From Kamptonema formosum PCC 10802 (lineage in GTDB: Bacteria; Cyanobacteriota; Cyanobacteriia; Cyanobacteriales; Oscillatoriaceae), in NCBI RefSeq assembly GCF_000332335.1, contig NZ_KB235949.1:610015-663597 (forward strand): DNA of 53,583 nt, read 5' to 3'. Below, piece after piece: positions 1 through 53,583 of this stretch. Below the pieces are notes generated by a model. That model saw only the letters and a program-made list of their open reading frames with translations, was not told where the DNA came from and ran no database searches. Every line of letters starts with the position of its first letter. The stretch's first letter is position 1. A program made the translations under genes and the position numbers.

Positions 1-210
1 AAACCCCCCTATCAATTCGCCAACAGTCTCTTGGAAATCGCGGCTACACAAACCAAGTCCGCATGACAAGGACTTAAGAGAAGAGCTAGAATCTTAAAAC
101 CCTTGCCTTGCGGGTTTTGTCTGTATAGCTGCGGTTACCCTGCGGGAAGCCGCCAAGGGCGGCTACAACCGCCCAGAGGCTGCGGGACACAGCTTAAGTT
201 GACACCAATG
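1..210 (+). repeat. Partial MITE-like element, right end
   Basis: The right end is AGCTTAAGTTGACACCAATG at 191-210, which matches the inverted terminus of complete copies at 1537-1741, 35703-35908 and 39691-39910. The internal part (hairpin around the AAGTCCGC motif, then a CTGTATAGCTGCGG block) is shared with those copies. The left terminus is replaced by a different repeat that begins with CCCCCTATCAATTCGCC and recurs near 9307 and 46212. Together with the reverse copy at 1537 it brackets the ATPase gene at 318-1484. It has no coding content and I see no transposase. Confidence 0.7.
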
Positions 211-317
211 CCCCGTGCCCGCCCCGTTTGGGGGTATCTAGATGCTTAGACTTGTAGGTAGCAACTATCCGCGCATCCGCGCTTAGTCGTGCTGCTGGAA
301 AGGATAGAGGTATACCC

Positions 318-1484
318 GTGAATATCACTCCCAGACCCCCAACTCCCAACCCAACGGAATTTCAGAGACTGATTCGAGACAAGAGCGCCAAGTTTGTCGG
401 GCGAGAATTTGTCTTGGCTGAAATTGCCGGCTTTCTCCACCGGCACGCTCGCGGTTACTTCACCCTTGTCGGTGCGCCGGGAACCGGCAAAAGTGCCATC
501 CTCGCCAAGTTTGTCGCCTCCAATCCCGGCACTATCTATTATAGTGCGGAAGTGGGGGGCAAAAATGATGCCGGTGAGTTTCTCGCGACAATTTGCACGC
601 AATTGATCAGTCAGGGCGAAGCTTTGCCGGCAAGAACTGCTGAACCCCAGAGCTTATCTGCGCCAACGCTTCGCCCCTACAGTCTGTTACTTCAGGAAAT
701 CAGCGACCGGCTCGCACCTGAGGACCGGCTCGTTATTGCGATTGATGGGCTCGACCGCATTGACCCCAACAGCCAATCCCCAGACTCAAATCTGTTTTAT
801 CTCCCCAGATATCTCCCGGAACGGGTGTATTTCCTGCTCGCCCGCAGACCTTTCTTGCGAGAGAAATCCGGCTTATTAATCGAAAGTCCCTCGCAACTTC
901 TTGACTTGGGCAACTACCCGGAACAAAACCAAGCCGATGTGCGGGCGTACATTGAGGGATACCTAACCCATCCCTCCGATCCCTCCGAGGGAACCGGAGA
1001 GGAAAACTCGCCTCTCGCACCGGCATTATTAAGGGGCGCTCTCAAATCCTGGCTAACAGATCATTATATCAGCGAGGCAGACTTCACGCAACAGCTGGCG
1101 GCGAAAAGTGAGAATAATTTCGCCTACCTGAGCTATATTTTACCCGCGATTGCTGAGGGATTATACCCGGAACCTTTGCAGTTTGACCGGCTTCCTGCCG
1201 GGCTAGAAGCATACTACCAGGAACACTGGCAAAAAATGGGGGGCGAGAATTTGTCTTCGCTTGAGTTAGGCGTGCTGAGGGCGCTGGCGCAGCAAGAGCA
1301 ACCCGTGCCGGTGGGGTTGGTTGCGGAAATGATTGATGAGGATGAATATGATGTGGGGGAAGTCCTGGAGAATTGGCTGGAGTTTTTAGTGGAGAGGCGA
1401 GCCGGTGGGGAAGTTTGTTACAGTTTGTATCATTCCAGTTTTCGCGACTGGTTGAGGGGGAGAATCTATAGCAGTTTTAAATGA
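318..1484 (+). CDS. STAND-type (NACHT/AAA-like) ATPase, stand-alone
   Basis: This is a 388-residue protein with a GTG start. It has a VGRE motif at 27-30, a Walker A loop GAPGTGKS at 52-59 and a Walker B strand LVIAIDGLD around 138-146. The C-terminal half resembles the helical and winged-helix region that follows the NTPase core in STAND proteins, ending with a YHSSFRDWLRGR-type segment. Cyanobacterial STAND ATPases are usually much longer, with an N-terminal effector (TIR, caspase-like) and C-terminal WD40 or TPR repeats. Neither is present here, so it may be a switch protein acting with a partner encoded elsewhere or a trimmed remnant. It lies between inverted copies of a MITE-like repeat. 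The STAND assignment is fairly sure; the role (signalling or defence) is inferred. Confidence 0.7.
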   Translation: MNITPRPPTPNPTEFQRLIRDKSAKFVGREFVLAEIAGFLHRHARGYFTLVGAPGTGKSAILAKFVASNPGTIYYSAEVGGKNDAGEFLATICTQLISQGEALPARTAEPQSLSAPTLRPYSLLLQEISDRLAPEDRLVIAIDGLDRIDPNSQSPDSNLFYLPRYLPERVYFLLARRPFLREKSGLLIESPSQLLDLGNYPEQNQADVRAYIEGYLTHPSDPSEGTGEENSPLAPALLRGALKSWLTDHYISEADFTQQLAAKSENNFAYLSYILPAIAEGLYPEPLQFDRLPAGLEAYYQEHWQKMGGENLSSLELGVLRALAQQEQPVPVGLVAEMIDEDEYDVGEVLENWLEFLVERRAGGEVCYSLYHSSFRDWLRGRIYSSFK

Positions 1485-1536
1485 TTTGCGCAACCGCGCT
1501 TGAACCCAGAAACCCGGAAGGGGCGGGCACGGGGGC

Positions 1537-1741
1537 CATTAGTGTCAACTTAAGCTGTGTCCCGTAGTCTCTGGGCGGTTGTAGCCGCCCTTGGCGGCTT
1601 CCCGCAGGGTAACCGCAGCTACACAGACCAAACCCGCCTGCGCGGGTTTGAAAAGTCCTGCTCTTCTCTTAAGTCCGCGAAGGCGGACTTCGTTTGTATA
1701 GCCGCGATTTCAATCGCCAGGAGCTTAAGTTGACACCGATG
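1537..1741 (-). mobile_element. Complete MITE-like element (reverse orientation)
   Basis: This 205 bp element has 20 bp imperfect terminal inverted repeats. The left end is CATTAGTGTCAACTTAAGCT (1537-1556) and the right end, at 1722-1741, is its near-perfect reverse complement. Beyond the termini, GGGGCGGGCACGG on the left and GGCACGGTGCC...CGCCCC on the right extend the symmetry, so the true boundary may lie further out. It encodes no protein, so any movement would need a transposase supplied in trans. Confidence 0.7.
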
Positions 1742-1977
1742 GCACGGTGCCACCGCCCCTACGAAACCGGGTTTCTGAAATTTACGCTCCGCGTAACGCA
1801 CCCTACAAGCTGGGGACAGGCGAGACGCCTGTCCTACGTCTGGGAGGGTTAGGCCCTTTGGGCTAAAGCCCAACTACAAACTGTCAAGTGAGCCGGCGGC
1901 GCTTTCAAGTGAGCCGCAGTCAAGTGAGGTGCGGTCCAGTGAGGCGGCAGCACTGTCAAGTGAGCCGGCGGCAAAAG
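1742..1977. repeat. Repeat-rich spacer with a degenerate tandem array
   Basis: There is no gene here. The stretch holds a GGCACGGTGCC palindrome, one half-site of the AAACCGGGTTTCT repeat near 1764, a GTAGGACAGGCGTC-type hairpin near 1810-1845 and one copy of the GGGCTAAAGCCCAACTAC hairpin unit. From about 1884 to 1973 there are five diverged direct repeats beginning TCAAGTGAG or TCCAGTGAG, spaced roughly 15-21 bases apart. All resemble dispersed cyanobacterial intergenic repeats. Confidence 0.6.
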
Positions 1978-2011
1978 TAGGGTGCGTTCCCCAAGGGGGA
2001 AAGCACCCTAC
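1974..2011 (-). terminator. Hairpin and T-run downstream of tRNA-Val(CAC)
   Basis: Read on the minus strand, a 9 bp stem (GTAGGGTGC pairing with GCACCCTAC) encloses a second short GC-rich stem and is followed by TTTTG. It begins about 15 bases past the tRNA 3' end, so an intrinsic terminator is plausible. The same GTAGGGTGCG palindrome occurs elsewhere in the window as a dispersed repeat (near 36514 and 36640), so it may be a repeat serving as a terminator. Confidence 0.45.
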
Positions 2012-2025
2012 ACAGTTGTTCAAAT

Positions 2026-2096
2026 GGGCGATACTGGGTTCGAACCAGTGGCCTCTTCCGTGTGAAGGAAGCGCGCTACCCCTGTGCTAATCGCCC
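2026..2096 (-). tRNA. tRNA-Val(CAC)
   Basis: The minus strand folds into a 71-nucleotide cloverleaf. It has a 7 bp acceptor stem (GGGCGAT with ATCGCCC), a D arm GCAC...GCGC, an anticodon stem CTTCC/GGAAG around the loop TTCACAC, and a T arm ACTGG-TTCGAAC-CCAGT. The anticodon CAC reads GUG (valine). CCA is not encoded. It marks the left edge of the defence region, and a second tRNA-Val with a different anticodon lies at 43772 in the same orientation. Confidence 0.93.
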
Positions 2097-2162
2097 TCGA
2101 CTTCATTAATATAGCACAGGCAGCGGAAAAAAAACAAGTAAAGTTTTGTTTCAATTCCAGAA

Positions 2163-2211
2163 GACGTAGGACAGGCGTCCCGCCTGTCCCTGGCCTGTCC
2201 CTGGCCTGTCC
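2163..2211. repeat. GACGTAGGACAGGCGTC hairpin repeat
   Basis: GACGTAGGACAGGCGTCCCG is followed by CCTGTCC-type copies, forming an inverted repeat with extra tandem CTGGCCTGTCC units. The same family lies at 1810-1845 and at 43678-43756, beside the other tRNA-Val gene. Confidence 0.6.
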
Positions 2212-2239
2212 CCCTCGCGGGCGCACTCCCCCCTCCCGA

Positions 2240-2971
2240 TTAATCCCCCTGGGGGTACTCATCCCACAGGGTTGTGATTTGGCGCAAGCTCTGGTGATTG
2301 CCACAGCCCAAAATCAGGTGATCCAGCAGGGGAATGGCCAGAAATTGGGCACCGGCAAGCAGCTGGCGGGTGAGGGCGATGTCTTCTGGGCTGGGATCGA
2401 CATTCCCGGAAGGGTGGTTGTGGGCCACAATCAGGCGGGTGGCTCCCTGGCGGATCGCTTCCCGGAATATCTCGCGGGGGTGGGCCAGGGTTTCGGTGGC
2501 GGTGCCAATGGTGATCACTTGGGTGCCCAGCAGGCGGTTTTTCACATCCAGCAGCAAAACCGCAAATCGCTCTTGCGACTGCCACATTAAATCGTGGCTG
2601 AGGGCGGCTGCTGCGGCGGCGGGACTGTCTATTTCTGCGCGCTCTGGGGGGCGGGATTGAAACACTCGTTTGCCGAGTTCAACGGCGGCTAGAATAGTTG
2701 TTGCTTTCGCCGGCCCAATTCCGTGAATTTGTGTCAGCTCTTGCACGCTGATATCGCGCAAGACTTCCAGCGGATCGCGCTGGTGTTCGCTCAATTTCTG
2801 CAAGATGTACTGCCCGAGTCCGAGTGCAGAAAGCTTTCCCTGCCCTTGGCCGGTGCCTAGCAAGATGGCGATCAGTTCGGCTGTGGCCAGATTTTTCGGC
2901 CCTTGCGCCATCAATCGCTCGCGAGGGCGTTCGCTAACGGGGATGTCTGCAACTCTCAGGCAGTAGGTCAT
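2240..2971 (-). CDS. radC: RadC family protein (JAB/MPN+ domain)
   Basis: This is a full-length 243-residue RadC-family protein. A UPF0758-type N-terminal domain carries a helix-hairpin-helix (IHGIGPAKA, 82-90). It is followed by a JAMM metal-binding domain with HNHPSGN at 184-190 and the downstream SPED at about 194-197, i.e. the His-x-His plus Asp set. The family was named for DNA repair, but its true role is uncertain; members are frequent near mobile and defence loci. It reads towards the tRNA-Val gene. Family assignment is confident, function less so. Confidence 0.93.
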
Positions 2972-3161
2972 AGATGCACCGGCAGATTTTCAAGCGAGAA
3001 GGGATTTTTTTCAGTTATCTCCTATCACCCCCCTTGCATGGCATCTCCCTTTCACAATCTTTAATGTTTCAATTGGGCTTCTGGGATTGACGCTCGCGCC
3101 GGTTGGGGGGGATAGGGATTTTTACCCGCTGTGCCGGTGGCCATTGGGGTCAGGGTGGCCA

Positions 3162-3432
3162 GGGGCATTAGCTCAACTGCGAACCTTGGGCATTAGCCCA
3201 ACTACGAACGGGGGCTAAAGCCCAACTACGAACCTTGGGCATTAGCCCAACTGCGAACCTTGGGCTTTAGCCCAACTACGAACCTTGGGCTTTAGCCCAA
3301 CTACGAACCTTGGGCTTTAGCCCAACTACGAACCTTGGGCATTAGCCCAACTACGAACGGGGGCATTAGCCCAACTGCGAACCTTGGGCATTAGCCCAAC
3401 TGCGAACCTTGGGCATTAGCCCAACTGCGAAC
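3162..3432. repeat. Tandem array of 24-25 bp hairpin units (about 11 copies)
   Basis: About eleven direct copies of a unit of the form TTGGGCTTTAGCCCAA followed by CTACGAACC lie head to tail. Variants include GGGCATTAGCCC and GGGGCTAAAGCCC. Each unit contains its own short stem (GGGC...GCCC). The same unit in reverse orientation forms a second array at the right end of the window. There are no unique spacers, so it is not a CRISPR. It fills most of the gap between radC (start 2971) and the helicase at 3518. Confidence 0.85.
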
Positions 3433-3517
3433 GGCCACTGGTAGGCGTGGCTGCTGCCGGCTAAAATTATTCTGACCCGTTTATTTTCAGGAAAGCTAGC
3501 ATCTGAGCGCACCAGAG

Positions 3518-4915
3518 GTGAATCTACTCACAGTAAATCAGCCGCCGGTGGGATGCCCCGAAATGCCACCGTCTCTCCAGTTGCGGCAGTATCAGAAACA
3601 AGCGGTAAACAGCTGGTTTGCTAACAAGGGGCGCGGCACTCTCAAGATGGCCACCGGCAGCGGCAAGACGATTACAGCTCTGGCTCTGGTGACAGAACTC
3701 TACCAGAAAATCGGCTTGCAGGCGTTGCTGGTGGTCTGCCCTTTCCGGCATCTGGTGATGCAGTGGGCGCGAGAGAGCGAGAAATTTGGACTGCAGCCAA
3801 TTTTAGCTTTTGAAAATGTGCGCAGCTGGCAGCACCAACTCTCAAGCCAGCTTTACAGTGTGCGTGCCGGCGGTCAACCTTTCCTCACGGTTATTACGAC
3901 AAATGCTACGCTGATAAAAGAGGGGTTGCAGTCGCAGCTTAAGTATTTCCCAGATAAAACTTTAATTGTGGGCGATGAGGCGCACAATCTGGGAGCGCCG
4001 CGATTGGAGGAGAGTTTGCCTCGCCGAATTGGGCTGCGGTTGGCGCTGTCTGCAACGCCGGAGCGGTATTTTGACGAGCGCGGGACTGAGGTTTTGTTTG
4101 ATTATTTCGGGCCGGTGTTGCAGCCTGAACTGACTCTGGGAGATGCGATCCGGCTGGAGGCGCTGGTGCGCTACCTTTACTATCCTATTCTGGTGCCTCT
4201 GACTGAATCGGAAAGTCTTGTTTATGCGAGGCTGACGACAAGAATTGGCTGGGCGCTTCAAAAGAAGGAAAATGCCGATATTTATGAGGATGAAGGGTTA
4301 AAAGCTTTATTGATGAAGCGGGCTCGGTTAGTTGGGGCGGCGGCGAATAAGTTAAAGGCGCTGCGGCAGTTGATGCAAAGGCGTCTGAAAACTGGGCACA
4401 CGCTGTTTTATTGTGGGGACGGGTCAGTGGAGGGGGAGGTGAGTCAAGAAAGCAGCCGCCAACTGGCAGAAACTGCCCGGATTCTGGGGTCGGAAATGGG
4501 CTATCGGGTTAATACTTATACGGCGGAGACGCCTCTGGAACAGCGCGAGGTTTTGCGCCGGCAATTTGAGGCGGGCGAGTTGCAGGGGTTGGTGGCAATT
4601 CGCTGTTTGGATGAGGGGGTGGATATCCCGGCGATTCAGACGGCTGTGATTCTGGCCAGCAGCAGCAATCCCCGCCAGTTTATTCAGCGCCGGGGGCGAA
4701 TTTTGCGCCCTCACCCCAGCAAGCAGCGGGCTACTCTGTTTGATATGATTGTGATGCCTCCGGATTTGGGGCGGGATAGTTTGGATGTGGAGCGCAATCT
4801 GATGCGCAAGGAGTTGCGGCGGTTCTTGGAGTTTGCTGATTTGGCTGAGAATGCCGGTGAGGCTCGGCTAAAATTATTGGAGCTTCAAACGCGATACGGG
4901 CTGTTAGATATTTGA
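3518..4915 (+). CDS. Dnd-linked DEAH-box helicase (putative phosphorothioation restriction enzyme)
   Basis: This is a 465-residue superfamily 2 helicase. Motifs are LRQYQKQAV (Q motif region), MATGSGKT (Walker A), VGDEAHNL (DEAH box), LSATPER (motif III) and QRRGRILR (motif VI). Size and sequence fit the family linked to dnd genes and named DNA phosphorothioation system restriction enzyme; that link is from memory and no search was run. I see no separate nuclease domain. A GTG start is used here; an ATG at 3563 (MPPSLQLRQ) is an alternative. It is the first gene of the left arm, upstream of the small protein and SMC-like ATPase. Expected role: ATP-driven recognition or cleavage of DNA lacking sulfur modification, with partners. 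Confidence 0.8.
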   Translation: MNLLTVNQPPVGCPEMPPSLQLRQYQKQAVNSWFANKGRGTLKMATGSGKTITALALVTELYQKIGLQALLVVCPFRHLVMQWARESEKFGLQPILAFENVRSWQHQLSSQLYSVRAGGQPFLTVITTNATLIKEGLQSQLKYFPDKTLIVGDEAHNLGAPRLEESLPRRIGLRLALSATPERYFDERGTEVLFDYFGPVLQPELTLGDAIRLEALVRYLYYPILVPLTESESLVYARLTTRIGWALQKKENADIYEDEGLKALLMKRARLVGAAANKLKALRQLMQRRLKTGHTLFYCGDGSVEGEVSQESSRQLAETARILGSEMGYRVNTYTAETPLEQREVLRRQFEAGELQGLVAIRCLDEGVDIPAIQTAVILASSSNPRQFIQRRGRILRPHPSKQRATLFDMIVMPPDLGRDSLDVERNLMRKELRRFLEFADLAENAGEARLKLLELQTRYGLLDI

Positions 4916-4947
4916 GGTTATAGGGTTTTTCATATAAGTGAGGTACT

Positions 4948-4982
4948 GAGAAATCCGGTTTCTTTAAGAAACCGGGTTTCTG
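4948..4982. repeat. AAACCGGGTTTCT palindromic repeat
   Basis: Two GAAA(C/T)CCGGTTTCTT-type arms in inverted order are separated by TTAAG. This is one member of a dispersed family with further copies near 17261, 27147, 29184, 30680, 34463, 47422 and 49187, and one inside the helicase gene at 41698. It lies 33 bases after the helicase stop codon. Confidence 0.7.
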
Positions 4983-5394
4983 GGCGAAAACCGCTATAAG
5001 TAGGTGGGCATCTCTCGTTCCGGGCGACCGCAAGGGTTGCCGAGCGACCGCAGCCGGTTCGCCGCTGCCGGCGCGAGAACCCAGAGGCAGCGCAGCGGTT
5101 GGCGGTAAAATTTTGTAAAGATGTCGTGCCGGTAGAATGCGGTATGATGTTTAATAAGGGGACAGTTTCGCTTTTTTCGCCTCCGCAGGGATTCCGAGGA
5201 TTAAGTCAATCTATGCTGTTACTGCCATCCTATCACATCCCAGGGAAAAAGCGCCACCAACAATGTTGAGAATTTGATAAAATAACTCCTGTTGCTACTT
5301 AAGGAGGCAGAGCCTCCTCTCACGGCGTTCCCAGGCAGAGCCTGGGAACGAGGGGATAATTTGATAAAATAAATTAGACTTAGGGTGCCGGCAG
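4983..5394. other. Intergenic region with short hairpin repeats
   Basis: I see no gene in this 412-base gap. It contains the hairpins GGAGGCAGAGCCTCC and GTTCCCAGGCAGAGCCTGGGAAC, dispersed repeats that also occur near 9435, 39610 and 44845. They are flanked by two direct copies of AATTTGATAAAATAA (about 5272 and 5360). The second copy is AT-rich and lies 20-35 bases upstream of the small ORF at 5395, so it may contribute to a promoter, but no clear -35 box is visible. Confidence 0.5.
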
Positions 5395-5568
5395 ATGAGT
5401 GACGAAGGGAGTATGGATGAGATTCAGGAGCCGATTGCGAGCGCTCCTCCGGAGATCCGCCAAATGATTGAGCGGGTGTTGCAGGCTGAGAAAGACAAGC
5501 TCTACATGAGACTTCCCCGCCACATTAACGATGACATCCTGAAAATTATCAAGGAAGCCATACAATGA
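5395..5568 (+). CDS. Small acidic protein (57 aa) coupled to the SMC-like ATPase
   Basis: The ATG at 5395 opens a 57-codon frame ending TGA at 5566-5568. It overlaps the ATPase start codon as ATGA, the usual sign of translational coupling. The product begins MSDEGSMDEIQEP and has a helical C-terminal half with the segment RQMIERVLQAEKDKLYMRL. I do not recognise a domain. The overlap, the position just before a Rad50-like gene and the good reading frame argue that it is real. A small obligate partner or loading factor of the ATPase is the simplest inference. Confidence 0.7.
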   Translation: MSDEGSMDEIQEPIASAPPEIRQMIERVLQAEKDKLYMRLPRHINDDILKIIKEAIQ

Positions 5569-7637
5569 AGCTAATTTCAATGAAGCTCTGCAACTTTCGG
5601 CAGTTTTACGGCAAGACGCCGGAGATTTTTATTTCGCGGGGGGAGCGCAATACCACGGTGATTCACGGAAATAACGGTGCCGGGAAGACGACGCTGATGA
5701 ATGCGTTTACTTGGGTGCTGTATGAGAGATTTACGGCGGCTTTTGCTGCGGAGGAGCAGCTGGTGAATAAGCGGGCGATTAGCGAGGCTGAAGCGGGGAA
5801 ACCGGTGCCGTGCTGGGTTGAGGTTGTATTTGAGCATGACAGCAAGCGCTACCAGGTTAAGCGCTTGTGCCGCGCTTACAGGAATGAAGAGGGCATCTCT
5901 CATGGCAACAGTGAGCTGTACATGATGATAGCGGGGGATGAGGGGCGCTGGCAGCCGCCGCCACCGCCGCAACAGCCGGTGGATATAATTAATCGGATTT
6001 TGCCGGAGAGCTTGCATCAATACTTTTTCTTTGATGGGGAGCGGATAGATCGGATTGTCCGCGATGAAAAGAAGGCTGAAATTGCTGAAGCTACTAAGGT
6101 GCTGCTGGGGGTGGAGGTGTTAGAGCGAGCCATCCGGCATTTGGGGGAGGCGAAGAAATCGCTGGAAACTGATTTGAGAGGGATTGGCGATCCGCAGACT
6201 AAAAAGCTGCTGCGCGAGAAGCAAAAGCTAGAGCAAGAGAGGGAGAAACTGGCCAAGCGTCAGGGGGAGATTGAGCAGGAGTTGCAAAATCAAGCGGAGT
6301 TGAAAAAGACGATTAGCAGCCGGTTGCTAGAGTTGGGGGGTGCGGAAGAGTTACAATCTTTGCGCAACCACCTGGAAACCCAGAGAGAGTCAATCCGGGA
6401 GCAGTTGAAACAGGCGAATGAAGTTTTGAAGCGAGCGATTTCAGCGCGAGGCTATACGGTTTTGCTGTCACCGGCAATGGCGGAATTCCGAGGGATTGTT
6501 GATGGGTTGCGGGAGAGAGGGGAGCTGCCGGCTGGAATTAAGCGGCAATTTGTGGGGGAGCTGCTGGAAAGGAAGCGCTGTATTTGCGGTGCGGAACTGA
6601 TAGAGGGTACGCCGGCGCACGTACTGGTTCACGCTTGGATGGATAGAGCGGGAATGGCTGATGTGGAGGAAACGGCTATTCGCATGATCGCGCAGGTGAG
6701 TGAAGTTGAAAAGCAGGTGCCTGAATTTTGGGAGGAGGTGGACCGGCTGCAAGCGAATATCAATCAGTGGAGAGCGGAAATTTCCCGGATTGAGACGCAG
6801 CTGGAGGACACGACGAAAAGGTTGAGGAATTATCCGGATGAGGATGTCAGCCATTTGCAGACGCGCTTGGATGAGATTGAGAGTAAGCTCGGTGAGCTGA
6901 ACCGGGAAGTCGGCTCGAACAAGCAGCAAGGGGAGAGCCTGAAAGTTGAAATTGAAGGCTTGGGGAAGCAAATTGACAAGCAAAAAATGAATGAGTTGCG
7001 GCAAGCTTTGGCGCAGCGGCGGATTGCGGCGGCTCAGGAGGCGGTGGAGCGGCTGGCGGAAGTGAAAAGCCGGCTGGAGAAACAGTTCCGCTTGCAGCTG
7101 GAAAAGCGGGTGCAGGAGATATTTAGCGAAATTTCGTTCACTCCTTACATTCCTAAGCTGAATGAGAAATACGAGCTGTCGCTGGTGGAGAATACGGCGG
7201 GAGGTGACGCGCCGGTGGCGGCTTCTACCGGCGAGAATCAAATCCTGAGTCTGTCGTTTATTGCCGGGATTATCGATCGGGTGCGCGAGTGGAGTAAAAA
7301 GAATGCGCTGATGGGACCGGATAGCAGTACGTTCCCGATTGTGATGGATTCTCCGTTTGGCAGTTTGGATGAAATATCCCGGCGGCGGGTGGCGCGCTCG
7401 ATTCCCCGGTTGGCGAATCAGCTGCTGGTTTTGGTGACTAAGACTCAGTGGCGGGGGGAGGTTGCTGAGGAGATGGCGGATTATATTGGCAGGGAATATG
7501 TGCTGGTTTACAATTCTCCTAAGCCCGATTGTGAGGAGGATGGGATTGAGTTGAATGGCGAGCGCTATCCTTTGGTGCGGCAGAGTCCAAATGAGTTTGA
7601 GTACACGGAGATTATAGAGGTGGGTTATGGTTTATAG
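5565..7637 (+). CDS. SMC/Rad50-like AAA ATPase (DndD-like paralogue)
   Basis: This is a 690-residue protein with an ABC-type ATPase head split by a long coiled coil. Walker A is GNNGAGKTT at 35-43. FFFDGERID follows near residue 155. Coiled coil runs from about 185 to 510 and is interrupted by a CIC motif (Cys339, Cys341) where a Rad50 hook would sit. The signature STGENQILSLSF is near 554-565, and Walker B VMDSPFGSLDE is near 588-598. It resembles DndD but the true dndD lies at 14735 between dndC and dndE. It overlaps the 57-residue ORF by 4 bases and the next gene by 11, so the three form one operon. A DNA end- or nick-sensing part of a restriction module is inferred. Confidence 0.85.
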   Translation: MKLISMKLCNFRQFYGKTPEIFISRGERNTTVIHGNNGAGKTTLMNAFTWVLYERFTAAFAAEEQLVNKRAISEAEAGKPVPCWVEVVFEHDSKRYQVKRLCRAYRNEEGISHGNSELYMMIAGDEGRWQPPPPPQQPVDIINRILPESLHQYFFFDGERIDRIVRDEKKAEIAEATKVLLGVEVLERAIRHLGEAKKSLETDLRGIGDPQTKKLLREKQKLEQEREKLAKRQGEIEQELQNQAELKKTISSRLLELGGAEELQSLRNHLETQRESIREQLKQANEVLKRAISARGYTVLLSPAMAEFRGIVDGLRERGELPAGIKRQFVGELLERKRCICGAELIEGTPAHVLVHAWMDRAGMADVEETAIRMIAQVSEVEKQVPEFWEEVDRLQANINQWRAEISRIETQLEDTTKRLRNYPDEDVSHLQTRLDEIESKLGELNREVGSNKQQGESLKVEIEGLGKQIDKQKMNELRQALAQRRIAAAQEAVERLAEVKSRLEKQFRLQLEKRVQEIFSEISFTPYIPKLNEKYELSLVENTAGGDAPVAASTGENQILSLSFIAGIIDRVREWSKKNALMGPDSSTFPIVMDSPFGSLDEISRRRVARSIPRLANQLLVLVTKTQWRGEVAEEMADYIGREYVLVYNSPKPDCEEDGIELNGERYPLVRQSPNEFEYTEIIEVGYGL

Positions 7638-8283
7638 TCGGGAGCCGGTGTTGCGGGATGCGGTGACGGATACCTGGTGTGCGGGGAGCTGGGAAGATTT
7701 TCTGGCGCTGGCTGATGCTCCCGCTTATGAGAGGGGCAGATTCTATTACCATCAAGGCTATATGAGGGTTGAAATGGCAGCAGTTGGTCCGCGTCACGGT
7801 CGTCTGAATTCGATTGTTTCCTATTTGGTTGTTCTTTTCGCTGCTCTCAACAACATACCAATTGTCCAGTTTGTTAATACGAGTTTCAGGAAAGCCGGCT
7901 TACAGGAATTTCAACCCGACTTGGCTTTCTACATCGGTTCTGGGTTGAGGGTGCCTCCTGAAAGCAATTCACCCGTTGATTTGAATGAGTGCGATCCGCC
8001 AACTCTTGTGGTGGAAGTTGGAGCGACTTCTATCAGTGATGATTTGGGGCGAAAGCGGTTGCTCTACGAACGGGCGGGAGTTCGGGAATATTGGGTGGTT
8101 GATACGAATGCCCGGGAGGCGATTGCCTTTGAGATTTCTCAGGGGCGCAGTGGTGAAATTCAGGAGTCGCTGGTGCTTCCCGGCTTATGGATCGCACTGG
8201 TTGAAGAAGCCCTAACACGCAGCCAAACTCAGGATGATGGGGAGATTAATCGCTGGCTGCTGCAAACATTTATGGGAAATTAG
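7627..8283 (+). CDS. Uma2-family (DUF820) putative PD-(D/E)XK nuclease
   Basis: The protein has 218 residues. It shows the Uma2 signature: QPDLAFYIG in the middle, then LVVEVGATSI and REYWVVD, which carry the acidic residues of a restriction-enzyme-like fold. Uma2 proteins are greatly expanded in cyanobacteria and their cellular role is unsettled. Here the start codon lies 11 bases inside the end of the SMC-like ATPase gene, which is unusual for this normally solitary gene. That makes it a candidate nuclease subunit of the module. Family assignment is sure; participation in Dnd restriction is inference. Confidence 0.85.
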   Translation: MVYSREPVLRDAVTDTWCAGSWEDFLALADAPAYERGRFYYHQGYMRVEMAAVGPRHGRLNSIVSYLVVLFAALNNIPIVQFVNTSFRKAGLQEFQPDLAFYIGSGLRVPPESNSPVDLNECDPPTLVVEVGATSISDDLGRKRLLYERAGVREYWVVDTNAREAIAFEISQGRSGEIQESLVLPGLWIALVEEALTRSQTQDDGEINRWLLQTFMGN

Positions 8284-8572
8284 ACTTGTTGCGCCAAATA
8301 GCCGGCACCTGCTGGGTGAGGTTGTAGAAGGCGCTCGCGGCACGTCCTAAATCAGTCTGTGACGCCATTCCACAACTCGCCTGCCTTCCGACGATCCCCC
8401 CTGCCCCCCCCTGAAAAAGGGGGGTGAAGAGAGGGGAAAGAAGTGTGTGCCACCGGCTTAATTTTGGAATGCCCTGGAAATGCGCTAAAATAGAGTATAA
8501 TGGGAAGAGCCTCCGCGACGCCGGCAGCTCACAGCATTTAATTAAGAGTCCGCCAAACCAGATAACAAACAA

Positions 8573-9043
8573 ATGGGTGCGAATAGAATTAGGATTGCTA
8601 AAGATAAGGCAGAGTTAGTGAAAGCATTAACCTCCTCAGAGGGCAGCAAAGCCGGCCCTTTTCCGACTTATGCTGATGTGATATTGTTTGCGGCAGCTTT
8701 GGGGGCGAGGCACAAAAAGCGTTTGCCGGTGCTGGAAATATCTAAAAAAGAGCCCGGACCCATTGACGAAGATATCTTTGTGTCGAGGGGCTACGATATG
8801 GTTATTAAATTGCTGGCTATTGTTGATACTAAAGAGGCAAAAATACTTTCTTCTGAGGGAAACTATAGCGATAAGCGCATCCAGATTTTTGAAGAGTATG
8901 CGAATGGGGGGCTTGAGATTTTGCGCGATGAGCTGCGGGGGGCGGTAGACTATACTGAGCGACTCCTGTTGATGCTCATGTCTGAACGGGTGAAGGATGG
9001 GCATTCAGAAGAGGAGTTTGATTTAAGCCGGTTTCTGTCTTGA
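8573..9043 (+). CDS. Dnd system-associated protein 4
   Basis: This is a 156-residue protein beginning MGANRIRIAKDKAELVKAL. The segments FPTYADVILFAAALG and ISKKEPGPIDEDIF match my memory of the Dnd-associated protein 4 family, found only beside phosphorothioation genes. It is mainly helical, with no visible catalytic motif and no transmembrane segment. It follows the Uma2 gene after a 289-base gap that contains a GC hairpin near 8404-8425. The function is unknown; co-occurrence with dnd is the only guide. Confidence 0.8.
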   Translation: MGANRIRIAKDKAELVKALTSSEGSKAGPFPTYADVILFAAALGARHKKRLPVLEISKKEPGPIDEDIFVSRGYDMVIKLLAIVDTKEAKILSSEGNYSDKRIQIFEEYANGGLEILRDELRGAVDYTERLLLMLMSERVKDGHSEEEFDLSRFLS

Positions 9044-9049
9044 AAGGGG

Positions 9050-9500
9050 GCTTGGGGCGGGAGGTCCCTGGCGATTAGAAAGAAGCTGTTGACGAATTCG
9101 TGAGGGGTTAGACCTCTGGCTAGTTGGCCAGGTTGCTGGCGATTGGAAATCGCGGCTATACAAACAAAGCCCGCCTTCGCGGGCTAAGAGTATAGCGAGA
9201 TTCTCAAAATGTGCGGGTTTTTTTTCGAGGAAAGACGAGAAAAAGGAGAACAAGGGTTCCCAGAAAGCTCCCCTCCCCGTTAACGGGGAGGGGTTGGGGG
9301 TGGGGTAAAACCCCCCTATCAATTCGCCAACAGTATCTTAGAAATCGCGGCTATACAAACAAAGCCCGCCTGCGCAGGCGTTCGAGAAGAGCGAGACTCT
9401 CAAAATCTGCGCGGTTTGTTTCTCTCCCCTCGTTCCCAGGCTTTGCCTGGGAACGAGGCTCTGGAGGCTCTGCCTCCTTTCAAAAGGCTAGCATATTAAA
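9050..9500. repeat. Mosaic of dispersed intergenic repeats
   Basis: The gap between convergent genes holds, in order: a GGCGATTGGAAATCGCGGCTATAC block with an AAGCCCGC hairpin; a long perfect hairpin CCCCTCCCCGTTAACGGGGAGGGG; the CCCCCTATCAATTCGCC block; a second AAGCCCGC hairpin; and a GTTCCCAGG...CCTGGGAAC hairpin. The same blocks recur near 43900-44095 and 45925-46390. No gene is seen. Confidence 0.7.
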
Positions 9501-9511
9501 AGCCTAACAGC

Positions 9512-11113
9512 TTAGTTCAAAAGCGGTGGGAGTCCGACCTGTTTCGGCTCAACAAATTTGCCGTTAAATCCGACTGCTTTGCCTTCAATGGTTCTCGCTT
9601 CCGCAAGCTCCAGGCGGATTTCCGCACGCTCCATGCCATCCTGAATTCCGCCCAGGATGTACACTAGCAACCTCGCGGCTAAATCCCTTCCAGAAACTAG
9701 CACCCGCTTTTTATTGGGGTCATACAAAACTCCATACCAGAGAGACTCCGGATACTCCATTCCACCGAATCCGCCGTCCACATCGTACTTGCGAAGTTTG
9801 TCGAAAATGGCTTTCAGGGACAGCTTTTTCTTGAAAACCAGAATTCCCATCGCCTGCGCGAAGGCTACTTGCCCAACTGGACGGAAAAGCATATTTCCTT
9901 CGCCGCCATTTTTCTCAAAGCTAAACCGGCGCAAGTCGGGCGTTTCTTCCCCATGAGCGATCCTCTGATAGCTTGGCAGGGTGGCTAAATGGTCGAAAAG
10001 TTTGTTAAATTCGTCAATGCCTTCCTGTAGTTCGTCATCTTCTGGGCGCATGGGAATGAGATTCTTTTTATCCAGGGGTTTCCAGTGGGGGAATTTTGGC
10101 CCCAAGTACCGCTCGGACATTTCTTTGAGCGCTTGAAGGGTGGTTAAGACGGTGGACTTTGCCGCTACAGTGGCGCTGTCCCAATTGACGCGAGGATTGC
10201 GACCTTTGATATCTTTTAATAAGGGGTGGGTGACGGAAATTTTTCTGGCTACAATGGAAAAGCCGTCATCTTCATTGAGTGCGGCGAGCTGTCCCTGGGT
10301 CAAGTTTACAGCCATGAGATTGACGTGCACAAAGATGGATCTCACCCGCCGCCGCGCTTCTTCCCGGGTTTCTCCTTTCAGGACTGCTGGGATAAATTCG
10401 ATGCCAATTTTCTCTTTGGCTAAGCTTTGCAAGTGAGCGGGAGCGACTTGGTACTGCTCTCGGAGGTCTGCGACTGTAATGGCTGCGCCCACCGGCTTTT
10501 TGGTTTTGCTGTATCGCTGGAGTCTGCCGGTTTTGATTAGCGCCATTAAACCTTGGACTCCCATCAGCCGGTGCTGTCCGTCCAGGGCGAAAAGGGAAAC
10601 AGTTTCGGAGACATCCAAAAGCCCTACTGTGCGGTTTTTGTCTAGGGGGGTGAAATCAGCTGCTGACTTGAGCGCCTGTCCTTTTTTATTCCATTCCGGT
10701 GCGTTTGGATCGTCCACCCAGGGAGGGCTTTGCACGACTAAAACTGCTGGGAATTTGTGGGACTTCCGCGCTGCTAAATAGAGCGCTAAAGGTGCCTGAC
10801 GCGACCAATCAAGCGGGCGCTGGACAATTTCGTCGATGGTTTCTTCGGTTCTTATAACGTTGCCGGTGTCGGAGTCGAATTTTTGCCGGAAAAGGGGCAG
10901 TTGGGAGGCGAAGCGAATGCGGCTGTCCAGCCATTCTAAGGTGACTGAGCCCATGAATGCTTCGGTGTTGCCCATCTGGGTTTTCTGAACGAGAATTTGG
11001 TCGTTTCTGAGCAGATATCTGTCCAGCAGCAGGGCGAGGGCTTGCCTGTCTCGGTTTTCCTGTTCCAGGATTTGGCTGGCTATGTCAGGCGGCGGGTTAG
11101 ATGGGCTGTTCAT
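9512..11113 (-). CDS. DGQHR-domain protein, long DndB-like paralogue
   Basis: This is a 533-residue protein with the diagnostic LFALDGQHRLMGVQ segment (DGQHR at 178-182), the motif shared by DndB and related proteins of DNA-modification islands. It is about 140 residues longer than the second DGQHR protein at 11751 and not closely similar outside the motif. A likely promoter lies at 11171-11198. Like DndB it may bind phosphorothioate sites or regulate the operon; alternatively it belongs to the restriction side. Membership in the DGQHR family is secure, the role is not. Confidence 0.8.
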   Translation of the reverse strand: MNSPSNPPPDIASQILEQENRDRQALALLLDRYLLRNDQILVQKTQMGNTEAFMGSVTLEWLDSRIRFASQLPLFRQKFDSDTGNVIRTEETIDEIVQRPLDWSRQAPLALYLAARKSHKFPAVLVVQSPPWVDDPNAPEWNKKGQALKSAADFTPLDKNRTVGLLDVSETVSLFALDGQHRLMGVQGLMALIKTGRLQRYSKTKKPVGAAITVADLREQYQVAPAHLQSLAKEKIGIEFIPAVLKGETREEARRRVRSIFVHVNLMAVNLTQGQLAALNEDDGFSIVARKISVTHPLLKDIKGRNPRVNWDSATVAAKSTVLTTLQALKEMSERYLGPKFPHWKPLDKKNLIPMRPEDDELQEGIDEFNKLFDHLATLPSYQRIAHGEETPDLRRFSFEKNGGEGNMLFRPVGQVAFAQAMGILVFKKKLSLKAIFDKLRKYDVDGGFGGMEYPESLWYGVLYDPNKKRVLVSGRDLAARLLVYILGGIQDGMERAEIRLELAEARTIEGKAVGFNGKFVEPKQVGLPPLLN

Positions 11114-11170
11114 GGTGCGGGTTTTCGGCTCTGGGGCTAGTTTTAAAAAATTATCACTAAAATGTGTTAA

Positions 11171-11198
11171 AGTATAGTTAAGTTTTTAAAAAGTCCAA
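11171..11198 (-). promoter_or_regulatory. Sigma70-type promoter for the long DGQHR gene
   Basis: On the minus strand TTGGAC (11198-11193) is followed after 16 bases by TATACT (11176-11171), about 58 bases before the start codon at 11113. Both boxes match the consensus in five of six positions and the region is AT-rich. Confidence 0.55.
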
Positions 11199-11750
11199 AC
11201 TGTGCGATAATGAGATTGTCGGACTGCTGGGAGAGCCGGTGCTTATCATATAATGTCTGTGCTGTCAACTATCTTGGGGGATAAAAATTCTGCCGGTGGG
11301 TGGCCACACCCAGCCCCAGAGCTGTTTTATTCTCGCTTCGGGGCAGTCCCCTCGTGGTTGCCCCGATCCCGAAAACGCCGAACAGCTCGTGGGTGGCCAC
11401 ACCCAGGGGGGGCGCGGGTGCCGGTTCCCTACAACATCCTGATTTTTCTGGGAATGAAACAGCCCCACCCCCAGGCCCTCCTCGTGAGCGGGGCGAGCCG
11501 GTGGGCAATGCTGTCCCTTCGAGCGTGGGAATTTATTCCTTATATTCTCTTCGCGAGTCGGGGGTGGCCGCGAACCGAGAGGGGTTAGATCCCACAATTG
11601 TTTGATTTGATGCGCCGTACCCTATCATAGAAGTGCTACTCTGTCAAGAAAATGGCAAATCACAGAATATATAAGAGAGAAAACCATGACACACACGAGC
11701 GCCGAGTCAGTGCCGGTGAAAGAGGGAGGCCACTGCCAATTTGTCAGGGT
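11199..11750. other. Intergenic region with a large imperfect inverted repeat
   Basis: I see no convincing gene here. Two direct copies of GGGTGGCCACACCCAG lie at about 11298 and 11391. Between them GAGCTGTT (11319-11326) and AACAGCTC (11381-11388) are perfectly complementary, so 11294-11408 can fold into one long stem with GC-rich branches. Open frames of about 110 codons on both strands have no recognisable content and no good ribosome site, so I do not call them. Confidence 0.5.
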
Positions 11751-12923
11751 TTACCATCCCAAAGTGGCTTTGGCCCTAGTGACTGCTATTCTTACGGCAT
11801 TGGCACCGGCTGATATTTTGTATGGTTTAGCCGGATTTTTGGGGTTAGGATCGACAATCACAACATTATCTTTCCAAATGTTGCTTTCTCTTGACCAATC
11901 TAGTTGAGCGATCTCTGAGACTTTCTCAGCGTCAAAAGACTTGCTGTCTTTGTCATAAGCGCAGTGGAGCAAGCGCCCTAAAATTTCCAGCCCCACACTC
12001 CTGCCCAAGAGATTGTCTTCTTTAAATGCACCAACGTCCTCAACTGTCAAGTCGTCTTGAGGGGTTTCAAAAATATGTCGAGTCTGGCTGCATGCCGAGA
12101 AAAACTGATTCAGACAGCGAACCAGAGCTTCCGAGGATGTGTAAACATCAAAATCTTTAAGCTCATTCTCAGGAGCCTCCGCCAAAGCGCAGCTGACAGC
12201 CCTAGCTATGTAATTTGTTGTGTAAATCAATTTCTTTTTAGTGTCGGGAGTTCCTTTTATCTTCTCGGTCTTGCCATGAAACATTGGGACTCGCTCTACC
12301 AGAATTTTAGTAATGCCAACCCGACCTTCAAATTCGCCGAAGGACAGGAGCAAGGATTTATCCAGCTGTCTGGTTTGCGCCATATCTCGGAAATCAGTCT
12401 GGCACTGGTTAAAGTCTCCCTCTAAAACCAGCGTAATTGGAAAATCATCATGTCCAATTAACTCGCTGTCAGGACTTTCAATCAATTCGTGAATCGCACG
12501 CTTGCGATGCTGTCCGTCAGTAATGTCTAGCTGAACGCCACGAGGAATGGCCACTAAGCAAATGCCCCTACCCAATTCGATAATCTCAATCTTGTCTGGA
12601 GCGATATTCGCCGTCAGTGTCCCCAGAATCCAGGGGTGGCCCTTGCTGGCGCGTTTCAGAATATATTGTTTGATTTCCGCAGCATGACCCTGCACCTCTG
12701 GGCGATTTTTGCCAGAATCGGGATCGTTGTCAGTGGAGGGTTTGGCCTGGAGAAGGGTGGGCAGGTCATGGGCGGGGACATTGATTTGCACCATTTTGCG
12801 CTGACCCTGCTGGAAAATCAGCCCGGGATAGCACTTCTGCCGGTGATACTTGGCGAAGTATCGATTGAGCAGGTCATTGAGTTGCTGGAGCGGTTCAGGC
12901 TGGGGGCGGTTGTCTTCTGACAT
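11751..12923 (-). CDS. dndB: DndB, DNA phosphorothioation regulator
   Basis: The protein has 390 residues counted from the ATG at 12923; an in-frame TTG three codons upstream is less likely. It carries QLDITDGQHRKRAI (DGQHR at 136-140). The length and the position divergent from dndCDE are typical of DndB. In studied systems DndB represses dnd transcription and limits the extent of sulfur incorporation. A promoter is visible at 12960-12986. The divergent gap of 187 bases to dndC is where an autoregulatory operator would be expected. Confidence 0.88.
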   Translation of the reverse strand: MSEDNRPQPEPLQQLNDLLNRYFAKYHRQKCYPGLIFQQGQRKMVQINVPAHDLPTLLQAKPSTDNDPDSGKNRPEVQGHAAEIKQYILKRASKGHPWILGTLTANIAPDKIEIIELGRGICLVAIPRGVQLDITDGQHRKRAIHELIESPDSELIGHDDFPITLVLEGDFNQCQTDFRDMAQTRQLDKSLLLSFGEFEGRVGITKILVERVPMFHGKTEKIKGTPDTKKKLIYTTNYIARAVSCALAEAPENELKDFDVYTSSEALVRCLNQFFSACSQTRHIFETPQDDLTVEDVGAFKEDNLLGRSVGLEILGRLLHCAYDKDSKSFDAEKVSEIAQLDWSRESNIWKDNVVIVDPNPKNPAKPYKISAGANAVRIAVTRAKATLGW

Positions 12924-12959
12924 GTAAAGCAATAAAATGGGAGAGAAATCTATGCAGGG

Positions 12960-12986
12960 ATTATAACCGATCTCAGGGGGTGTAAA
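12960..12986 (-). promoter_or_regulatory. Promoter for dndB
   Basis: On the minus strand TTTACA (12986-12981) precedes a perfect TATAAT (12965-12960) with a 15-base spacer, about 37 bases before the ATG. On the plus strand the same bases read TTATAA, then 16 bases, then TAAACT, so a weaker face-to-face promoter for dndC may overlap it. Confidence 0.5.
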
Positions 12987-13056
12987 CTAGGAATGGTATT
13001 TTTCCAAGAAGCAAGCGACCCAGGCCAAACGCCCCGGCCCTAGTAGGGAGGACACA

Positions 13057-13086
13057 ATGAGTGCGGAACAAAAGCTTGAAAACTAG
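13057..13086 (+). CDS. Possible 9-codon leader peptide upstream of dndC
   Basis: ATG at 13057 follows a strong ribosome site (GGGAGG, spacing about 6) and encodes MSAEQKLEN before a TAG. The stop is 24 bases before the dndC start, which has its own site (AGGAAGGAGG). It could be a leader that sets dndC translation, the scar of a longer gene, or chance. Confidence 0.35.
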   Translation: MSAEQKLEN

Positions 13087-13110
13087 CCATACAGGAAGGA
13101 GGGTGCAGAG

Positions 13111-14664
13111 ATGACAGAAGAGATCCAGCTATCACTATTCCCACCGCGCACCGTTGCGGAGCTAGTGGAAGACATACAAATGTTAACTAAGGAAATCCAA
13201 GAGTTATACTGTCTGGACGATATTCCCTGGGCGATCGGATATAGTGGGGGGAAGGATTCAACGGCGGCTTTGCAGCTTGTTTGGAATGCGATTTCTGAAT
13301 TGCCACTCGAAAAACGAACCAAAACAATTTATGTAATTACAAATGATACACTCGTAGAGAATCCAATTGTTTCCGCTTGGGTGCGCAATTCTCTGGAACG
13401 GATGAAGGTTGCTTCCCAAGATCAAGGAATGCCCATCGAACCGCACCTTACTTATCCTGCAGTAAAAGACACGTTCTGGGTGTGCTTAATTGGGAAAGGC
13501 TATCCAGCACCTAGAAACCGCTTTAGGTGGTGTACAGAACGCCTAAAAATTAAACCTGCTGACTCTTTCATTCGTGACGTAATTAGAACTAACGGTGAAG
13601 TGATTCTTGTTTTGGGTACTCGCAAGGCTGAAAGTATTCAGCGGGCCAAAAATATGGCTAAACATAGAGAGTGGCGGCTCCGCGATCGCCTAAACACGAA
13701 TCCAAGCCGCCCTAACTCCCTGATTTACCTCCCGATTGAAGACTGGCGTACTGATGAAGTTTGGATTTACTTAAATCAGTGGCCTAACCCTTGGGGAAAC
13801 AGCAACAAAGACTTACTTACGATGTATCGGGGCGCTACTGCTGATAATGAATGCCCTCTAGTGATTGATACCTCGACTCCTAGCTGTGGCGATTCTCGCT
13901 TTGGTTGCTGGGTTTGCACAATGGTCAGTAAAGATAAATCTATGGAGGCAATGATTCAGAATGACGAGGACAAAGAATGGATGCAGCCTCTGCTGGATAT
14001 CCGCAATGAATTGGATATTGAGGACGATCGCGTCAAGAGAGACTTTCGCCGCATTTACGGTAAGGTCGAACTTTTTGAGCGCAATGTGGATGGTAAGATA
14101 TCCGTAGAACCGATGCCAGGGCCCTATACTAAAGAATGGCGGGAAACATGGCTGAGTAAGGTTCTCTCCGCTCAAACACAAATCCGCCGCACCGGCCCAG
14201 AAGAGATGCGGGACATCACGCTGATTACCCTGGAGGAACTTAGCGAAATTCGCCGCATCTGGCTGGAGGAAAAACACGAATTTGATGACAGCTTGCCCAA
14301 AATATACAAAGAAGTCACAGGCGAAGAGTTCCAAGATTCCCGCCCGGGTGCGGGCAGGAGTTTGCTGGGCAGCGATGAGTGGGAGGTGCTCGAAGAAATC
14401 TGCACCGGCGATGCCATGCACCAAGAACTGATGGCGAAACTGCTCAACACAGAACGCCAGTTTTACATGAAAGCTCGCCGCACCGGCATATACGATTCCT
14501 TGGAGAAGTGCTTTGAAACCAGCTCTCGCTCCAAGGAGGAAGCGATTAAGAACGCCCACTACAAGCGCGACTTGAAAACGGCTGCCGGTGAGGGCAACAT
14601 TGCCACGGTTAAACAGCTGACTTGGGCTAGTCTGAAATTCCAAAGCAACGATACTGCTGAGTAG
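13111..14664 (+). CDS. dndC: DndC, ATP-dependent sulfurtransferase of DNA phosphorothioation
   Basis: This is a 517-residue member of the PAPS reductase / ATP pyrophosphatase superfamily. The PP-loop is SGGKDS at 45-50. Four cysteines (Cys248, Cys259, Cys266, Cys269, the last three in CGDSRFGCWVC) fit the iron-sulfur cluster site known in DndC. It activates the DNA backbone with ATP and passes on sulfur received from a cysteine desulfurase. No dndA is present in the window, so a housekeeping IscS or NifS is presumed to serve. It has a strong ribosome site and is the first gene of the dndCDE transcript. Confidence 0.95.
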   Translation: MTEEIQLSLFPPRTVAELVEDIQMLTKEIQELYCLDDIPWAIGYSGGKDSTAALQLVWNAISELPLEKRTKTIYVITNDTLVENPIVSAWVRNSLERMKVASQDQGMPIEPHLTYPAVKDTFWVCLIGKGYPAPRNRFRWCTERLKIKPADSFIRDVIRTNGEVILVLGTRKAESIQRAKNMAKHREWRLRDRLNTNPSRPNSLIYLPIEDWRTDEVWIYLNQWPNPWGNSNKDLLTMYRGATADNECPLVIDTSTPSCGDSRFGCWVCTMVSKDKSMEAMIQNDEDKEWMQPLLDIRNELDIEDDRVKRDFRRIYGKVELFERNVDGKISVEPMPGPYTKEWRETWLSKVLSAQTQIRRTGPEEMRDITLITLEELSEIRRIWLEEKHEFDDSLPKIYKEVTGEEFQDSRPGAGRSLLGSDEWEVLEEICTGDAMHQELMAKLLNTERQFYMKARRTGIYDSLEKCFETSSRSKEEAIKNAHYKRDLKTAAGEGNIATVKQLTWASLKFQSNDTAE

Positions 14665-14734
14665 CGCCCCTCACCCCCTCACCACCCGCACAAGGGAAGA
14701 GGGGGAACACTAAATGATTATCTGAGGCAGAACC

Positions 14735-16717
14735 TTGATATTTCTCGAACTCGTACTGCAAAACTTTGGCCCCTATCTGGGGCGTCAAGTCATCAACCTC
14801 CGTCCGGAAAAGGATGGCAATCCGCGCCCGATTATCCTATTTGGCGGCATGAATGGTGGCGGGAAAACCACCCTGATGGATGCCATTCGCCTCGCTCTTT
14901 ACGGGCAGCGGGCCCAGTGTTCCACCCGTGGCAATTTGGGCTATAGTGAATTTCTCACGCAGTCGGTTAACAAGCACACGTCACCCGTTGAGGACACTCG
15001 CATTGAGCTGGTTGTTGAGCATATCGTGGAAGATCAATTGACTGAGTTAAGAATTGTCCGGTATTGGTATCCAAATCCGAAAGACGGCAAAGATACCTTG
15101 GGGATTCTGGAGGGTGACTGGCCGGTGACTCACCTGGTTAATACCTGGGATGAGTATATAGAAAATGTGCTGCCTCTGGGAATTTCTAATTTGTTCCTGT
15201 TTGATGGGGAGCAGGTGAAGGAACTGGCGGAACAGGATACGCCGCCTCCAGAAGTTGTTGAGGCGATTCAGTCGCTGCTGGGGCTGGAACTCGCGGAACG
15301 CCTCTCAAAGGATTTGGATATTCTCGTCAGCCGCAAGCGCAAGGCGCTCGCCAATACTAAGGATCTCGCCAGTTTGGATGAGATTGAAAAAAAGCTGTCT
15401 TCTCAGCAGGAGCAATATGAGGGAGCCAAAAAAGAGATAAAAACGCTGCAAAATGGTTTAGACCAAGCCCGCAAAAAGCTGCGGGAAGCTTCGGACAAGT
15501 TCAGGTTGGAGGGGGGCAAAATTGCGGCGGAACGCAAGCATCTAGAAAAACAAAAGGGTGATTTTGAGGCGGATGCCGCTCGCTCGCGTCAGGATCTGAT
15601 AGAATTAGCTTCTGGCAGTTTGCCGCTCGTTTTGATTGATCACCTGCTTTCGCAGGCGGAGGCGCAAGCTGAGAAAGAAATGAAACGGGAACAGGCTAAA
15701 ATGGCGCGAGATGTTTTGACGGAGCGTGACGCTCGCTTGCTGGAGCGCATCGGTGGGCTGGGGCTGACGCCGGAACAAGTGGAGAAAATTACCTGGTTGA
15801 TTGATGAGCAGAATCGAGAGCTGGAGCGTGAGATTGGCTGGGATGAAGACTCGTGGCTAGCTGCTGATGAGGAAACCAAAGATGCCCTCGCTAATCTGCT
15901 TCGCTACGAGCTGCCGCATCGGGTTAAGATGGCGCAAGAAAAGCAGGTTTATCTGGAAAAGAAGGAAGAGGAGATTATCTCTATCGAGAAACAGCTAGCA
16001 GGGGCGGCTTCTCCGGAGGTTTACGAACAGTTACAGGAGGCGGTTAACCGGGCGCAAGCTGACTTGGCGAGCAGTCAGGGAAGCTACGACGCGGGGAAGC
16101 GCCGGTGTGATGAATTAGAGGCGGCGATTGCCAAAACCAAAAAAGACCTGGAAGCGTACAGCGAGAAAAGTATTGAGCGCTTCAATGATGAGCATATCAT
16201 TGCGGCTTCGGCTAAAGTCCAAGAAACCCTCAAACTTTTCCGGGAGCGACTGACTCGCCGAAAACTGAATAAATTAGAGGTGGAAGTGACGGAGTGTTTC
16301 CGCTATCTCCTGCACAAGTCGGATTTAGTGCACCGGATTGCTATTGATATTAATACCTTTAGCCTTTCCCTGTACGATCCGCAGGGGCAACCCGTGCCCA
16401 AACACCGGCTTTCTGCGGGGGAGAAACAGCTGCTAGCGATTGCTTTTTTGTGGTCACTAGCTCGCGTGTCTGGGCGCAACTTGCCGGTGGCTATTGATAC
16501 CCCTTTGGGGCGCTTGGATTCTTCCCACCGGCAGAATCTGGTAGAGCGCTACTTCCCCGCAGCCAGCCATCAGGTGATACTGCTGTCTACCGATACGGAG
16601 ATTGGGGAAGCTGAAGTGGAACGGTTGCGGCTACAGGAGGCTATTGCGCGGGAATATCTGCTAAAATATCACTCAGCTAAGCGCCAGACAATCGTAGCAC
16701 CGGGGTATTTCTGGTAG
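14735..16717 (+). CDS. dndD: DndD, SMC-like ATPase of DNA phosphorothioation
   Basis: The protein has 660 residues and starts at TTG, preceded by GAGG eight bases upstream. An ATG at 14714 closes after three codons and cannot serve. Walker A is GGMNGGGKTT at 37-46. FLFDGEQVK follows, then coiled coil. The signature LSAGEKQLLAIAF is at about 558, and Walker B PVAIDTPLGRLD is near 584-595. There is no cysteine hook. DndD is the ATPase thought to provide nicking or structural alteration of DNA for sulfur insertion. It is separated from dndC by 70 bases and from dndE by 123. Confidence 0.95.
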   Translation: MIFLELVLQNFGPYLGRQVINLRPEKDGNPRPIILFGGMNGGGKTTLMDAIRLALYGQRAQCSTRGNLGYSEFLTQSVNKHTSPVEDTRIELVVEHIVEDQLTELRIVRYWYPNPKDGKDTLGILEGDWPVTHLVNTWDEYIENVLPLGISNLFLFDGEQVKELAEQDTPPPEVVEAIQSLLGLELAERLSKDLDILVSRKRKALANTKDLASLDEIEKKLSSQQEQYEGAKKEIKTLQNGLDQARKKLREASDKFRLEGGKIAAERKHLEKQKGDFEADAARSRQDLIELASGSLPLVLIDHLLSQAEAQAEKEMKREQAKMARDVLTERDARLLERIGGLGLTPEQVEKITWLIDEQNRELEREIGWDEDSWLAADEETKDALANLLRYELPHRVKMAQEKQVYLEKKEEEIISIEKQLAGAASPEVYEQLQEAVNRAQADLASSQGSYDAGKRRCDELEAAIAKTKKDLEAYSEKSIERFNDEHIIAASAKVQETLKLFRERLTRRKLNKLEVEVTECFRYLLHKSDLVHRIAIDINTFSLSLYDPQGQPVPKHRLSAGEKQLLAIAFLWSLARVSGRNLPVAIDTPLGRLDSSHRQNLVERYFPAASHQVILLSTDTEIGEAEVERLRLQEAIAREYLLKYHSAKRQTIVAPGYFW

Positions 16718-16840
16718 GGAGCATCCCATTTTTGCAAAGATTGTCACCCTCTTCCCCCTAACCCCCCTCTCCCAGGGGGGGAGAGAGGGGAAGAATCAAG
16801 AATGGACATTGAATGGTAATGATTGCCCGGCTTTAATATT

Positions 16841-17248
16841 ATGGAACCACCTGTTGACAGAATTCGCCTCTCTCAAACTTCTAAAGAGCAGCTGACTAAA
16901 CTTAAGCGTGTCACGAAAATTGACCAGTGGAATATTCTGTGCCGGTGGGCGTTTTGTCGCTCGCTCGCTGAGCCAACTCTCCCTTCGCCGGTGCCGGTTC
17001 CAGCTGACAGTAATGTCGAGATGACTTGGCGTGTTTTTGGGGGAGACATGTCTGATATCCTGATAGTCGCCCTGAAACAGCGCTGCTACAATGATGGCTT
17101 GGGCACTGACAGGGAAACTCTCGCCACTCAATTTCGCCTCCACCTGCATCGCGGGATTGGCTATCTCGCCGGCGATCCGAATATCAAGAAGATTGAGGAT
17201 TTGATAGATGTGGCGGTGCCGGCTCAATCCCCGTGGCGGAGCCGGTGA
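16841..17248 (+). CDS. dndE: DndE, nicked-DNA-binding protein
   Basis: The protein has 135 residues from the ATG at 16841 (MEPPVDRIRLSQTSKEQL), the usual opening of DndE; an upstream TTG at 16823 would add six residues. The middle carries TWRVFGGDMSDILIVAL and the end GTDRETLATQFRLHLHRGIGYL, both typical. DndE forms a tetramer that binds nicked double-stranded DNA. The gap after dndD contains a CCCCTCTCCC...GGGAGAGAGGGG hairpin (about 16756-16790) that could modulate DndE level. Confidence 0.92.
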   Translation: MEPPVDRIRLSQTSKEQLTKLKRVTKIDQWNILCRWAFCRSLAEPTLPSPVPVPADSNVEMTWRVFGGDMSDILIVALKQRCYNDGLGTDRETLATQFRLHLHRGIGYLAGDPNIKKIEDLIDVAVPAQSPWRSR

Positions 17249-17260
17249 GCCACAGGGCTG

Positions 17261-17295
17261 AGAAACTTGGTTTCTTAAAGAAGCCAGGTTTCTGA
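17261..17295. repeat. AAACCGGGTTTCT-family palindrome, diverged
   Basis: This is a diverged copy (GAAACTTGGTTTCTTAAAG followed by AAGCCAGGTTTCT) of the dispersed palindrome, 13 bases after the dndE stop. It may act as the operon end. Confidence 0.55.
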
Positions 17296-17390
17296 ATTCT
17301 CGCCGGCACGGCAGCGCTCCCCTTTGCTGGTATAATTAAGGTAAAGAGCAATTGCCCTTCCTTGTACTGTCCTGAATCCAGAAGTCATCC

Positions 17391-17912
17391 ATGCAAAAAT
17401 TAGTCCGGTTAAAATTCCTAACACTCTTCTTTTCTTTGCTCTTCGCCACCGGCTGCTGGTTTGGGCAGACTCTTCCTGTTTTTGCCCAGCCGTCCTCGCC
17501 GGCACTTATCGCCAGTATTTTCTCTTTTTCAGGGAAACGTCCCGCGAATTTGGGGGTAAAGGAAGGCCATCTCGCGGAGTGCCCAAAAACTCCTAATTGC
17601 GTGTCCAGCCAGAGTGCCGACGCGGCGCACAAGATTGAGCCGCTGGCGTTTGAGGCTGAGCCGGCAGAGGCTTTTTCTAAACTCAAGGCTGTTCTCCAAA
17701 GTCAGAATAATGCTAAAATCATTGCTGAGGGCGAGAATTACCTCTATGCGGAGTTTACCAGTCCGATAATGGGATTTGTTGATGATGTGGAATTTTATCT
17801 GGATGAGGGGGCGAAAGTGATTCAGGTTCGCTCAGCCTCTCGTCTGGGAGAGTCGGATTTGGGAGTGAACCGGCAAAGAATAGAGGCAATCAAAACCCAA
17901 TTCAATGCCTAG
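17391..17912 (+). CDS. DUF1499 family exported protein
   Basis: This is a 173-residue protein with an N-terminal signal segment (residues 1-32, ending near VFAQP). It carries the DUF1499 hallmarks CPKTPNCVSS near 63-72 and RLGESDLGVNRQRIE near the end. Such proteins are common in cyanobacteria, and in chloroplasts of algae, and have no established function. Nothing ties it to DNA modification, so it is probably a bystander between the Dnd genes and the toxin-antitoxin remnant. The following 270 bases hold no gene. Confidence 0.85.
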   Translation: MQKLVRLKFLTLFFSLLFATGCWFGQTLPVFAQPSSPALIASIFSFSGKRPANLGVKEGHLAECPKTPNCVSSQSADAAHKIEPLAFEAEPAEAFSKLKAVLQSQNNAKIIAEGENYLYAEFTSPIMGFVDDVEFYLDEGAKVIQVRSASRLGESDLGVNRQRIEAIKTQFNA

Positions 17913-18183
17913 GTTGATTTGACATTTCGGCAAGTTTTCGCTGCTCTGGGAGGGCGGTTGCCCTCTCAGCTGCGTTTTTCTATGCTGCCGGCGGTGCTGG
18001 AACTGCTGCCGGTTAACTTTTCTTGCAGGAGCCGATCGCACCGGCCTGTTTTGGGTGTAAAATAGAATAGTGGGGTCACGCTCGCTCGCCTTCGAGCCCA
18101 CCGGCAAGTCAGAAGGTTGGGTAAATTTTGCAACCCCAAGCGATAACTGGGACATTACAGGCATATTTGAGGAGTTGCAGATC

Positions 18184-18450
18184 GTGAACATATCCCTAAC
18201 ACCAGAACAGGAACAGTTTATCCAAGCCAAACTGGAAACTGGCAAGTATGAGACAGCTGATCGGGTGATTGCTGAGGCATTTCGGCTGCTGGAAGAACGC
18301 GACCGGCACTATAAAAAGTGGGTTGAGGAAACGCGGAAAAAAATAGCAGTGCGAATTGAGCAAGCCGACAGGGTACAATTGACTGATGGTAAAGTTGTGA
18401 TTGCCAGACTCCGCGAGAAACTCCGCAAAGCGAGTGAGGAGCGAGCATGA
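18184..18450 (+). CDS. ParD-like antitoxin
   Basis: This is an 88-residue protein from a GTG at 18184. It has the ribbon-helix-helix antitoxin opening VNISLTPEQEQFIQAKLETG, followed by YETADRVIAEAFRLLEERD, as in ParD/CopG-type antitoxins of the ParDE family. It overlaps the toxin start by 4 bases (ATGA), the classical arrangement. The toxin is broken, so the antitoxin is either a free regulator or decaying. Confidence 0.8.
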   Translation: MNISLTPEQEQFIQAKLETGKYETADRVIAEAFRLLEERDRHYKKWVEETRKKIAVRIEQADRVQLTDGKVVIARLREKLRKASEERA

Positions 18451-18809
18451 GCATCATCATCTCACCGGAAGCCAGTCAGGACTTAGATGAGATTTCTAGC
18501 TATCTGTCCAACTTCAGCTTAGATGCCGCAACTCGGTTTGTGGATGCTGTTGCTCAAAAATGCGAAACTTTAGCAAAAGTTTGGTTTCAGAGGGGGGTGA
18601 GCGCCGTCTCACCTCCCTCCATTTTTAGGTGCCGGTGGGGAAGAATGTTTGTATATACAAAGTCCCTTCATAATGACGGCAACTTAAATCCCCGCTGCTT
18701 TGCCTCTTGCAAAATTTTGAAACCTTCGTTCGCCTGTCGTCGTGAAGGATTCTTCTTGTTAATAGCAAGCGTTCCCAGCTTGAAAGCTAGACTTTGCTGC
18801 CAGACTTGA
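18447..18809 (+). pseudogene. ParE-like toxin, truncated
   Basis: The first ~44 residues (opening MSIIISPEASQDLDEISSYL, continuing to CETLAK) are a good RelE/ParE N-terminus. After about nucleotide 18578 the similarity ends. The expected C-terminal strands (with the GLRG...YIIFYR-type segment) are absent and the frame runs antisense through the end of the AIPR gene. The break therefore lies close to the edge of the restriction operon, which suggests that the operon's arrival or a later deletion removed the toxin's 3' half. Confidence 0.7.
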
Positions 18810-20734
18810 AGGTTGCCGGTTTCCTTAGCCCACTGAGCAAGCTGGAACCACGTTTCAGCCGGCACCTCCTTAACTCGGGCAATGATTTGTAAATCTATGA
18901 GGTCGGGGCTGTCGATTCCTTTGTCAATGTGATGTGGCGCTGCTGTGCCGACTGGGATTAACTCTTTCAAAAAGGCGGCAGATAACTCGATATCAAACTC
19001 CTGAATAGTCTTCCAGCACTCCTCCTTCTTGCACCATTCGGTGACATTTCTGCCTTCAGGGGGATTTACAATTATCTGATGAACTTGCCTGGAAACAGCC
19101 GCAATGGCTTCCTGCAATGCCGGTGAAATCTCCTGCTGTTTCCAGATTGCATCCAAATCGACGCACTGCGCCGTTTTGTAGCTAAGATAGGCGAGCGTGT
19201 AGGTCACAATATTGGCCCGATAGCCCCCGAATTGCTGTGCTTGGACAACCTGTTCTGCCGACCTGAACAGGATAGCCTTGGCGACGAGCCGCTTAAAATA
19301 GGTTTCGTCAACTTCAAATCTTCCTCGTTTAGCCAGCCGAATTGTAAAATCGCGGAAGTTTTTCTGGGCACCCAGACTCACGATATGCGGTAACTGATTC
19401 CAAGTGTTCTCGAACTTGGCCAAATCGGTTTTAGTGAACTTCTGCGAGTTGGGATGCACCGCCTCAAAGGCTTTCTTCTTTGCTGGGGTTGGCTCGCGCC
19501 CCTTAGCATCCAGATATTGCCCCTGCGCTCGTTCGTAGAACCAGCGAGTCTGCCGCTGCGTTCCATCCACTGCCGGTGCCCATATAGTGCGAGAGAGTTG
19601 CTCAATTTTAATGTGAAAGGGGTGATTGGCGGAAAAATCGGCTTCACTCACCTTATTCTGGTTGTTAGCGTAGCGAGAGATCAGCGGGACAATTTCATTC
19701 ACCCGTTCCGGAACTACCACCGATAGCTTTGCTCCGACATAAATATTAGAGACATCTGCTTTATCCTTCCTGACTGCTTGATAAATCGATGCGGTGGTTT
19801 GCCCCCCATTAACAATTTGCAAGTCGCGCACCCACTTGATTCCCTTACCGCCTTCCGGCAAATCAGTTAACTCAACGGCTTCAGCCGTGGCAGAAATCCC
19901 GTTGTTATAGGCTAAGAAACGATGCGGTTCCTTGAGGATCGTTTGCCGGATTCCCTGGTTGACTTTCCCTCTCGCTTGCAGAAAGGAGCGCACGTTGCGT
20001 TCGAGCAGGCGCGAACCGTACTCGGCATAGAGTTGGTACAGTACATTACCGGGAATGATGGCCATATAGGCGCTGTAGTCTGAGTTAGATGCCGGCATCT
20101 CCAGACAGGGAATCGCTAAACCGTACTTAGCCTCAAAGTCGATTTCGATGGGTTCCCGCTGCTTCCCTGAACTCACACAGCGGTAAGTTCTTTCAATATC
20201 CCAGACGTGAAAGGAGCATGTTAAACCGTCTGCAGTTTCGTGAGGCTTCAGCTCAAGGGTCGTGCGACCATCTGTAAACAAATACAGCCGGACTTGACTC
20301 AGCTGCTGTCTCAGCTGGTGAATCCGAATCGCCATATCGAAGGCGCTGGACGCTTCCTCAAGTTCTTGGTGATATCCCTTGAGTGCCTTGTTTAAAAAAC
20401 TGGCGAGCCGGCTAAAAGCTGTTTCAACTTCTTGTTTTTTGATGGTAACAGGCGGAACGATCTGCGTATAAATCGACACAAACAGATTCAGGCAGTCCTC
20501 GTCTTGGTTGACGCTGTAGCCATTGACCTTAATGCCGCGAGTTCTGTGGTAGCATACCTCTCCGTCTTCCAGTTCCCCCGCCTCGGTGAGGTATTCCACC
20601 ATCAGGCGGGTGAATTCATCCTCCCGGAAGGAATCCCCCTCTCCACCTTCTGCGTCACTTCCGCCATTACAGCTGATAATCACCTCTTGTCTGAGGTTTT
20701 CCGCAAACTGGATTAATCCTGTTTCATCACTCAT
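18668..20734 (-). CDS. AIPR-family protein
   Basis: This is a full-length protein of about 688 residues from the ATG at 20734. It shows AIPR segments such as RFLAYNNGISATAEAVEL and LQIVNGGQTTASIYQAV, followed by SRYANNQNKVSEADF. AIPR proteins (named for abortive infection phage resistance) occur in restriction operons with a cytosine methylase, MutL-type ATPase, Z1 helicase and a PD-(D/E)XK protein. It is the last gene of such an operon here and overlaps the preceding remnant by 8 bases. Its frame is intact although three upstream partners are broken. Confidence 0.85.
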   Translation of the reverse strand: MSDETGLIQFAENLRQEVIISCNGGSDAEGGEGDSFREDEFTRLMVEYLTEAGELEDGEVCYHRTRGIKVNGYSVNQDEDCLNLFVSIYTQIVPPVTIKKQEVETAFSRLASFLNKALKGYHQELEEASSAFDMAIRIHQLRQQLSQVRLYLFTDGRTTLELKPHETADGLTCSFHVWDIERTYRCVSSGKQREPIEIDFEAKYGLAIPCLEMPASNSDYSAYMAIIPGNVLYQLYAEYGSRLLERNVRSFLQARGKVNQGIRQTILKEPHRFLAYNNGISATAEAVELTDLPEGGKGIKWVRDLQIVNGGQTTASIYQAVRKDKADVSNIYVGAKLSVVVPERVNEIVPLISRYANNQNKVSEADFSANHPFHIKIEQLSRTIWAPAVDGTQRQTRWFYERAQGQYLDAKGREPTPAKKKAFEAVHPNSQKFTKTDLAKFENTWNQLPHIVSLGAQKNFRDFTIRLAKRGRFEVDETYFKRLVAKAILFRSAEQVVQAQQFGGYRANIVTYTLAYLSYKTAQCVDLDAIWKQQEISPALQEAIAAVSRQVHQIIVNPPEGRNVTEWCKKEECWKTIQEFDIELSAAFLKELIPVGTAAPHHIDKGIDSPDLIDLQIIARVKEVPAETWFQLAQWAKETGNLQVWQQSLAFKLGTLAINKKNPSRRQANEGFKILQEAKQRGFKLPSL

Positions 20735-21135
20735 TGCCGCACCCAATCACAGACACAACCTCGGATTCCGGTAAGGAAAAACGCCGGCACTCAGCGACAC
20801 TGATGGTGTATCGCACATCGCCGACTCCATTGCGCAAGTCCGCTTCGACAATTCGGGGAAAATCCCCCTCGACTTTGAAGTAGTTGACCTCTCGTTGGGT
20901 GTAGCCAATTTGTTCGTAGCGCGAGGCGTGTGTGTCCAGATAGCCGACTTCAAAGAGAAGTGTTTCCAGTTCTTCCTTGGCTAGCGGATCGTTTTCGACT
21001 AGCGACCTTACACTGGCAACTATTTCTGGCAAAGACTCACCGCGCCCTTGCCCCGCATCGAGAGACAAGTGCAGCAGGATAAGCTGACCAATGCCGGTAT
21101 CATCCAGCTGCCGTTCGCTGGAAATACTGTGAGTC
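20727..21135 (-). pseudogene. PD-(D/E)XK-motif protein (DUF4420-like), C-terminal fragment
   Basis: The remaining ~135 residues (from SISSERQLDD to the end) resemble the C-terminal half of the DUF4420 restriction-associated protein, with HASRYEQIGYTQREVNYF and VEADLRNGVGDVRYTISV. The N-terminal part with the nuclease-fold core is missing. Its upstream neighbour is directly the N-terminal part of a Z1 helicase, so one deletion removed the 3' part of one gene and the 5' part of the next. It still overlaps the AIPR start by 8 bases, as in an intact operon. Confidence 0.7.
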
Positions 21136-21375
21136 AAATCCGAGAAAACCCTCATCTAAACGCAACTGCGTCTGGCTCCGCAGACTGTTTTGCATACCAG
21201 CCAGAACGATAATCAGTTTGTATCCAGCATCAACTGCCTTGCAGATCAGACCAGTATAGTTTGCTGTCTTTCCAGACTGAACCTGTCCCACAACCATTCC
21301 TCTTCGATCCCAAGCACCTGCACGTTGGGGATCTTCCAAGCGTTCGAGAATCTCGTCTGTGAGCTGATCGAGACT
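21120..21375 (-). pseudogene. Z1-domain helicase, internal fragment
   Basis: On the minus strand, codons from SINSLDQLTDEILERLEDP through GMVVGQVQSGKTANYTGL (a Walker A motif VQSGKTANY) to RLDEGFLGFD match the N-terminal region of Z1-type helicases. The normal protein is several hundred residues longer. Here the frame stops after about 85 residues, at the junction with the DUF4420 remnant. A frameshift or deletion at about 21375 separates it from the upstream ATPase remnant. It cannot be functional as a helicase. Confidence 0.7.
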
Positions 21376-21905
21376 ATTGATGCTGGTCGGTGCCCTGCTT
21401 AACCTTCCTAATCCAAGGAAAGACGTAATTTTCAGAGGACTGTCTGGCGATCGCCTTTCCCCGGTGCCGATATATGTCTGCCGCTTTCTGCCTGGTCAGC
21501 CGTGCGATGCGCTTGAGGTCTTCCCTCAGAGATGAAGGGGGACGCGCCCTAGACTTCTTGACATCGATATTCCAGTCACTGTCCATTGAATTCGGCAGGT
21601 CTACCTGAATGCGAGCCAGCTTGTAATGCTCTTCTTTCTGAAGCGGATCTCCAAGAATCTGTGGAACACCATAGCTAGGTGTTTCTCCACATCTTCAATA
21701 AGTTCGAGAAAGCGGTTATGAGCCTTCCGGTCGTCTGTTTTTGTCCCGCCGGCGACCCGATCCACACACTCCCACAGCACCACCGTCCCGCTTTTCATAT
21801 TGTCCAAATCTGCCAGCCGATCTTGCGAACTAGAAGCAGCGGTGTGCAGCAGTCGCCATTCCCCTCAGTCTGCTTGCCGACCATGATTGCTATCCTGTAA
21901 CATCA
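21374..21905 (-). pseudogene. MutL/MORC-type ATPase, deleted remnant
   Basis: Two fragments are readable on the minus strand. The first (about 21870-21680) reads EWRLLHTAASSSQDRLADL, then GTVVLWECVDRV and VEKHLAMVFHRFL. The second (about 21665-21375), in another frame, reads GDPLQKEEHYKLARIQVDLP, then DSDWNIDVKKSRARPP and ADIYRHRGKAI. These are middle and C-terminal parts of the histidine-kinase-type ATPase found in MORC-class restriction operons. The N-terminal ATP-binding domain is gone, an in-frame TGA precedes the first fragment near 21866, and sequence between the fragments is missing. Confidence 0.65.
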
Positions 21906-21965
21906 CAGGCAGACCAGCCTTTTTTTCTAACTCTACATACTAGAATAAGCTGAGTTGAACACTTT

Positions 21966-23180
21966 CTAGTTAGCCTCACGGTAAGCCTGTACTTCTTTAA
22001 CAATCGGTCTGGCGATCGCTTCAGCCAAGAGAGGCGGCACAGAATTCCCAACCAACTCAAACATTCTTGTCATAGGTGCGTCAAAGACAAAATGATCGGG
22101 GAAGCTCTGAAGTCTAGCCGCCTCTCGCACAGAAATGCTCCGAGTCTGCTTTGGATGAATGTAAGCCAGACAATCTTTCTGCATGTGCGCGGTTAATGTC
22201 CAAGCTGGCCTGTCCCAGGGTAAACGCTTGTACTTGTCATCAAAAATATCCCACCGATACCGCCTCATAAATTCAGGCAAATCCGTATATTTACCCCCGG
22301 GCGAGAGCATGGCGAAACAAATCATATCAACTGGGTTGTGAGACCGGCATATATGATTCATTACGCCATCCGGCTCTGGCCGTATGCTTATTTCCCGCCT
22401 CATTTCTTTTTGGTAGCTAGACTGGGGAGGACAAAGATAAGGCTGTTTCATGTCTGTCTGTTTCGGGCCACTACTTTTTTCGCTCAGACGTATGTACGGA
22501 GGTGTGAGCGGTATCAGATCGCTAATGGCCTCACCCACGGAAATAGGTTTTTTTGTCAGAGGCTGGGGGAACTCAAATTTTATATCCAAATCTAGGCGCA
22601 CGCCAACGATAAATAGACGTTTTCTAATTTGAGGGACGCCATAATCGGAAGCAGTTAATATTCGATGGTAAATCCTGTAGCCAGGATAGTTCTCTCGATT
22701 CCGTGGCAGTCCGAATTCAAGACTGCTGAGTACCTGAGAAAATATCTGCTTCTTTTTCGTTAAACTGTCAACGTTTTCCATCACAAAAAACAGGGGGCGA
22801 TAGTGGCCTAAAAAGCTCACAAAGTTTTGGTACAGGAAGTTCCTCTTGTCCTCTTCAATTATCCTGCCCAAAGACCTGATTTTACCCACGCCCACCAGGG
22901 AAAATACTTGGCAGGGAGGCCCGCCAATCACGATGTCAACTTCACCCGGTTTAACAGGGAGCTTCTGGATGTCAATAGAAGTAATATCCTGCGCTACTAG
23001 CCTCATCCTGCAGTTAGTAAAATTTTTATGATGAGTTCTAACTGCGTGGGGGTTGCTATCAATCCCTCCTAAAATTTCGCAGCCAGCATTCTGAAAGCCC
23101 AAACTCATCCCACCGGCTCCGCAGAATAAATCGAGGACGGTAGGGTGATAGATTTTTTCCTGACTGGATTCGTTGCCCAT
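21966..23180 (-). CDS. DNA (cytosine-5-)-methyltransferase
   Basis: The protein has 404 residues with the full m5C methylase set. Motif I is VLDLFCGAGGMSLGF (15-29). Motif IV is GGPPCQVFS with the catalytic Cys90. Motif VI is ENV at 135-137, and motif VIII is QIRKR at 184-188. The C-terminal REAARLQSFPD and VGNSVPPLLAEAI form motifs IX-X. The target recognition region lies at about 225-310. It heads the decayed restriction operon and has a strong promoter at 23249-23277. With its partner genes broken it now acts as a solitary methylase. Confidence 0.95.
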   Translation of the reverse strand: MGNESSQEKIYHPTVLDLFCGAGGMSLGFQNAGCEILGGIDSNPHAVRTHHKNFTNCRMRLVAQDITSIDIQKLPVKPGEVDIVIGGPPCQVFSLVGVGKIRSLGRIIEEDKRNFLYQNFVSFLGHYRPLFFVMENVDSLTKKKQIFSQVLSSLEFGLPRNRENYPGYRIYHRILTASDYGVPQIRKRLFIVGVRLDLDIKFEFPQPLTKKPISVGEAISDLIPLTPPYIRLSEKSSGPKQTDMKQPYLCPPQSSYQKEMRREISIRPEPDGVMNHICRSHNPVDMICFAMLSPGGKYTDLPEFMRRYRWDIFDDKYKRLPWDRPAWTLTAHMQKDCLAYIHPKQTRSISVREAARLQSFPDHFVFDAPMTRMFELVGNSVPPLLAEAIARPIVKEVQAYREAN

Positions 23181-23248
23181 TAAGATCCGCTACTTGGTTG
23201 CGATAGAGATGAGATTCGCCAAAACTTATCTTGAATTGGCAGATAACA

Positions 23249-23277
23249 ATTATCTCTCCTGTCGCACCCTTTGTCAA
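23249..23277 (-). promoter_or_regulatory. Strong promoter with palindrome for the cytosine methylase
   Basis: On the minus strand a perfect TTGACA (23277-23272) and GATAAT (23254-23249) are 17 bases apart, about 69 bases before the ATG. The -10 box overlaps the palindrome GATAACAATTATC (23242-23254), a candidate operator for autoregulation. Confidence 0.65.
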
Positions 23278-23512
23278 TACCTTGCAAAGAAATGCAACTC
23301 GTTGAGGAGTACCCCTCTCAGGTTAACAGCCAACTCTAACCTATCATCGGGCCGGCGTCAGCAGCCACATACCGCCAGAGCGCTCACTTCTATTATTCCA
23401 TCCACACCGGCAACAGCATACCGCTCACATCCGAAATATTTGGCTCGCCCCGGTACAGCCCACCCACTCCCCAACCAATCCCGCGAGATTTTCAGCCTGG
23501 GGGAGCACTTTT

Positions 23513-26509
23513 ATGGTATGCAATAATCTGTCCCTCTGTTTGCGCCTACCCCGTCAAACGACTATGGCTGCTCCCACTCCTCTGCCCCCAGAAAGCCCTC
23601 CCCCCTCTCGCCCCGTGCTACTCGCCCAGGAAGCCAGCATCCTCAACCAAGATACCACCTTCCTCGACTGCTCTGGCGACAGGGACACCCCCCGCACCCA
23701 GGCAGATATTGTCAACCTCAGCTACACCCTCAACTCCATCAAATCCCCAGATGAGCGCCGCAACACCTTGCAGCACGCTTGGGCGCTGGCACGCCAAGTC
23801 TTAATCGTTGCCGAAAAAGTTCTCATAGATGACAGAGAAACCGGCAAACTTGTCTGTGCAGAAGGCACTTTCACTCCTTGCGCAGCCGGCGAGAAATATT
23901 TCCAGCACCGGCAGCTAAAAACCTACACCGAAAAAGTCCTGCAAACTGACGCCGTACCGGCAGGATTGGGCGTCTATTTCGTATTCCGAGACTCCAGCCT
24001 AGCCGAAACCTTTCGCATCTCCCGCTTACGCTCCCCCATCCCCATCCCGGCAGCCAGAAACGGCATCCAGCAATTTGAAGAAAACCGCCAACTTCTCGCC
24101 CCCTTAATGGCATTTTTCAGCGAGCGCGGGCGTCTCCCCATCGCGGGCGAACTCCCCCAAGAACCGGAACTGATTGCCAAATTCGGCACCCTGAAAGACG
24201 CCTTCCAACTCATCTCGCAAGCCACCGGCTCCCAACAGTGGGATGCCATTACCGACAAACGCCGGCAAGATATCCTCGTCTACCTTGCCAGCACGCGCCG
24301 CCCGATAGAAACCCTGCCCTCTCAAATCCAAAACGACATCAGCGCCCTGTTCGACAGCCCCCAGCAAGCCGGTGAAATTGTGGGGGAAATGCTCAATAGT
24401 TTGAGCGACACTAATATAATAACCTCCTGCTGCCAAAACAGCCCCACCGGCAAAAAACTTCCCGGTGCCCTCTACGTCCATATTTCTGCCCTCCCAGCAC
24501 TCAACCCCTTGCTGAGGATCTACGAAGGATTCGCCAGCGCCAGCACGGGACGCATTGACGGTGCGAACGTCGTTAAATTCAGCACCGACAAACCAAAAAT
24601 ATCTTATCTATTCTACCCCGACTTCGACACAAACCCCCATCCCGTATTGCAGGCTAGCCTACAAATTGACCTCCCGGATCTGCGGATCGCCTATCGCGAC
24701 TACAGCGCCTCCGACAATCCGCCGGTGCTGCACCGCAAAGATGCCTTTGTCACCCCCGACTACCCGCACTACGAAACATTTGCCCAACTCACCCGCCAAG
24801 AAGAAGCCTTGGGGCTTTTAGATCCCGCCCGCGCCATTGGAACTCGTCAGGTTTGGCTGCGATGCTTGCAAGACGACGGGTTAGAAATACAGGAACATCG
24901 CGTTGTTCGCCGGCTTGAAGGCGTGCCGGTGGAAGCTGGAGACGCGCCCGATGGCTCAACAAATTCTTTGGTGCCCCAAATAGAGCGCCACAAAGCCGCC
25001 ATTGTCCGCAGCGAACTTTCTCGCCCCGTGCGCCTCTCCCTGGAAGCCGGTCTTTTTAGCGAAAATACCACATTTTTTGACTACGGTTGCGGGTACGGCG
25101 GAGATGTTGAGCGCATCGCGCAGCAAGGATACAGCGCTGCCGGCTGGGACCCCTACTATTTCCCCAACAATTCCCGCACCCCCGCTGATATTGTCAATAT
25201 AGGCTACGTCATCAATGTCATCGAAATCCAGTCAGAGCGCAGGGAAGCCCTCATCCAAGCGTGGGAGCTCACCGGCAGAGTTTTGCTCGTCGCCGCCCAA
25301 GTTATTATCAATGATGAAAACAGCGGACAAATTGCCTACGGTGACGGCGTAATTACCCGCCGCAACACCTTCCAGAAATATTTCGACCAGGAAGAGCTGA
25401 AAATCTACATCGACCGAATTCTAGGCACTGACGCAATTCCAGCGGCACTGGGGATTTATTTTGTCTTCCGCGACAGTGCGGAAGCCGAAATATTCCGGAT
25501 GTCGCGCTTCCGCTCCCGCGCCATTACGCCCCGAGTGCGAATCCCCAGCAAGCGCTTTGAAGATTATCAGGAATTGCTGCAACCGCTGATGGCTTTTGTT
25601 ACCGAGCGCGGAAGGCTGCCTGTTAAAGGCGAACTTGCCGGTGAGGCGGAATTGCTGGCGGAATTTGGCTATTTTCGCCGCGCTTTTCAGACGATTTTAC
25701 AAGTCACTGACCCCCAAGAGTGGGAAGCGATCGCAGACCGCCGCCGGCAAGACACCTTGGTGTATCTCGCCCTCAAACAAATCAGTCTGGGCGAAGACCG
25801 GTCGCTCGCCTATCCCGGATACCACGCCCCCGAAATCCAAAACGACATCAAAGGACTTTTCGGCACCTACCAAGAAGCGTGTGACACCGCTACCGCACTG
25901 CTCCACAGCACCGGCATTCTCAGCATAATCGCTAAAATTTGTCAGAACAGCAAAATCGGTCAGCAACTCCCCAACGCCCTCTGCGTTCACGTTTCCGCCC
26001 TGCAAGAACTCCACGCCATCCTGAGGATTTACGAAGGCGTGGTTTGCAGCACAATTGGGCGCATGGATGAAGCCACTCTGGTTAAATTTCACACCGACGC
26101 GCTGAAAATCTCCTACCTATTTTATCCCGACTTCGACACAGACGCCCATCCAGCCTTGCACACCAGCATGCAGATAGATTTGAAACACCGGCGCGTCACT
26201 TACCGGGATTGCGACACCTCCGACAATCCGCCGGTACTGCACCGCAAAGACGCTTGCGTCACTCCCGACTACCCGCTTTACAAGACCTTCGCCCAACTCA
26301 CCCGCCAGGAAGAAAACTGGGGGCTTCTCGATGATTTGAGTGCCATTCGCACGCGCAAGGGGTGGCTGAAATGTTTGCAAGAACACTGCGCGGAAATTCG
26401 CAACCATAAGGTTTATTGGCGCAAAGATGCTGACCCCTACCGCGTTAAATATTTGCTTTCGGCTAGGAAGGCGCGTCGGAAAAACAGGGAAGCGGGAGAG
26501 AGCAATTAG
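23513..26509 (+). CDS. Dnd-associated putative methyltransferase, tandem duplication with a dead N-terminal copy
   Basis: The 998-residue protein has two homologous halves. The C-terminal half (about 495-998) has a class I methyltransferase start, TFFDYGCGYGGDVERIAQQG, at ~520-539, followed by the acidic AGWDPYYFP strand. It then has a long region ending with NPPVLHRKDACVTPDYP. It matches the family I recall as DNA phosphorothioation-associated putative methyltransferase. The N-terminal half (about 35-490) is collinear (NPPVLHRKDAFVTPDYP at its end). However, between TFLD at ~49-52 and RTQADIVN at ~61-68 it lacks some 25 residues, including the glycine-rich SAM loop. GGGGGAG eight bases upstream supports the ATG at 23513. 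Confidence 0.85.
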   Translation: MVCNNLSLCLRLPRQTTMAAPTPLPPESPPPSRPVLLAQEASILNQDTTFLDCSGDRDTPRTQADIVNLSYTLNSIKSPDERRNTLQHAWALARQVLIVAEKVLIDDRETGKLVCAEGTFTPCAAGEKYFQHRQLKTYTEKVLQTDAVPAGLGVYFVFRDSSLAETFRISRLRSPIPIPAARNGIQQFEENRQLLAPLMAFFSERGRLPIAGELPQEPELIAKFGTLKDAFQLISQATGSQQWDAITDKRRQDILVYLASTRRPIETLPSQIQNDISALFDSPQQAGEIVGEMLNSLSDTNIITSCCQNSPTGKKLPGALYVHISALPALNPLLRIYEGFASASTGRIDGANVVKFSTDKPKISYLFYPDFDTNPHPVLQASLQIDLPDLRIAYRDYSASDNPPVLHRKDAFVTPDYPHYETFAQLTRQEEALGLLDPARAIGTRQVWLRCLQDDGLEIQEHRVVRRLEGVPVEAGDAPDGSTNSLVPQIERHKAAIVRSELSRPVRLSLEAGLFSENTTFFDYGCGYGGDVERIAQQGYSAAGWDPYYFPNNSRTPADIVNIGYVINVIEIQSERREALIQAWELTGRVLLVAAQVIINDENSGQIAYGDGVITRRNTFQKYFDQEELKIYIDRILGTDAIPAALGIYFVFRDSAEAEIFRMSRFRSRAITPRVRIPSKRFEDYQELLQPLMAFVTERGRLPVKGELAGEAELLAEFGYFRRAFQTILQVTDPQEWEAIADRRRQDTLVYLALKQISLGEDRSLAYPGYHAPEIQNDIKGLFGTYQEACDTATALLHSTGILSIIAKICQNSKIGQQLPNALCVHVSALQELHAILRIYEGVVCSTIGRMDEATLVKFHTDALKISYLFYPDFDTDAHPALHTSMQIDLKHRRVTYRDCDTSDNPPVLHRKDACVTPDYPLYKTFAQLTRQEENWGLLDDLSAIRTRKGWLKCLQEHCAEIRNHKVYWRKDADPYRVKYLLSARKARRKNREAGESN

Positions 26510-26517
26510 TTGAAAGT

Positions 26518-26546
26518 CTCGTTACCGGAGGCTCGCCGGTAACGAG
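26518..26546. terminator. Perfect 11 bp stem between convergent genes
   Basis: CTCGTTACCGG pairs exactly with CCGGTAACGAG around a 7-base loop. It lies in the 43-base gap between the ends of two convergent genes, so it probably serves both as a terminator. There is no long T-run on either side. Confidence 0.55.
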
Positions 26547-26552
26547 AAAATC

Positions 26553-27131
26553 TCAAACCTGTTTGGCTAGCTTAACCCAATCTTCAATTCCTTTTTGGGT
26601 GGGCAGGTTTTGCGCGTTAAATGTCCGTATATCTCGCTTGTGCTGCGGGCCATAACTGACGTGCACCGGCCTGTCCTCTCCATAATAATATAGAGAGTCA
26701 AATGGCAATCTCTGGGCTAACACCCACTCGACAACCTGCCGCGTGGAAAGTCCGGCAATCAAAAAATCGCACGCCGCGCCGAGTCTCTGGCAGTAATACT
26801 TGCCATTCTTATTGACCTCATGGGCCATGTGCTGGTCGAGTGCCGGTGCGACGCGGCCATTTTTCTGACCTGTCTCTGGGTCTTTTTGCTCCAAATATCG
26901 CTTCAAATCTTTGGAGCAAAAGCCATAAGTCAGCCGGAAGCTGTCAAATCCGAACTGGTCAATAATCGGGTCCAGGATAAACTGGTTTAACTCTCGGATG
27001 GCAAGAATCGTCTCCTCTAGGTTTTCTGGAAAGGGATTGATTTTGCCGGCATACTTTTGATAGGTCTGCGTGCAAGTGCAGAAATCCTCAAGGGTGAGGT
27101 ATTTGCCAAGTTTGACTTCTTTGACATTCAT
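26553..27131 (-). CDS. M15-peptidase-like protein (uncharacterised)
   Basis: This 192-residue protein opens MNVKEVKLGKYLTLEDFCTC. Its spacing of QHMAHE, then LGAACDFLI, then RPVHVSYGP recalls the His, Asp, His zinc ligands of the M15 (D-Ala-D-Ala carboxypeptidase) fold. The usual SxHxxG element is altered and an insertion separates the first two ligands. No signal peptide is visible, which argues against a cell-wall role. It may be a cytoplasmic member recruited to the defence locus. It reads convergently with the methyltransferase. The family placement is tentative. Confidence 0.45.
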   Translation of the reverse strand: MNVKEVKLGKYLTLEDFCTCTQTYQKYAGKINPFPENLEETILAIRELNQFILDPIIDQFGFDSFRLTYGFCSKDLKRYLEQKDPETGQKNGRVAPALDQHMAHEVNKNGKYYCQRLGAACDFLIAGLSTRQVVEWVLAQRLPFDSLYYYGEDRPVHVSYGPQHKRDIRTFNAQNLPTQKGIEDWVKLAKQV

Positions 27132-27146
27132 TTTTCAGTTGCGCCT

Positions 27147-27180
27147 AGAAACCGGGTTTCTTAAAGAAACCGGGTTTCTG
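27147..27180. repeat. AAACCGGGTTTCT palindromic repeat
   Basis: GAAACCGGGTTTCTTAAAG is followed by a second copy of the arm. It lies between the amidase gene end and the M15-like gene start. Confidence 0.7.
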
Positions 27181-27214
27181 AAATTTACAAGAAGAATTTA
27201 GACGCGCTATATCG

Positions 27215-28618
27215 CTATTCTACCACCGGCACCGGCGCGGAGACAACCCCCATCGCTTCCAGCACACCGGCAACCCGCAAAATCAGCGCTTCATTGTAAG
27301 GTGCTGCTACCAATTGCACCCCCAGCGGCAGATCGCCGGGGCGCTGAATTGGCACCGATAAAACCGGCAGCCCAATAAAAGATAAAGGCTGCGTAAATAA
27401 CCCCAGATGGGGGCGGACTAAAATCTCAACCCCATCCAAAATCATCTTTTGCTGCCCGATTGCCGGTGCTGGGCAAGGCGTAGTGGGAGCTAAAATCAAA
27501 TCCACATCCTGAAACACCTCGCGCACGCGATCGCGAAACCAGCTGCGGAACCGCTGCGCCCCGATGTACCAGCTTGCCGGAATCAGGGCACCGGCCAGGA
27601 AGCGATCGCGCGTGGCGAAGTCAAAATCCTGCGGGCGCGATCGCAAGTCATCTAGGTGCAAGGAAGCGCCCTCGGAAGCCGTAATCACAAACGCCGCCGC
27701 GCGGGCGCGGTGCGCCTCGGGCAAGGTGACATACTGCGTTGCGCCCAGAGCGCGGGCGACTTGTGCCACCGCCTCCAGCGCTGCCGGCTCCGCACCTCTG
27801 GTGAAATAGTCGCCTGCGATCGCAATGCGGGCACCGGCAATCTCTTGCAAAGACGCGGCTAATTGCGTCTCCGCCACAGGGCGATCGCAGCAAACGGGGT
27901 CGCGATCGTCCCGCCCTTGCAGGATATCAAACGCCGTGGCAATATCGCGCACCGAGCGGGCGAACGGCCCAATGTGGTCGAAACTGCCGGCAAACAGCAC
28001 CGTGCCGGCACGCGACAGACGCCCGTAAGTCGGTTTCAGCCCGTACACCCCGCAAAAGGCAGCCGGCACGCGAATTGAGCCATTTGTGTCCGAACCCAGC
28101 GTCAGCGGCACCAGCCCACCGGCAACCGCCGCCGCCGAACCCCCGGAGGAACCGCCGGCGATGCGAGTCAAATCGTGCGGGTTGTGCGTTGCGCCGTAAT
28201 GCGCGTTTTCGGTGACAAAACCGTAGGCGTATTCGTCCATATTCAGTGCGCCAACCAGCACCGCACCGGCTTGTTTCAGTCGGGCAACAGCTGTGGCATC
28301 TTGAGTCGCTGGGGGTTTTTCGGCATTAATTTTCGAGCCGGCTAAAGTGGTAATACCGGCAATATCAAACAGGTTCTTGACAGCAACCGGCACGCCGGCA
28401 AGCGGACCTGGGTCTTCCCCCCTGGCAATTTTCCGGTCAATTTCCTCAGCTGCTACCAGAGCGGTATCCGCTGTTACAGAGGTAAAACAGTTGAGCGCTT
28501 TATCTCTTGCAGCAATCCGGTTCAACGCAGCAGAAACAGCGTCTTTTGCGCTGACTTGTCCTGTGCGGACTGCAGCGCCAAGCGATACGGCATCAGCTCG
28601 ATTTAAATCTAAAGTCAT
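27215..28618 (-). CDS. AtzE-like amidase (amidase signature family)
   Basis: This 467-residue enzyme has the amidase-signature triad region: VAVKNLFDI with the catalytic Lys, the glycine-serine stretch RIAGGSSGGSAAAVAGG, and GSDTNGSIRVPAAFCG with the cis-Ser and nucleophile Ser. It best fits the AtzE family, which hydrolyses 1-carboxybiuret with AtzG, or a related small amide. The upstream 62-residue AtzG-like gene overlaps it by 4 bases, as in characterised atzG-atzE pairs. Together with the isochorismatase-type hydrolase it suggests use of biuret- or urea-like nitrogen. Substrate is inferred. Confidence 0.85.
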   Translation of the reverse strand: MTLDLNRADAVSLGAAVRTGQVSAKDAVSAALNRIAARDKALNCFTSVTADTALVAAEEIDRKIARGEDPGPLAGVPVAVKNLFDIAGITTLAGSKINAEKPPATQDATAVARLKQAGAVLVGALNMDEYAYGFVTENAHYGATHNPHDLTRIAGGSSGGSAAAVAGGLVPLTLGSDTNGSIRVPAAFCGVYGLKPTYGRLSRAGTVLFAGSFDHIGPFARSVRDIATAFDILQGRDDRDPVCCDRPVAETQLAASLQEIAGARIAIAGDYFTRGAEPAALEAVAQVARALGATQYVTLPEAHRARAAAFVITASEGASLHLDDLRSRPQDFDFATRDRFLAGALIPASWYIGAQRFRSWFRDRVREVFQDVDLILAPTTPCPAPAIGQQKMILDGVEILVRPHLGLFTQPLSFIGLPVLSVPIQRPGDLPLGVQLVAAPYNEALILRVAGVLEAMGVVSAPVPVVE

Positions 28619-28803
28619 GGCTCAAACACCGGCGCGGCTTCAATTTCCTCTGGCAGGGGGAATTCTGTCACGAGTTTGGCGACTGCCTGAATTCTGGCAA
28701 AATTCTCCACCACACCGGCGCGGTGTTCGGGCTGCAGTGGCAAATCCACCAACCGAGCCATTTGCTCCACATATTCAGCTGGATCGAACATCTTTTCGCT
28801 CAT
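28615..28803 (-). CDS. AtzG-like small subunit (DUF4089)
   Basis: This 62-residue helical protein opens MSEKMFDPAEYVEQMARLVD and ends with PLPEEIEAAPVFEP. The EHRAGVVENFARI segment and C-terminal acidic-proline tail match DUF4089/AtzG, which wraps the amidase and resembles GatC. The stop overlaps the amidase start (ATGA), so the two are translated together. Confidence 0.85.
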   Translation of the reverse strand: MSEKMFDPAEYVEQMARLVDLPLQPEHRAGVVENFARIQAVAKLVTEFPLPEEIEAAPVFEP

Positions 28804-28811
28804 ACTTTCTG

Positions 28812-29162
28812 TCAGGCGATATTGCTGATTTCTTGCGGCATTACAAATTTACCATCTTCTGCCGGTTCAAAGTCAAGAACTTGGAACACCGCATCCAGGT
28901 TCAGCGCGCCATAAATGTGAGGGTAGCGCTCTCCTCCTCCCACCCCTTCATATCGAATCTCCGCTCCCACCTTCTGCGAGTCAATGCAAAGGAGTTTCAG
29001 TCCCTTTTGACCCGAAAACCAGGTATTTGCCACTGGGATAACTTGTTCCGGTTCCGAACAGTGGATAAAGCCTTCAGATTCCAGCGTATCGCCTCGATAG
29101 ACTCCCGCCAATTTGGCTCGCTCCCATTCTTCCCGCTTTGTGATGTGCAAAATAACGCTCAC
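28812..29162 (-). CDS. DUF952 family protein
   Basis: The protein has 116 residues. I prefer the GTG at 29162 (VSVILHITKREEWERA), preceded by AGAGGAAAGG, over the TTG at 29186. It has the DUF952 pattern: ITKREEWERA, GFIHCSEPEQV, LLCID and YPHIYGALNLDAV. The fold is related to ADP-ribosyl-transferase-like or glutathione-related proteins and the function is not established. It lies 8 bases before the AtzG-like gene and probably belongs to the same transcript. Confidence 0.85.
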   Translation of the reverse strand: MSVILHITKREEWERAKLAGVYRGDTLESEGFIHCSEPEQVIPVANTWFSGQKGLKLLCIDSQKVGAEIRYEGVGGGERYPHIYGALNLDAVFQVLDFEPAEDGKFVMPQEISNIA

Positions 29163-29183
29163 AGCCTTTCCTCTTCGCAACTT

Positions 29184-29222
29184 CAAGAAACCGGGTTTCT
29201 GGAAGGAACCCGGTTTCTCGCT
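29184..29222. repeat. AAACCGGGTTTCT palindromic repeat
   Basis: AGAAACCGGGTTTCTGG is followed by an inverted partner, in the short gap between the DUF952 and cupin genes. Confidence 0.65.
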
Positions 29223-29234
29223 CCTTGAATCATG

Positions 29235-29693
29235 CTAGCATGCAACGAGGTCGTCTTTCCGGTAAAGGACAGCTAAATCTTCCTCGTCGAGCTCCACCGG
29301 CGTCCCGCTGCGAATCAGTTCCGCAAAGTCTTCATTGGGCACCATTATGCACAAAGCGTACAGGCGAGTGGAGCCGGTATTTTCAATCACGTGGGTGCCG
29401 GTGGGCGGAACTAAAATGCTGTCTCCGGCTTTTATCCGCACACTTTTGCCGTCACAGGTGGCTCGCCCCTCTCCTTTGAGGATGAAAAACATTTCAGTTG
29501 CGTAGAGATGCCGGTTGGGGGGTGTCTTCCCGCCGACATCGAAAATTTCAACGCAATAGGTTAGGGAGGCGTTTGCGCTCGACGGCTCAAACACAATCGC
29601 CAGCCGGTTGGTGTCGCGAGGGCTAATGCGATAAGCTTGGTAGTCCCTAGGAGATTTGACCACCGGAATCACGCAGCGCAGAGATGTAATCAT
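29235..29693 (-). CDS. Cupin-domain protein
   Basis: This 152-residue single-domain cupin has motif 1 at PPNRHLYATEMFFILKGEG and motif 2 at DSILVPPTGTHVIENTG. Metal ligands His, Glu and His are visible, with the first His of motif 1 in NRHLYATE. Small cupins of this kind bind a metal and act on small organic substrates or as regulators. It lies in the same-direction cluster with the isochorismatase-family and amidase genes, so a step in small nitrogen-compound metabolism is likely. The substrate is unknown. Confidence 0.8.
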   Translation of the reverse strand: MITSLRCVIPVVKSPRDYQAYRISPRDTNRLAIVFEPSSANASLTYCVEIFDVGGKTPPNRHLYATEMFFILKGEGRATCDGKSVRIKAGDSILVPPTGTHVIENTGSTRLYALCIMVPNEDFAELIRSGTPVELDEEDLAVLYRKDDLVAC

Positions 29694-29769
29694 ATTAATT
29701 TCCCCTTTTTAATGCAAGGATTTTTTGGCGATACAGCTGTCATTCATTCGGGGGCTGCGCCCCTTGTTA

Positions 29770-30540
29770 TCATTCTTTTATTGCCTTAAAAATGGCTTGA
29801 GAATCTGTTACAAAACCGAAGCACTGCTTGACGTTGTAAAGGGTTGCTTGCCAGCAATACTCGGGGGAAGTTGTGGCCGTGCAGTCTTGTACTAAGATGC
29901 AGTCATACCCTAAAAAGTTCGCATCTTGCAGGGTGGCCATCACGCACTGGTCGGCATTCACTCCACCGAAGAATAAGGTCGTTTTCCCCAGGTTGCGCAG
30001 GATGCTGTCCAGGGGGGTGTCCCAGAAACCGCTCATGCGGTACTTGTCCACCCGGATATCTTGCGGGAGCTGTTCCAGTTCGTCCACTACGGCGGCGGCC
30101 CAACTGCCTGCAGCCAGGACTTTAGCGCCATTTGCCGGCAGGGGGTCGTTGAGCCCGATGCCGGTGCCGGTCGGGTTGTATACATGGCGCAAACCGGCAC
30201 TGATATTGAGCAAATCCGGGCGGTTGCCCCAGTTCACCCAAATCACCGGAATGCCGGCGTGGCGCAGTGCCGGCAGCAGCGCCTGCAGTGGGCCAATGGG
30301 TGCCCGTGCCGGTGTGACATCCACCCCAATATGCGCCAGCCAGCCATCAGGATGACAGAAGTCATTCTGCATGTCAATCACCAGAATCGCGGCTTTCGCC
30401 AAGTCCAGGCGCAATGTCTTTGTTTCTGTTGCCAAAGTAACCGGTCGCGCGTCGAGGGGAGGGCGAGTGATATCCGCGATCGCGTCATCAACTGCCCAGG
30501 CATTGGGCGGAACTCCTAGAGTGTGGAGAGGGCGATTCAT
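29770..30540 (-). CDS. Isochorismatase-family cysteine hydrolase (RutB/biuret hydrolase type)
   Basis: The protein has 256 residues from the ATG at 30540 (MNRPLHTLGVPPNAWAVDD); an upstream GTG at 30579 is possible. The catalytic Asp lies in VIDMQNDFCHPDGW, a conserved Lys in VDKYRMSGFWDTPLD, and the nucleophile Cys in GGVNADQCVMATLQDA. The long N-terminal extension and these motifs suit the RutB, biuret hydrolase and N-carbamoyl amidase group. With AtzE/AtzG-like genes downstream in the same direction, stepwise hydrolysis of a biuret- or ureide-like compound to ammonium is a reasonable inference. Confidence 0.85.
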   Translation of the reverse strand: MNRPLHTLGVPPNAWAVDDAIADITRPPLDARPVTLATETKTLRLDLAKAAILVIDMQNDFCHPDGWLAHIGVDVTPARAPIGPLQALLPALRHAGIPVIWVNWGNRPDLLNISAGLRHVYNPTGTGIGLNDPLPANGAKVLAAGSWAAAVVDELEQLPQDIRVDKYRMSGFWDTPLDSILRNLGKTTLFFGGVNADQCVMATLQDANFLGYDCILVQDCTATTSPEYCWQATLYNVKQCFGFVTDSQAIFKAIKE

Positions 30541-30679
30541 GGGTTGGCTGTATTTTCTCAAACATAAGTGACTTCTCACTCATTCTCTCTCCTCAAGACT
30601 GTTTTGTGGGATAATTTTAGATTATTTTCACAGTTGGCGGCTGCACCGGCAGCCGGCCCGGTTTGCAGAATGGGGGTGA

Positions 30680-30716
30680 GAAACCGGGTTTCTTAAACAA
30701 ACCCGGTTTCTTTAAG
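30680..30716. repeat. AAACCGGGTTTCT palindromic repeat
   Basis: GAAACCGGGTTTCTTAAAC is followed by an inverted partner. It sits just beyond the 3' end of the small gene at 30734. Confidence 0.7.
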
Positions 30717-30733
30717 TTGTGCGGGCTGCCGGC

Positions 30734-30979
30734 TCACTCCAGCGGCTGTCCGTCAACTCGGATGTTTGCCCGGGTTTCAATCCAAACCCTCGCCCCACAG
30801 CTCAGAGGCTTGTCGGGGCGGTAAACTACCGTAGCAATTACATTGCCGGCTTCATCGAGAATTTCTACTTGATTTCCGTAAGTGCTGGACTTGCCGGCCT
30901 TCACGGAAATCACCGGTTTATTTGCGCCTTTGGCATTGGCTTTGATGTGGTGCTGGTTAATATGAATCCGCTGTAGCAT
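30734..30979 (-). CDS. Hypothetical protein (81 aa)
   Basis: The protein opens MLQRIHINQHHIKANAK and ends in IRVDGQPLE. It alternates short strands (ISVKAG, NQVEILDEAGNVIATVVY, RVWIETRANIRV), which suggests a small all-beta protein. I do not recognise a family. Coding is supported by a start codon in AT-rich surroundings and well-formed beta-strand alternation. It is divergent from the DUF499 gene. Confidence 0.55.
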   Translation of the reverse strand: MLQRIHINQHHIKANAKGANKPVISVKAGKSSTYGNQVEILDEAGNVIATVVYRPDKPLSCGARVWIETRANIRVDGQPLE

Positions 30980-31141
30980 AACATTTTCCCTCGCTGTGCT
31001 AATATCTACGCGCGATTGCCGGTTTTTGCCGGAATAAGCAGAAGTGGGGTGCGCACCCCCGGGAACTCACCCCACTCCCTCCCCCTTGCCAGGAACGGCG
31101 AGCCGGTGTAATATTGCACTGTACGGGGTTAGGAGTTTGAC

Positions 31142-34100
31142 ATGCTGCCATCAATTTTTAAGACTTGCGCTCCTAGAGAGTCAATCCAACTAGGAGAAAT
31201 CTCGGAGGAAATCTTTGCAGCCAAACTGCGGTTTGTTGTCAAAGGCAGCGCCCCCCGCGTTTATGGGGAGGCCAATACTTTTTTTGCCAATACTTTCCCG
31301 ACTGAGGGTCTAAAAACTCTGATTCGCGAAGTGTTCGGACGCCTGTGCGGGGCTTCTGCCGGCTCGCCGGTTATTCGCCTGGAAACTAGCTTTGGGGGCG
31401 GAAAAACTCACGATAAAATCGCCCTCTGGCACATCTGCAAGCAGGGACGGAAAATTGAGGAGTTGGAACAGTTTGCTGATTTGAGTTTAATTCCCGACCG
31501 GCCCATTCAGGTCGCCGCTATTGACGGGCGCGATTTAGACCCGGAAAATGGGGTCTACCATCCCGAAACCGGCATCACCACTCACACGCTTTGGGGCGAA
31601 ATTGCCTACCAGATAGGCGGGATTGAGGGCTACCAGCTGTTGCGCGGCTCCGATGAGAAGGGGATCAGTCCGGGCACGCCGGTGCTGGAGCGGCTGGCAG
31701 GGGGAAAACCCACTCTAATTATTTTAGATGAAATCGCCCGCCACTTGCGAGCGGCTAAAGCGAAAAAGATTGCTGAGAGCACCCTATCCGAACAGGTTGT
31801 GGCTTTCCTGTTCTCGCTGATGGATTTGGCGGCGGCTAGCAATAATTTGGTGTTTGTCTACTCCCTCGCCACAAGGTCGGATACCTTCGGGGAAGAGACA
31901 GCGGATCTCAACGAGCTAGTTAGCGCTTCCGCACGGCAAGAGCGCATTTTGAATCCCAGCACGGATGTGGAAATCTACAATATCGTCAAGCAGCGGATGT
32001 TTGTTAGTGTCAGCGAAAAAGCTGCTGCAGAGGCGGCGAAGGAGTATTTAAACACCTACCGTTCCAGCCGGATTAATTTGCCGGATGGCTGCAAGGATGC
32101 TAGCTATGCGGCGGCGATTTCTGCCAGTTACCCTTTCCATCCAGAACTGTTTAACCTGCTCACAAAAAAGATTGCCTCAATTCCTGATTTTCAGCGAACT
32201 CGGGGGGCGCTGCGGCTGTTCGCCCTAGTGGTGCGCTACCTCTGGCAAAATCCCTCTGACTGGGTGCCGGCAATTCACACGCATCACATTCCAGTGGGGC
32301 TGGATAATAAGGTGACTGATGATTTAACTTCTCGCCTGAAGCGCTCGCTGATGCGCTTGCCGGTGCAAGCGGATATCTACAACCCAGATGGCAGGAAAGC
32401 TTACGCTCAGGTGCAAGATGAGGAATGGCTGGCTGCCGGTAAACCCCCTTTCTCTACCTGGGTGGCGCGGACTATTTTCCTGCACTCCCTGACTCAGGGA
32501 ATTTCATCGGGAATCCGGCGGGCTGAGTTGAATTTATCCCTGCTGACGCCGGGATTGGAAATTGGTTTTGTTGACCGCGCCCTTCAGCAGCTGGGTTCTG
32601 TCGCCTGGTATTTGGACGAAGACCCGGTGACTTCGATTTGCCGGTTCAGGGAAGAACCTTCTCTGAATAAAATTATAGCAGAAGAAAAGGATCTTGTGGG
32701 CATAAGTGAGGCGAAAGCGGATTTGAGGAGTCGCCGGGACAGCATTTTTGCCAGCAAGTTTTTTACCCTCGTCCCCGCACCGGAAACGGCTTCTGATGTG
32801 GGGGATAGCGCTGAGGATGTGGCCCTGTGCGTCATTGATTTTGATGAGGAAACCGTGTCGGCTTCGACGGATGGCCCAACGCCTTTAGTGGAGCGGATTT
32901 TCAATAGCACCGGCGATTCGGGGAAGTTCCGCATTTTCCGCAACCGGCTGCTGTTTTTGCTGGCGAATAAGCTAGAATTGCAGCGGGCGATTGCCAACGC
33001 CCGCGAGTATAAGGCGATTCAGAATATCCTCAGGAGTCCCAACCGGCTCGCCGATTTGTCGGAAAGCCAGCAGAAGCAATTGCGGCAAAAAGAAGGGGAG
33101 ATGGATTTGGCGGTGCGCGTGTCTTTAACCAATGCCTACCGGCACCTTTTCTATCCCGCTAGCGATCCGGTGAAAGCGCCCAAGGGCTTGATGCACTATG
33201 TCTTGCCGGCAGAAGATTGCAGCACTGTCAAGGGGAAGAATAACCAGCAGGAGGTGATTTTGAAGGCGCTCAAGGAGTGCCAGAAAATTCGCCTGGAAGG
33301 GGATAAACCTTACGCACCGGCTTACATTTTGCAAAAGGTGTGGCCGGCGGGGCTGGACTCCTGGACATCGAAGGCGCTGCGAGAAGCTTTTGCCAAGGAT
33401 TTGAGCTTGCATATCCTGCTGGATGCGGAAGTGGCAAAACTGCGGGATACTGTCCGCGAGGGGTTGCTCAGCGGGCACTGGGATATGAAAGCCGGCGAGC
33501 GCTTTTTTGTCAAGACGGATAGCAGCAACCCCAGCCTGCCAGAAACCATTGAATTCTCCGATCGTATGGTACTATATCGCCGGGGAATTTTGCAACCGCC
33601 GGCACCGAAAGAGGTTGAATTGAGCGCTCAGGTGATGCCGAGTGCGGAACCGGCTAAGCCGGTGCGCGTCAGGTGGAAAGCAAAAGGAGCGCTGACTGTC
33701 ACGCTTTATCAGGATGGGGTGGCGGTTCCCGGTTTATTTCGCCCTTCTGATGAGTGGGAGGGGAGTGTGGGGAAAACCACTTCTTTTCGCGTGGTGGCTG
33801 ACTGGGGAAATGGCGAGACGGCGGCGAAAGAAACCCAGGTGGTGCTGGGTGCCGGTGCGCCCAACACTCTCCTTTATCCAACGGGTGGCGCTGGCATCTG
33901 TTCAGCTGCCGGTGAGCAGTTGAGCCTCTTCCAGGTTAAACCCGAAACCTTTGAGTTGGAGGGCAGTATTAACAGTGCTTTTACGGCTCTGAGCGACCGC
34001 TGTGCTGACAGTAAGGTTAAGGGTATTGTAGCATTAGAGCTATCAGTCGGGCAAGTGGTGGACTACCGCAAACTCGGCACAGCTTTGCCGCTTCTGAACC

Positions 34101-34378
34101 GGTTCACTCTGCTGGTTGACCAGACGATAACGGTTCAGTCCGGCGAGCAATTTGTGCGCTTGGAATACCAGGGCGGAATACGGGGATTCCAGAGTTTCTT
34201 TCCCCCCGTCAATGCTTTGCTCAACACCCCAGATGCGCAAGCGAATGTGAATTTGAAACTCACTTTTGAGTTTCAACCGGCAGTCTTGCCAGAAGGCGCG
34301 GAGATGAGCACAATTAAACAGGCGCTCAACCGCAATCCGGTAGACCGGCTTTCTTTGAGCGCTCGGGTTACTTATTAG
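31142..34378 (+). CDS. DUF499-type large AAA ATPase
   Basis: The protein has 1078 residues and a good ribosome site (AGGAG, 6 bases before ATG). It has the DUF499 opening with a modified P-loop, ETSFGGGKTH at 81-90. A Walker B, LIILDEIARHLRAAKAKK, lies near 193-210. A sensor-like region VYSLATRSDTFGE follows, and the C-terminal part is beta-rich (about 810-1078). DUF499 ATPases occur in defence clusters with DUF1156 methylases and SNF2 helicases. It leads such a cluster here (31.1-43.7 kb). The ATPase assignment is sound; its mechanism is unknown. Confidence 0.85.
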   Translation: MLPSIFKTCAPRESIQLGEISEEIFAAKLRFVVKGSAPRVYGEANTFFANTFPTEGLKTLIREVFGRLCGASAGSPVIRLETSFGGGKTHDKIALWHICKQGRKIEELEQFADLSLIPDRPIQVAAIDGRDLDPENGVYHPETGITTHTLWGEIAYQIGGIEGYQLLRGSDEKGISPGTPVLERLAGGKPTLIILDEIARHLRAAKAKKIAESTLSEQVVAFLFSLMDLAAASNNLVFVYSLATRSDTFGEETADLNELVSASARQERILNPSTDVEIYNIVKQRMFVSVSEKAAAEAAKEYLNTYRSSRINLPDGCKDASYAAAISASYPFHPELFNLLTKKIASIPDFQRTRGALRLFALVVRYLWQNPSDWVPAIHTHHIPVGLDNKVTDDLTSRLKRSLMRLPVQADIYNPDGRKAYAQVQDEEWLAAGKPPFSTWVARTIFLHSLTQGISSGIRRAELNLSLLTPGLEIGFVDRALQQLGSVAWYLDEDPVTSICRFREEPSLNKIIAEEKDLVGISEAKADLRSRRDSIFASKFFTLVPAPETASDVGDSAEDVALCVIDFDEETVSASTDGPTPLVERIFNSTGDSGKFRIFRNRLLFLLANKLELQRAIANAREYKAIQNILRSPNRLADLSESQQKQLRQKEGEMDLAVRVSLTNAYRHLFYPASDPVKAPKGLMHYVLPAEDCSTVKGKNNQQEVILKALKECQKIRLEGDKPYAPAYILQKVWPAGLDSWTSKALREAFAKDLSLHILLDAEVAKLRDTVREGLLSGHWDMKAGERFFVKTDSSNPSLPETIEFSDRMVLYRRGILQPPAPKEVELSAQVMPSAEPAKPVRVRWKAKGALTVTLYQDGVAVPGLFRPSDEWEGSVGKTTSFRVVADWGNGETAAKETQVVLGAGAPNTLLYPTGGAGICSAAGEQLSLFQVKPETFELEGSINSAFTALSDRCADSKVKGIVALELSVGQVVDYRKLGTALPLLNRFTLLVDQTITVQSGEQFVRLEYQGGIRGFQSFFPPVNALLNTPDAQANVNLKLTFEFQPAVLPEGAEMSTIKQALNRNPVDRLSLSARVTY

Positions 34379-34569
34379 ATTGGAGAACCCGGCACCCCAA
34401 CCCCCTCCCCGCTTGCGGGGAGGGGGAGCTAGAAAGTAGGTCGGTTTACTGCGCTCCAAATGAAGAAACCCGGTTTCTTTAAGAAACCGGGTTTCTAGCC
34501 CCTCGGGTTTCTAGCCCCTCAGAACCGCTATATCCCATCCGGTAACGAGAAAAATAATGTCCAGGAATT
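34379..34569. repeat. Hairpin and AAACCGGGTTTCT repeat in the DUF499 downstream gap
   Basis: CCCCTCCCCGCTTGCGGGGAGGGG forms a long stem at about 34404-34427. The palindrome GAAACCCGGTTTCTTTAAG and its partner lie at 34463-34496, followed by GTTTCTAGCCCCTC repeated. No gene is seen. Confidence 0.65.
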
Positions 34570-34998
34570 ATGCAAGAATTTCAACTGCGGGTAGTGGCTA
34601 CGGATAACAACAATTTTGCCCTGGAACTGTACCAGTGCGCCTACAAAAAAGCGGGGGAGAAGAAGCGCCCAGCAGCTAAGCGGATTGGCCGGCTCAAAGG
34701 GGAGGCTCTGGTGCGGGCGCGACAGGCCATTTATGCGGCATTAAAAGCGAATAACTATGACCCCAAAACCCTGACAAACAAGCGGCAAACTCCCTACGTT
34801 CTTTCTGAGGACTCCGGCGTGAATCTGGCGCTGCTGTTCCAGGCGTTGCAGCGGCTCTCCAAACCTGATAAAATTGCTAATATCACTGCTGGAGTGATGG
34901 CCATGAGCGATGAGGAGGCCCACTACTGGTTTGCCAAGATTGCCGGCGGCAAACGCTCTGCGGCGCTCAAGGCAATGCGGATACTACTGGGAGAGTGA
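34570..34998 (+). CDS. Small DUF499-associated protein (142 aa)
   Basis: The protein opens MQEFQLRVVATDNNNFALEL with a strand-rich start, a basic stretch (KKAGEKKRPAAKRIGRLKG), then a helical C-terminal half ending KRSAALKAMRILLGE. I recall small proteins of this type next to DUF499 genes (possibly the DUF7680 group) but cannot confirm this. The basic segment and genetic position suggest a DNA-binding or adaptor subunit. It is followed after 4 bases by the Uma2 gene. Confidence 0.6.
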   Translation: MQEFQLRVVATDNNNFALELYQCAYKKAGEKKRPAAKRIGRLKGEALVRARQAIYAALKANNYDPKTLTNKRQTPYVLSEDSGVNLALLFQALQRLSKPDKIANITAGVMAMSDEEAHYWFAKIAGGKRSAALKAMRILLGE

Positions 34999-35002
34999 AA
35001 CT

Positions 35003-35665
35003 ATGGTACAATCTGAGTTCGGGCTGCGCCTTCCAACTAGCGCTGAACTTCCTTGTTCGGATGACAGACCTGTGGACAACGAAAATCAAAATTTTATTCC
35101 GAATTTCCTGTTATTCCTGCTGGAATTTATTTGGGGCAATCGCCAAGACTGGTTCTTTGGCGTCGATATGGCGCTCTATCACACCACGGGAGTCAACCCC
35201 CTTGTTCCTGTTGTTCCCGATGGGTTTTTGAGCTTGGGAGTTGAGCGCCGCAAGGGCAGGGGTTCCCGCTTAAGTTACGTCGTCTGGGAGGAAAATGGAA
35301 CTGTCCCGATTCTTGCCCTGGAAGTCGTCTCTCGCACGCCGGGGGGAGAGTACGACGAGAAAATGGAAATTTATGCCCGGTTGGGGGTACTCTATTATAT
35401 AGTGTACAGCCCCGACTACTGGCAGCGTGACCGGCACCAGCCTTTTGAAGTGTATCGCCTGGTTGATGGCAGTTACCGGCAGCAAATTGGCGAGCCTTTC
35501 TGGATGCCAGAAATCGGCTTGGGGATCGGGCGCACCCGCACCCAAACCGGCGGATTGGAGCGGGAGGTGCTTTCCTGGTACAATCAGCAAGGAGTCAGGT
35601 ATTTGACTCCGGAAGAACTGCTAGATCGCTATCGCCAGCGCTTTGGCGAATTGCCTGAAGATTAA
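35003..35665 (+). CDS. Uma2-family (DUF820) putative nuclease
   Basis: The protein has 220 residues from the ATG at 35003, 4 bases after the preceding stop. Uma2 features are VVPDGFLSLGVERRKGRG, PILALEVVSRTPGGEYDEK (acidic catalytic region) and ILYYIVYSPDY-like strand spacing. This is the large subtype that ends with a coiled TPEELLDRYRQRFGEL tail. It lacks a proven function. Close spacing suggests co-transcription with the DUF499 cluster, but cyanobacteria carry many Uma2 genes, so linkage may be incidental. Confidence 0.85.
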   Translation: MVQSEFGLRLPTSAELPCSDDRPVDNENQNFIPNFLLFLLEFIWGNRQDWFFGVDMALYHTTGVNPLVPVVPDGFLSLGVERRKGRGSRLSYVVWEENGTVPILALEVVSRTPGGEYDEKMEIYARLGVLYYIVYSPDYWQRDRHQPFEVYRLVDGSYRQQIGEPFWMPEIGLGIGRTRTQTGGLEREVLSWYNQQGVRYLTPEELLDRYRQRFGELPED

Positions 35666-35702
35666 TCTCTCGTTACCAGGCAGTAGGGGCAGCCCCCTGC
35701 TG

Positions 35703-35908
35703 CATTAGTGTCAACTTAAGCTCCCGGCGATTGAAATCGCGGCTATACAAACGAAGTCCGCCTTCGCGGACTTAAGAGAAGAGCTAAAATATTAAAACCC
35801 TTGCCTTGCGGGTTTTGTCTGTATAGCTGCGGTTACCCTGCGGGAAGCCGCCAAGGGCGTCTACAACCGCCCAGAGACTACGGGACACAGCTTAAGTTGA
35901 CACCGATG
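35703..35908 (+). mobile_element. Complete MITE-like element (forward orientation)
   Basis: This 206 bp element has termini CATTAGTGTCAACTTAAGCT (35703-35722) and, inverted, AGCTTAAGTTGACACCGATG (35889-35908). Inside it has a hairpin AAGTCCGCCTTCGCGGACTT and the GGTTTTGTCTGTATAGCTGC block. It is flanked by an exact 10-base direct repeat CCCCCTGCTG (35693-35702 and 35909-35918), a candidate target-site duplication. There is no coding content. With the reverse copy at 39691 it brackets the DUF1156 methylase. Confidence 0.75.
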
Positions 35909-35961
35909 CCCCCTGCTGCCCTAGGAACGAGGTAAAAACAACCGGTGGGAGTTAACTAAAC

Positions 35962-36246
35962 ATGAAAATTGATGTGCGCCAAGCTGTGATTGCGGCCAAG
36001 GAATATTTGCAGTCTCTGAAAGATCAGATAGGGATGCTAATCGAGGACTTAAGGCTTGAAGAAGTCGAACTGTCGGATGATAAAAAATTCTGGCTGATTA
36101 CATTAGGTTTCAGCCGACCGGCATACAAAGCAAAAAATCCTCTGGCTGACCTGACTGACTCTCCTAAGTATGAGCGAGAGTACAAAATCTTTAAAATCGA
36201 TTCGGAAACGGGTGAGGTGCAGTCCATGAAAATCCGAGAGGTATGA
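35962..36246 (+). CDS. Hypothetical protein (94 aa)
   Basis: The protein begins MKIDVRQAVIAAKEYLQSL, has a strand-rich middle (LEEVELSDDKKFWLITLGF) and ends in EREYKIFKIDSETGEVQSM. The final part resembles PepSY-like or immunity-type small beta domains, but I cannot assign a family. It starts 54 bases after the MITE and is followed by a DUF2283 gene. Confidence 0.65.
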   Translation: MKIDVRQAVIAAKEYLQSLKDQIGMLIEDLRLEEVELSDDKKFWLITLGFSRPAYKAKNPLADLTDSPKYEREYKIFKIDSETGEVQSMKIREV

Positions 36247-36307
36247 GTGAGACTTTTCGCCAACTATTTAAACAGATTTAGAAAGAGATGCAATAAGGGG
36301 AAAGGAC

Positions 36308-36514
36308 ATGGCCCATATCAAAGCCTTTTATGAACCGGCAATGGAGCTGCTAACCGTTTTTTGGCAAGCCCCTCGCTCCAATCAAATCTGTACGGAACTC
36401 GGAGATGGGGTGATTCTCATTAAAGATTCCCAAACAGGGGAGCCCATCGGAATGGAATTATTATATTATCGCCCCCTTGACAGCCGCTTTGATTGTGTTA
36501 CAGTAGAGGAGTAG
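36308..36514 (+). CDS. DUF2283 family protein
   Basis: The protein has 68 residues with a strong ribosome site (GGGGAAAGG). It shows the DUF2283 pattern: YEPAMELLTVFW, then ELGDGVILIKDSQTGEPIGMELL. DUF2283 proteins are small single-domain proteins, often beside toxin-antitoxin-like or DUF4258 genes. No partner toxin is visible apart from the 94-residue gene upstream. Confidence 0.8.
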   Translation: MAHIKAFYEPAMELLTVFWQAPRSNQICTELGDGVILIKDSQTGEPIGMELLYYRPLDSRFDCVTVEE

Positions 36515-36668
36515 GGTGCGTTCCCCTCCCAGGGGAACCCACCCCACACCCCCATAAAAAAGGAGGGAACGCACCCCACAACTCCCCCATGAAAAAGAAT
36601 TGGGGGTGCCTTCCTCCAACTCCCGAAAAAAATTGGGTGCGTTACGCTCCGCCTAACGCACCCAACTG
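36515..36668. repeat. GGGTGCGTT palindromic repeats
   Basis: Several inverted GTAGGGTGCGTTCCCCTCCC, GGGAACGCACCCC and GGGTGCGTTACGCTCCGCC-type units lie between the DUF2283 gene and the methylase. They belong to the same class as those near 1790 and 1978. No gene is seen. Confidence 0.65.
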
Positions 36669-36723
36669 AAAATTGTGCTATAGTAGACGCAAGCAGTTCA
36701 AGTTCAACAACTTCTCTCAACCC

Positions 36724-39561
36724 ATGTCCAACCCCACACCCAAACGCCCCGCTGTATTTATCGAGAAAATCATGCCGGTGAAGCTGCTCAACGAGCAGGT
36801 TTATTACGAACATGGGGGCAATCCCTTCAAGGGGTTGCACCGCTGGTACTCGCGCAAACCCCTGTCATTCAGTCGCGCCAGCGTGCTCGGTTCCCTACTC
36901 CCGGCAACTGTAACCCTCAAAGAGTTTGAATACCTGCTGGGGTTGGAACCCGGAAAGGAAATAAAGCTCTACAAAACCCCTCCCTCGCCGGTGCGCATAA
37001 ATAAAGTGCGGGAGTATTGCGAGACAGTTTGGGGCACTCGCACCCCTACAGTTTTGGATGCCTTTGCCGGCGGCGGGAGTATTCCCTTTGAGGCGGCGCG
37101 ATACGGGTTGAATGTGCTGGCGTCGGATTTAAATCCTGTGGCGGTGGTGACGATGAAAGCGGCGATGGAATATCCGCTGAAATTTGGGCCAGATTTGCAG
37201 CAGGATATTGATAAGTGGGTGAAGTGGGTGGGAGATGAGGCGGAAAAGCGGTTAGCTGAGTTTTTCCCATCTTTGCCGGGGGAAACGGTGCAGAATTACT
37301 TGTGGGCGCATACCGTGGTGTGCCCTCAGTGCGAGTCTGTGGTGCCGCTGAGTCCGAATTGGTGGCTGAGCAAGACTAGCAATTATGCAGGGAAAGGACA
37401 AGCGCGAAAAATTACCTGTGATTGGTATGCGGTGAAGCCAATTCCTAACCCTGAGAAGAAGCGGGTTGATTTTGAAGTGGTGAGGGGCAAGAAGGGGAAG
37501 GGCACAGCGATTAAAACCGCTGAGGGTGAGTACGATCCGGAGACGACAACAACGATTAGCCGGGGTGTGGGCAGATGTCCTAATTGTGGGAGTGTGATTG
37601 AAGATGATGTGATTAAAGCTCAAGCTCAGTCTGGCGGTCTTGGACATCTATTGTATGCAGTTGCTTATCGGAAAGGCAACGCATCTCTAGAGTTTAAAAA
37701 ACCTGCCAAAATTGATTTGGATGCCGTGGAAAAAGCAGCTAAGTTTTTCCAAGAGAAAAGAACTGAGTGGGGAACGTCCGGATTTATACCCATTCAGGAA
37801 ATCCCTTCCAATACCCATCGAGGGCCAGATATGTACCTCTATGGAATTTATCACTGGCATGAGATGTTTAACCCGCGCCAGCTTTTAACCCTTGTCACCT
37901 ATATGGAAATTATCAATGAGGCCAAGGCGCTGATTCAGGCTGAGTGTGAGTGGGAGAAGGCGGAGGCTATCGCGACTTACTTGGCTTTAGTGTTGGATAG
38001 ATGTATAGATAAAAACTCAAGATTATCTCATTGGCAAGCATCTAGAGCTTTTGCACAAGCTGCATCAGGACAGCACGCACTTAATCTATTCTGGAATTAT
38101 CCAGAAGTTAGTGGCGCTGGTGAACTGTGGCACTGGTGTGCTGATGCTCTTGCATCAGAGTATAAAGAACTTTGCTCACTGTTCGGCACACAACCCAGCG
38201 CCACCGGCATTCCGGGAATCGAACACTGCGAGCCAAAATCCATCCAAATCGACGCCGCCTCAGCAGACAGCCTCTATCACATCCCCGATAAATCAGTCGA
38301 TGCCATCGTCACCGACCCACCTTACTATGACTCAGTTAGATATGGTGAATTATCCGATTTTTTTTATGTGTGGCTTAGGGTAAACCTACTAGATATTTTC
38401 CCTAACTTATTTTTAAACGAACTAACAGATAAAGATAAGGAAGCTATCGCCAATCCCGGGCGCTTCCGCAATATGGGAGCATCCCCAGAAGAACTCGCCA
38501 ACCGCGATTACGAGGCAAAAATGGCGCTCGCCTTTGCCGAACACTACCGCGTGCTGCGCGATGACGGCGTAATGACAGTGCAGTTCAACCACAAAGATTC
38601 CGGCGCGTGGGATGTGCTGGCAAAATCCCTCATCGATGCCGGTTTCGAGATTACCGCTTCTTGGGCGGTGAGCACCGAAAACCCGCAAAACTTGCACCAA
38701 GCGCAGAAAAATTCTGTCTCCAGTACCGTGCTTTTAGTGTGCCGCAAGCGCGACTTAAATGCAGGACAAGCGTGGTGGGATGATTTGCGCCCGGAAGTCG
38801 CCAATCTCGTCGAACAGCGAGCACCCGAATTTGAAGCCAGCGACATCACCGGCATCGACTTATATCTAAGCGCTTTTGGCCCCGCTTTGAACGTATTTAG
38901 CCGGAGTTGGCCGGTACTCAGCAGCAGCGGAGACGAAGTGCGCCCAGAACAAGCATTTGCCGAAGCGAGAAAAGCCATCGCCTCCTACCGCTTCCGCAAA
39001 TTAGCGCAAACCGACACTGCCGGTTTTGACCCCCTAACCCAGTGGTATTTCCTCGCCTGGGATGCCTTCCGCGCCCGCGAATTCCCCTTCGATGAAGCGC
39101 GACAGCTGGCATTAGCAATTGGCGGTTTCAACGTCGCAGATTTAGCGAAAACCTACAAACTCCTCGACTCCGCCAGCGGCACTTGCAAACTCCTCACCCC
39201 CCTGCAGAGGCTGAAAAAACGCGCCTTTTCTGTGAGCGATCAGGAATTTTCCGCCCGCTATCTCGTAGATGGACTGCACGCAATTATAGCGATTTACCAG
39301 GAAGAACAGGACATCCAGCCGGTGCGCCGGTTTATGAAAGCTACGGGCTTAGTTAGCAATGACATGTTCATGCGCACAATTGAGGTAGCGCTGAAAGTCA
39401 TCCCCCGAATTGGGGACGAGAAAAAGCGCATCCCGGAAGAGAAACTCCTGTTAGATTTGTGGCTGGCAATGGATGAAATTAAGGCTAGAGTCACAGTTGA
39501 GCAGCTGGAATTGCCCCTGCAGTACGGGCAAATGAGTTTCAATTTTGATGCCGGAGAGTAG
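36724..39561 (+). CDS. DUF1156 DNA methylase (putative adenine-specific)
   Basis: The protein has 945 residues from the ATG at 36724; an upstream TTG at 36673 is possible. It opens with a DUF1156 domain (GNPFKGLHRWYSRKP near 33-47). Next come a methyltransferase motif I, DAFAGGGSIPFEAARYG, near 111-127, two CxxC knuckles (CPQC near 200, CPNC near 285), and the amino-methylase catalytic motif TDPPYYDSVRYGELSDFF near 530. A long C-terminal domain follows. Methylation of adenine to mark self DNA for the DUF499/helicase system is inferred. The gene is bracketed by inverted MITE copies. Confidence 0.9.
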   Translation: MSNPTPKRPAVFIEKIMPVKLLNEQVYYEHGGNPFKGLHRWYSRKPLSFSRASVLGSLLPATVTLKEFEYLLGLEPGKEIKLYKTPPSPVRINKVREYCETVWGTRTPTVLDAFAGGGSIPFEAARYGLNVLASDLNPVAVVTMKAAMEYPLKFGPDLQQDIDKWVKWVGDEAEKRLAEFFPSLPGETVQNYLWAHTVVCPQCESVVPLSPNWWLSKTSNYAGKGQARKITCDWYAVKPIPNPEKKRVDFEVVRGKKGKGTAIKTAEGEYDPETTTTISRGVGRCPNCGSVIEDDVIKAQAQSGGLGHLLYAVAYRKGNASLEFKKPAKIDLDAVEKAAKFFQEKRTEWGTSGFIPIQEIPSNTHRGPDMYLYGIYHWHEMFNPRQLLTLVTYMEIINEAKALIQAECEWEKAEAIATYLALVLDRCIDKNSRLSHWQASRAFAQAASGQHALNLFWNYPEVSGAGELWHWCADALASEYKELCSLFGTQPSATGIPGIEHCEPKSIQIDAASADSLYHIPDKSVDAIVTDPPYYDSVRYGELSDFFYVWLRVNLLDIFPNLFLNELTDKDKEAIANPGRFRNMGASPEELANRDYEAKMALAFAEHYRVLRDDGVMTVQFNHKDSGAWDVLAKSLIDAGFEITASWAVSTENPQNLHQAQKNSVSSTVLLVCRKRDLNAGQAWWDDLRPEVANLVEQRAPEFEASDITGIDLYLSAFGPALNVFSRSWPVLSSSGDEVRPEQAFAEARKAIASYRFRKLAQTDTAGFDPLTQWYFLAWDAFRAREFPFDEARQLALAIGGFNVADLAKTYKLLDSASGTCKLLTPLQRLKKRAFSVSDQEFSARYLVDGLHAIIAIYQEEQDIQPVRRFMKATGLVSNDMFMRTIEVALKVIPRIGDEKKRIPEEKLLLDLWLAMDEIKARVTVEQLELPLQYGQMSFNFDAGE

Positions 39562-39690
39562 GGTGGGTTCCCCTCCCAGGGGAACCCACCGCACAATGTA
39601 ATAGGTTCCATAAAAGGAGGCTCCGCCTCCTTTCAGGCGTTCCCAGGCTCCGCCTGGGAACGAGGATTTCGTAGGGGCGGTGCGGCACGA
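39562..39690. repeat. Hairpin repeats between methylase and MITE
   Basis: This gap holds GTGGGTTCCCC...GGGAACCCAC, GGAGGCTCCGCCTCC and GTTCCCAGGCTCCGCCTGGGAAC hairpins. All are dispersed repeats also seen near 5300, 9435 and 44845. Confidence 0.65.
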
Positions 39691-39910
39691 CATCGGTGTC
39701 AACTTAAGCTGTGTTCCGTAGTCTCTGGGCGGTAGTCTCTGGGCGGTTGTAGACGCCCTTGGCGGCTTCCCGCAGGGTAACCGCAGCTATACAGACAAAA
39801 CCCGCAAGGCAAGGGTTTTAAGATTCTAGCTCTTCTCTTAAGTCCGCGTAGGCGGACTTCGTTTGTATAGCCGCGATTTCAATCGCCGGGAGCTTAAGTT
39901 GACACTAATG
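39691..39910 (-). mobile_element. MITE-like element with internal 15 bp duplication (reverse)
   Basis: The termini are CATCGGTGTCAACTTAAGCT (39691-39710) and its inverted partner (39891-39910). It is 220 bp, 15 longer than the copy at 1537, because TAGTCTCTGGGCGG is tandemly repeated near 39719-39746. It is oriented opposite to the copy at 35703. Confidence 0.75.
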
Positions 39911-40004
39911 CCCCCGTGCCCGCCCATACCGTTAGCGTAGCGGCTCTGTTAGGAGCAGTTTCTCCGTAGCACGCTAATCTGAGAAACGCTATATTTAGAA
40001 AAAG

Positions 40005-40529
40005 GTGAAAAAACAGCAAATGGTTGCCAAAAATAGACTTAACGCTTATCGCCTCCCGTCTCTGACGCTATTGCTGGCGCTCATGCTGACCGGCACTCAG
40101 GCGGGGTGCTCTTTTGCCGCGCCGGCGCACACACAACCCCAAAAAGAAGTTAAAATGAAAGAAAGTCAATCTCTAGTTACACTGACCGGCACGATTATTT
40201 TCAAAGACCTGGAAAGGCGCATGCCAACCCCCGAAGCTTGGATGGCCGGCTCAAACCAGTATTACGTCCTCGACGTAGGAGACGCCCACATCGAACAAAT
40301 CGAACAGCCAACAGCAGCGGAGGGAGTCATCCTGCGGACTTCCGACCAGATTTCCAAAGAAATATTCCAGCAATATATCGGAAAGCGCGTTATAATAGAA
40401 GGGGAATACGTCGCCCCCAAACCTTTCATCCCCCAGAGTCCAATGGTAGCCTATCCGATGGGTCCCGATCGCCAACCCCTGCCAACAGGCGGCGGCTTCA
40501 AAGTCTACCGGCTCCAAGCAATTGATTAG
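40005..40529 (+). CDS. Predicted exported protein (174 aa)
   Basis: The N-terminus has a basic stretch, then the hydrophobic segment LPSLTLLLALMLTGTQAGC ending in a cysteine. This is a signal peptide, possibly a weak lipobox. The mature part contains strands and a VLDVGDAHIEQIEQP segment resembling an OB-like small domain, with a final GGGFKVYRLQAID. The start is GTG at 40005 or ATG at 40020. It lies 26 bases before the helicase gene, but an exported product is unlikely to serve a DNA-based defence. Confidence 0.7.
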   Translation: MKKQQMVAKNRLNAYRLPSLTLLLALMLTGTQAGCSFAAPAHTQPQKEVKMKESQSLVTLTGTIIFKDLERRMPTPEAWMAGSNQYYVLDVGDAHIEQIEQPTAAEGVILRTSDQISKEIFQQYIGKRVIIEGEYVAPKPFIPQSPMVAYPMGPDRQPLPTGGGFKVYRLQAID

Positions 40530-40555
40530 CGTAACTCCTGTCTCCCCAGAATACT

Positions 40556-43500
40556 ATGCCCCCCTTACTGCGAGATCGCCCTTGGAAAATCAGCTATGCC
40601 AGCAACCAGAACAATCCCGTCGCCGAATTCTACATCCCCGCCCTAGAATGCGCCGTACAGTACGACCGCAAATCAGGCTTTTTCAGCAGCGCCATTCTCA
40701 GCAAAGTCGCTCGCGGAATCGGCGCAATGCTCTACAATAAAGGCAGAATGCGCCTGATTCTCGGCTGCCAATTCACACCCGAAGACCTGCAAGCCATCCG
40801 GCGCGGGTACTCCTTGCGAGACACCCTAATCGCCCGCCTCCATGCAGACTTAAAACCGCCAGAAAACCTCGCCCAGCTCAAACACTTTGAAATCCTCAGC
40901 TGGCTGATTCAAACCTGCAGCCTAGATATCAAAATTGCCATTCCCCTCACAGCAGATGGCAGCCCCGAAGACAGCCAGCGCCAGCTCGAACCCCATCACA
41001 TCTTCCACGAAAAAGCCGGCATCTTCACCGACACCGCCGGCGAGCAATTAGCCTTCAGCGGTTCCAACAACGAATCCCTAGGCGGATGGGAAACCAATGT
41101 CGAATCCTTCCACGTTTATTGCAGTTGGGAAGAAGGGCGAGAACTGGAGCGAGTGCGAGAAGAAAGCCTTCGGTTTGAGCAGCTTTGGAGCAATTCTGCC
41201 CCCAACGTGCGCGTGTTTGACATCCCAGAAGCCATCCAGAAAAAACTGCTGCGCTACGCACCGGCAACTCAACCCACTTGGAGCCGGCACACTGAATTCG
41301 ACACCACCCCCCTGCCAAATTCCCCTCACCCCCTCCCCGCCGGCACAAGAAAAGAGAGCGAGCTTTTTACCCAACTTGCCGAACTCCACCGGCACCCCGG
41401 ATGCCTCGACTTCTGCCTGAAATCAATCCCCATAAAACCCTGGCCTCACCAGCTTAAAATACTTCGCCGCGTCGCGCAACACTTCCCCCACAATTTCCTA
41501 ATTGCCGATGAAGTTGGCTTGGGCAAAACCATTGTCACCGGCCTAATTTTGCGCTACGGCCTCTTGACAAAAAAAGCCACCCGTGTATTAATCTTAGCCC
41601 CCGCCAGCGTTCAGCCCCAGTGGCAAGAAGAACTGCGGGAAAAATTCAACCTCCACTTCTGGAGCTATACCCGGGGCGAATTTAAAGCCCCCTGCCAGAA
41701 AGAAACCCGGTTTCTTCAAGAAACCGGGTTTCTCAATCCCAATCCCTGGAACACCCAAAACCTAATCCTCGCCTCCTCCCATCTCGTGCGCCGGCAAGAT
41801 AGAATGGAAGAACTGCTGTCAGCACAACCCTGGGATTTAGTCATCCTAGACGAAGCCCACCACGCCCGCCGGCAAACCCCCCAATCCCGGAAAGAAACCC
41901 CCAATCGCCTGCTACAATTAATGCAGCAGCTCAAACACAAAACCCGCTCCCTCATCCTGCTCTCAGCCACCCCCATGCAGATAGATCCCATAGAAATATT
42001 CGACCTGCTGCAGCTGCTGGGACTCCAAGGACACTGGGCGCATGGCGACAACTTCTGCAACTATTTTACCACCCTTGCCGGTCAGCCCAACCGCGACATT
42101 TTAGACTTCTGGCAGCAGATGTCCCAAGATTACTTTAATCGCGGCGGATCGCCCTGTCCGCGATTGCAGAAATACCAAGAAAAAACCGACCGCCTCTTAG
42201 CCTACCGAATGCGAGACATCTGGATGCGGGGGCAGAAAATAGCCAACAGCCGGCACGATTTACACCATTTAGAAGACACCCCCTTCCTCAGCGCATCGCG
42301 CCAGTACCTCACCGCCAACACCCCCCTGAAAGACCTAATGTTCCGCCACACCCGCCACACCTTGCGCGAGTACCGCCGGCGCGGAATCCTCGACAGCGAT
42401 ATACCCATCCGCGAAGTGCGAGACAGCGCCATTACCCTCGAACCCACCCGCGAAATTCCTCTCTACATAGCCGTCAGCGATTATGTCCGCCACTTCTACA
42501 AATTAGCGCAAAAAGAGAGCCGCAAAGCCTTAGGATTTTTGATGACTCTCTACCGCAAGCGCTTAACCAGTTCCTTCTACGCCATTAAAGAATCCTTGCA
42601 GCGACGCCTGGAAGGCATCAGCATCACCCCCGACGACTTAGGCGATTTAGAAGATGCCGGTGATGCTATAATAGAAGGATTAGAATCCTATTTTGCGCCC
42701 GACCCCCAAGAGATTGAATACCTGGAAAACCTGCTGCGCCGGTTTGAAACCACCGGCGAAGATACCAAACTGTCCCACTTCATCGCCCTGCTGCGCCAGG
42801 AATTCACCCAGCGGGAAAGCGCCCTTGTTTTCACCCAGTACACCGACACAATGGACTACCTGCGGTCAGCCCTGCAGCAGCTGTACGGACCGCAGGTAGC
42901 GTGCTATTCTGGTAGAGGGGGAGAACTGTACCGAGAGGGCAGCTGGCGTGCGGTGCCAAAAGAAGAAATCAAGCGCCGGTTTCGAGACAAGCAGATAAAA
43001 ATCCTCCTCTGCACCGAATCCGCCAGCGAAGGGCTGAACCTGCAAACTTGCGGCGTCCTAATCAATTATGACATGCCCTGGAATCCCATGCGAGTCGAGC
43101 AGCGCATCGGGCGGATCGACCGCATCGGTCAAGTGCACCCCACCGTCAGAATTCACAACTTCTACTATGATGGCACAGTAGAGGCAAAAGTGTACAGGAA
43201 ACTGCGCGAAAGAATTAATATCTTTACCGCAGTTGTGGGAAATTTGCAACCCATTTTAGCGCAAGTGCCCACATTTATCGAACGCGCCGCCATGAGTGCC
43301 GATCCCGAAGAAGAAGGCGTGCTGCTGGCGGAGTTTGAGGACATCCTCCAAGCCCCGCCGGTGCGGCCAAATTTAGATGAAATCGCAGCAATGGATGTGG
43401 AAGCAGACTTGGAAGAAATTCGCCGGCAAATCCCCCCCGCACCCCTCACCCCAGAATCCATTGAGCAGCTGTTCGTCAATTCAGAACTTTTAAAAACTTG

Positions 43501-43678
43501 CGGAGCCATTTTTGAGCCGGCGGGCGAACGCACCTGGCAGCTCACCTACAGAAATTATAACTGCAAAGTTACCTTTTATCCAGAAATATTTGACCAAATG
43601 CCATCCCTGCGACTGATGAGTTTTGCCGACCCCTTATTTGAAGAATTGCTGCAAACCGTAACGTCTCGCCTCTCCTAG
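40556..43678 (+). CDS. PLD-SNF2 helicase
   Basis: The protein has 1040 residues. The N-terminal part (1-240) has a phospholipase-D-like nuclease domain with FHEKAGIFTD and SGSNNES near 150-172, a single HxK set. An SNF2/SF2 helicase follows: DEVGLGKTIVTGL near 318-330, ILDEAHHARR near 430, LSATPMQ, then EGLNLQ and QRIGRIDRIGQ in the C-terminal lobe. Fusion of a PLD domain to a SNF2 helicase is known from defence systems related to DISARM. A copy of the AAACCGGGTTTCT palindrome is inserted in frame at 41698-41736 without breaking the gene. It is probably the effector or remodeller of the 31-44 kb cluster. Confidence 0.9.
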   Translation: MPPLLRDRPWKISYASNQNNPVAEFYIPALECAVQYDRKSGFFSSAILSKVARGIGAMLYNKGRMRLILGCQFTPEDLQAIRRGYSLRDTLIARLHADLKPPENLAQLKHFEILSWLIQTCSLDIKIAIPLTADGSPEDSQRQLEPHHIFHEKAGIFTDTAGEQLAFSGSNNESLGGWETNVESFHVYCSWEEGRELERVREESLRFEQLWSNSAPNVRVFDIPEAIQKKLLRYAPATQPTWSRHTEFDTTPLPNSPHPLPAGTRKESELFTQLAELHRHPGCLDFCLKSIPIKPWPHQLKILRRVAQHFPHNFLIADEVGLGKTIVTGLILRYGLLTKKATRVLILAPASVQPQWQEELREKFNLHFWSYTRGEFKAPCQKETRFLQETGFLNPNPWNTQNLILASSHLVRRQDRMEELLSAQPWDLVILDEAHHARRQTPQSRKETPNRLLQLMQQLKHKTRSLILLSATPMQIDPIEIFDLLQLLGLQGHWAHGDNFCNYFTTLAGQPNRDILDFWQQMSQDYFNRGGSPCPRLQKYQEKTDRLLAYRMRDIWMRGQKIANSRHDLHHLEDTPFLSASRQYLTANTPLKDLMFRHTRHTLREYRRRGILDSDIPIREVRDSAITLEPTREIPLYIAVSDYVRHFYKLAQKESRKALGFLMTLYRKRLTSSFYAIKESLQRRLEGISITPDDLGDLEDAGDAIIEGLESYFAPDPQEIEYLENLLRRFETTGEDTKLSHFIALLRQEFTQRESALVFTQYTDTMDYLRSALQQLYGPQVACYSGRGGELYREGSWRAVPKEEIKRRFRDKQIKILLCTESASEGLNLQTCGVLINYDMPWNPMRVEQRIGRIDRIGQVHPTVRIHNFYYDGTVEAKVYRKLRERINIFTAVVGNLQPILAQVPTFIERAAMSADPEEEGVLLAEFEDILQAPPVRPNLDEIAAMDVEADLEEIRRQIPPAPLTPESIEQLFVNSELLKTCGAIFEPAGERTWQLTYRNYNCKVTFYPEIFDQMPSLRLMSFADPLFEELLQTVTSRLS
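41698..41736 (+). repeat. AAACCGGGTTTCT palindrome inside the helicase gene
   Basis: GAAACCCGGTTTCTTCAAG and its inverted partner encode about 13 residues, KETRFLQETGFLN, near residue 383. This falls between helicase motif Ia and the DEAH box. The copy is as well conserved as the intergenic ones and its frame is open. Confidence 0.8.
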
Positions 43679-43756
43679 ACGTAGGACAGGCGTCCCGCCG
43701 GTCCTGCGCCTGTCCCAAAATATAGACGTAGGACAGGCGTCTCGCCTGTCCCCAAC
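43678..43756. repeat. GACGTAGGACAGGCGTC hairpin repeats
   Basis: Two copies of the GACGTAGGACAGGCGTC inverted repeat lie head to tail, immediately after the helicase stop and before tRNA-Val. They belong to the same family as 2163-2211. Confidence 0.65.
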
Positions 43757-43771
43757 CTTCCACACACTTAT

Positions 43772-43842
43772 GGGCAGTACAGGATTTGAACCTGTGGCAT
43801 CATGCTTGTAAGGCACGCGCTCTACCGCTGAGCTAACCGCCC
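43772..43842 (-). tRNA. tRNA-Val(TAC)
   Basis: This is a 71-nucleotide cloverleaf on the minus strand. The acceptor is GGGCGGT/ACTGCCC (one G-T pair), the D arm GCTC/GAGC, the anticodon stem CGTGC/GCATG with loop CTTACAA, and the T arm ACAGG-TTCAAAT-CCTGT. The anticodon TAC reads GUA (valine). CCA is not encoded. It marks the right edge of the defence region. Confidence 0.93.
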
Positions 43843-44191
43843 GATTTGACGAGACTGTTGGCGTACTTGATAGGGGGCTCAGATCCCACCCCCAAGTTTC
43901 CTCGTTCCCAGCTCAAGCTCGGAGGAGGAAAAACCGCGCAGATTGTGAGAGTCTCGCTCTACTCTTAGCCCGCGAAGGCGGGCTTCGTTTGTATAGCCGC
44001 GATTTCCAATCGCCAGGAACCTGGGCTAATCGCGGAGGAACTAGCTGCAGGTCTAACCCCTGAGGAATTCGCCAACAGCATCTTTGACTCACAGAAGGAT
44101 AATATAACAGACTGTACGAAAAAAAGCAAGCACCCCCCAGCTAATTTTTTCCCAACAATCCCGCCCCAAGTCCCACCCCCCAAACTCCTGA
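43843..44191. repeat. Mosaic of dispersed repeats (reverse orientation)
   Basis: This stretch contains an AAGCCCGC hairpin with the GTTTGTATAGCCGCGATTTCC block, a GCTAATCGCGGAGG segment and the TTCGCCAACAGCATC block. It is the reverse of the pattern near 9050-9200. No gene is seen; the DUF2227 gene follows. Confidence 0.6.
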
Positions 44192-44806
44192 ATGCCCTCA
44201 GGTCGCACCCATGACCGCATTACCCTGTGGACCTTGCCGGCAGTGGCCGGTTTGAGCTTCACTCTCACCCGCAATGGCAACCTCACCCTATTAGTTGCCA
44301 CCGGCTTCTTATTTGGCGGCCTAATGTTTGGCCCAGACCTCGATATCCACTCCCGGCAATACCAGCGCTGGGGGTGGCTGCGCTGGATCTGGCAGCCATA
44401 CCAGCAGAACCTGCGCCACCGCTCCTTTCTCTCCCACGGGCCACTCATCGGCACCGCCCTGCGAGTATTCTACCTCGCTTCCTGGATCGCCGCCCTGTGG
44501 ATTTTTGCCGCCGCCGCCGGCAAACTCTTCTGGGGCTGGCACTGGAACTGGCACTCAGCCGGCACTGCCGTTATCCAGTCTTTCCAGCAGCACTATAGCG
44601 AGTGGATCGCCCTGTTTGCCGGTTTAGAGCTCGGCGCAATGAGCCACTACCTCAGCGACTGGGCCGGCTCAGCCTATAAGCGCTTCAAAACACAGCGACA
44701 CTCCCTCACCCCAGCAGCCAAACCCAGCAAGCGCCGGCACTCCCCCAAGAGTCCCCAGAACCGCCGGTCGAAATCCGTGCCGGTCAAACACCGCCACAAA
44801 AATTAA
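44192..44806 (+). CDS. DUF2227 putative metal-binding membrane protein
   Basis: The protein has 204 residues. It opens MPSGRTHDRITLWTLP and has several histidine/aspartate motifs (FGPDLDIHSR, RHRSFLSHG, MSHYLSDW) characteristic of DUF2227 and reminiscent of YdjM-type metal-dependent membrane proteins. Hydrophobic segments lie near 22-45, 88-112 and 130-150. The C-terminal tail is very basic (KRRHSPKSPQNRRSK). It is common in cyanobacteria, has no known function, and is probably unrelated to the defence genes. Confidence 0.85.
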   Translation: MPSGRTHDRITLWTLPAVAGLSFTLTRNGNLTLLVATGFLFGGLMFGPDLDIHSRQYQRWGWLRWIWQPYQQNLRHRSFLSHGPLIGTALRVFYLASWIAALWIFAAAAGKLFWGWHWNWHSAGTAVIQSFQQHYSEWIALFAGLELGAMSHYLSDWAGSAYKRFKTQRHSLTPAAKPSKRRHSPKSPQNRRSKSVPVKHRHKN

Positions 44807-45024
44807 GCTATTCCCCATTTAATTTGCGCTATCCCCCTCTATCCCTCGTTCCCAGGCAGAGCCTGGGAACGCCCCGCAGGAGGCTCTGCCTCCTTTCTCC
44901 TACCAACAGATTAAAAGCCTAACATCTTAATCTGCCTCCCCCAAGCGAAATTGCCCTCAAGATTGGCACCGGCCCAAAATCGCGTTAACAATTATTAAAA
45001 GCAGTCCAATCGGAAAATTCCCCC
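44807..45024. repeat. GTTCCCAGG / GGAGGC hairpin repeats
   Basis: This gap holds GTTCCCAGGCAGAGCCTGGGAAC followed by GGAGGCTCTGCCTCC, the same pair as in the gap before 5395. The last 70 bases are AT-rich and may hold the mazG promoter. Confidence 0.6.
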
Positions 45025-45873
45025 ATGTCCAGCCCTGACACCTCCATTCCCGCAACCCTCTCCCCCGCCCTAACCGCCCTCCAGCGCCTGATTGAAGTAG
45101 TCGCCAAATTGCGCTCCCCCGACGGCGGCTGTCCTTGGGACTTAGCCCAGACACCCGAAACCCTAATTCCCTACATCATTGAAGAAGCTTATGAAGTAGT
45201 CGATGCCATTCGCAGCGCCGACAAACATGCAATCGCAGAAGAACTCGGCGATTTGCTGCTGCAAGTCGTGCTGCAAGCGCAGATTGCCGGTGAGTCCAAT
45301 CAATTTACCCTCGCAGAAATCGCCACCGGCATCGCAGAAAAACTCATTCGCCGGCACCCCCACGTCTTTGGCGATGTCGAAGTCAGCAGCGTTGCGGAAG
45401 TCCGCCACAACTGGGAGCAAATCAAAGCCGCAGAGAAAGGAGAAACAGACCAACAATCCCAACTCCTCAGTCGCAAACTCAGCCGGTACGCCCGCACCCT
45501 CCCGCCCCTGACAGCCGGAATGAAAATCTCCCAAAAAGCCGCAGCAGCCGGTTTCGAGTGGGATGACATTGCCGGCGTGTGGGCGAAATTTGAAGAAGAA
45601 CTCGCAGAATTCAAACACGCCCTCGAACACGAAGATAAAGCCCAGCAGCAAGCCGAATTGGGAGATATCCTATTTGTGTTAATTAATCTCGCCCGGTGGT
45701 CTAATTTAGATCCGTCAGCCGCCTTACAGGAAACCAACCACAAATTTATCCACCGGCTCTCAAAAGTCGAAGCCTTTGCCGACCGGCCCCTCACAGATTA
45801 TACCCTAGAAGAGCTAGACGTTCTTTGGGAGCGAGCCAAAGCCCAACTGGCAAAGCAAAAGCAAGCTCTTTGA
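45025..45873 (+). CDS. mazG: MazG nucleoside triphosphate pyrophosphohydrolase
   Basis: This is a 282-residue protein of normal length for two-domain MazG. The N-terminal domain has CPWDLAQTPETLIPYIIEEA and EELGDLLLQVVLQA, the four-helix metal-binding set of acidic residues. The second domain has EWDDIAGVWAKFEEELAEF and ELGDILFVLINLAR. It hydrolyses NTPs to NMP and pyrophosphate, cleaning nucleotide pools. Start is ATG at 45025. No close operon partner is visible. Confidence 0.95.
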   Translation: MSSPDTSIPATLSPALTALQRLIEVVAKLRSPDGGCPWDLAQTPETLIPYIIEEAYEVVDAIRSADKHAIAEELGDLLLQVVLQAQIAGESNQFTLAEIATGIAEKLIRRHPHVFGDVEVSSVAEVRHNWEQIKAAEKGETDQQSQLLSRKLSRYARTLPPLTAGMKISQKAAAAGFEWDDIAGVWAKFEEELAEFKHALEHEDKAQQQAELGDILFVLINLARWSNLDPSAALQETNHKFIHRLSKVEAFADRPLTDYTLEELDVLWERAKAQLAKQKQAL

Positions 45874-46414
45874 CTTTTAATTTGCTTATCTATTGGAAGG
45901 AAACAGAGCCGGCTTGCTTGGCGTTACCAGCCTGTAGGGGCGGGCCCCCGTGCCACTGGTGTCAAATTAAGCTCCTGGCGATTGAAAGACTCTGTTGGCG
46001 AATGCGTGAGGGGTTAGACCTCAGGCTAGTTGGCCAGGTTCCTGGCGATTGAAATCGCAGCTATACAGACGAAGCCCGCCTACGCGGGCTAAGAGTAGAG
46101 CAAGATTCTCACTCCAAAGCGCGGTTTTTTTCGAGGAAAGACGAGGAAAGGGGGGGACGAAAGGTTCTCTCGAAAGCTCCCCTCCCCGTTAACGGGGAGG
46201 GGTTGGGGGTGGGGTCAGACCCCCTATCAATTCGCCAACAGTCTCTTGAAATCGCGGCACTACAACCAAGTCCGCATGACAAGGACTTAAGAGAAGAGCT
46301 AGAATCTAAAAACCCAAGCCGAAGCGGGTTTTGTCTGTATAGCTGCGGTTACCCTGCGGGAAGCCGCCAAGGGCGGCTACAACCGCCCAGTAAATTCAAT
46401 GCTTAGCAATCAGT
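45874..46414. repeat. Repeat mosaic including partial MITE ends
   Basis: This stretch contains a degenerate left terminus (GGTGTCAAATTAAGCTCC near 45958), the AAGCCCGC hairpin, a CCCCTCCCCGTTAACGGGGAGGGG stem (about 46180-46203) and the CCCCCTATCAATTCGCC block. It then holds a MITE body without its right end, up to 46391. It resembles the left edge of the window (1-190). No gene is seen. Confidence 0.7.
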
Positions 46415-47371
46415 TCAAAACTCCCGCAGCGCCGCCAGCACCCTATCGTGAATCGCCCCATTAGTCGCAATCGCCCCCCGATTCTCCACCATCTTAGTGC
46501 CGGCGGAAAAATTCAGCGGGTTGCCGTACATATCCGTCACCCGCCCACCGGCTTCCTCCACCACAATCGCCCCCGCCGCGTGATCCCAAATATTCTCCCG
46601 GTAGTCCGGCAACTCTTGCCACGGCAGGCGCAAATAAAGAGCTCCCATCCCGCACGCCACAGCCCCATACTTCGCCTGAGAGTCCATGCGGATAGGTGGC
46701 GCAGTAATCCCGGCAGCCTTCGCCACCGCCTCCTGTCGCCACGGGTCCCCGTGAGACGCTTCCACACTTTGCAAAAAATGCAGATTATCTGCATCAGCGC
46801 CACAAACCTGAATCCGGCGCGGCTCCCCACCGGCAAGCGACAGCGCAAACGCCCCCTCCCCCCGCACCGCCACAAACAGCACGCCGGTCTCACCCAGGAC
46901 AGTCAGCGCCGGACAGCCGAGCACCCCCACCCTCACCGAACCTGCTTCCACCAGCGCCAGCGCCACCGCATACTGGTCTTGACGCAAAAACCCTTTCGTG
47001 CCGTCGATCGGGTCTAGCGTCCAGAAGCGCCGGCCCACCTGGCCATTCCCCCGATCTATCCAGCTCACCACCTTCTCAGGTGTGGCATCGGGAAGTAAAT
47101 CCTTAACATAATTTGTGACTTTTGTCAAGGTTTCTGCCATTGCCGGCTGGCGCAGCTCAGCGGCGTCCTCCTCCGCCACCACCGGGTCGTCAGGAAACGC
47201 CTCCCCTAAGGCTTGGCAAATTACCGCCTGGGAGCCATAATCGGCCACTGTCACCGGGCTTTTGTCCTTCTTTTCGATGGCAGCCGGTATGTCGCGGCGG
47301 ACTCGCTCGCACAGTTTGACTGCAGCCAAAACTGCCGAGATAGCTACTTGTTTTTCTCGATCGTAAGACAT
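46415..47371 (-). CDS. cysQ: 3'(2'),5'-bisphosphate nucleotidase (CysQ/HAL2 type)
   Basis: The protein has 318 residues from the ATG at 47371 (MSYDREKQVAI); upstream starts would add up to 16 residues. It belongs to the inositol-phosphatase superfamily: EEDAAEL, WTLDPIDGTKGFLR (metal-binding DPIDGT) and WDHAAGAIVVEEAGG. It removes the 3' phosphate of PAP formed in sulfate assimilation and limits PAP toxicity. Housekeeping. Downstream is repeat DNA. Confidence 0.93.
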   Translation of the reverse strand: MSYDREKQVAISAVLAAVKLCERVRRDIPAAIEKKDKSPVTVADYGSQAVICQALGEAFPDDPVVAEEDAAELRQPAMAETLTKVTNYVKDLLPDATPEKVVSWIDRGNGQVGRRFWTLDPIDGTKGFLRQDQYAVALALVEAGSVRVGVLGCPALTVLGETGVLFVAVRGEGAFALSLAGGEPRRIQVCGADADNLHFLQSVEASHGDPWRQEAVAKAAGITAPPIRMDSQAKYGAVACGMGALYLRLPWQELPDYRENIWDHAAGAIVVEEAGGRVTDMYGNPLNFSAGTKMVENRGAIATNGAIHDRVLAALREF

Positions 47372-47421
47372 AGGGAGTTTTGAGTTCATTCCCTCTAGTT
47401 TTTCATAAATAAACCGCAAAG

Positions 47422-47456
47422 AAACCCGGTTTATTGAAGAAACCGGGTTTCTTTAA
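47422..47456. repeat. AAACCGGGTTTCT palindromic repeat
   Basis: GAAACCCGGTTTATTGAAG is followed by its inverted partner, between the cysQ start and the end of the aldehyde dehydrogenase gene. Confidence 0.7.
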
Positions 47457-47460
47457 TTCG

Positions 47461-48933
47461 CTACAGTTTGATGGTGACGGTTTTGATTTCGGTATATTGC
47501 TGCAAGCCGTACTCGCCGAGTTCTCGGCCTATGCCGGATTGCTTGAACCCGCCAAAGGGAGCAGCAGCGTCGAAAACATCGTAGCAATTCACCCAGACGG
47601 TGCCGGCGCGGACGCTGTTGGCGATCGCGTGAGCTTTGGTAATATCTTTTGTCCACACACCGGCGGCCAGACCGTACATTGTACTGTTCGCCCGCTGGAT
47701 GACTTCATCAATGTCTTTGAATTTGATGATGCTCATCACCGGCCCGAATATTTCCTCTTGAGCGATTTTCATGCCGTCTCGCACATCAGCAAAGACGGTT
47801 GGCTCGATGAAAAATCCCCGGTCGCCGGCTCGTTTGCCGCCGCACAGCAGTTGGGCACCTTCGCGCATCCCGGACTCGATGTAGCTCATCACTTTGTCGA
47901 ACTGGGTTTGGTCAACTTGCGGGCCTTGCTGGGTGTTGGGGTCAAAGGGATCGCCGACGGTGCGCTGCTTGCTGCGCTCAACGCTTTTGGCGACAAACTC
48001 GTCGTAGCATTTTTCTTCGACAAACAGCCGCGAACCGGCGCAGCAGCACTGCCCCTGGTTTAAGTACAGCCCGATGTGAGCGCCTTCGATGGCGGCGTCC
48101 AGGTCGGCGTCGGCGAAGACGATGTTGGGGCTTTTGCCGCCCAGTTCCAGGGTGACGCGCTTGAGGTTGCTCCGGGCGGCGGCTTCCATAATCAGGTGGC
48201 CCACTTCTGTCGAGCCGGTGAAGGCTACTTTGTCGATATCGCTGTGGTGGGCGATAGCCGCACCGGCAGTTGGCCCGTAGCCGGAGAGGATATTGACCAC
48301 TCCGGGGGGGAAGCCGGCTTCGACAATCAGTTCGCCGACACGCAGCGCACTCAGGGGCGTCTGCTCGGCGGTTTTGAGGATGGCGGTGTTGCCGGTGGCC
48401 AGGGCTGGGGCGAGCTTCCACGCCTGCATCAGCAGCGGGAAGTTCCAGGGGATAATTTGGCCAACGACGCCCACCGGCTCGTGGCGCGTGTAGCAGAAAT
48501 AGGGGCCATTGATGGGGATGGTTTTGCCGTGGATTTTGTCCGCCCAGCCGGCGTAGTAGCGGTAGCAGGCGATCGTCAGCGGCAAGTCGTCATACAGCGC
48601 CTCGCTCAGCGGTTTGCCGTTGTCGAGGGTTTCCAGACGCGCCAGCTCTTCTTTGTTGCGCTCAATCAGGTCTGCTAGCTTGTAGAGCAATTCACCGCGC
48701 TGGGAGGCCGTCATCTTTGGCCATTGGCCGCCGGTGAACGCCGCCCGGGCGGCCAGAACTGCCTTATCGACATCGGGGGCGTCCGCTTCGGCGACGGTGC
48801 AGATAACTTCGCCGGTGGCGGGGTTGAGCGTCTCGAACCGGCGACCGCTGACGCTGTTTACCCATTCGTTGTTTATTAGCAGCTGGGTCGGGCCGATTTT
48901 TACTTGCTTTTCTGCTGCGGTGGCGGTTACCAT
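47461..48933 (-). CDS. NAD(P)-dependent aldehyde dehydrogenase
   Basis: This is a 490-residue full-length ALDH of the class 1/2 type. The cofactor-binding region is [15 protein letters not shown], the general base Glu lies in [13 protein letters not shown], and the nucleophile Cys in [17 protein letters not shown]. The C-terminal end is [16 protein letters not shown]. It oxidises aldehydes to acids; the in vivo substrate cannot be set from sequence. It is transcribed in the same direction as cysQ but separated by a palindromic repeat. Confidence 0.92.
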
Positions 48934-49301
48934 GACGTTCTTCTTCTGGTTTTATTAAGGGAAGTTTCTCCTAGCTTTGAGCAAATTAACAGCGAAACCG
49001 CTTGCCTTTAGATAATCTTTCGATTTGCTTTAAATAACTTCGCACAGCGGAGCCGCGCTGGGGGGCCGGTTTACTGGTATTTCTCGCTGTCTGGCAAGTG
49101 GGTCTGGCAGCACCGGCCCAAAGCAAGCTTCCCGTAAAAAATTTCCGGCAAAACCCGCCCCTGCAGCCCCGCCCTTCAACGCCCAGAAACCCGGTAACTT
49201 CGGCGAACCCGGTTTTCTCAGTACCCTTGTGAAGCCACCAGGAATGCTCACAAAAATTTGCACGTTTGGCACCTGCCGCCAGAGCCAGCGGGGACTGGCC
49301 A
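48934..49301. other. Intergenic region (368 bases)
   Basis: No gene is supported. It contains a diverged GAAACCCGGTAACTTCGGCGAACCCGG-like palindrome near 49187-49217 and otherwise non-repetitive sequence. Confidence 0.4.
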
Positions 49302-49772
49302 CTACCGGTAGCCTGACTGGCTCCAGCCGAGAATTCTCGCCACTTGGCTAGGGAGGGCGATCGGATCGAAGGGCTTGGGTATCACCGCTGCCACTCCCAA
49401 ATGGGAGAAGCCGCGCCGGTTAGATGCCTGTATGTGGGCGGTTAAGAAAATCACGGGGATGTGTTCTGTTGTGGGATTGGCTTGCAGCCGGCTCAAGGTG
49501 GCCACTCCGTCCAGCTCGGGCATCATCAGGTCTAGAATTATAGCGTCGGGCTGCTCGGCTGCCGCTAGTGCCAGCCCCTGTCTGCCGGAATCTGCCGTGC
49601 TGACTTCCCACCCTCCCATGATTTCCAGACACAGTTTGGTCACTTCCCGGATATCCTCCTCATCATCAATCACGAGGATGCGCTTCGGGGAAGTCCAAAC
49701 TGAGCGAGAATCCATCGACTTAATTTGTGGGCAAGAAGAATTCGCTAATTTACTCTCAGAAAGGGCTATCAT
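49302..49772 (-). CDS. Response regulator receiver protein
   Basis: The protein has 156 residues from the ATG at 49772, preceded by AAAGGAGG; a later ATG at 49715 is also possible. It is a single REC domain: RILVIDDEEDI (acidic pair), IILDLMMPELDG (phospho-acceptor Asp), VIFLTAHI (Thr) and VIPKPFDP (Lys). No output domain is present, so it works as a shuttle or by protein contact, as many cyanobacterial CheY-like proteins do. No histidine kinase is adjacent. Confidence 0.9.
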   Translation of the reverse strand: MIALSESKLANSSCPQIKSMDSRSVWTSPKRILVIDDEEDIREVTKLCLEIMGGWEVSTADSGRQGLALAAAEQPDAIILDLMMPELDGVATLSRLQANPTTEHIPVIFLTAHIQASNRRGFSHLGVAAVIPKPFDPIALPSQVARILGWSQSGYR

Positions 49773-50662
49773 TGTTTTTCTGGCCTCCTTTGCCAGTGAT
49801 GAGGATGTGTGCGAGCGGTAGATGAGTGGCACCCTCTTTTGGGTATATTGCCGGCTGCCCGTTTCGTGGGGAATTGCTGCCGGCGATCTGTAGGGTTGGG
49901 GGTGCAGCTATCATTTACCACCACCAGATATCCTGCAAGATTCCCGCCCCTCCCCAAACTTTTAGAGTAGCGATCGACCCGTGAGAGGCGACAGTTAAGT
50001 GACACCAGTTCAGCTTGCCCACTCCCCGACCGGCACCTCGGGAATCTCAATTGTCTTGGGGCGGCTCAAGACATTGAACGAGTGAGATTTCACCGAGCTT
50101 CATGAGGGATCTCTATTCCCCTCAAAGGGTCCGTCCCCAGCCCACCTCGCCACTCCCGTCCAATCCTGTTCCTTTCCAGGCTCTATTTTCCTGCTTAGCG
50201 CTCAAAACTGAATAACTTGTGAAACTCTCTCTAAAATTGTTTGGCAACCCTGACAGCGCACCAATTAGCCTCATCAGTAACTCCCGGGGCAAAGCTCTTT
50301 CCACTGGCAGACACCCTTATTTATAAATGGTAAATACCGCACATATTTTTTGCCTCACTCGCTAGCTAGAACCACTCTATGTCTAAAGACATAGGCGGGC
50401 TGTTAAACTTATCTATAAGTGGCTCCTCCCTGCCGATTATTGTGCCGCTTTACAACCGGGTTTGGCGACTTTTTAGAAGATCTTTCCATTGGCATGCTCC
50501 CCTCACCCTGCCCCCTCTCTCCCCCGGCTAGCGGGGGCTTTATCACGGTGAAAAGTGGCTGGCAGAAACTTAAAAAATACTGAATTTTTATCGCTGGGAC
50601 AGCCATAAAATTTTCATCTTTTGTTAAACTTTGGGTGATGCGCTTGCCCTGATTGCGAAACC
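49773..50662. other. Long intergenic region (890 bases)
   Basis: Divergent gap between the response regulator and proA. I see no gene. It contains an 18-base perfect palindrome CTATGTCTAAAGACATAG at 50377-50394 and a short CCCTCTCTCCCCCGGCTAGCGGGGG hairpin near 50514. The last 80 bases are AT-rich and should hold the proA promoter. Confidence 0.5.
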
Positions 50663-51967
50663 ATGACCACAGTCCAAGTTGGAACCCCTCCCCTAGTTAA
50701 ACTTGCTCAGCAGGCCCGTCAAGCGGCGCGGCGGCTGGCCATTCTCTCGACCAGCGAGAAAAATCAAGCAATCGTTGCCATTGCTCGGGCGCTAGAAGCT
50801 GCCACTGATGAGATTTTGGCCGCCAATGCAGCGGACTGCCAAGCTGCTGAGGCCGCCGGCATCCCCAAACCGCTCTACAACCGGCTGAAGTTGGATGAAA
50901 CCAAGCTAAAAGCCGCGATTGCCGGCGTGCGAGATGTGGGGCGACTCCCCGATCCCGTCGGTGCGGTGGGGATTCACCGGCAGCTGGATGATGGGCTCGT
51001 CCTCAAGCGCGTCGCCTGTCCGCTCGGTGTCCTGGGCGTCATCTTTGAAGCTCGCCCCGATGCGGTGATTCAAATTACCAGTCTGGCGATTAAGTCGGGC
51101 AACGGCGCTATCCTCAAAGGCGGACAGGAAGCAGCACTCTCTTGCACCCAGCTGGTTCGGGCGATCCACCAAGGGCTGGCGGAAAGTGCGGTTGACCCCG
51201 CTGCAGTGCAGTTGCTGGCCACCAGAGAGGAAACTCTGGCGCTGCTGAAACTGGATCAGTGTGTGGATCTGATTATACCCAGAGGATCTAATTCGTTTGT
51301 CCGCTTCGTGCAGGAAAATACCCGCATCCCCGTGCTGGGACATGCTGAGGGGATCTGCCACCTCTATGTGGACAAGTCCGCTGACATCGAAAAGGCGGTG
51401 AATATTGCCGTTGACGCTAAAACCCAGTACCCTGCCGCCTGCAACGCCATTGAAACGATGCTTGTCCACTCCCGCATCGCCCCCGATTTCTTGCCGGTGG
51501 CTGTTGCGGCGCTGCGAGAGCGCCACGTCGAGTTGCGGGGGGATGAGCGCACCCGCGCCACTGTCAGCGTCTCGCCGGCAGCAGAAGCAGACTGGGCGGC
51601 GGAGTACAGCGATTTGATTCTGGCGATTAAGGTGGTGGATTCTCTGGAAGAGGCGATTGACCACATCAATACTTACGGCTCGAAACACACGGATGCGATT
51701 GTTACGGAAGACAGGGAAGCGGCTGGCAAGTTCCTGGCGCAAGTGGATGCTGCCGGTGTTTTCCACAACTGCTCAACGCGCTTTGCGGACGGCTTCCGCT
51801 ACGGCTTTGGCGCAGAAGTGGGCATTAGCACCCAGAAGATGCCGCCTCGCGGACCTGTGGGTTTGGAAGGTCTGGTGACGTACAAATACCAGCTTGCCGG
51901 TGACGGTCAGGTTGTGGCTACCTATTCGGGTAAGGATGCTAAGCCTTTCTGTCACAAGGATCTGTAA
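50663..51967 (+). CDS. proA: Gamma-glutamyl phosphate reductase
   Basis: This is a 434-residue ProA. The nucleotide-binding region is [20 protein letters not shown], the catalytic Cys lies in [16 protein letters not shown], and the end is [15 protein letters not shown]. It reduces gamma-glutamyl phosphate to glutamate semialdehyde in proline synthesis. The length is normal and the start ATG is clear. proB is not in the window. It is followed by a G-rich low-complexity gap and a bestrophin-like gene. Confidence 0.96.
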
Positions 51968-52116
51968 GATAGGTATTGGGGAATTGGGAATTGGAAATTG
52001 AGCCGGGATTTGGGGATTTGGGGATTGGGAATTGTTTCCGTTCCTGACTTCCCCTGCCCAAAGCCAAATTATCCCATTCCTACCCCGACTAACAACTAAC
52101 ACTTAAAACCTGTAAA

Positions 52117-53031
52117 ATGGAATGGTTTCGACTTGCTTTTCAGTTGCGCGGATCAGTCGCTGTTACTGTTTTTCCTCGCGCCCTATTGTGTGGGGGGTTT
52201 GGATTTATCGTCTCTCTACTCTATTATTTTGAAGTCCCTTTAGAGTGGCGCGCCTTGGGGAGTGTCATTAGCAATGTGGTCTTCAATCTGATTTTAGGTT
52301 TATTGTTGGTGTTTCGCACGAATACGGCTTACGACAGATTTTGGGAAGGGCGGAAAAATTGGGGGACTATTGTTGTGAGTGTCCGCAACTTAGCGCGGCA
52401 AATCTGGGTGGGGGTTGCGGAAGTTGAACCGGCAGACCGAGAGAAGAAAGCGTCTGTCCTGCGGGTATTGGCGGCTTTTGCCGTAGCGACTAAGTTGCGC
52501 TTGCGACAAGAGCCGGTGAGCGGCGAGTTAGAGGAGTTGGTGGACGCCTCCCTCTCTCTCCAGCTCAACAGTGTGAAAAGCCCACCTCTAGAAGTAATTC
52601 GCTGGGTTGGGGCTTACCTGCAGCAGCAGCACGACCGCAATTGCTTGAACAGCAACCAGCTGATGGCTATGAATAAGTTGCTCGACAGTCTGGTCGAGGC
52701 TTTAACCGGCTGCGAGCGGATTTTGACCACCCCAATCCCACCGGCTTACGGGATTTACCTCAAGCGCGTCTTGCTGATCTATTGCATTGCTTTGCCTTTT
52801 AAGTTTGTGGAAAACTTGAAGTTTGGGACTTGCTTGATGGTGATTTTAATTAGTTTTGTTCTGTTTGGGGTAGAAGAAATTGGCAATGAAATCGAAAATC
52901 CTTTCGGTTACGACCCCAATGACCTGCCCCTGGATGACCTTTGCAAGACTATCCAAGGCAATATTGAAGATTTAAGTGCGCCGCTTGTGGCGCTAGAAAG
53001 CTCAAATACAAGTGATTTGCTCCCGACCTAA
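52117..53031 (+). CDS. Bestrophin-like (UPF0187) membrane protein
   Basis: The protein has 304 residues and resembles bacterial bestrophins. An N-terminal membrane segment precedes LLLVFRTNTAYDRFWEGRKNWGTIV, the most conserved region. Further membrane segments lie near 214-232 and 236-256, followed by NEIENPFGYDPNDLPLD. In cyanobacteria and algae, homologues act as anion (chloride or bicarbonate) channels in the thylakoid or plasma membrane. A role in ion balance is likely; the ion is not determinable here. Confidence 0.9.
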   Translation: MEWFRLAFQLRGSVAVTVFPRALLCGGFGFIVSLLYYFEVPLEWRALGSVISNVVFNLILGLLLVFRTNTAYDRFWEGRKNWGTIVVSVRNLARQIWVGVAEVEPADREKKASVLRVLAAFAVATKLRLRQEPVSGELEELVDASLSLQLNSVKSPPLEVIRWVGAYLQQQHDRNCLNSNQLMAMNKLLDSLVEALTGCERILTTPIPPAYGIYLKRVLLIYCIALPFKFVENLKFGTCLMVILISFVLFGVEEIGNEIENPFGYDPNDLPLDDLCKTIQGNIEDLSAPLVALESSNTSDLLPT

Positions 53032-53042
53032 GAGTGCTAGCA

Positions 53043-53402
53043 ATGGATTCAATTCAAATCACCGGCATTCGCTGTTATGGATACACCGGCTACTTGCCAG
53101 AGGAGCAAGTCCTCGGTCAGTGGTTTGAAGCCGACGTCACCCTGTGGCTGGATTTATCGCCGGCAGGCAAAAGCGACCGCATCGAAGACACCCTCGATTA
53201 CCGCAAGGCGATTTCAACGGTGCAGCACTTGCTAAAAACCTCTAAGTTTGCTTTAATAGAAAGAGTGGCAGCGGAAATTGCCGGGGCGATGTTGGAAGAC
53301 GAACGGGTGCGGCAAGTCCAAGTCCGTTTGAGCAAGCCGGCTGCCCCCATCCCCGATTTTACCGGCAACATTACCGTTGAAATCACGCGGGCGAAAAACT
53401 GA
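53043..53402 (+). CDS. folB: Dihydroneopterin aldolase
   Basis: The protein has 119 residues from the ATG at 53043; a GTG at 53034 is possible. The FolB pattern is IRCYGYTGYLPEEQVLGQWFEAD near the start, DTLDYRKAI in the middle, LIERVAAEIAG with the catalytic Glu, and a final KPAAPIPDFTGNITVEI. It cleaves dihydroneopterin in folate synthesis. It starts 11 bases after the bestrophin-like gene, so it may be co-transcribed. Confidence 0.95.
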   Translation: MDSIQITGIRCYGYTGYLPEEQVLGQWFEADVTLWLDLSPAGKSDRIEDTLDYRKAISTVQHLLKTSKFALIERVAAEIAGAMLEDERVRQVQVRLSKPAAPIPDFTGNITVEITRAKN

Positions 53403-53432
53403 ACTGAAGGGTGATTTCCCACCCCGTTTGTA

Positions 53433-53583
53433 GTTGGGCTTCAGCCCAAAGTTCGTAGTTGGGCTTTAGCCCAAAGCTTCGTAGTTGGGCTTTAGCCCAA
53501 AGCTTCGTAGTTGGGCTTTAGCCCAAAGGTTCGTAGTTGGGCTTTAGCCCAAAGGTTCGTAGTTGGGCTTTAGCCCAAAGGTT
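53433..53583. repeat. Tandem hairpin array, about 6 copies, cut by window end
   Basis: Head-to-tail units of TTCGTAGTTGGGCTTTAGCCC followed by AAAGG continue beyond the window. They are the reverse complement of the unit in the array at 3162-3432. Confidence 0.85.

Follow-up and report, generated by a model that had tools for sequence, protein, structure and literature searches.

Why should a protein linked to DNA phosphorothioation carry its methyltransferase domain twice, if only one of the two copies still looks able to work? The question is raised by a gene in a 53,583-nucleotide stretch of contig NZ_KB235949.1 from Kamptonema formosum PCC 10802, here called the window. The open reading frame at 23513-26509 (+) runs through 998 aa with no internal stop; judged by eye, it is uncertain whether M1 or M18 is the start codon. 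The NCBIfam model TIGR04096 (dnd_rel_methyl, DNA phosphorothioation-associated putative methyltransferase; curated cut-off 150 bits) describes, in 478 positions, one unit of a methyltransferase and a second domain. We coined the label LHRK domain, after the motif PPxLHRK, for this C-terminal domain of about 165 aa in each half. The model holds neither the tandem form nor an extra N-terminal LHRK domain nor the loss of motif I described below. It matches the 998-aa protein in two stretches with 1112 bits in total, the best being aa 489-970 (profile positions 1-478). Within its own genome the C-half stretch reaches 662 bits. The N half alone scores 455 bits, over profile positions 63-477 only, and the protein and each half are over the cut-off. 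The first-pass annotation had claimed homology of the halves over about 450 residues; this holds (BLASTP, 233/474 identical, 49%, E 2e-148), as do its coordinates and motifs. The features of the gene are as follows; patch 1 is defined further below.

23513..26509, + strand: fused tandem TIGR04096 protein, 998 aa plus stop (open reading frame and profile match)
23606..24415, + strand: first methyltransferase domain (aa 32-301), a pseudo-methyltransferase without motif I, the following helix, the acidic strand and RxTFQ
23666..23704, + strand: site of the 23-residue in-frame loss (aa 52-64; alignment of the halves)
24416..24910, + strand: first LHRK domain (aa 302-466), 10/10 patch-1 positions kept
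24965..25924, + strand: second methyltransferase domain (aa 485-804), predicted live
25079..25105, + strand: SAM motif I DYGCGYGGD (aa 523-531)
25142..25159, + strand: acidic strand GWDPYY (aa 544-549)
25361..25378, + strand: second conserved methyltransferase motif RNTFQK (aa 617-622), which 15/15 first-half domains tested lack
25925..26419, + strand: second LHRK domain (aa 805-969), 4/10 patch-1 positions replaced (Q817, C824, C915, R946)

From 'TTF' to 'ADIVN' there are 13 intervening residues in the N half against 36 in the C half. The in-frame loss over motif I that had been noted is thus real, but it amounts to 23 residues and not to about 25; these take in the SAM motif, the helix behind it and the acidic strand. 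GxGxG occurs once in the whole protein, at 525, and motif I and the acidic strand are indeed kept in the C half only. The second conserved motif, RxTFQ, also occurs once, at 617, and is missing from the N half. The N half is thus a TIGR04096 homologue by score, but probably not a working methyltransferase unit. The motifs [DNS]PP[YFW], PC[QN] and ENV are the catalytic motifs of amino or C5 DNA methyltransferases. None of them was found in the 998 aa, and methylation of a DNA base should therefore not be assumed.

Structure prediction gives the same picture. For the C half a full class I methyltransferase core is predicted, including strand 1 (E520-523), helix A (H530-537) and strand 2 (E541-545). 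In the model of the N half, E50-52 is followed by E64-70, so that strand 1 would lead directly into strand 4 without helix A and strand 2. The full-protein model has a pTM of 0.51, and the placement of the halves relative to each other is not confident. In fold searches the best rows were class I methyltransferases with weak E-values; below 0.001 there were none for the N half and two for the full protein. Pfam gave a sub-cut-off Rsm22 match for the methyltransferase, and among PDB sequences mt-SAF1/RSM22 was found at E 0.005. For the LHRK domain Pfam had no match in the window's first copy and two chance-level matches among 10 members, and the best PDB sequence found with the LHRK set was at E 0.11. 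A viral fold library gave nothing useful. The earlier picture of a pseudo-methyltransferase and a live methyltransferase in one chain is thus backed by sequence and model.

We then compared the protein with its relatives. TIGR04096 matches 348 of the 388 genomes of the cyanobacterial order, 339 of them over the cut-off. From 176 records two fragments were dropped, and 128 were left after removal of near-copies (>97% in the last LHRK domain). The non-redundant cyanobacterial proteins come in three forms, namely 45 single-copy proteins, 60 proteins with fewer than 180 residues before the first LHRK domain (LHRK-first; a cut-off set here) and 15 full tandems; the match lists behind these forms give the best matches of 388 genomes, one list the best 80 of 156, and 22 further genomes were picked by hand, so that the counts are no census. 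Hence 60 of the 75 duplicated proteins have little or no first methyltransferase domain, and their first half is an LHRK domain only. Synechocystis PCC 6803 has an LHRK-first protein of 690 aa on pSYSM (MYO_RS16685). In G332, G196 and G063 the gene copies have internal stops or are in pieces.

Full tandems were found in 18 genomes among the matches listed from the 388 genomes and the 22 hand-picked ones (G000, G104, G115, G079, G143, G113, G169, G182, G221, G130, G155, G047, G037, G060, G192, G211, G005 and G008; the genes of G192 and G211 are incomplete, cut by the contig end or the end of the stretch read). The genus-mate O. princeps RMCB-10 (L033) has the same in-frame loss, and L144 of G104 aligns identically; the third genome of the genus, G136, gave the C-terminal gene part only, which does not cover the N half. 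Motif I is absent from the first half in 17 of the 18 genomes, which by their genus labels fall into eight groups, seven with the loss. Only G115 keeps it (DYGGGQGGD), and this first half, too, is without RxTFQ. The letters left after strand 1 differ between genera. Among the 15 non-redundant full tandems, one first half has motif I and none has RxTFQ (1/15, 0/15), but every second half has both (15/15 each). The second copies of the LHRK-first proteins have motif I in 60/60 and RxTFQ in 53/60. Motif I is present in 44/45 single-copy proteins and RxTFQ in 43/45. Of the two findings which the first-pass annotation had named as refuting its view, single-copy proteins without motif I and a sequencing error, neither was borne out. 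A sequencing or assembly error as the cause is as good as impossible: other assemblies refute it, with the identical in-frame loss in O. princeps RMCB-10 and motif I lost from the matching site of the first half in seven genus groups in all, and nothing was found in its favour.

What is kept most steadily in the first half is the LHRK domain. In the LHRK-first proteins PPxLHRK is present in 58/60 first and 19/60 second copies; 39 proteins have it in the first copy only and none in the second only. The counts are 6/6 and 0/6 in proteobacterial proteins, and 15/15 and 12/15 in full tandems. From the 60 LHRK-first proteins we chose ten columns that the first copies conserve and the second copies have lost (patch 1; E/D and I/V/L counted as equal). 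In two sets that were not used for this choice, patch 1 is kept at 0.99 in N versus 0.42 in C copies (full tandems, which are kin of the LHRK-first set) and at 0.68 in first versus 0.07 in second copies (proteobacteria); single-copy proteins keep 0.87. K13 of the domain is present in 15/15 N and 0/15 C copies of full tandems and in 43/45 singles, G142 in 15/15, 0/14 and 43/45. Five test residues were all kept in 42/45 singles, and C copies with an N partner have lost two to five of them in 75/75. The compared sequences are kin and amount to 2-4 independent contrasts only; the patch-1 split is therefore a pattern and not a test.

A converse patch (9 of 13 listed columns) is kept at 0.97 in second and 0.27 in first copies of LHRK-first proteins and at 0.97 in singles. 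It is weaker in full tandems (0.78 C, 0.51 N) and in proteobacteria (0.51 second, 0.23 first). The mean majority share of the LHRK domains is 0.68 for N and 0.72 for C copies of LHRK-first proteins (p 0.15) and 0.77 and 0.76 in full tandems (p 0.53). As second LHRK domains are overall as conserved as the first, they seem to have changed duty rather than decayed, and they would do something too. In the window the first LHRK domain has all ten patch-1 residues (K314, L316, P317, Y321, S382, R408, D410, F412, G443 and T444, with D counted as E). In the C half the K, Y, F and G of the patch are gone; 6/10 and PPVLHRKD are still there, and so its LHRK site may not be dead. With 7/9 in the C and 6/9 in the N half the converse patch is hardly divided. 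The split of sites in the window protein itself is thus partial.

The pattern of selection points in the same direction. Between the window and O. princeps (one pair) selection acts on the first half taken as a whole, in line with the earlier proposal (pN/pS 0.41, p 1.9e-4). The claim that the rest of this half is well conserved stands for the first LHRK domain (302-466; pN/pS 0.21, p 7.6e-5) but not for the methyltransferase remnant (51-301), which shows no significant constraint (0.61, p 0.14). The C half as a whole has 0.24 (p 2.6e-8), its methyltransferase 0.21 (p 1.6e-8) and its LHRK domain 0.39 (p 0.15). Seven genomes of genus g56 (21 pairs) give omega ranges of 0.135-0.283 (remnant) and 0.058-0.168 (LHRK domain) in the first half, and of 0.025-0.080 (methyltransferase) and 0.031-0.123 (LHRK domain) in the second. 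Constraint on the remnant is seen in this genus, but it is weaker than on the live methyltransferase in 21/21 pairs, and the omega of the remnant is the highest of the four domains in 18/21. The remnant is the least constrained domain of the first half. Because of this weak constraint, and because 60 of the 75 duplicated proteins do nearly without the remnant, we regard the LHRK domain and not the pseudoenzyme fold as the steady feature of the first half.

How old is the duplication? In a tree of LHRK domains (87 of 197 rows, picked by hand), a branch separates 35 N copies and the outgroup from 50 C copies and singles with support 99/98. From another LHRK tree, duplicates (L001, L002, L113, L114, L142, L033) and truncated or broken copies (L081, L092, L075, L076) had been dropped, and so, for no compelling reason, had two LHRK-first proteins (L013, L032). 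The window's first copy groups with first copies from other genera in the LHRK trees. A half-length tree of 75 rows, made by a quick method without five near-copy tandems (L147, L150, L151, L153, L189), puts all 30 N copies on one side (SH-aLRT 98); its deeper nodes are weak, and the first copies of LHRK-first proteins fill about one third of its columns. The tree of the methyltransferase domains alone is poorly resolved. A recent duplication within the window's genus was considered and rejected, as the best trees join the window's N half to N copies from other genera. A clade that unites the N and C halves of the window protein and of its O. princeps counterpart is, however, not rejected by AU tests (p 0.10; p 0.40 with the half-length tree). 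Nor does the test with p 0.10 reject a single clade of all tandem N copies (p 0.37) or a tree with every N copy on one side (p 0.56). Since a younger duplication is not rejected, an old shared origin is favoured but not proven; the duplication behind the fused protein is probably old. G115, with the only first half that keeps motif I, branches first among the N copies of the half-length tree, and this fits one later loss of motif I. Because the window's first LHRK copy groups with other first copies and the 30 N copies form one group, LHRK-first proteins can be read as tandems minus the first methyltransferase domain. LHRK-first could also be the older form and the dead domain a later gain.

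The LHRK domain appears to be separable. Six proteobacterial plasmid proteins have the order LHRK, methyltransferase, LHRK. A 485-kb uncultured phage record codes for a 190-aa protein which is an LHRK domain only (L195:3947-4519; profile positions 321-476, 85 bits, E 4e-24, below the cut-off of 150). In this phage a class I methyltransferase frame (L195:4961-5638), weakly like TIGR04096 (E 0.03; E 0.002 with a profile built here), lies 0.4 kb further on. A 60-kb viral contig has an open frame of 172 aa, again with the LHRK domain only. The nine viral contigs, the 485-kb phage among them, comprise two with LHRK alone, two LHRK-first, two single and three partial or unclear cases. On one viral contig a 794-aa frame (L200:3287-5668) has a stretch that by eye is HNH nuclease-like, followed by an LHRK domain and part of the methyltransferase. 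The members L156, L161 and L162 (proteobacterial plasmids) and L199 (viral contig) have 850-918 aa and, by eye, share an extra C-terminal region of about 180 aa which is absent from shorter members.

The gene had been called Dnd-associated, and locally this is true. It lies downstream of dndC and dndD:

11751-12932: DndB-like gene
13111..14664, + strand: dndC
14735..16717, + strand: dndD

TIGR04096 goes with dndC across the cyanobacterial order: in 120 genomes that were also searched for dndC, both were found in 93, TIGR04096 only in 11, dndC only in 4 and neither in 12 (Fisher p 1.6e-7, kinship ignored; three weak TIGR04096 and four sub-cut-off dndC matches were taken as absent). In O. princeps, dndC and dndD are followed by a DUF1499 gene, and this in turn by the tandem methyltransferase gene. 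The window has an extra 5.4 kb at 17983-23427 between the dnd genes and the methyltransferase gene (ParD/ParE, an AIPR protein, a DUF4420 fragment and a C5 methylase), and O. princeps has about 150 bp between the same flanks. A TIGR04095 Dnd-type restriction enzyme and a second DndD-like protein are found at 3518-4915 and 5565-7637. PMC8569181 places the origin of dnd in cyanobacteria and describes the phosphorothioate restriction systems (dndFGH) as absent from them; the TIGR04095 type in the window may for this reason deserve a look. At 31142-43678 three large proteins resemble DUF499, DUF1156 and phospholipase D-like/SNF2 anti-phage proteins, all below curated cut-offs; they are perhaps another defence system beside the dnd cluster. 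PADLOC had no match for the tandem methyltransferase protein. In the accessible literature the exact TIGR04096 name appeared in one gene table only, and the accession was not found.

We suggest that in the fused duplicate the halves have shared out two conserved sites of the one-copy protein, the first half giving the LHRK site and the second the methyltransferase site, a reading which we hold to be somewhat probable. Read from the sequence, the putative SAM-binding and RxTFQ motifs lie on the C half alone and the full patch-1 set on the N half alone. A working unit would need a methyltransferase site plus an LHRK site. The latter, on the N half, would hold or prepare the substrate, most likely a nucleic acid or a Dnd-pathway protein, and methyl transfer would fall to the C half. 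The dead Rossmann fold that is left in the N half might mainly link and position the LHRK domain, and most relatives do without it. The split of motif I and RxTFQ, the behaviour of patch 1 in the two sets not used for its choice, purifying selection on the first LHRK domain and the stand-alone viral LHRK domains argue for this division of labour; PPxLHRK in 12/15 tandem C copies, the patch-1 residues still present in the window's C half, second LHRK domains that are not less conserved and a converse patch that is weak in tandems and in the window speak against it, as do the few independent contrasts and the chance that LHRK-first is the older form. A stronger version, which we regard as doubtful, takes the LHRK domain as a second catalytic site (K-Y-S-HRK-G). 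The family would then be a two-enzyme machine whose two chemistries, methyl transfer and a further step at the LHRK site, share one Dnd-linked substrate. Bacteria would have divided them between the duplicated halves, and some viruses between separate genes.

The first-pass annotation had proposed a regulatory, scaffolding or target-binding half paired with a catalytic half. Of this the dead/live chain stands, but the pseudoenzyme fold is not the steady feature of the first half. A role of the dead methyltransferase domain itself in activating, stabilising or positioning its live partner is possible but less likely: the remnant is without significant constraint in the window's genus and has a higher omega than the C methyltransferase in every pair of g56, it is missing or nearly so in most duplicated proteins, and a confident placement of the halves is not predicted. 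One might instead see the N half as a decaying duplicate heading for loss, without a function of its own. The loss of motif I and RxTFQ, the still shorter first halves of L154, L169 and L178 (217-255 residues before the LHRK domain) and the broken gene copies would fit; the constraint on the first LHRK domain and the nearly complete patch 1 of the N copies make such a decay improbable. Slightly less credible still is the idea that the N half is another kind of enzyme, with a changed pocket that still takes SAM or a different nucleotide. The 'CSGD' / 'YGGD' that still follows strand 1 in the window protein and in g56 would suit such a pocket, but the models are without helix A and strand 2, and the remaining letters vary between genera.

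In RsmC-type enzymes the dead domain comes first, and RsmC methylates 16S rRNA. These bacterial rRNA m2G methyltransferases, as far as the accessible part of PMC1282579 describes them, likewise carry an inactivated and a catalytic domain in one chain. A dead/live methyltransferase fusion is therefore already known, and the division of a second site between the halves is what differs here. Unlike RsmC, the window protein belongs to another family and has an LHRK domain in each half, and an rRNA target is not implied. The TbPRMT1 enzyme-prozyme pair, DNMT3L and Gcd10/Gcd14 likewise combine a dead methyltransferase homologue with a live partner, and the TbPRMT1 prozyme is without a critical Rossmann helix (accessible parts of PMC10211241 and PMC1282579). 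These systems, however, are eukaryotic and consist of separate chains, and the accessible parts of these sources describe no shared-out second site.

In summary, the tandem forms separate the residues that travel with the methyltransferase from those of a second, separable site. The outcome is a short list of residues to test together with a stand-alone viral version of the second domain, and it corrects the view that selection mainly keeps the dead methyltransferase fold.
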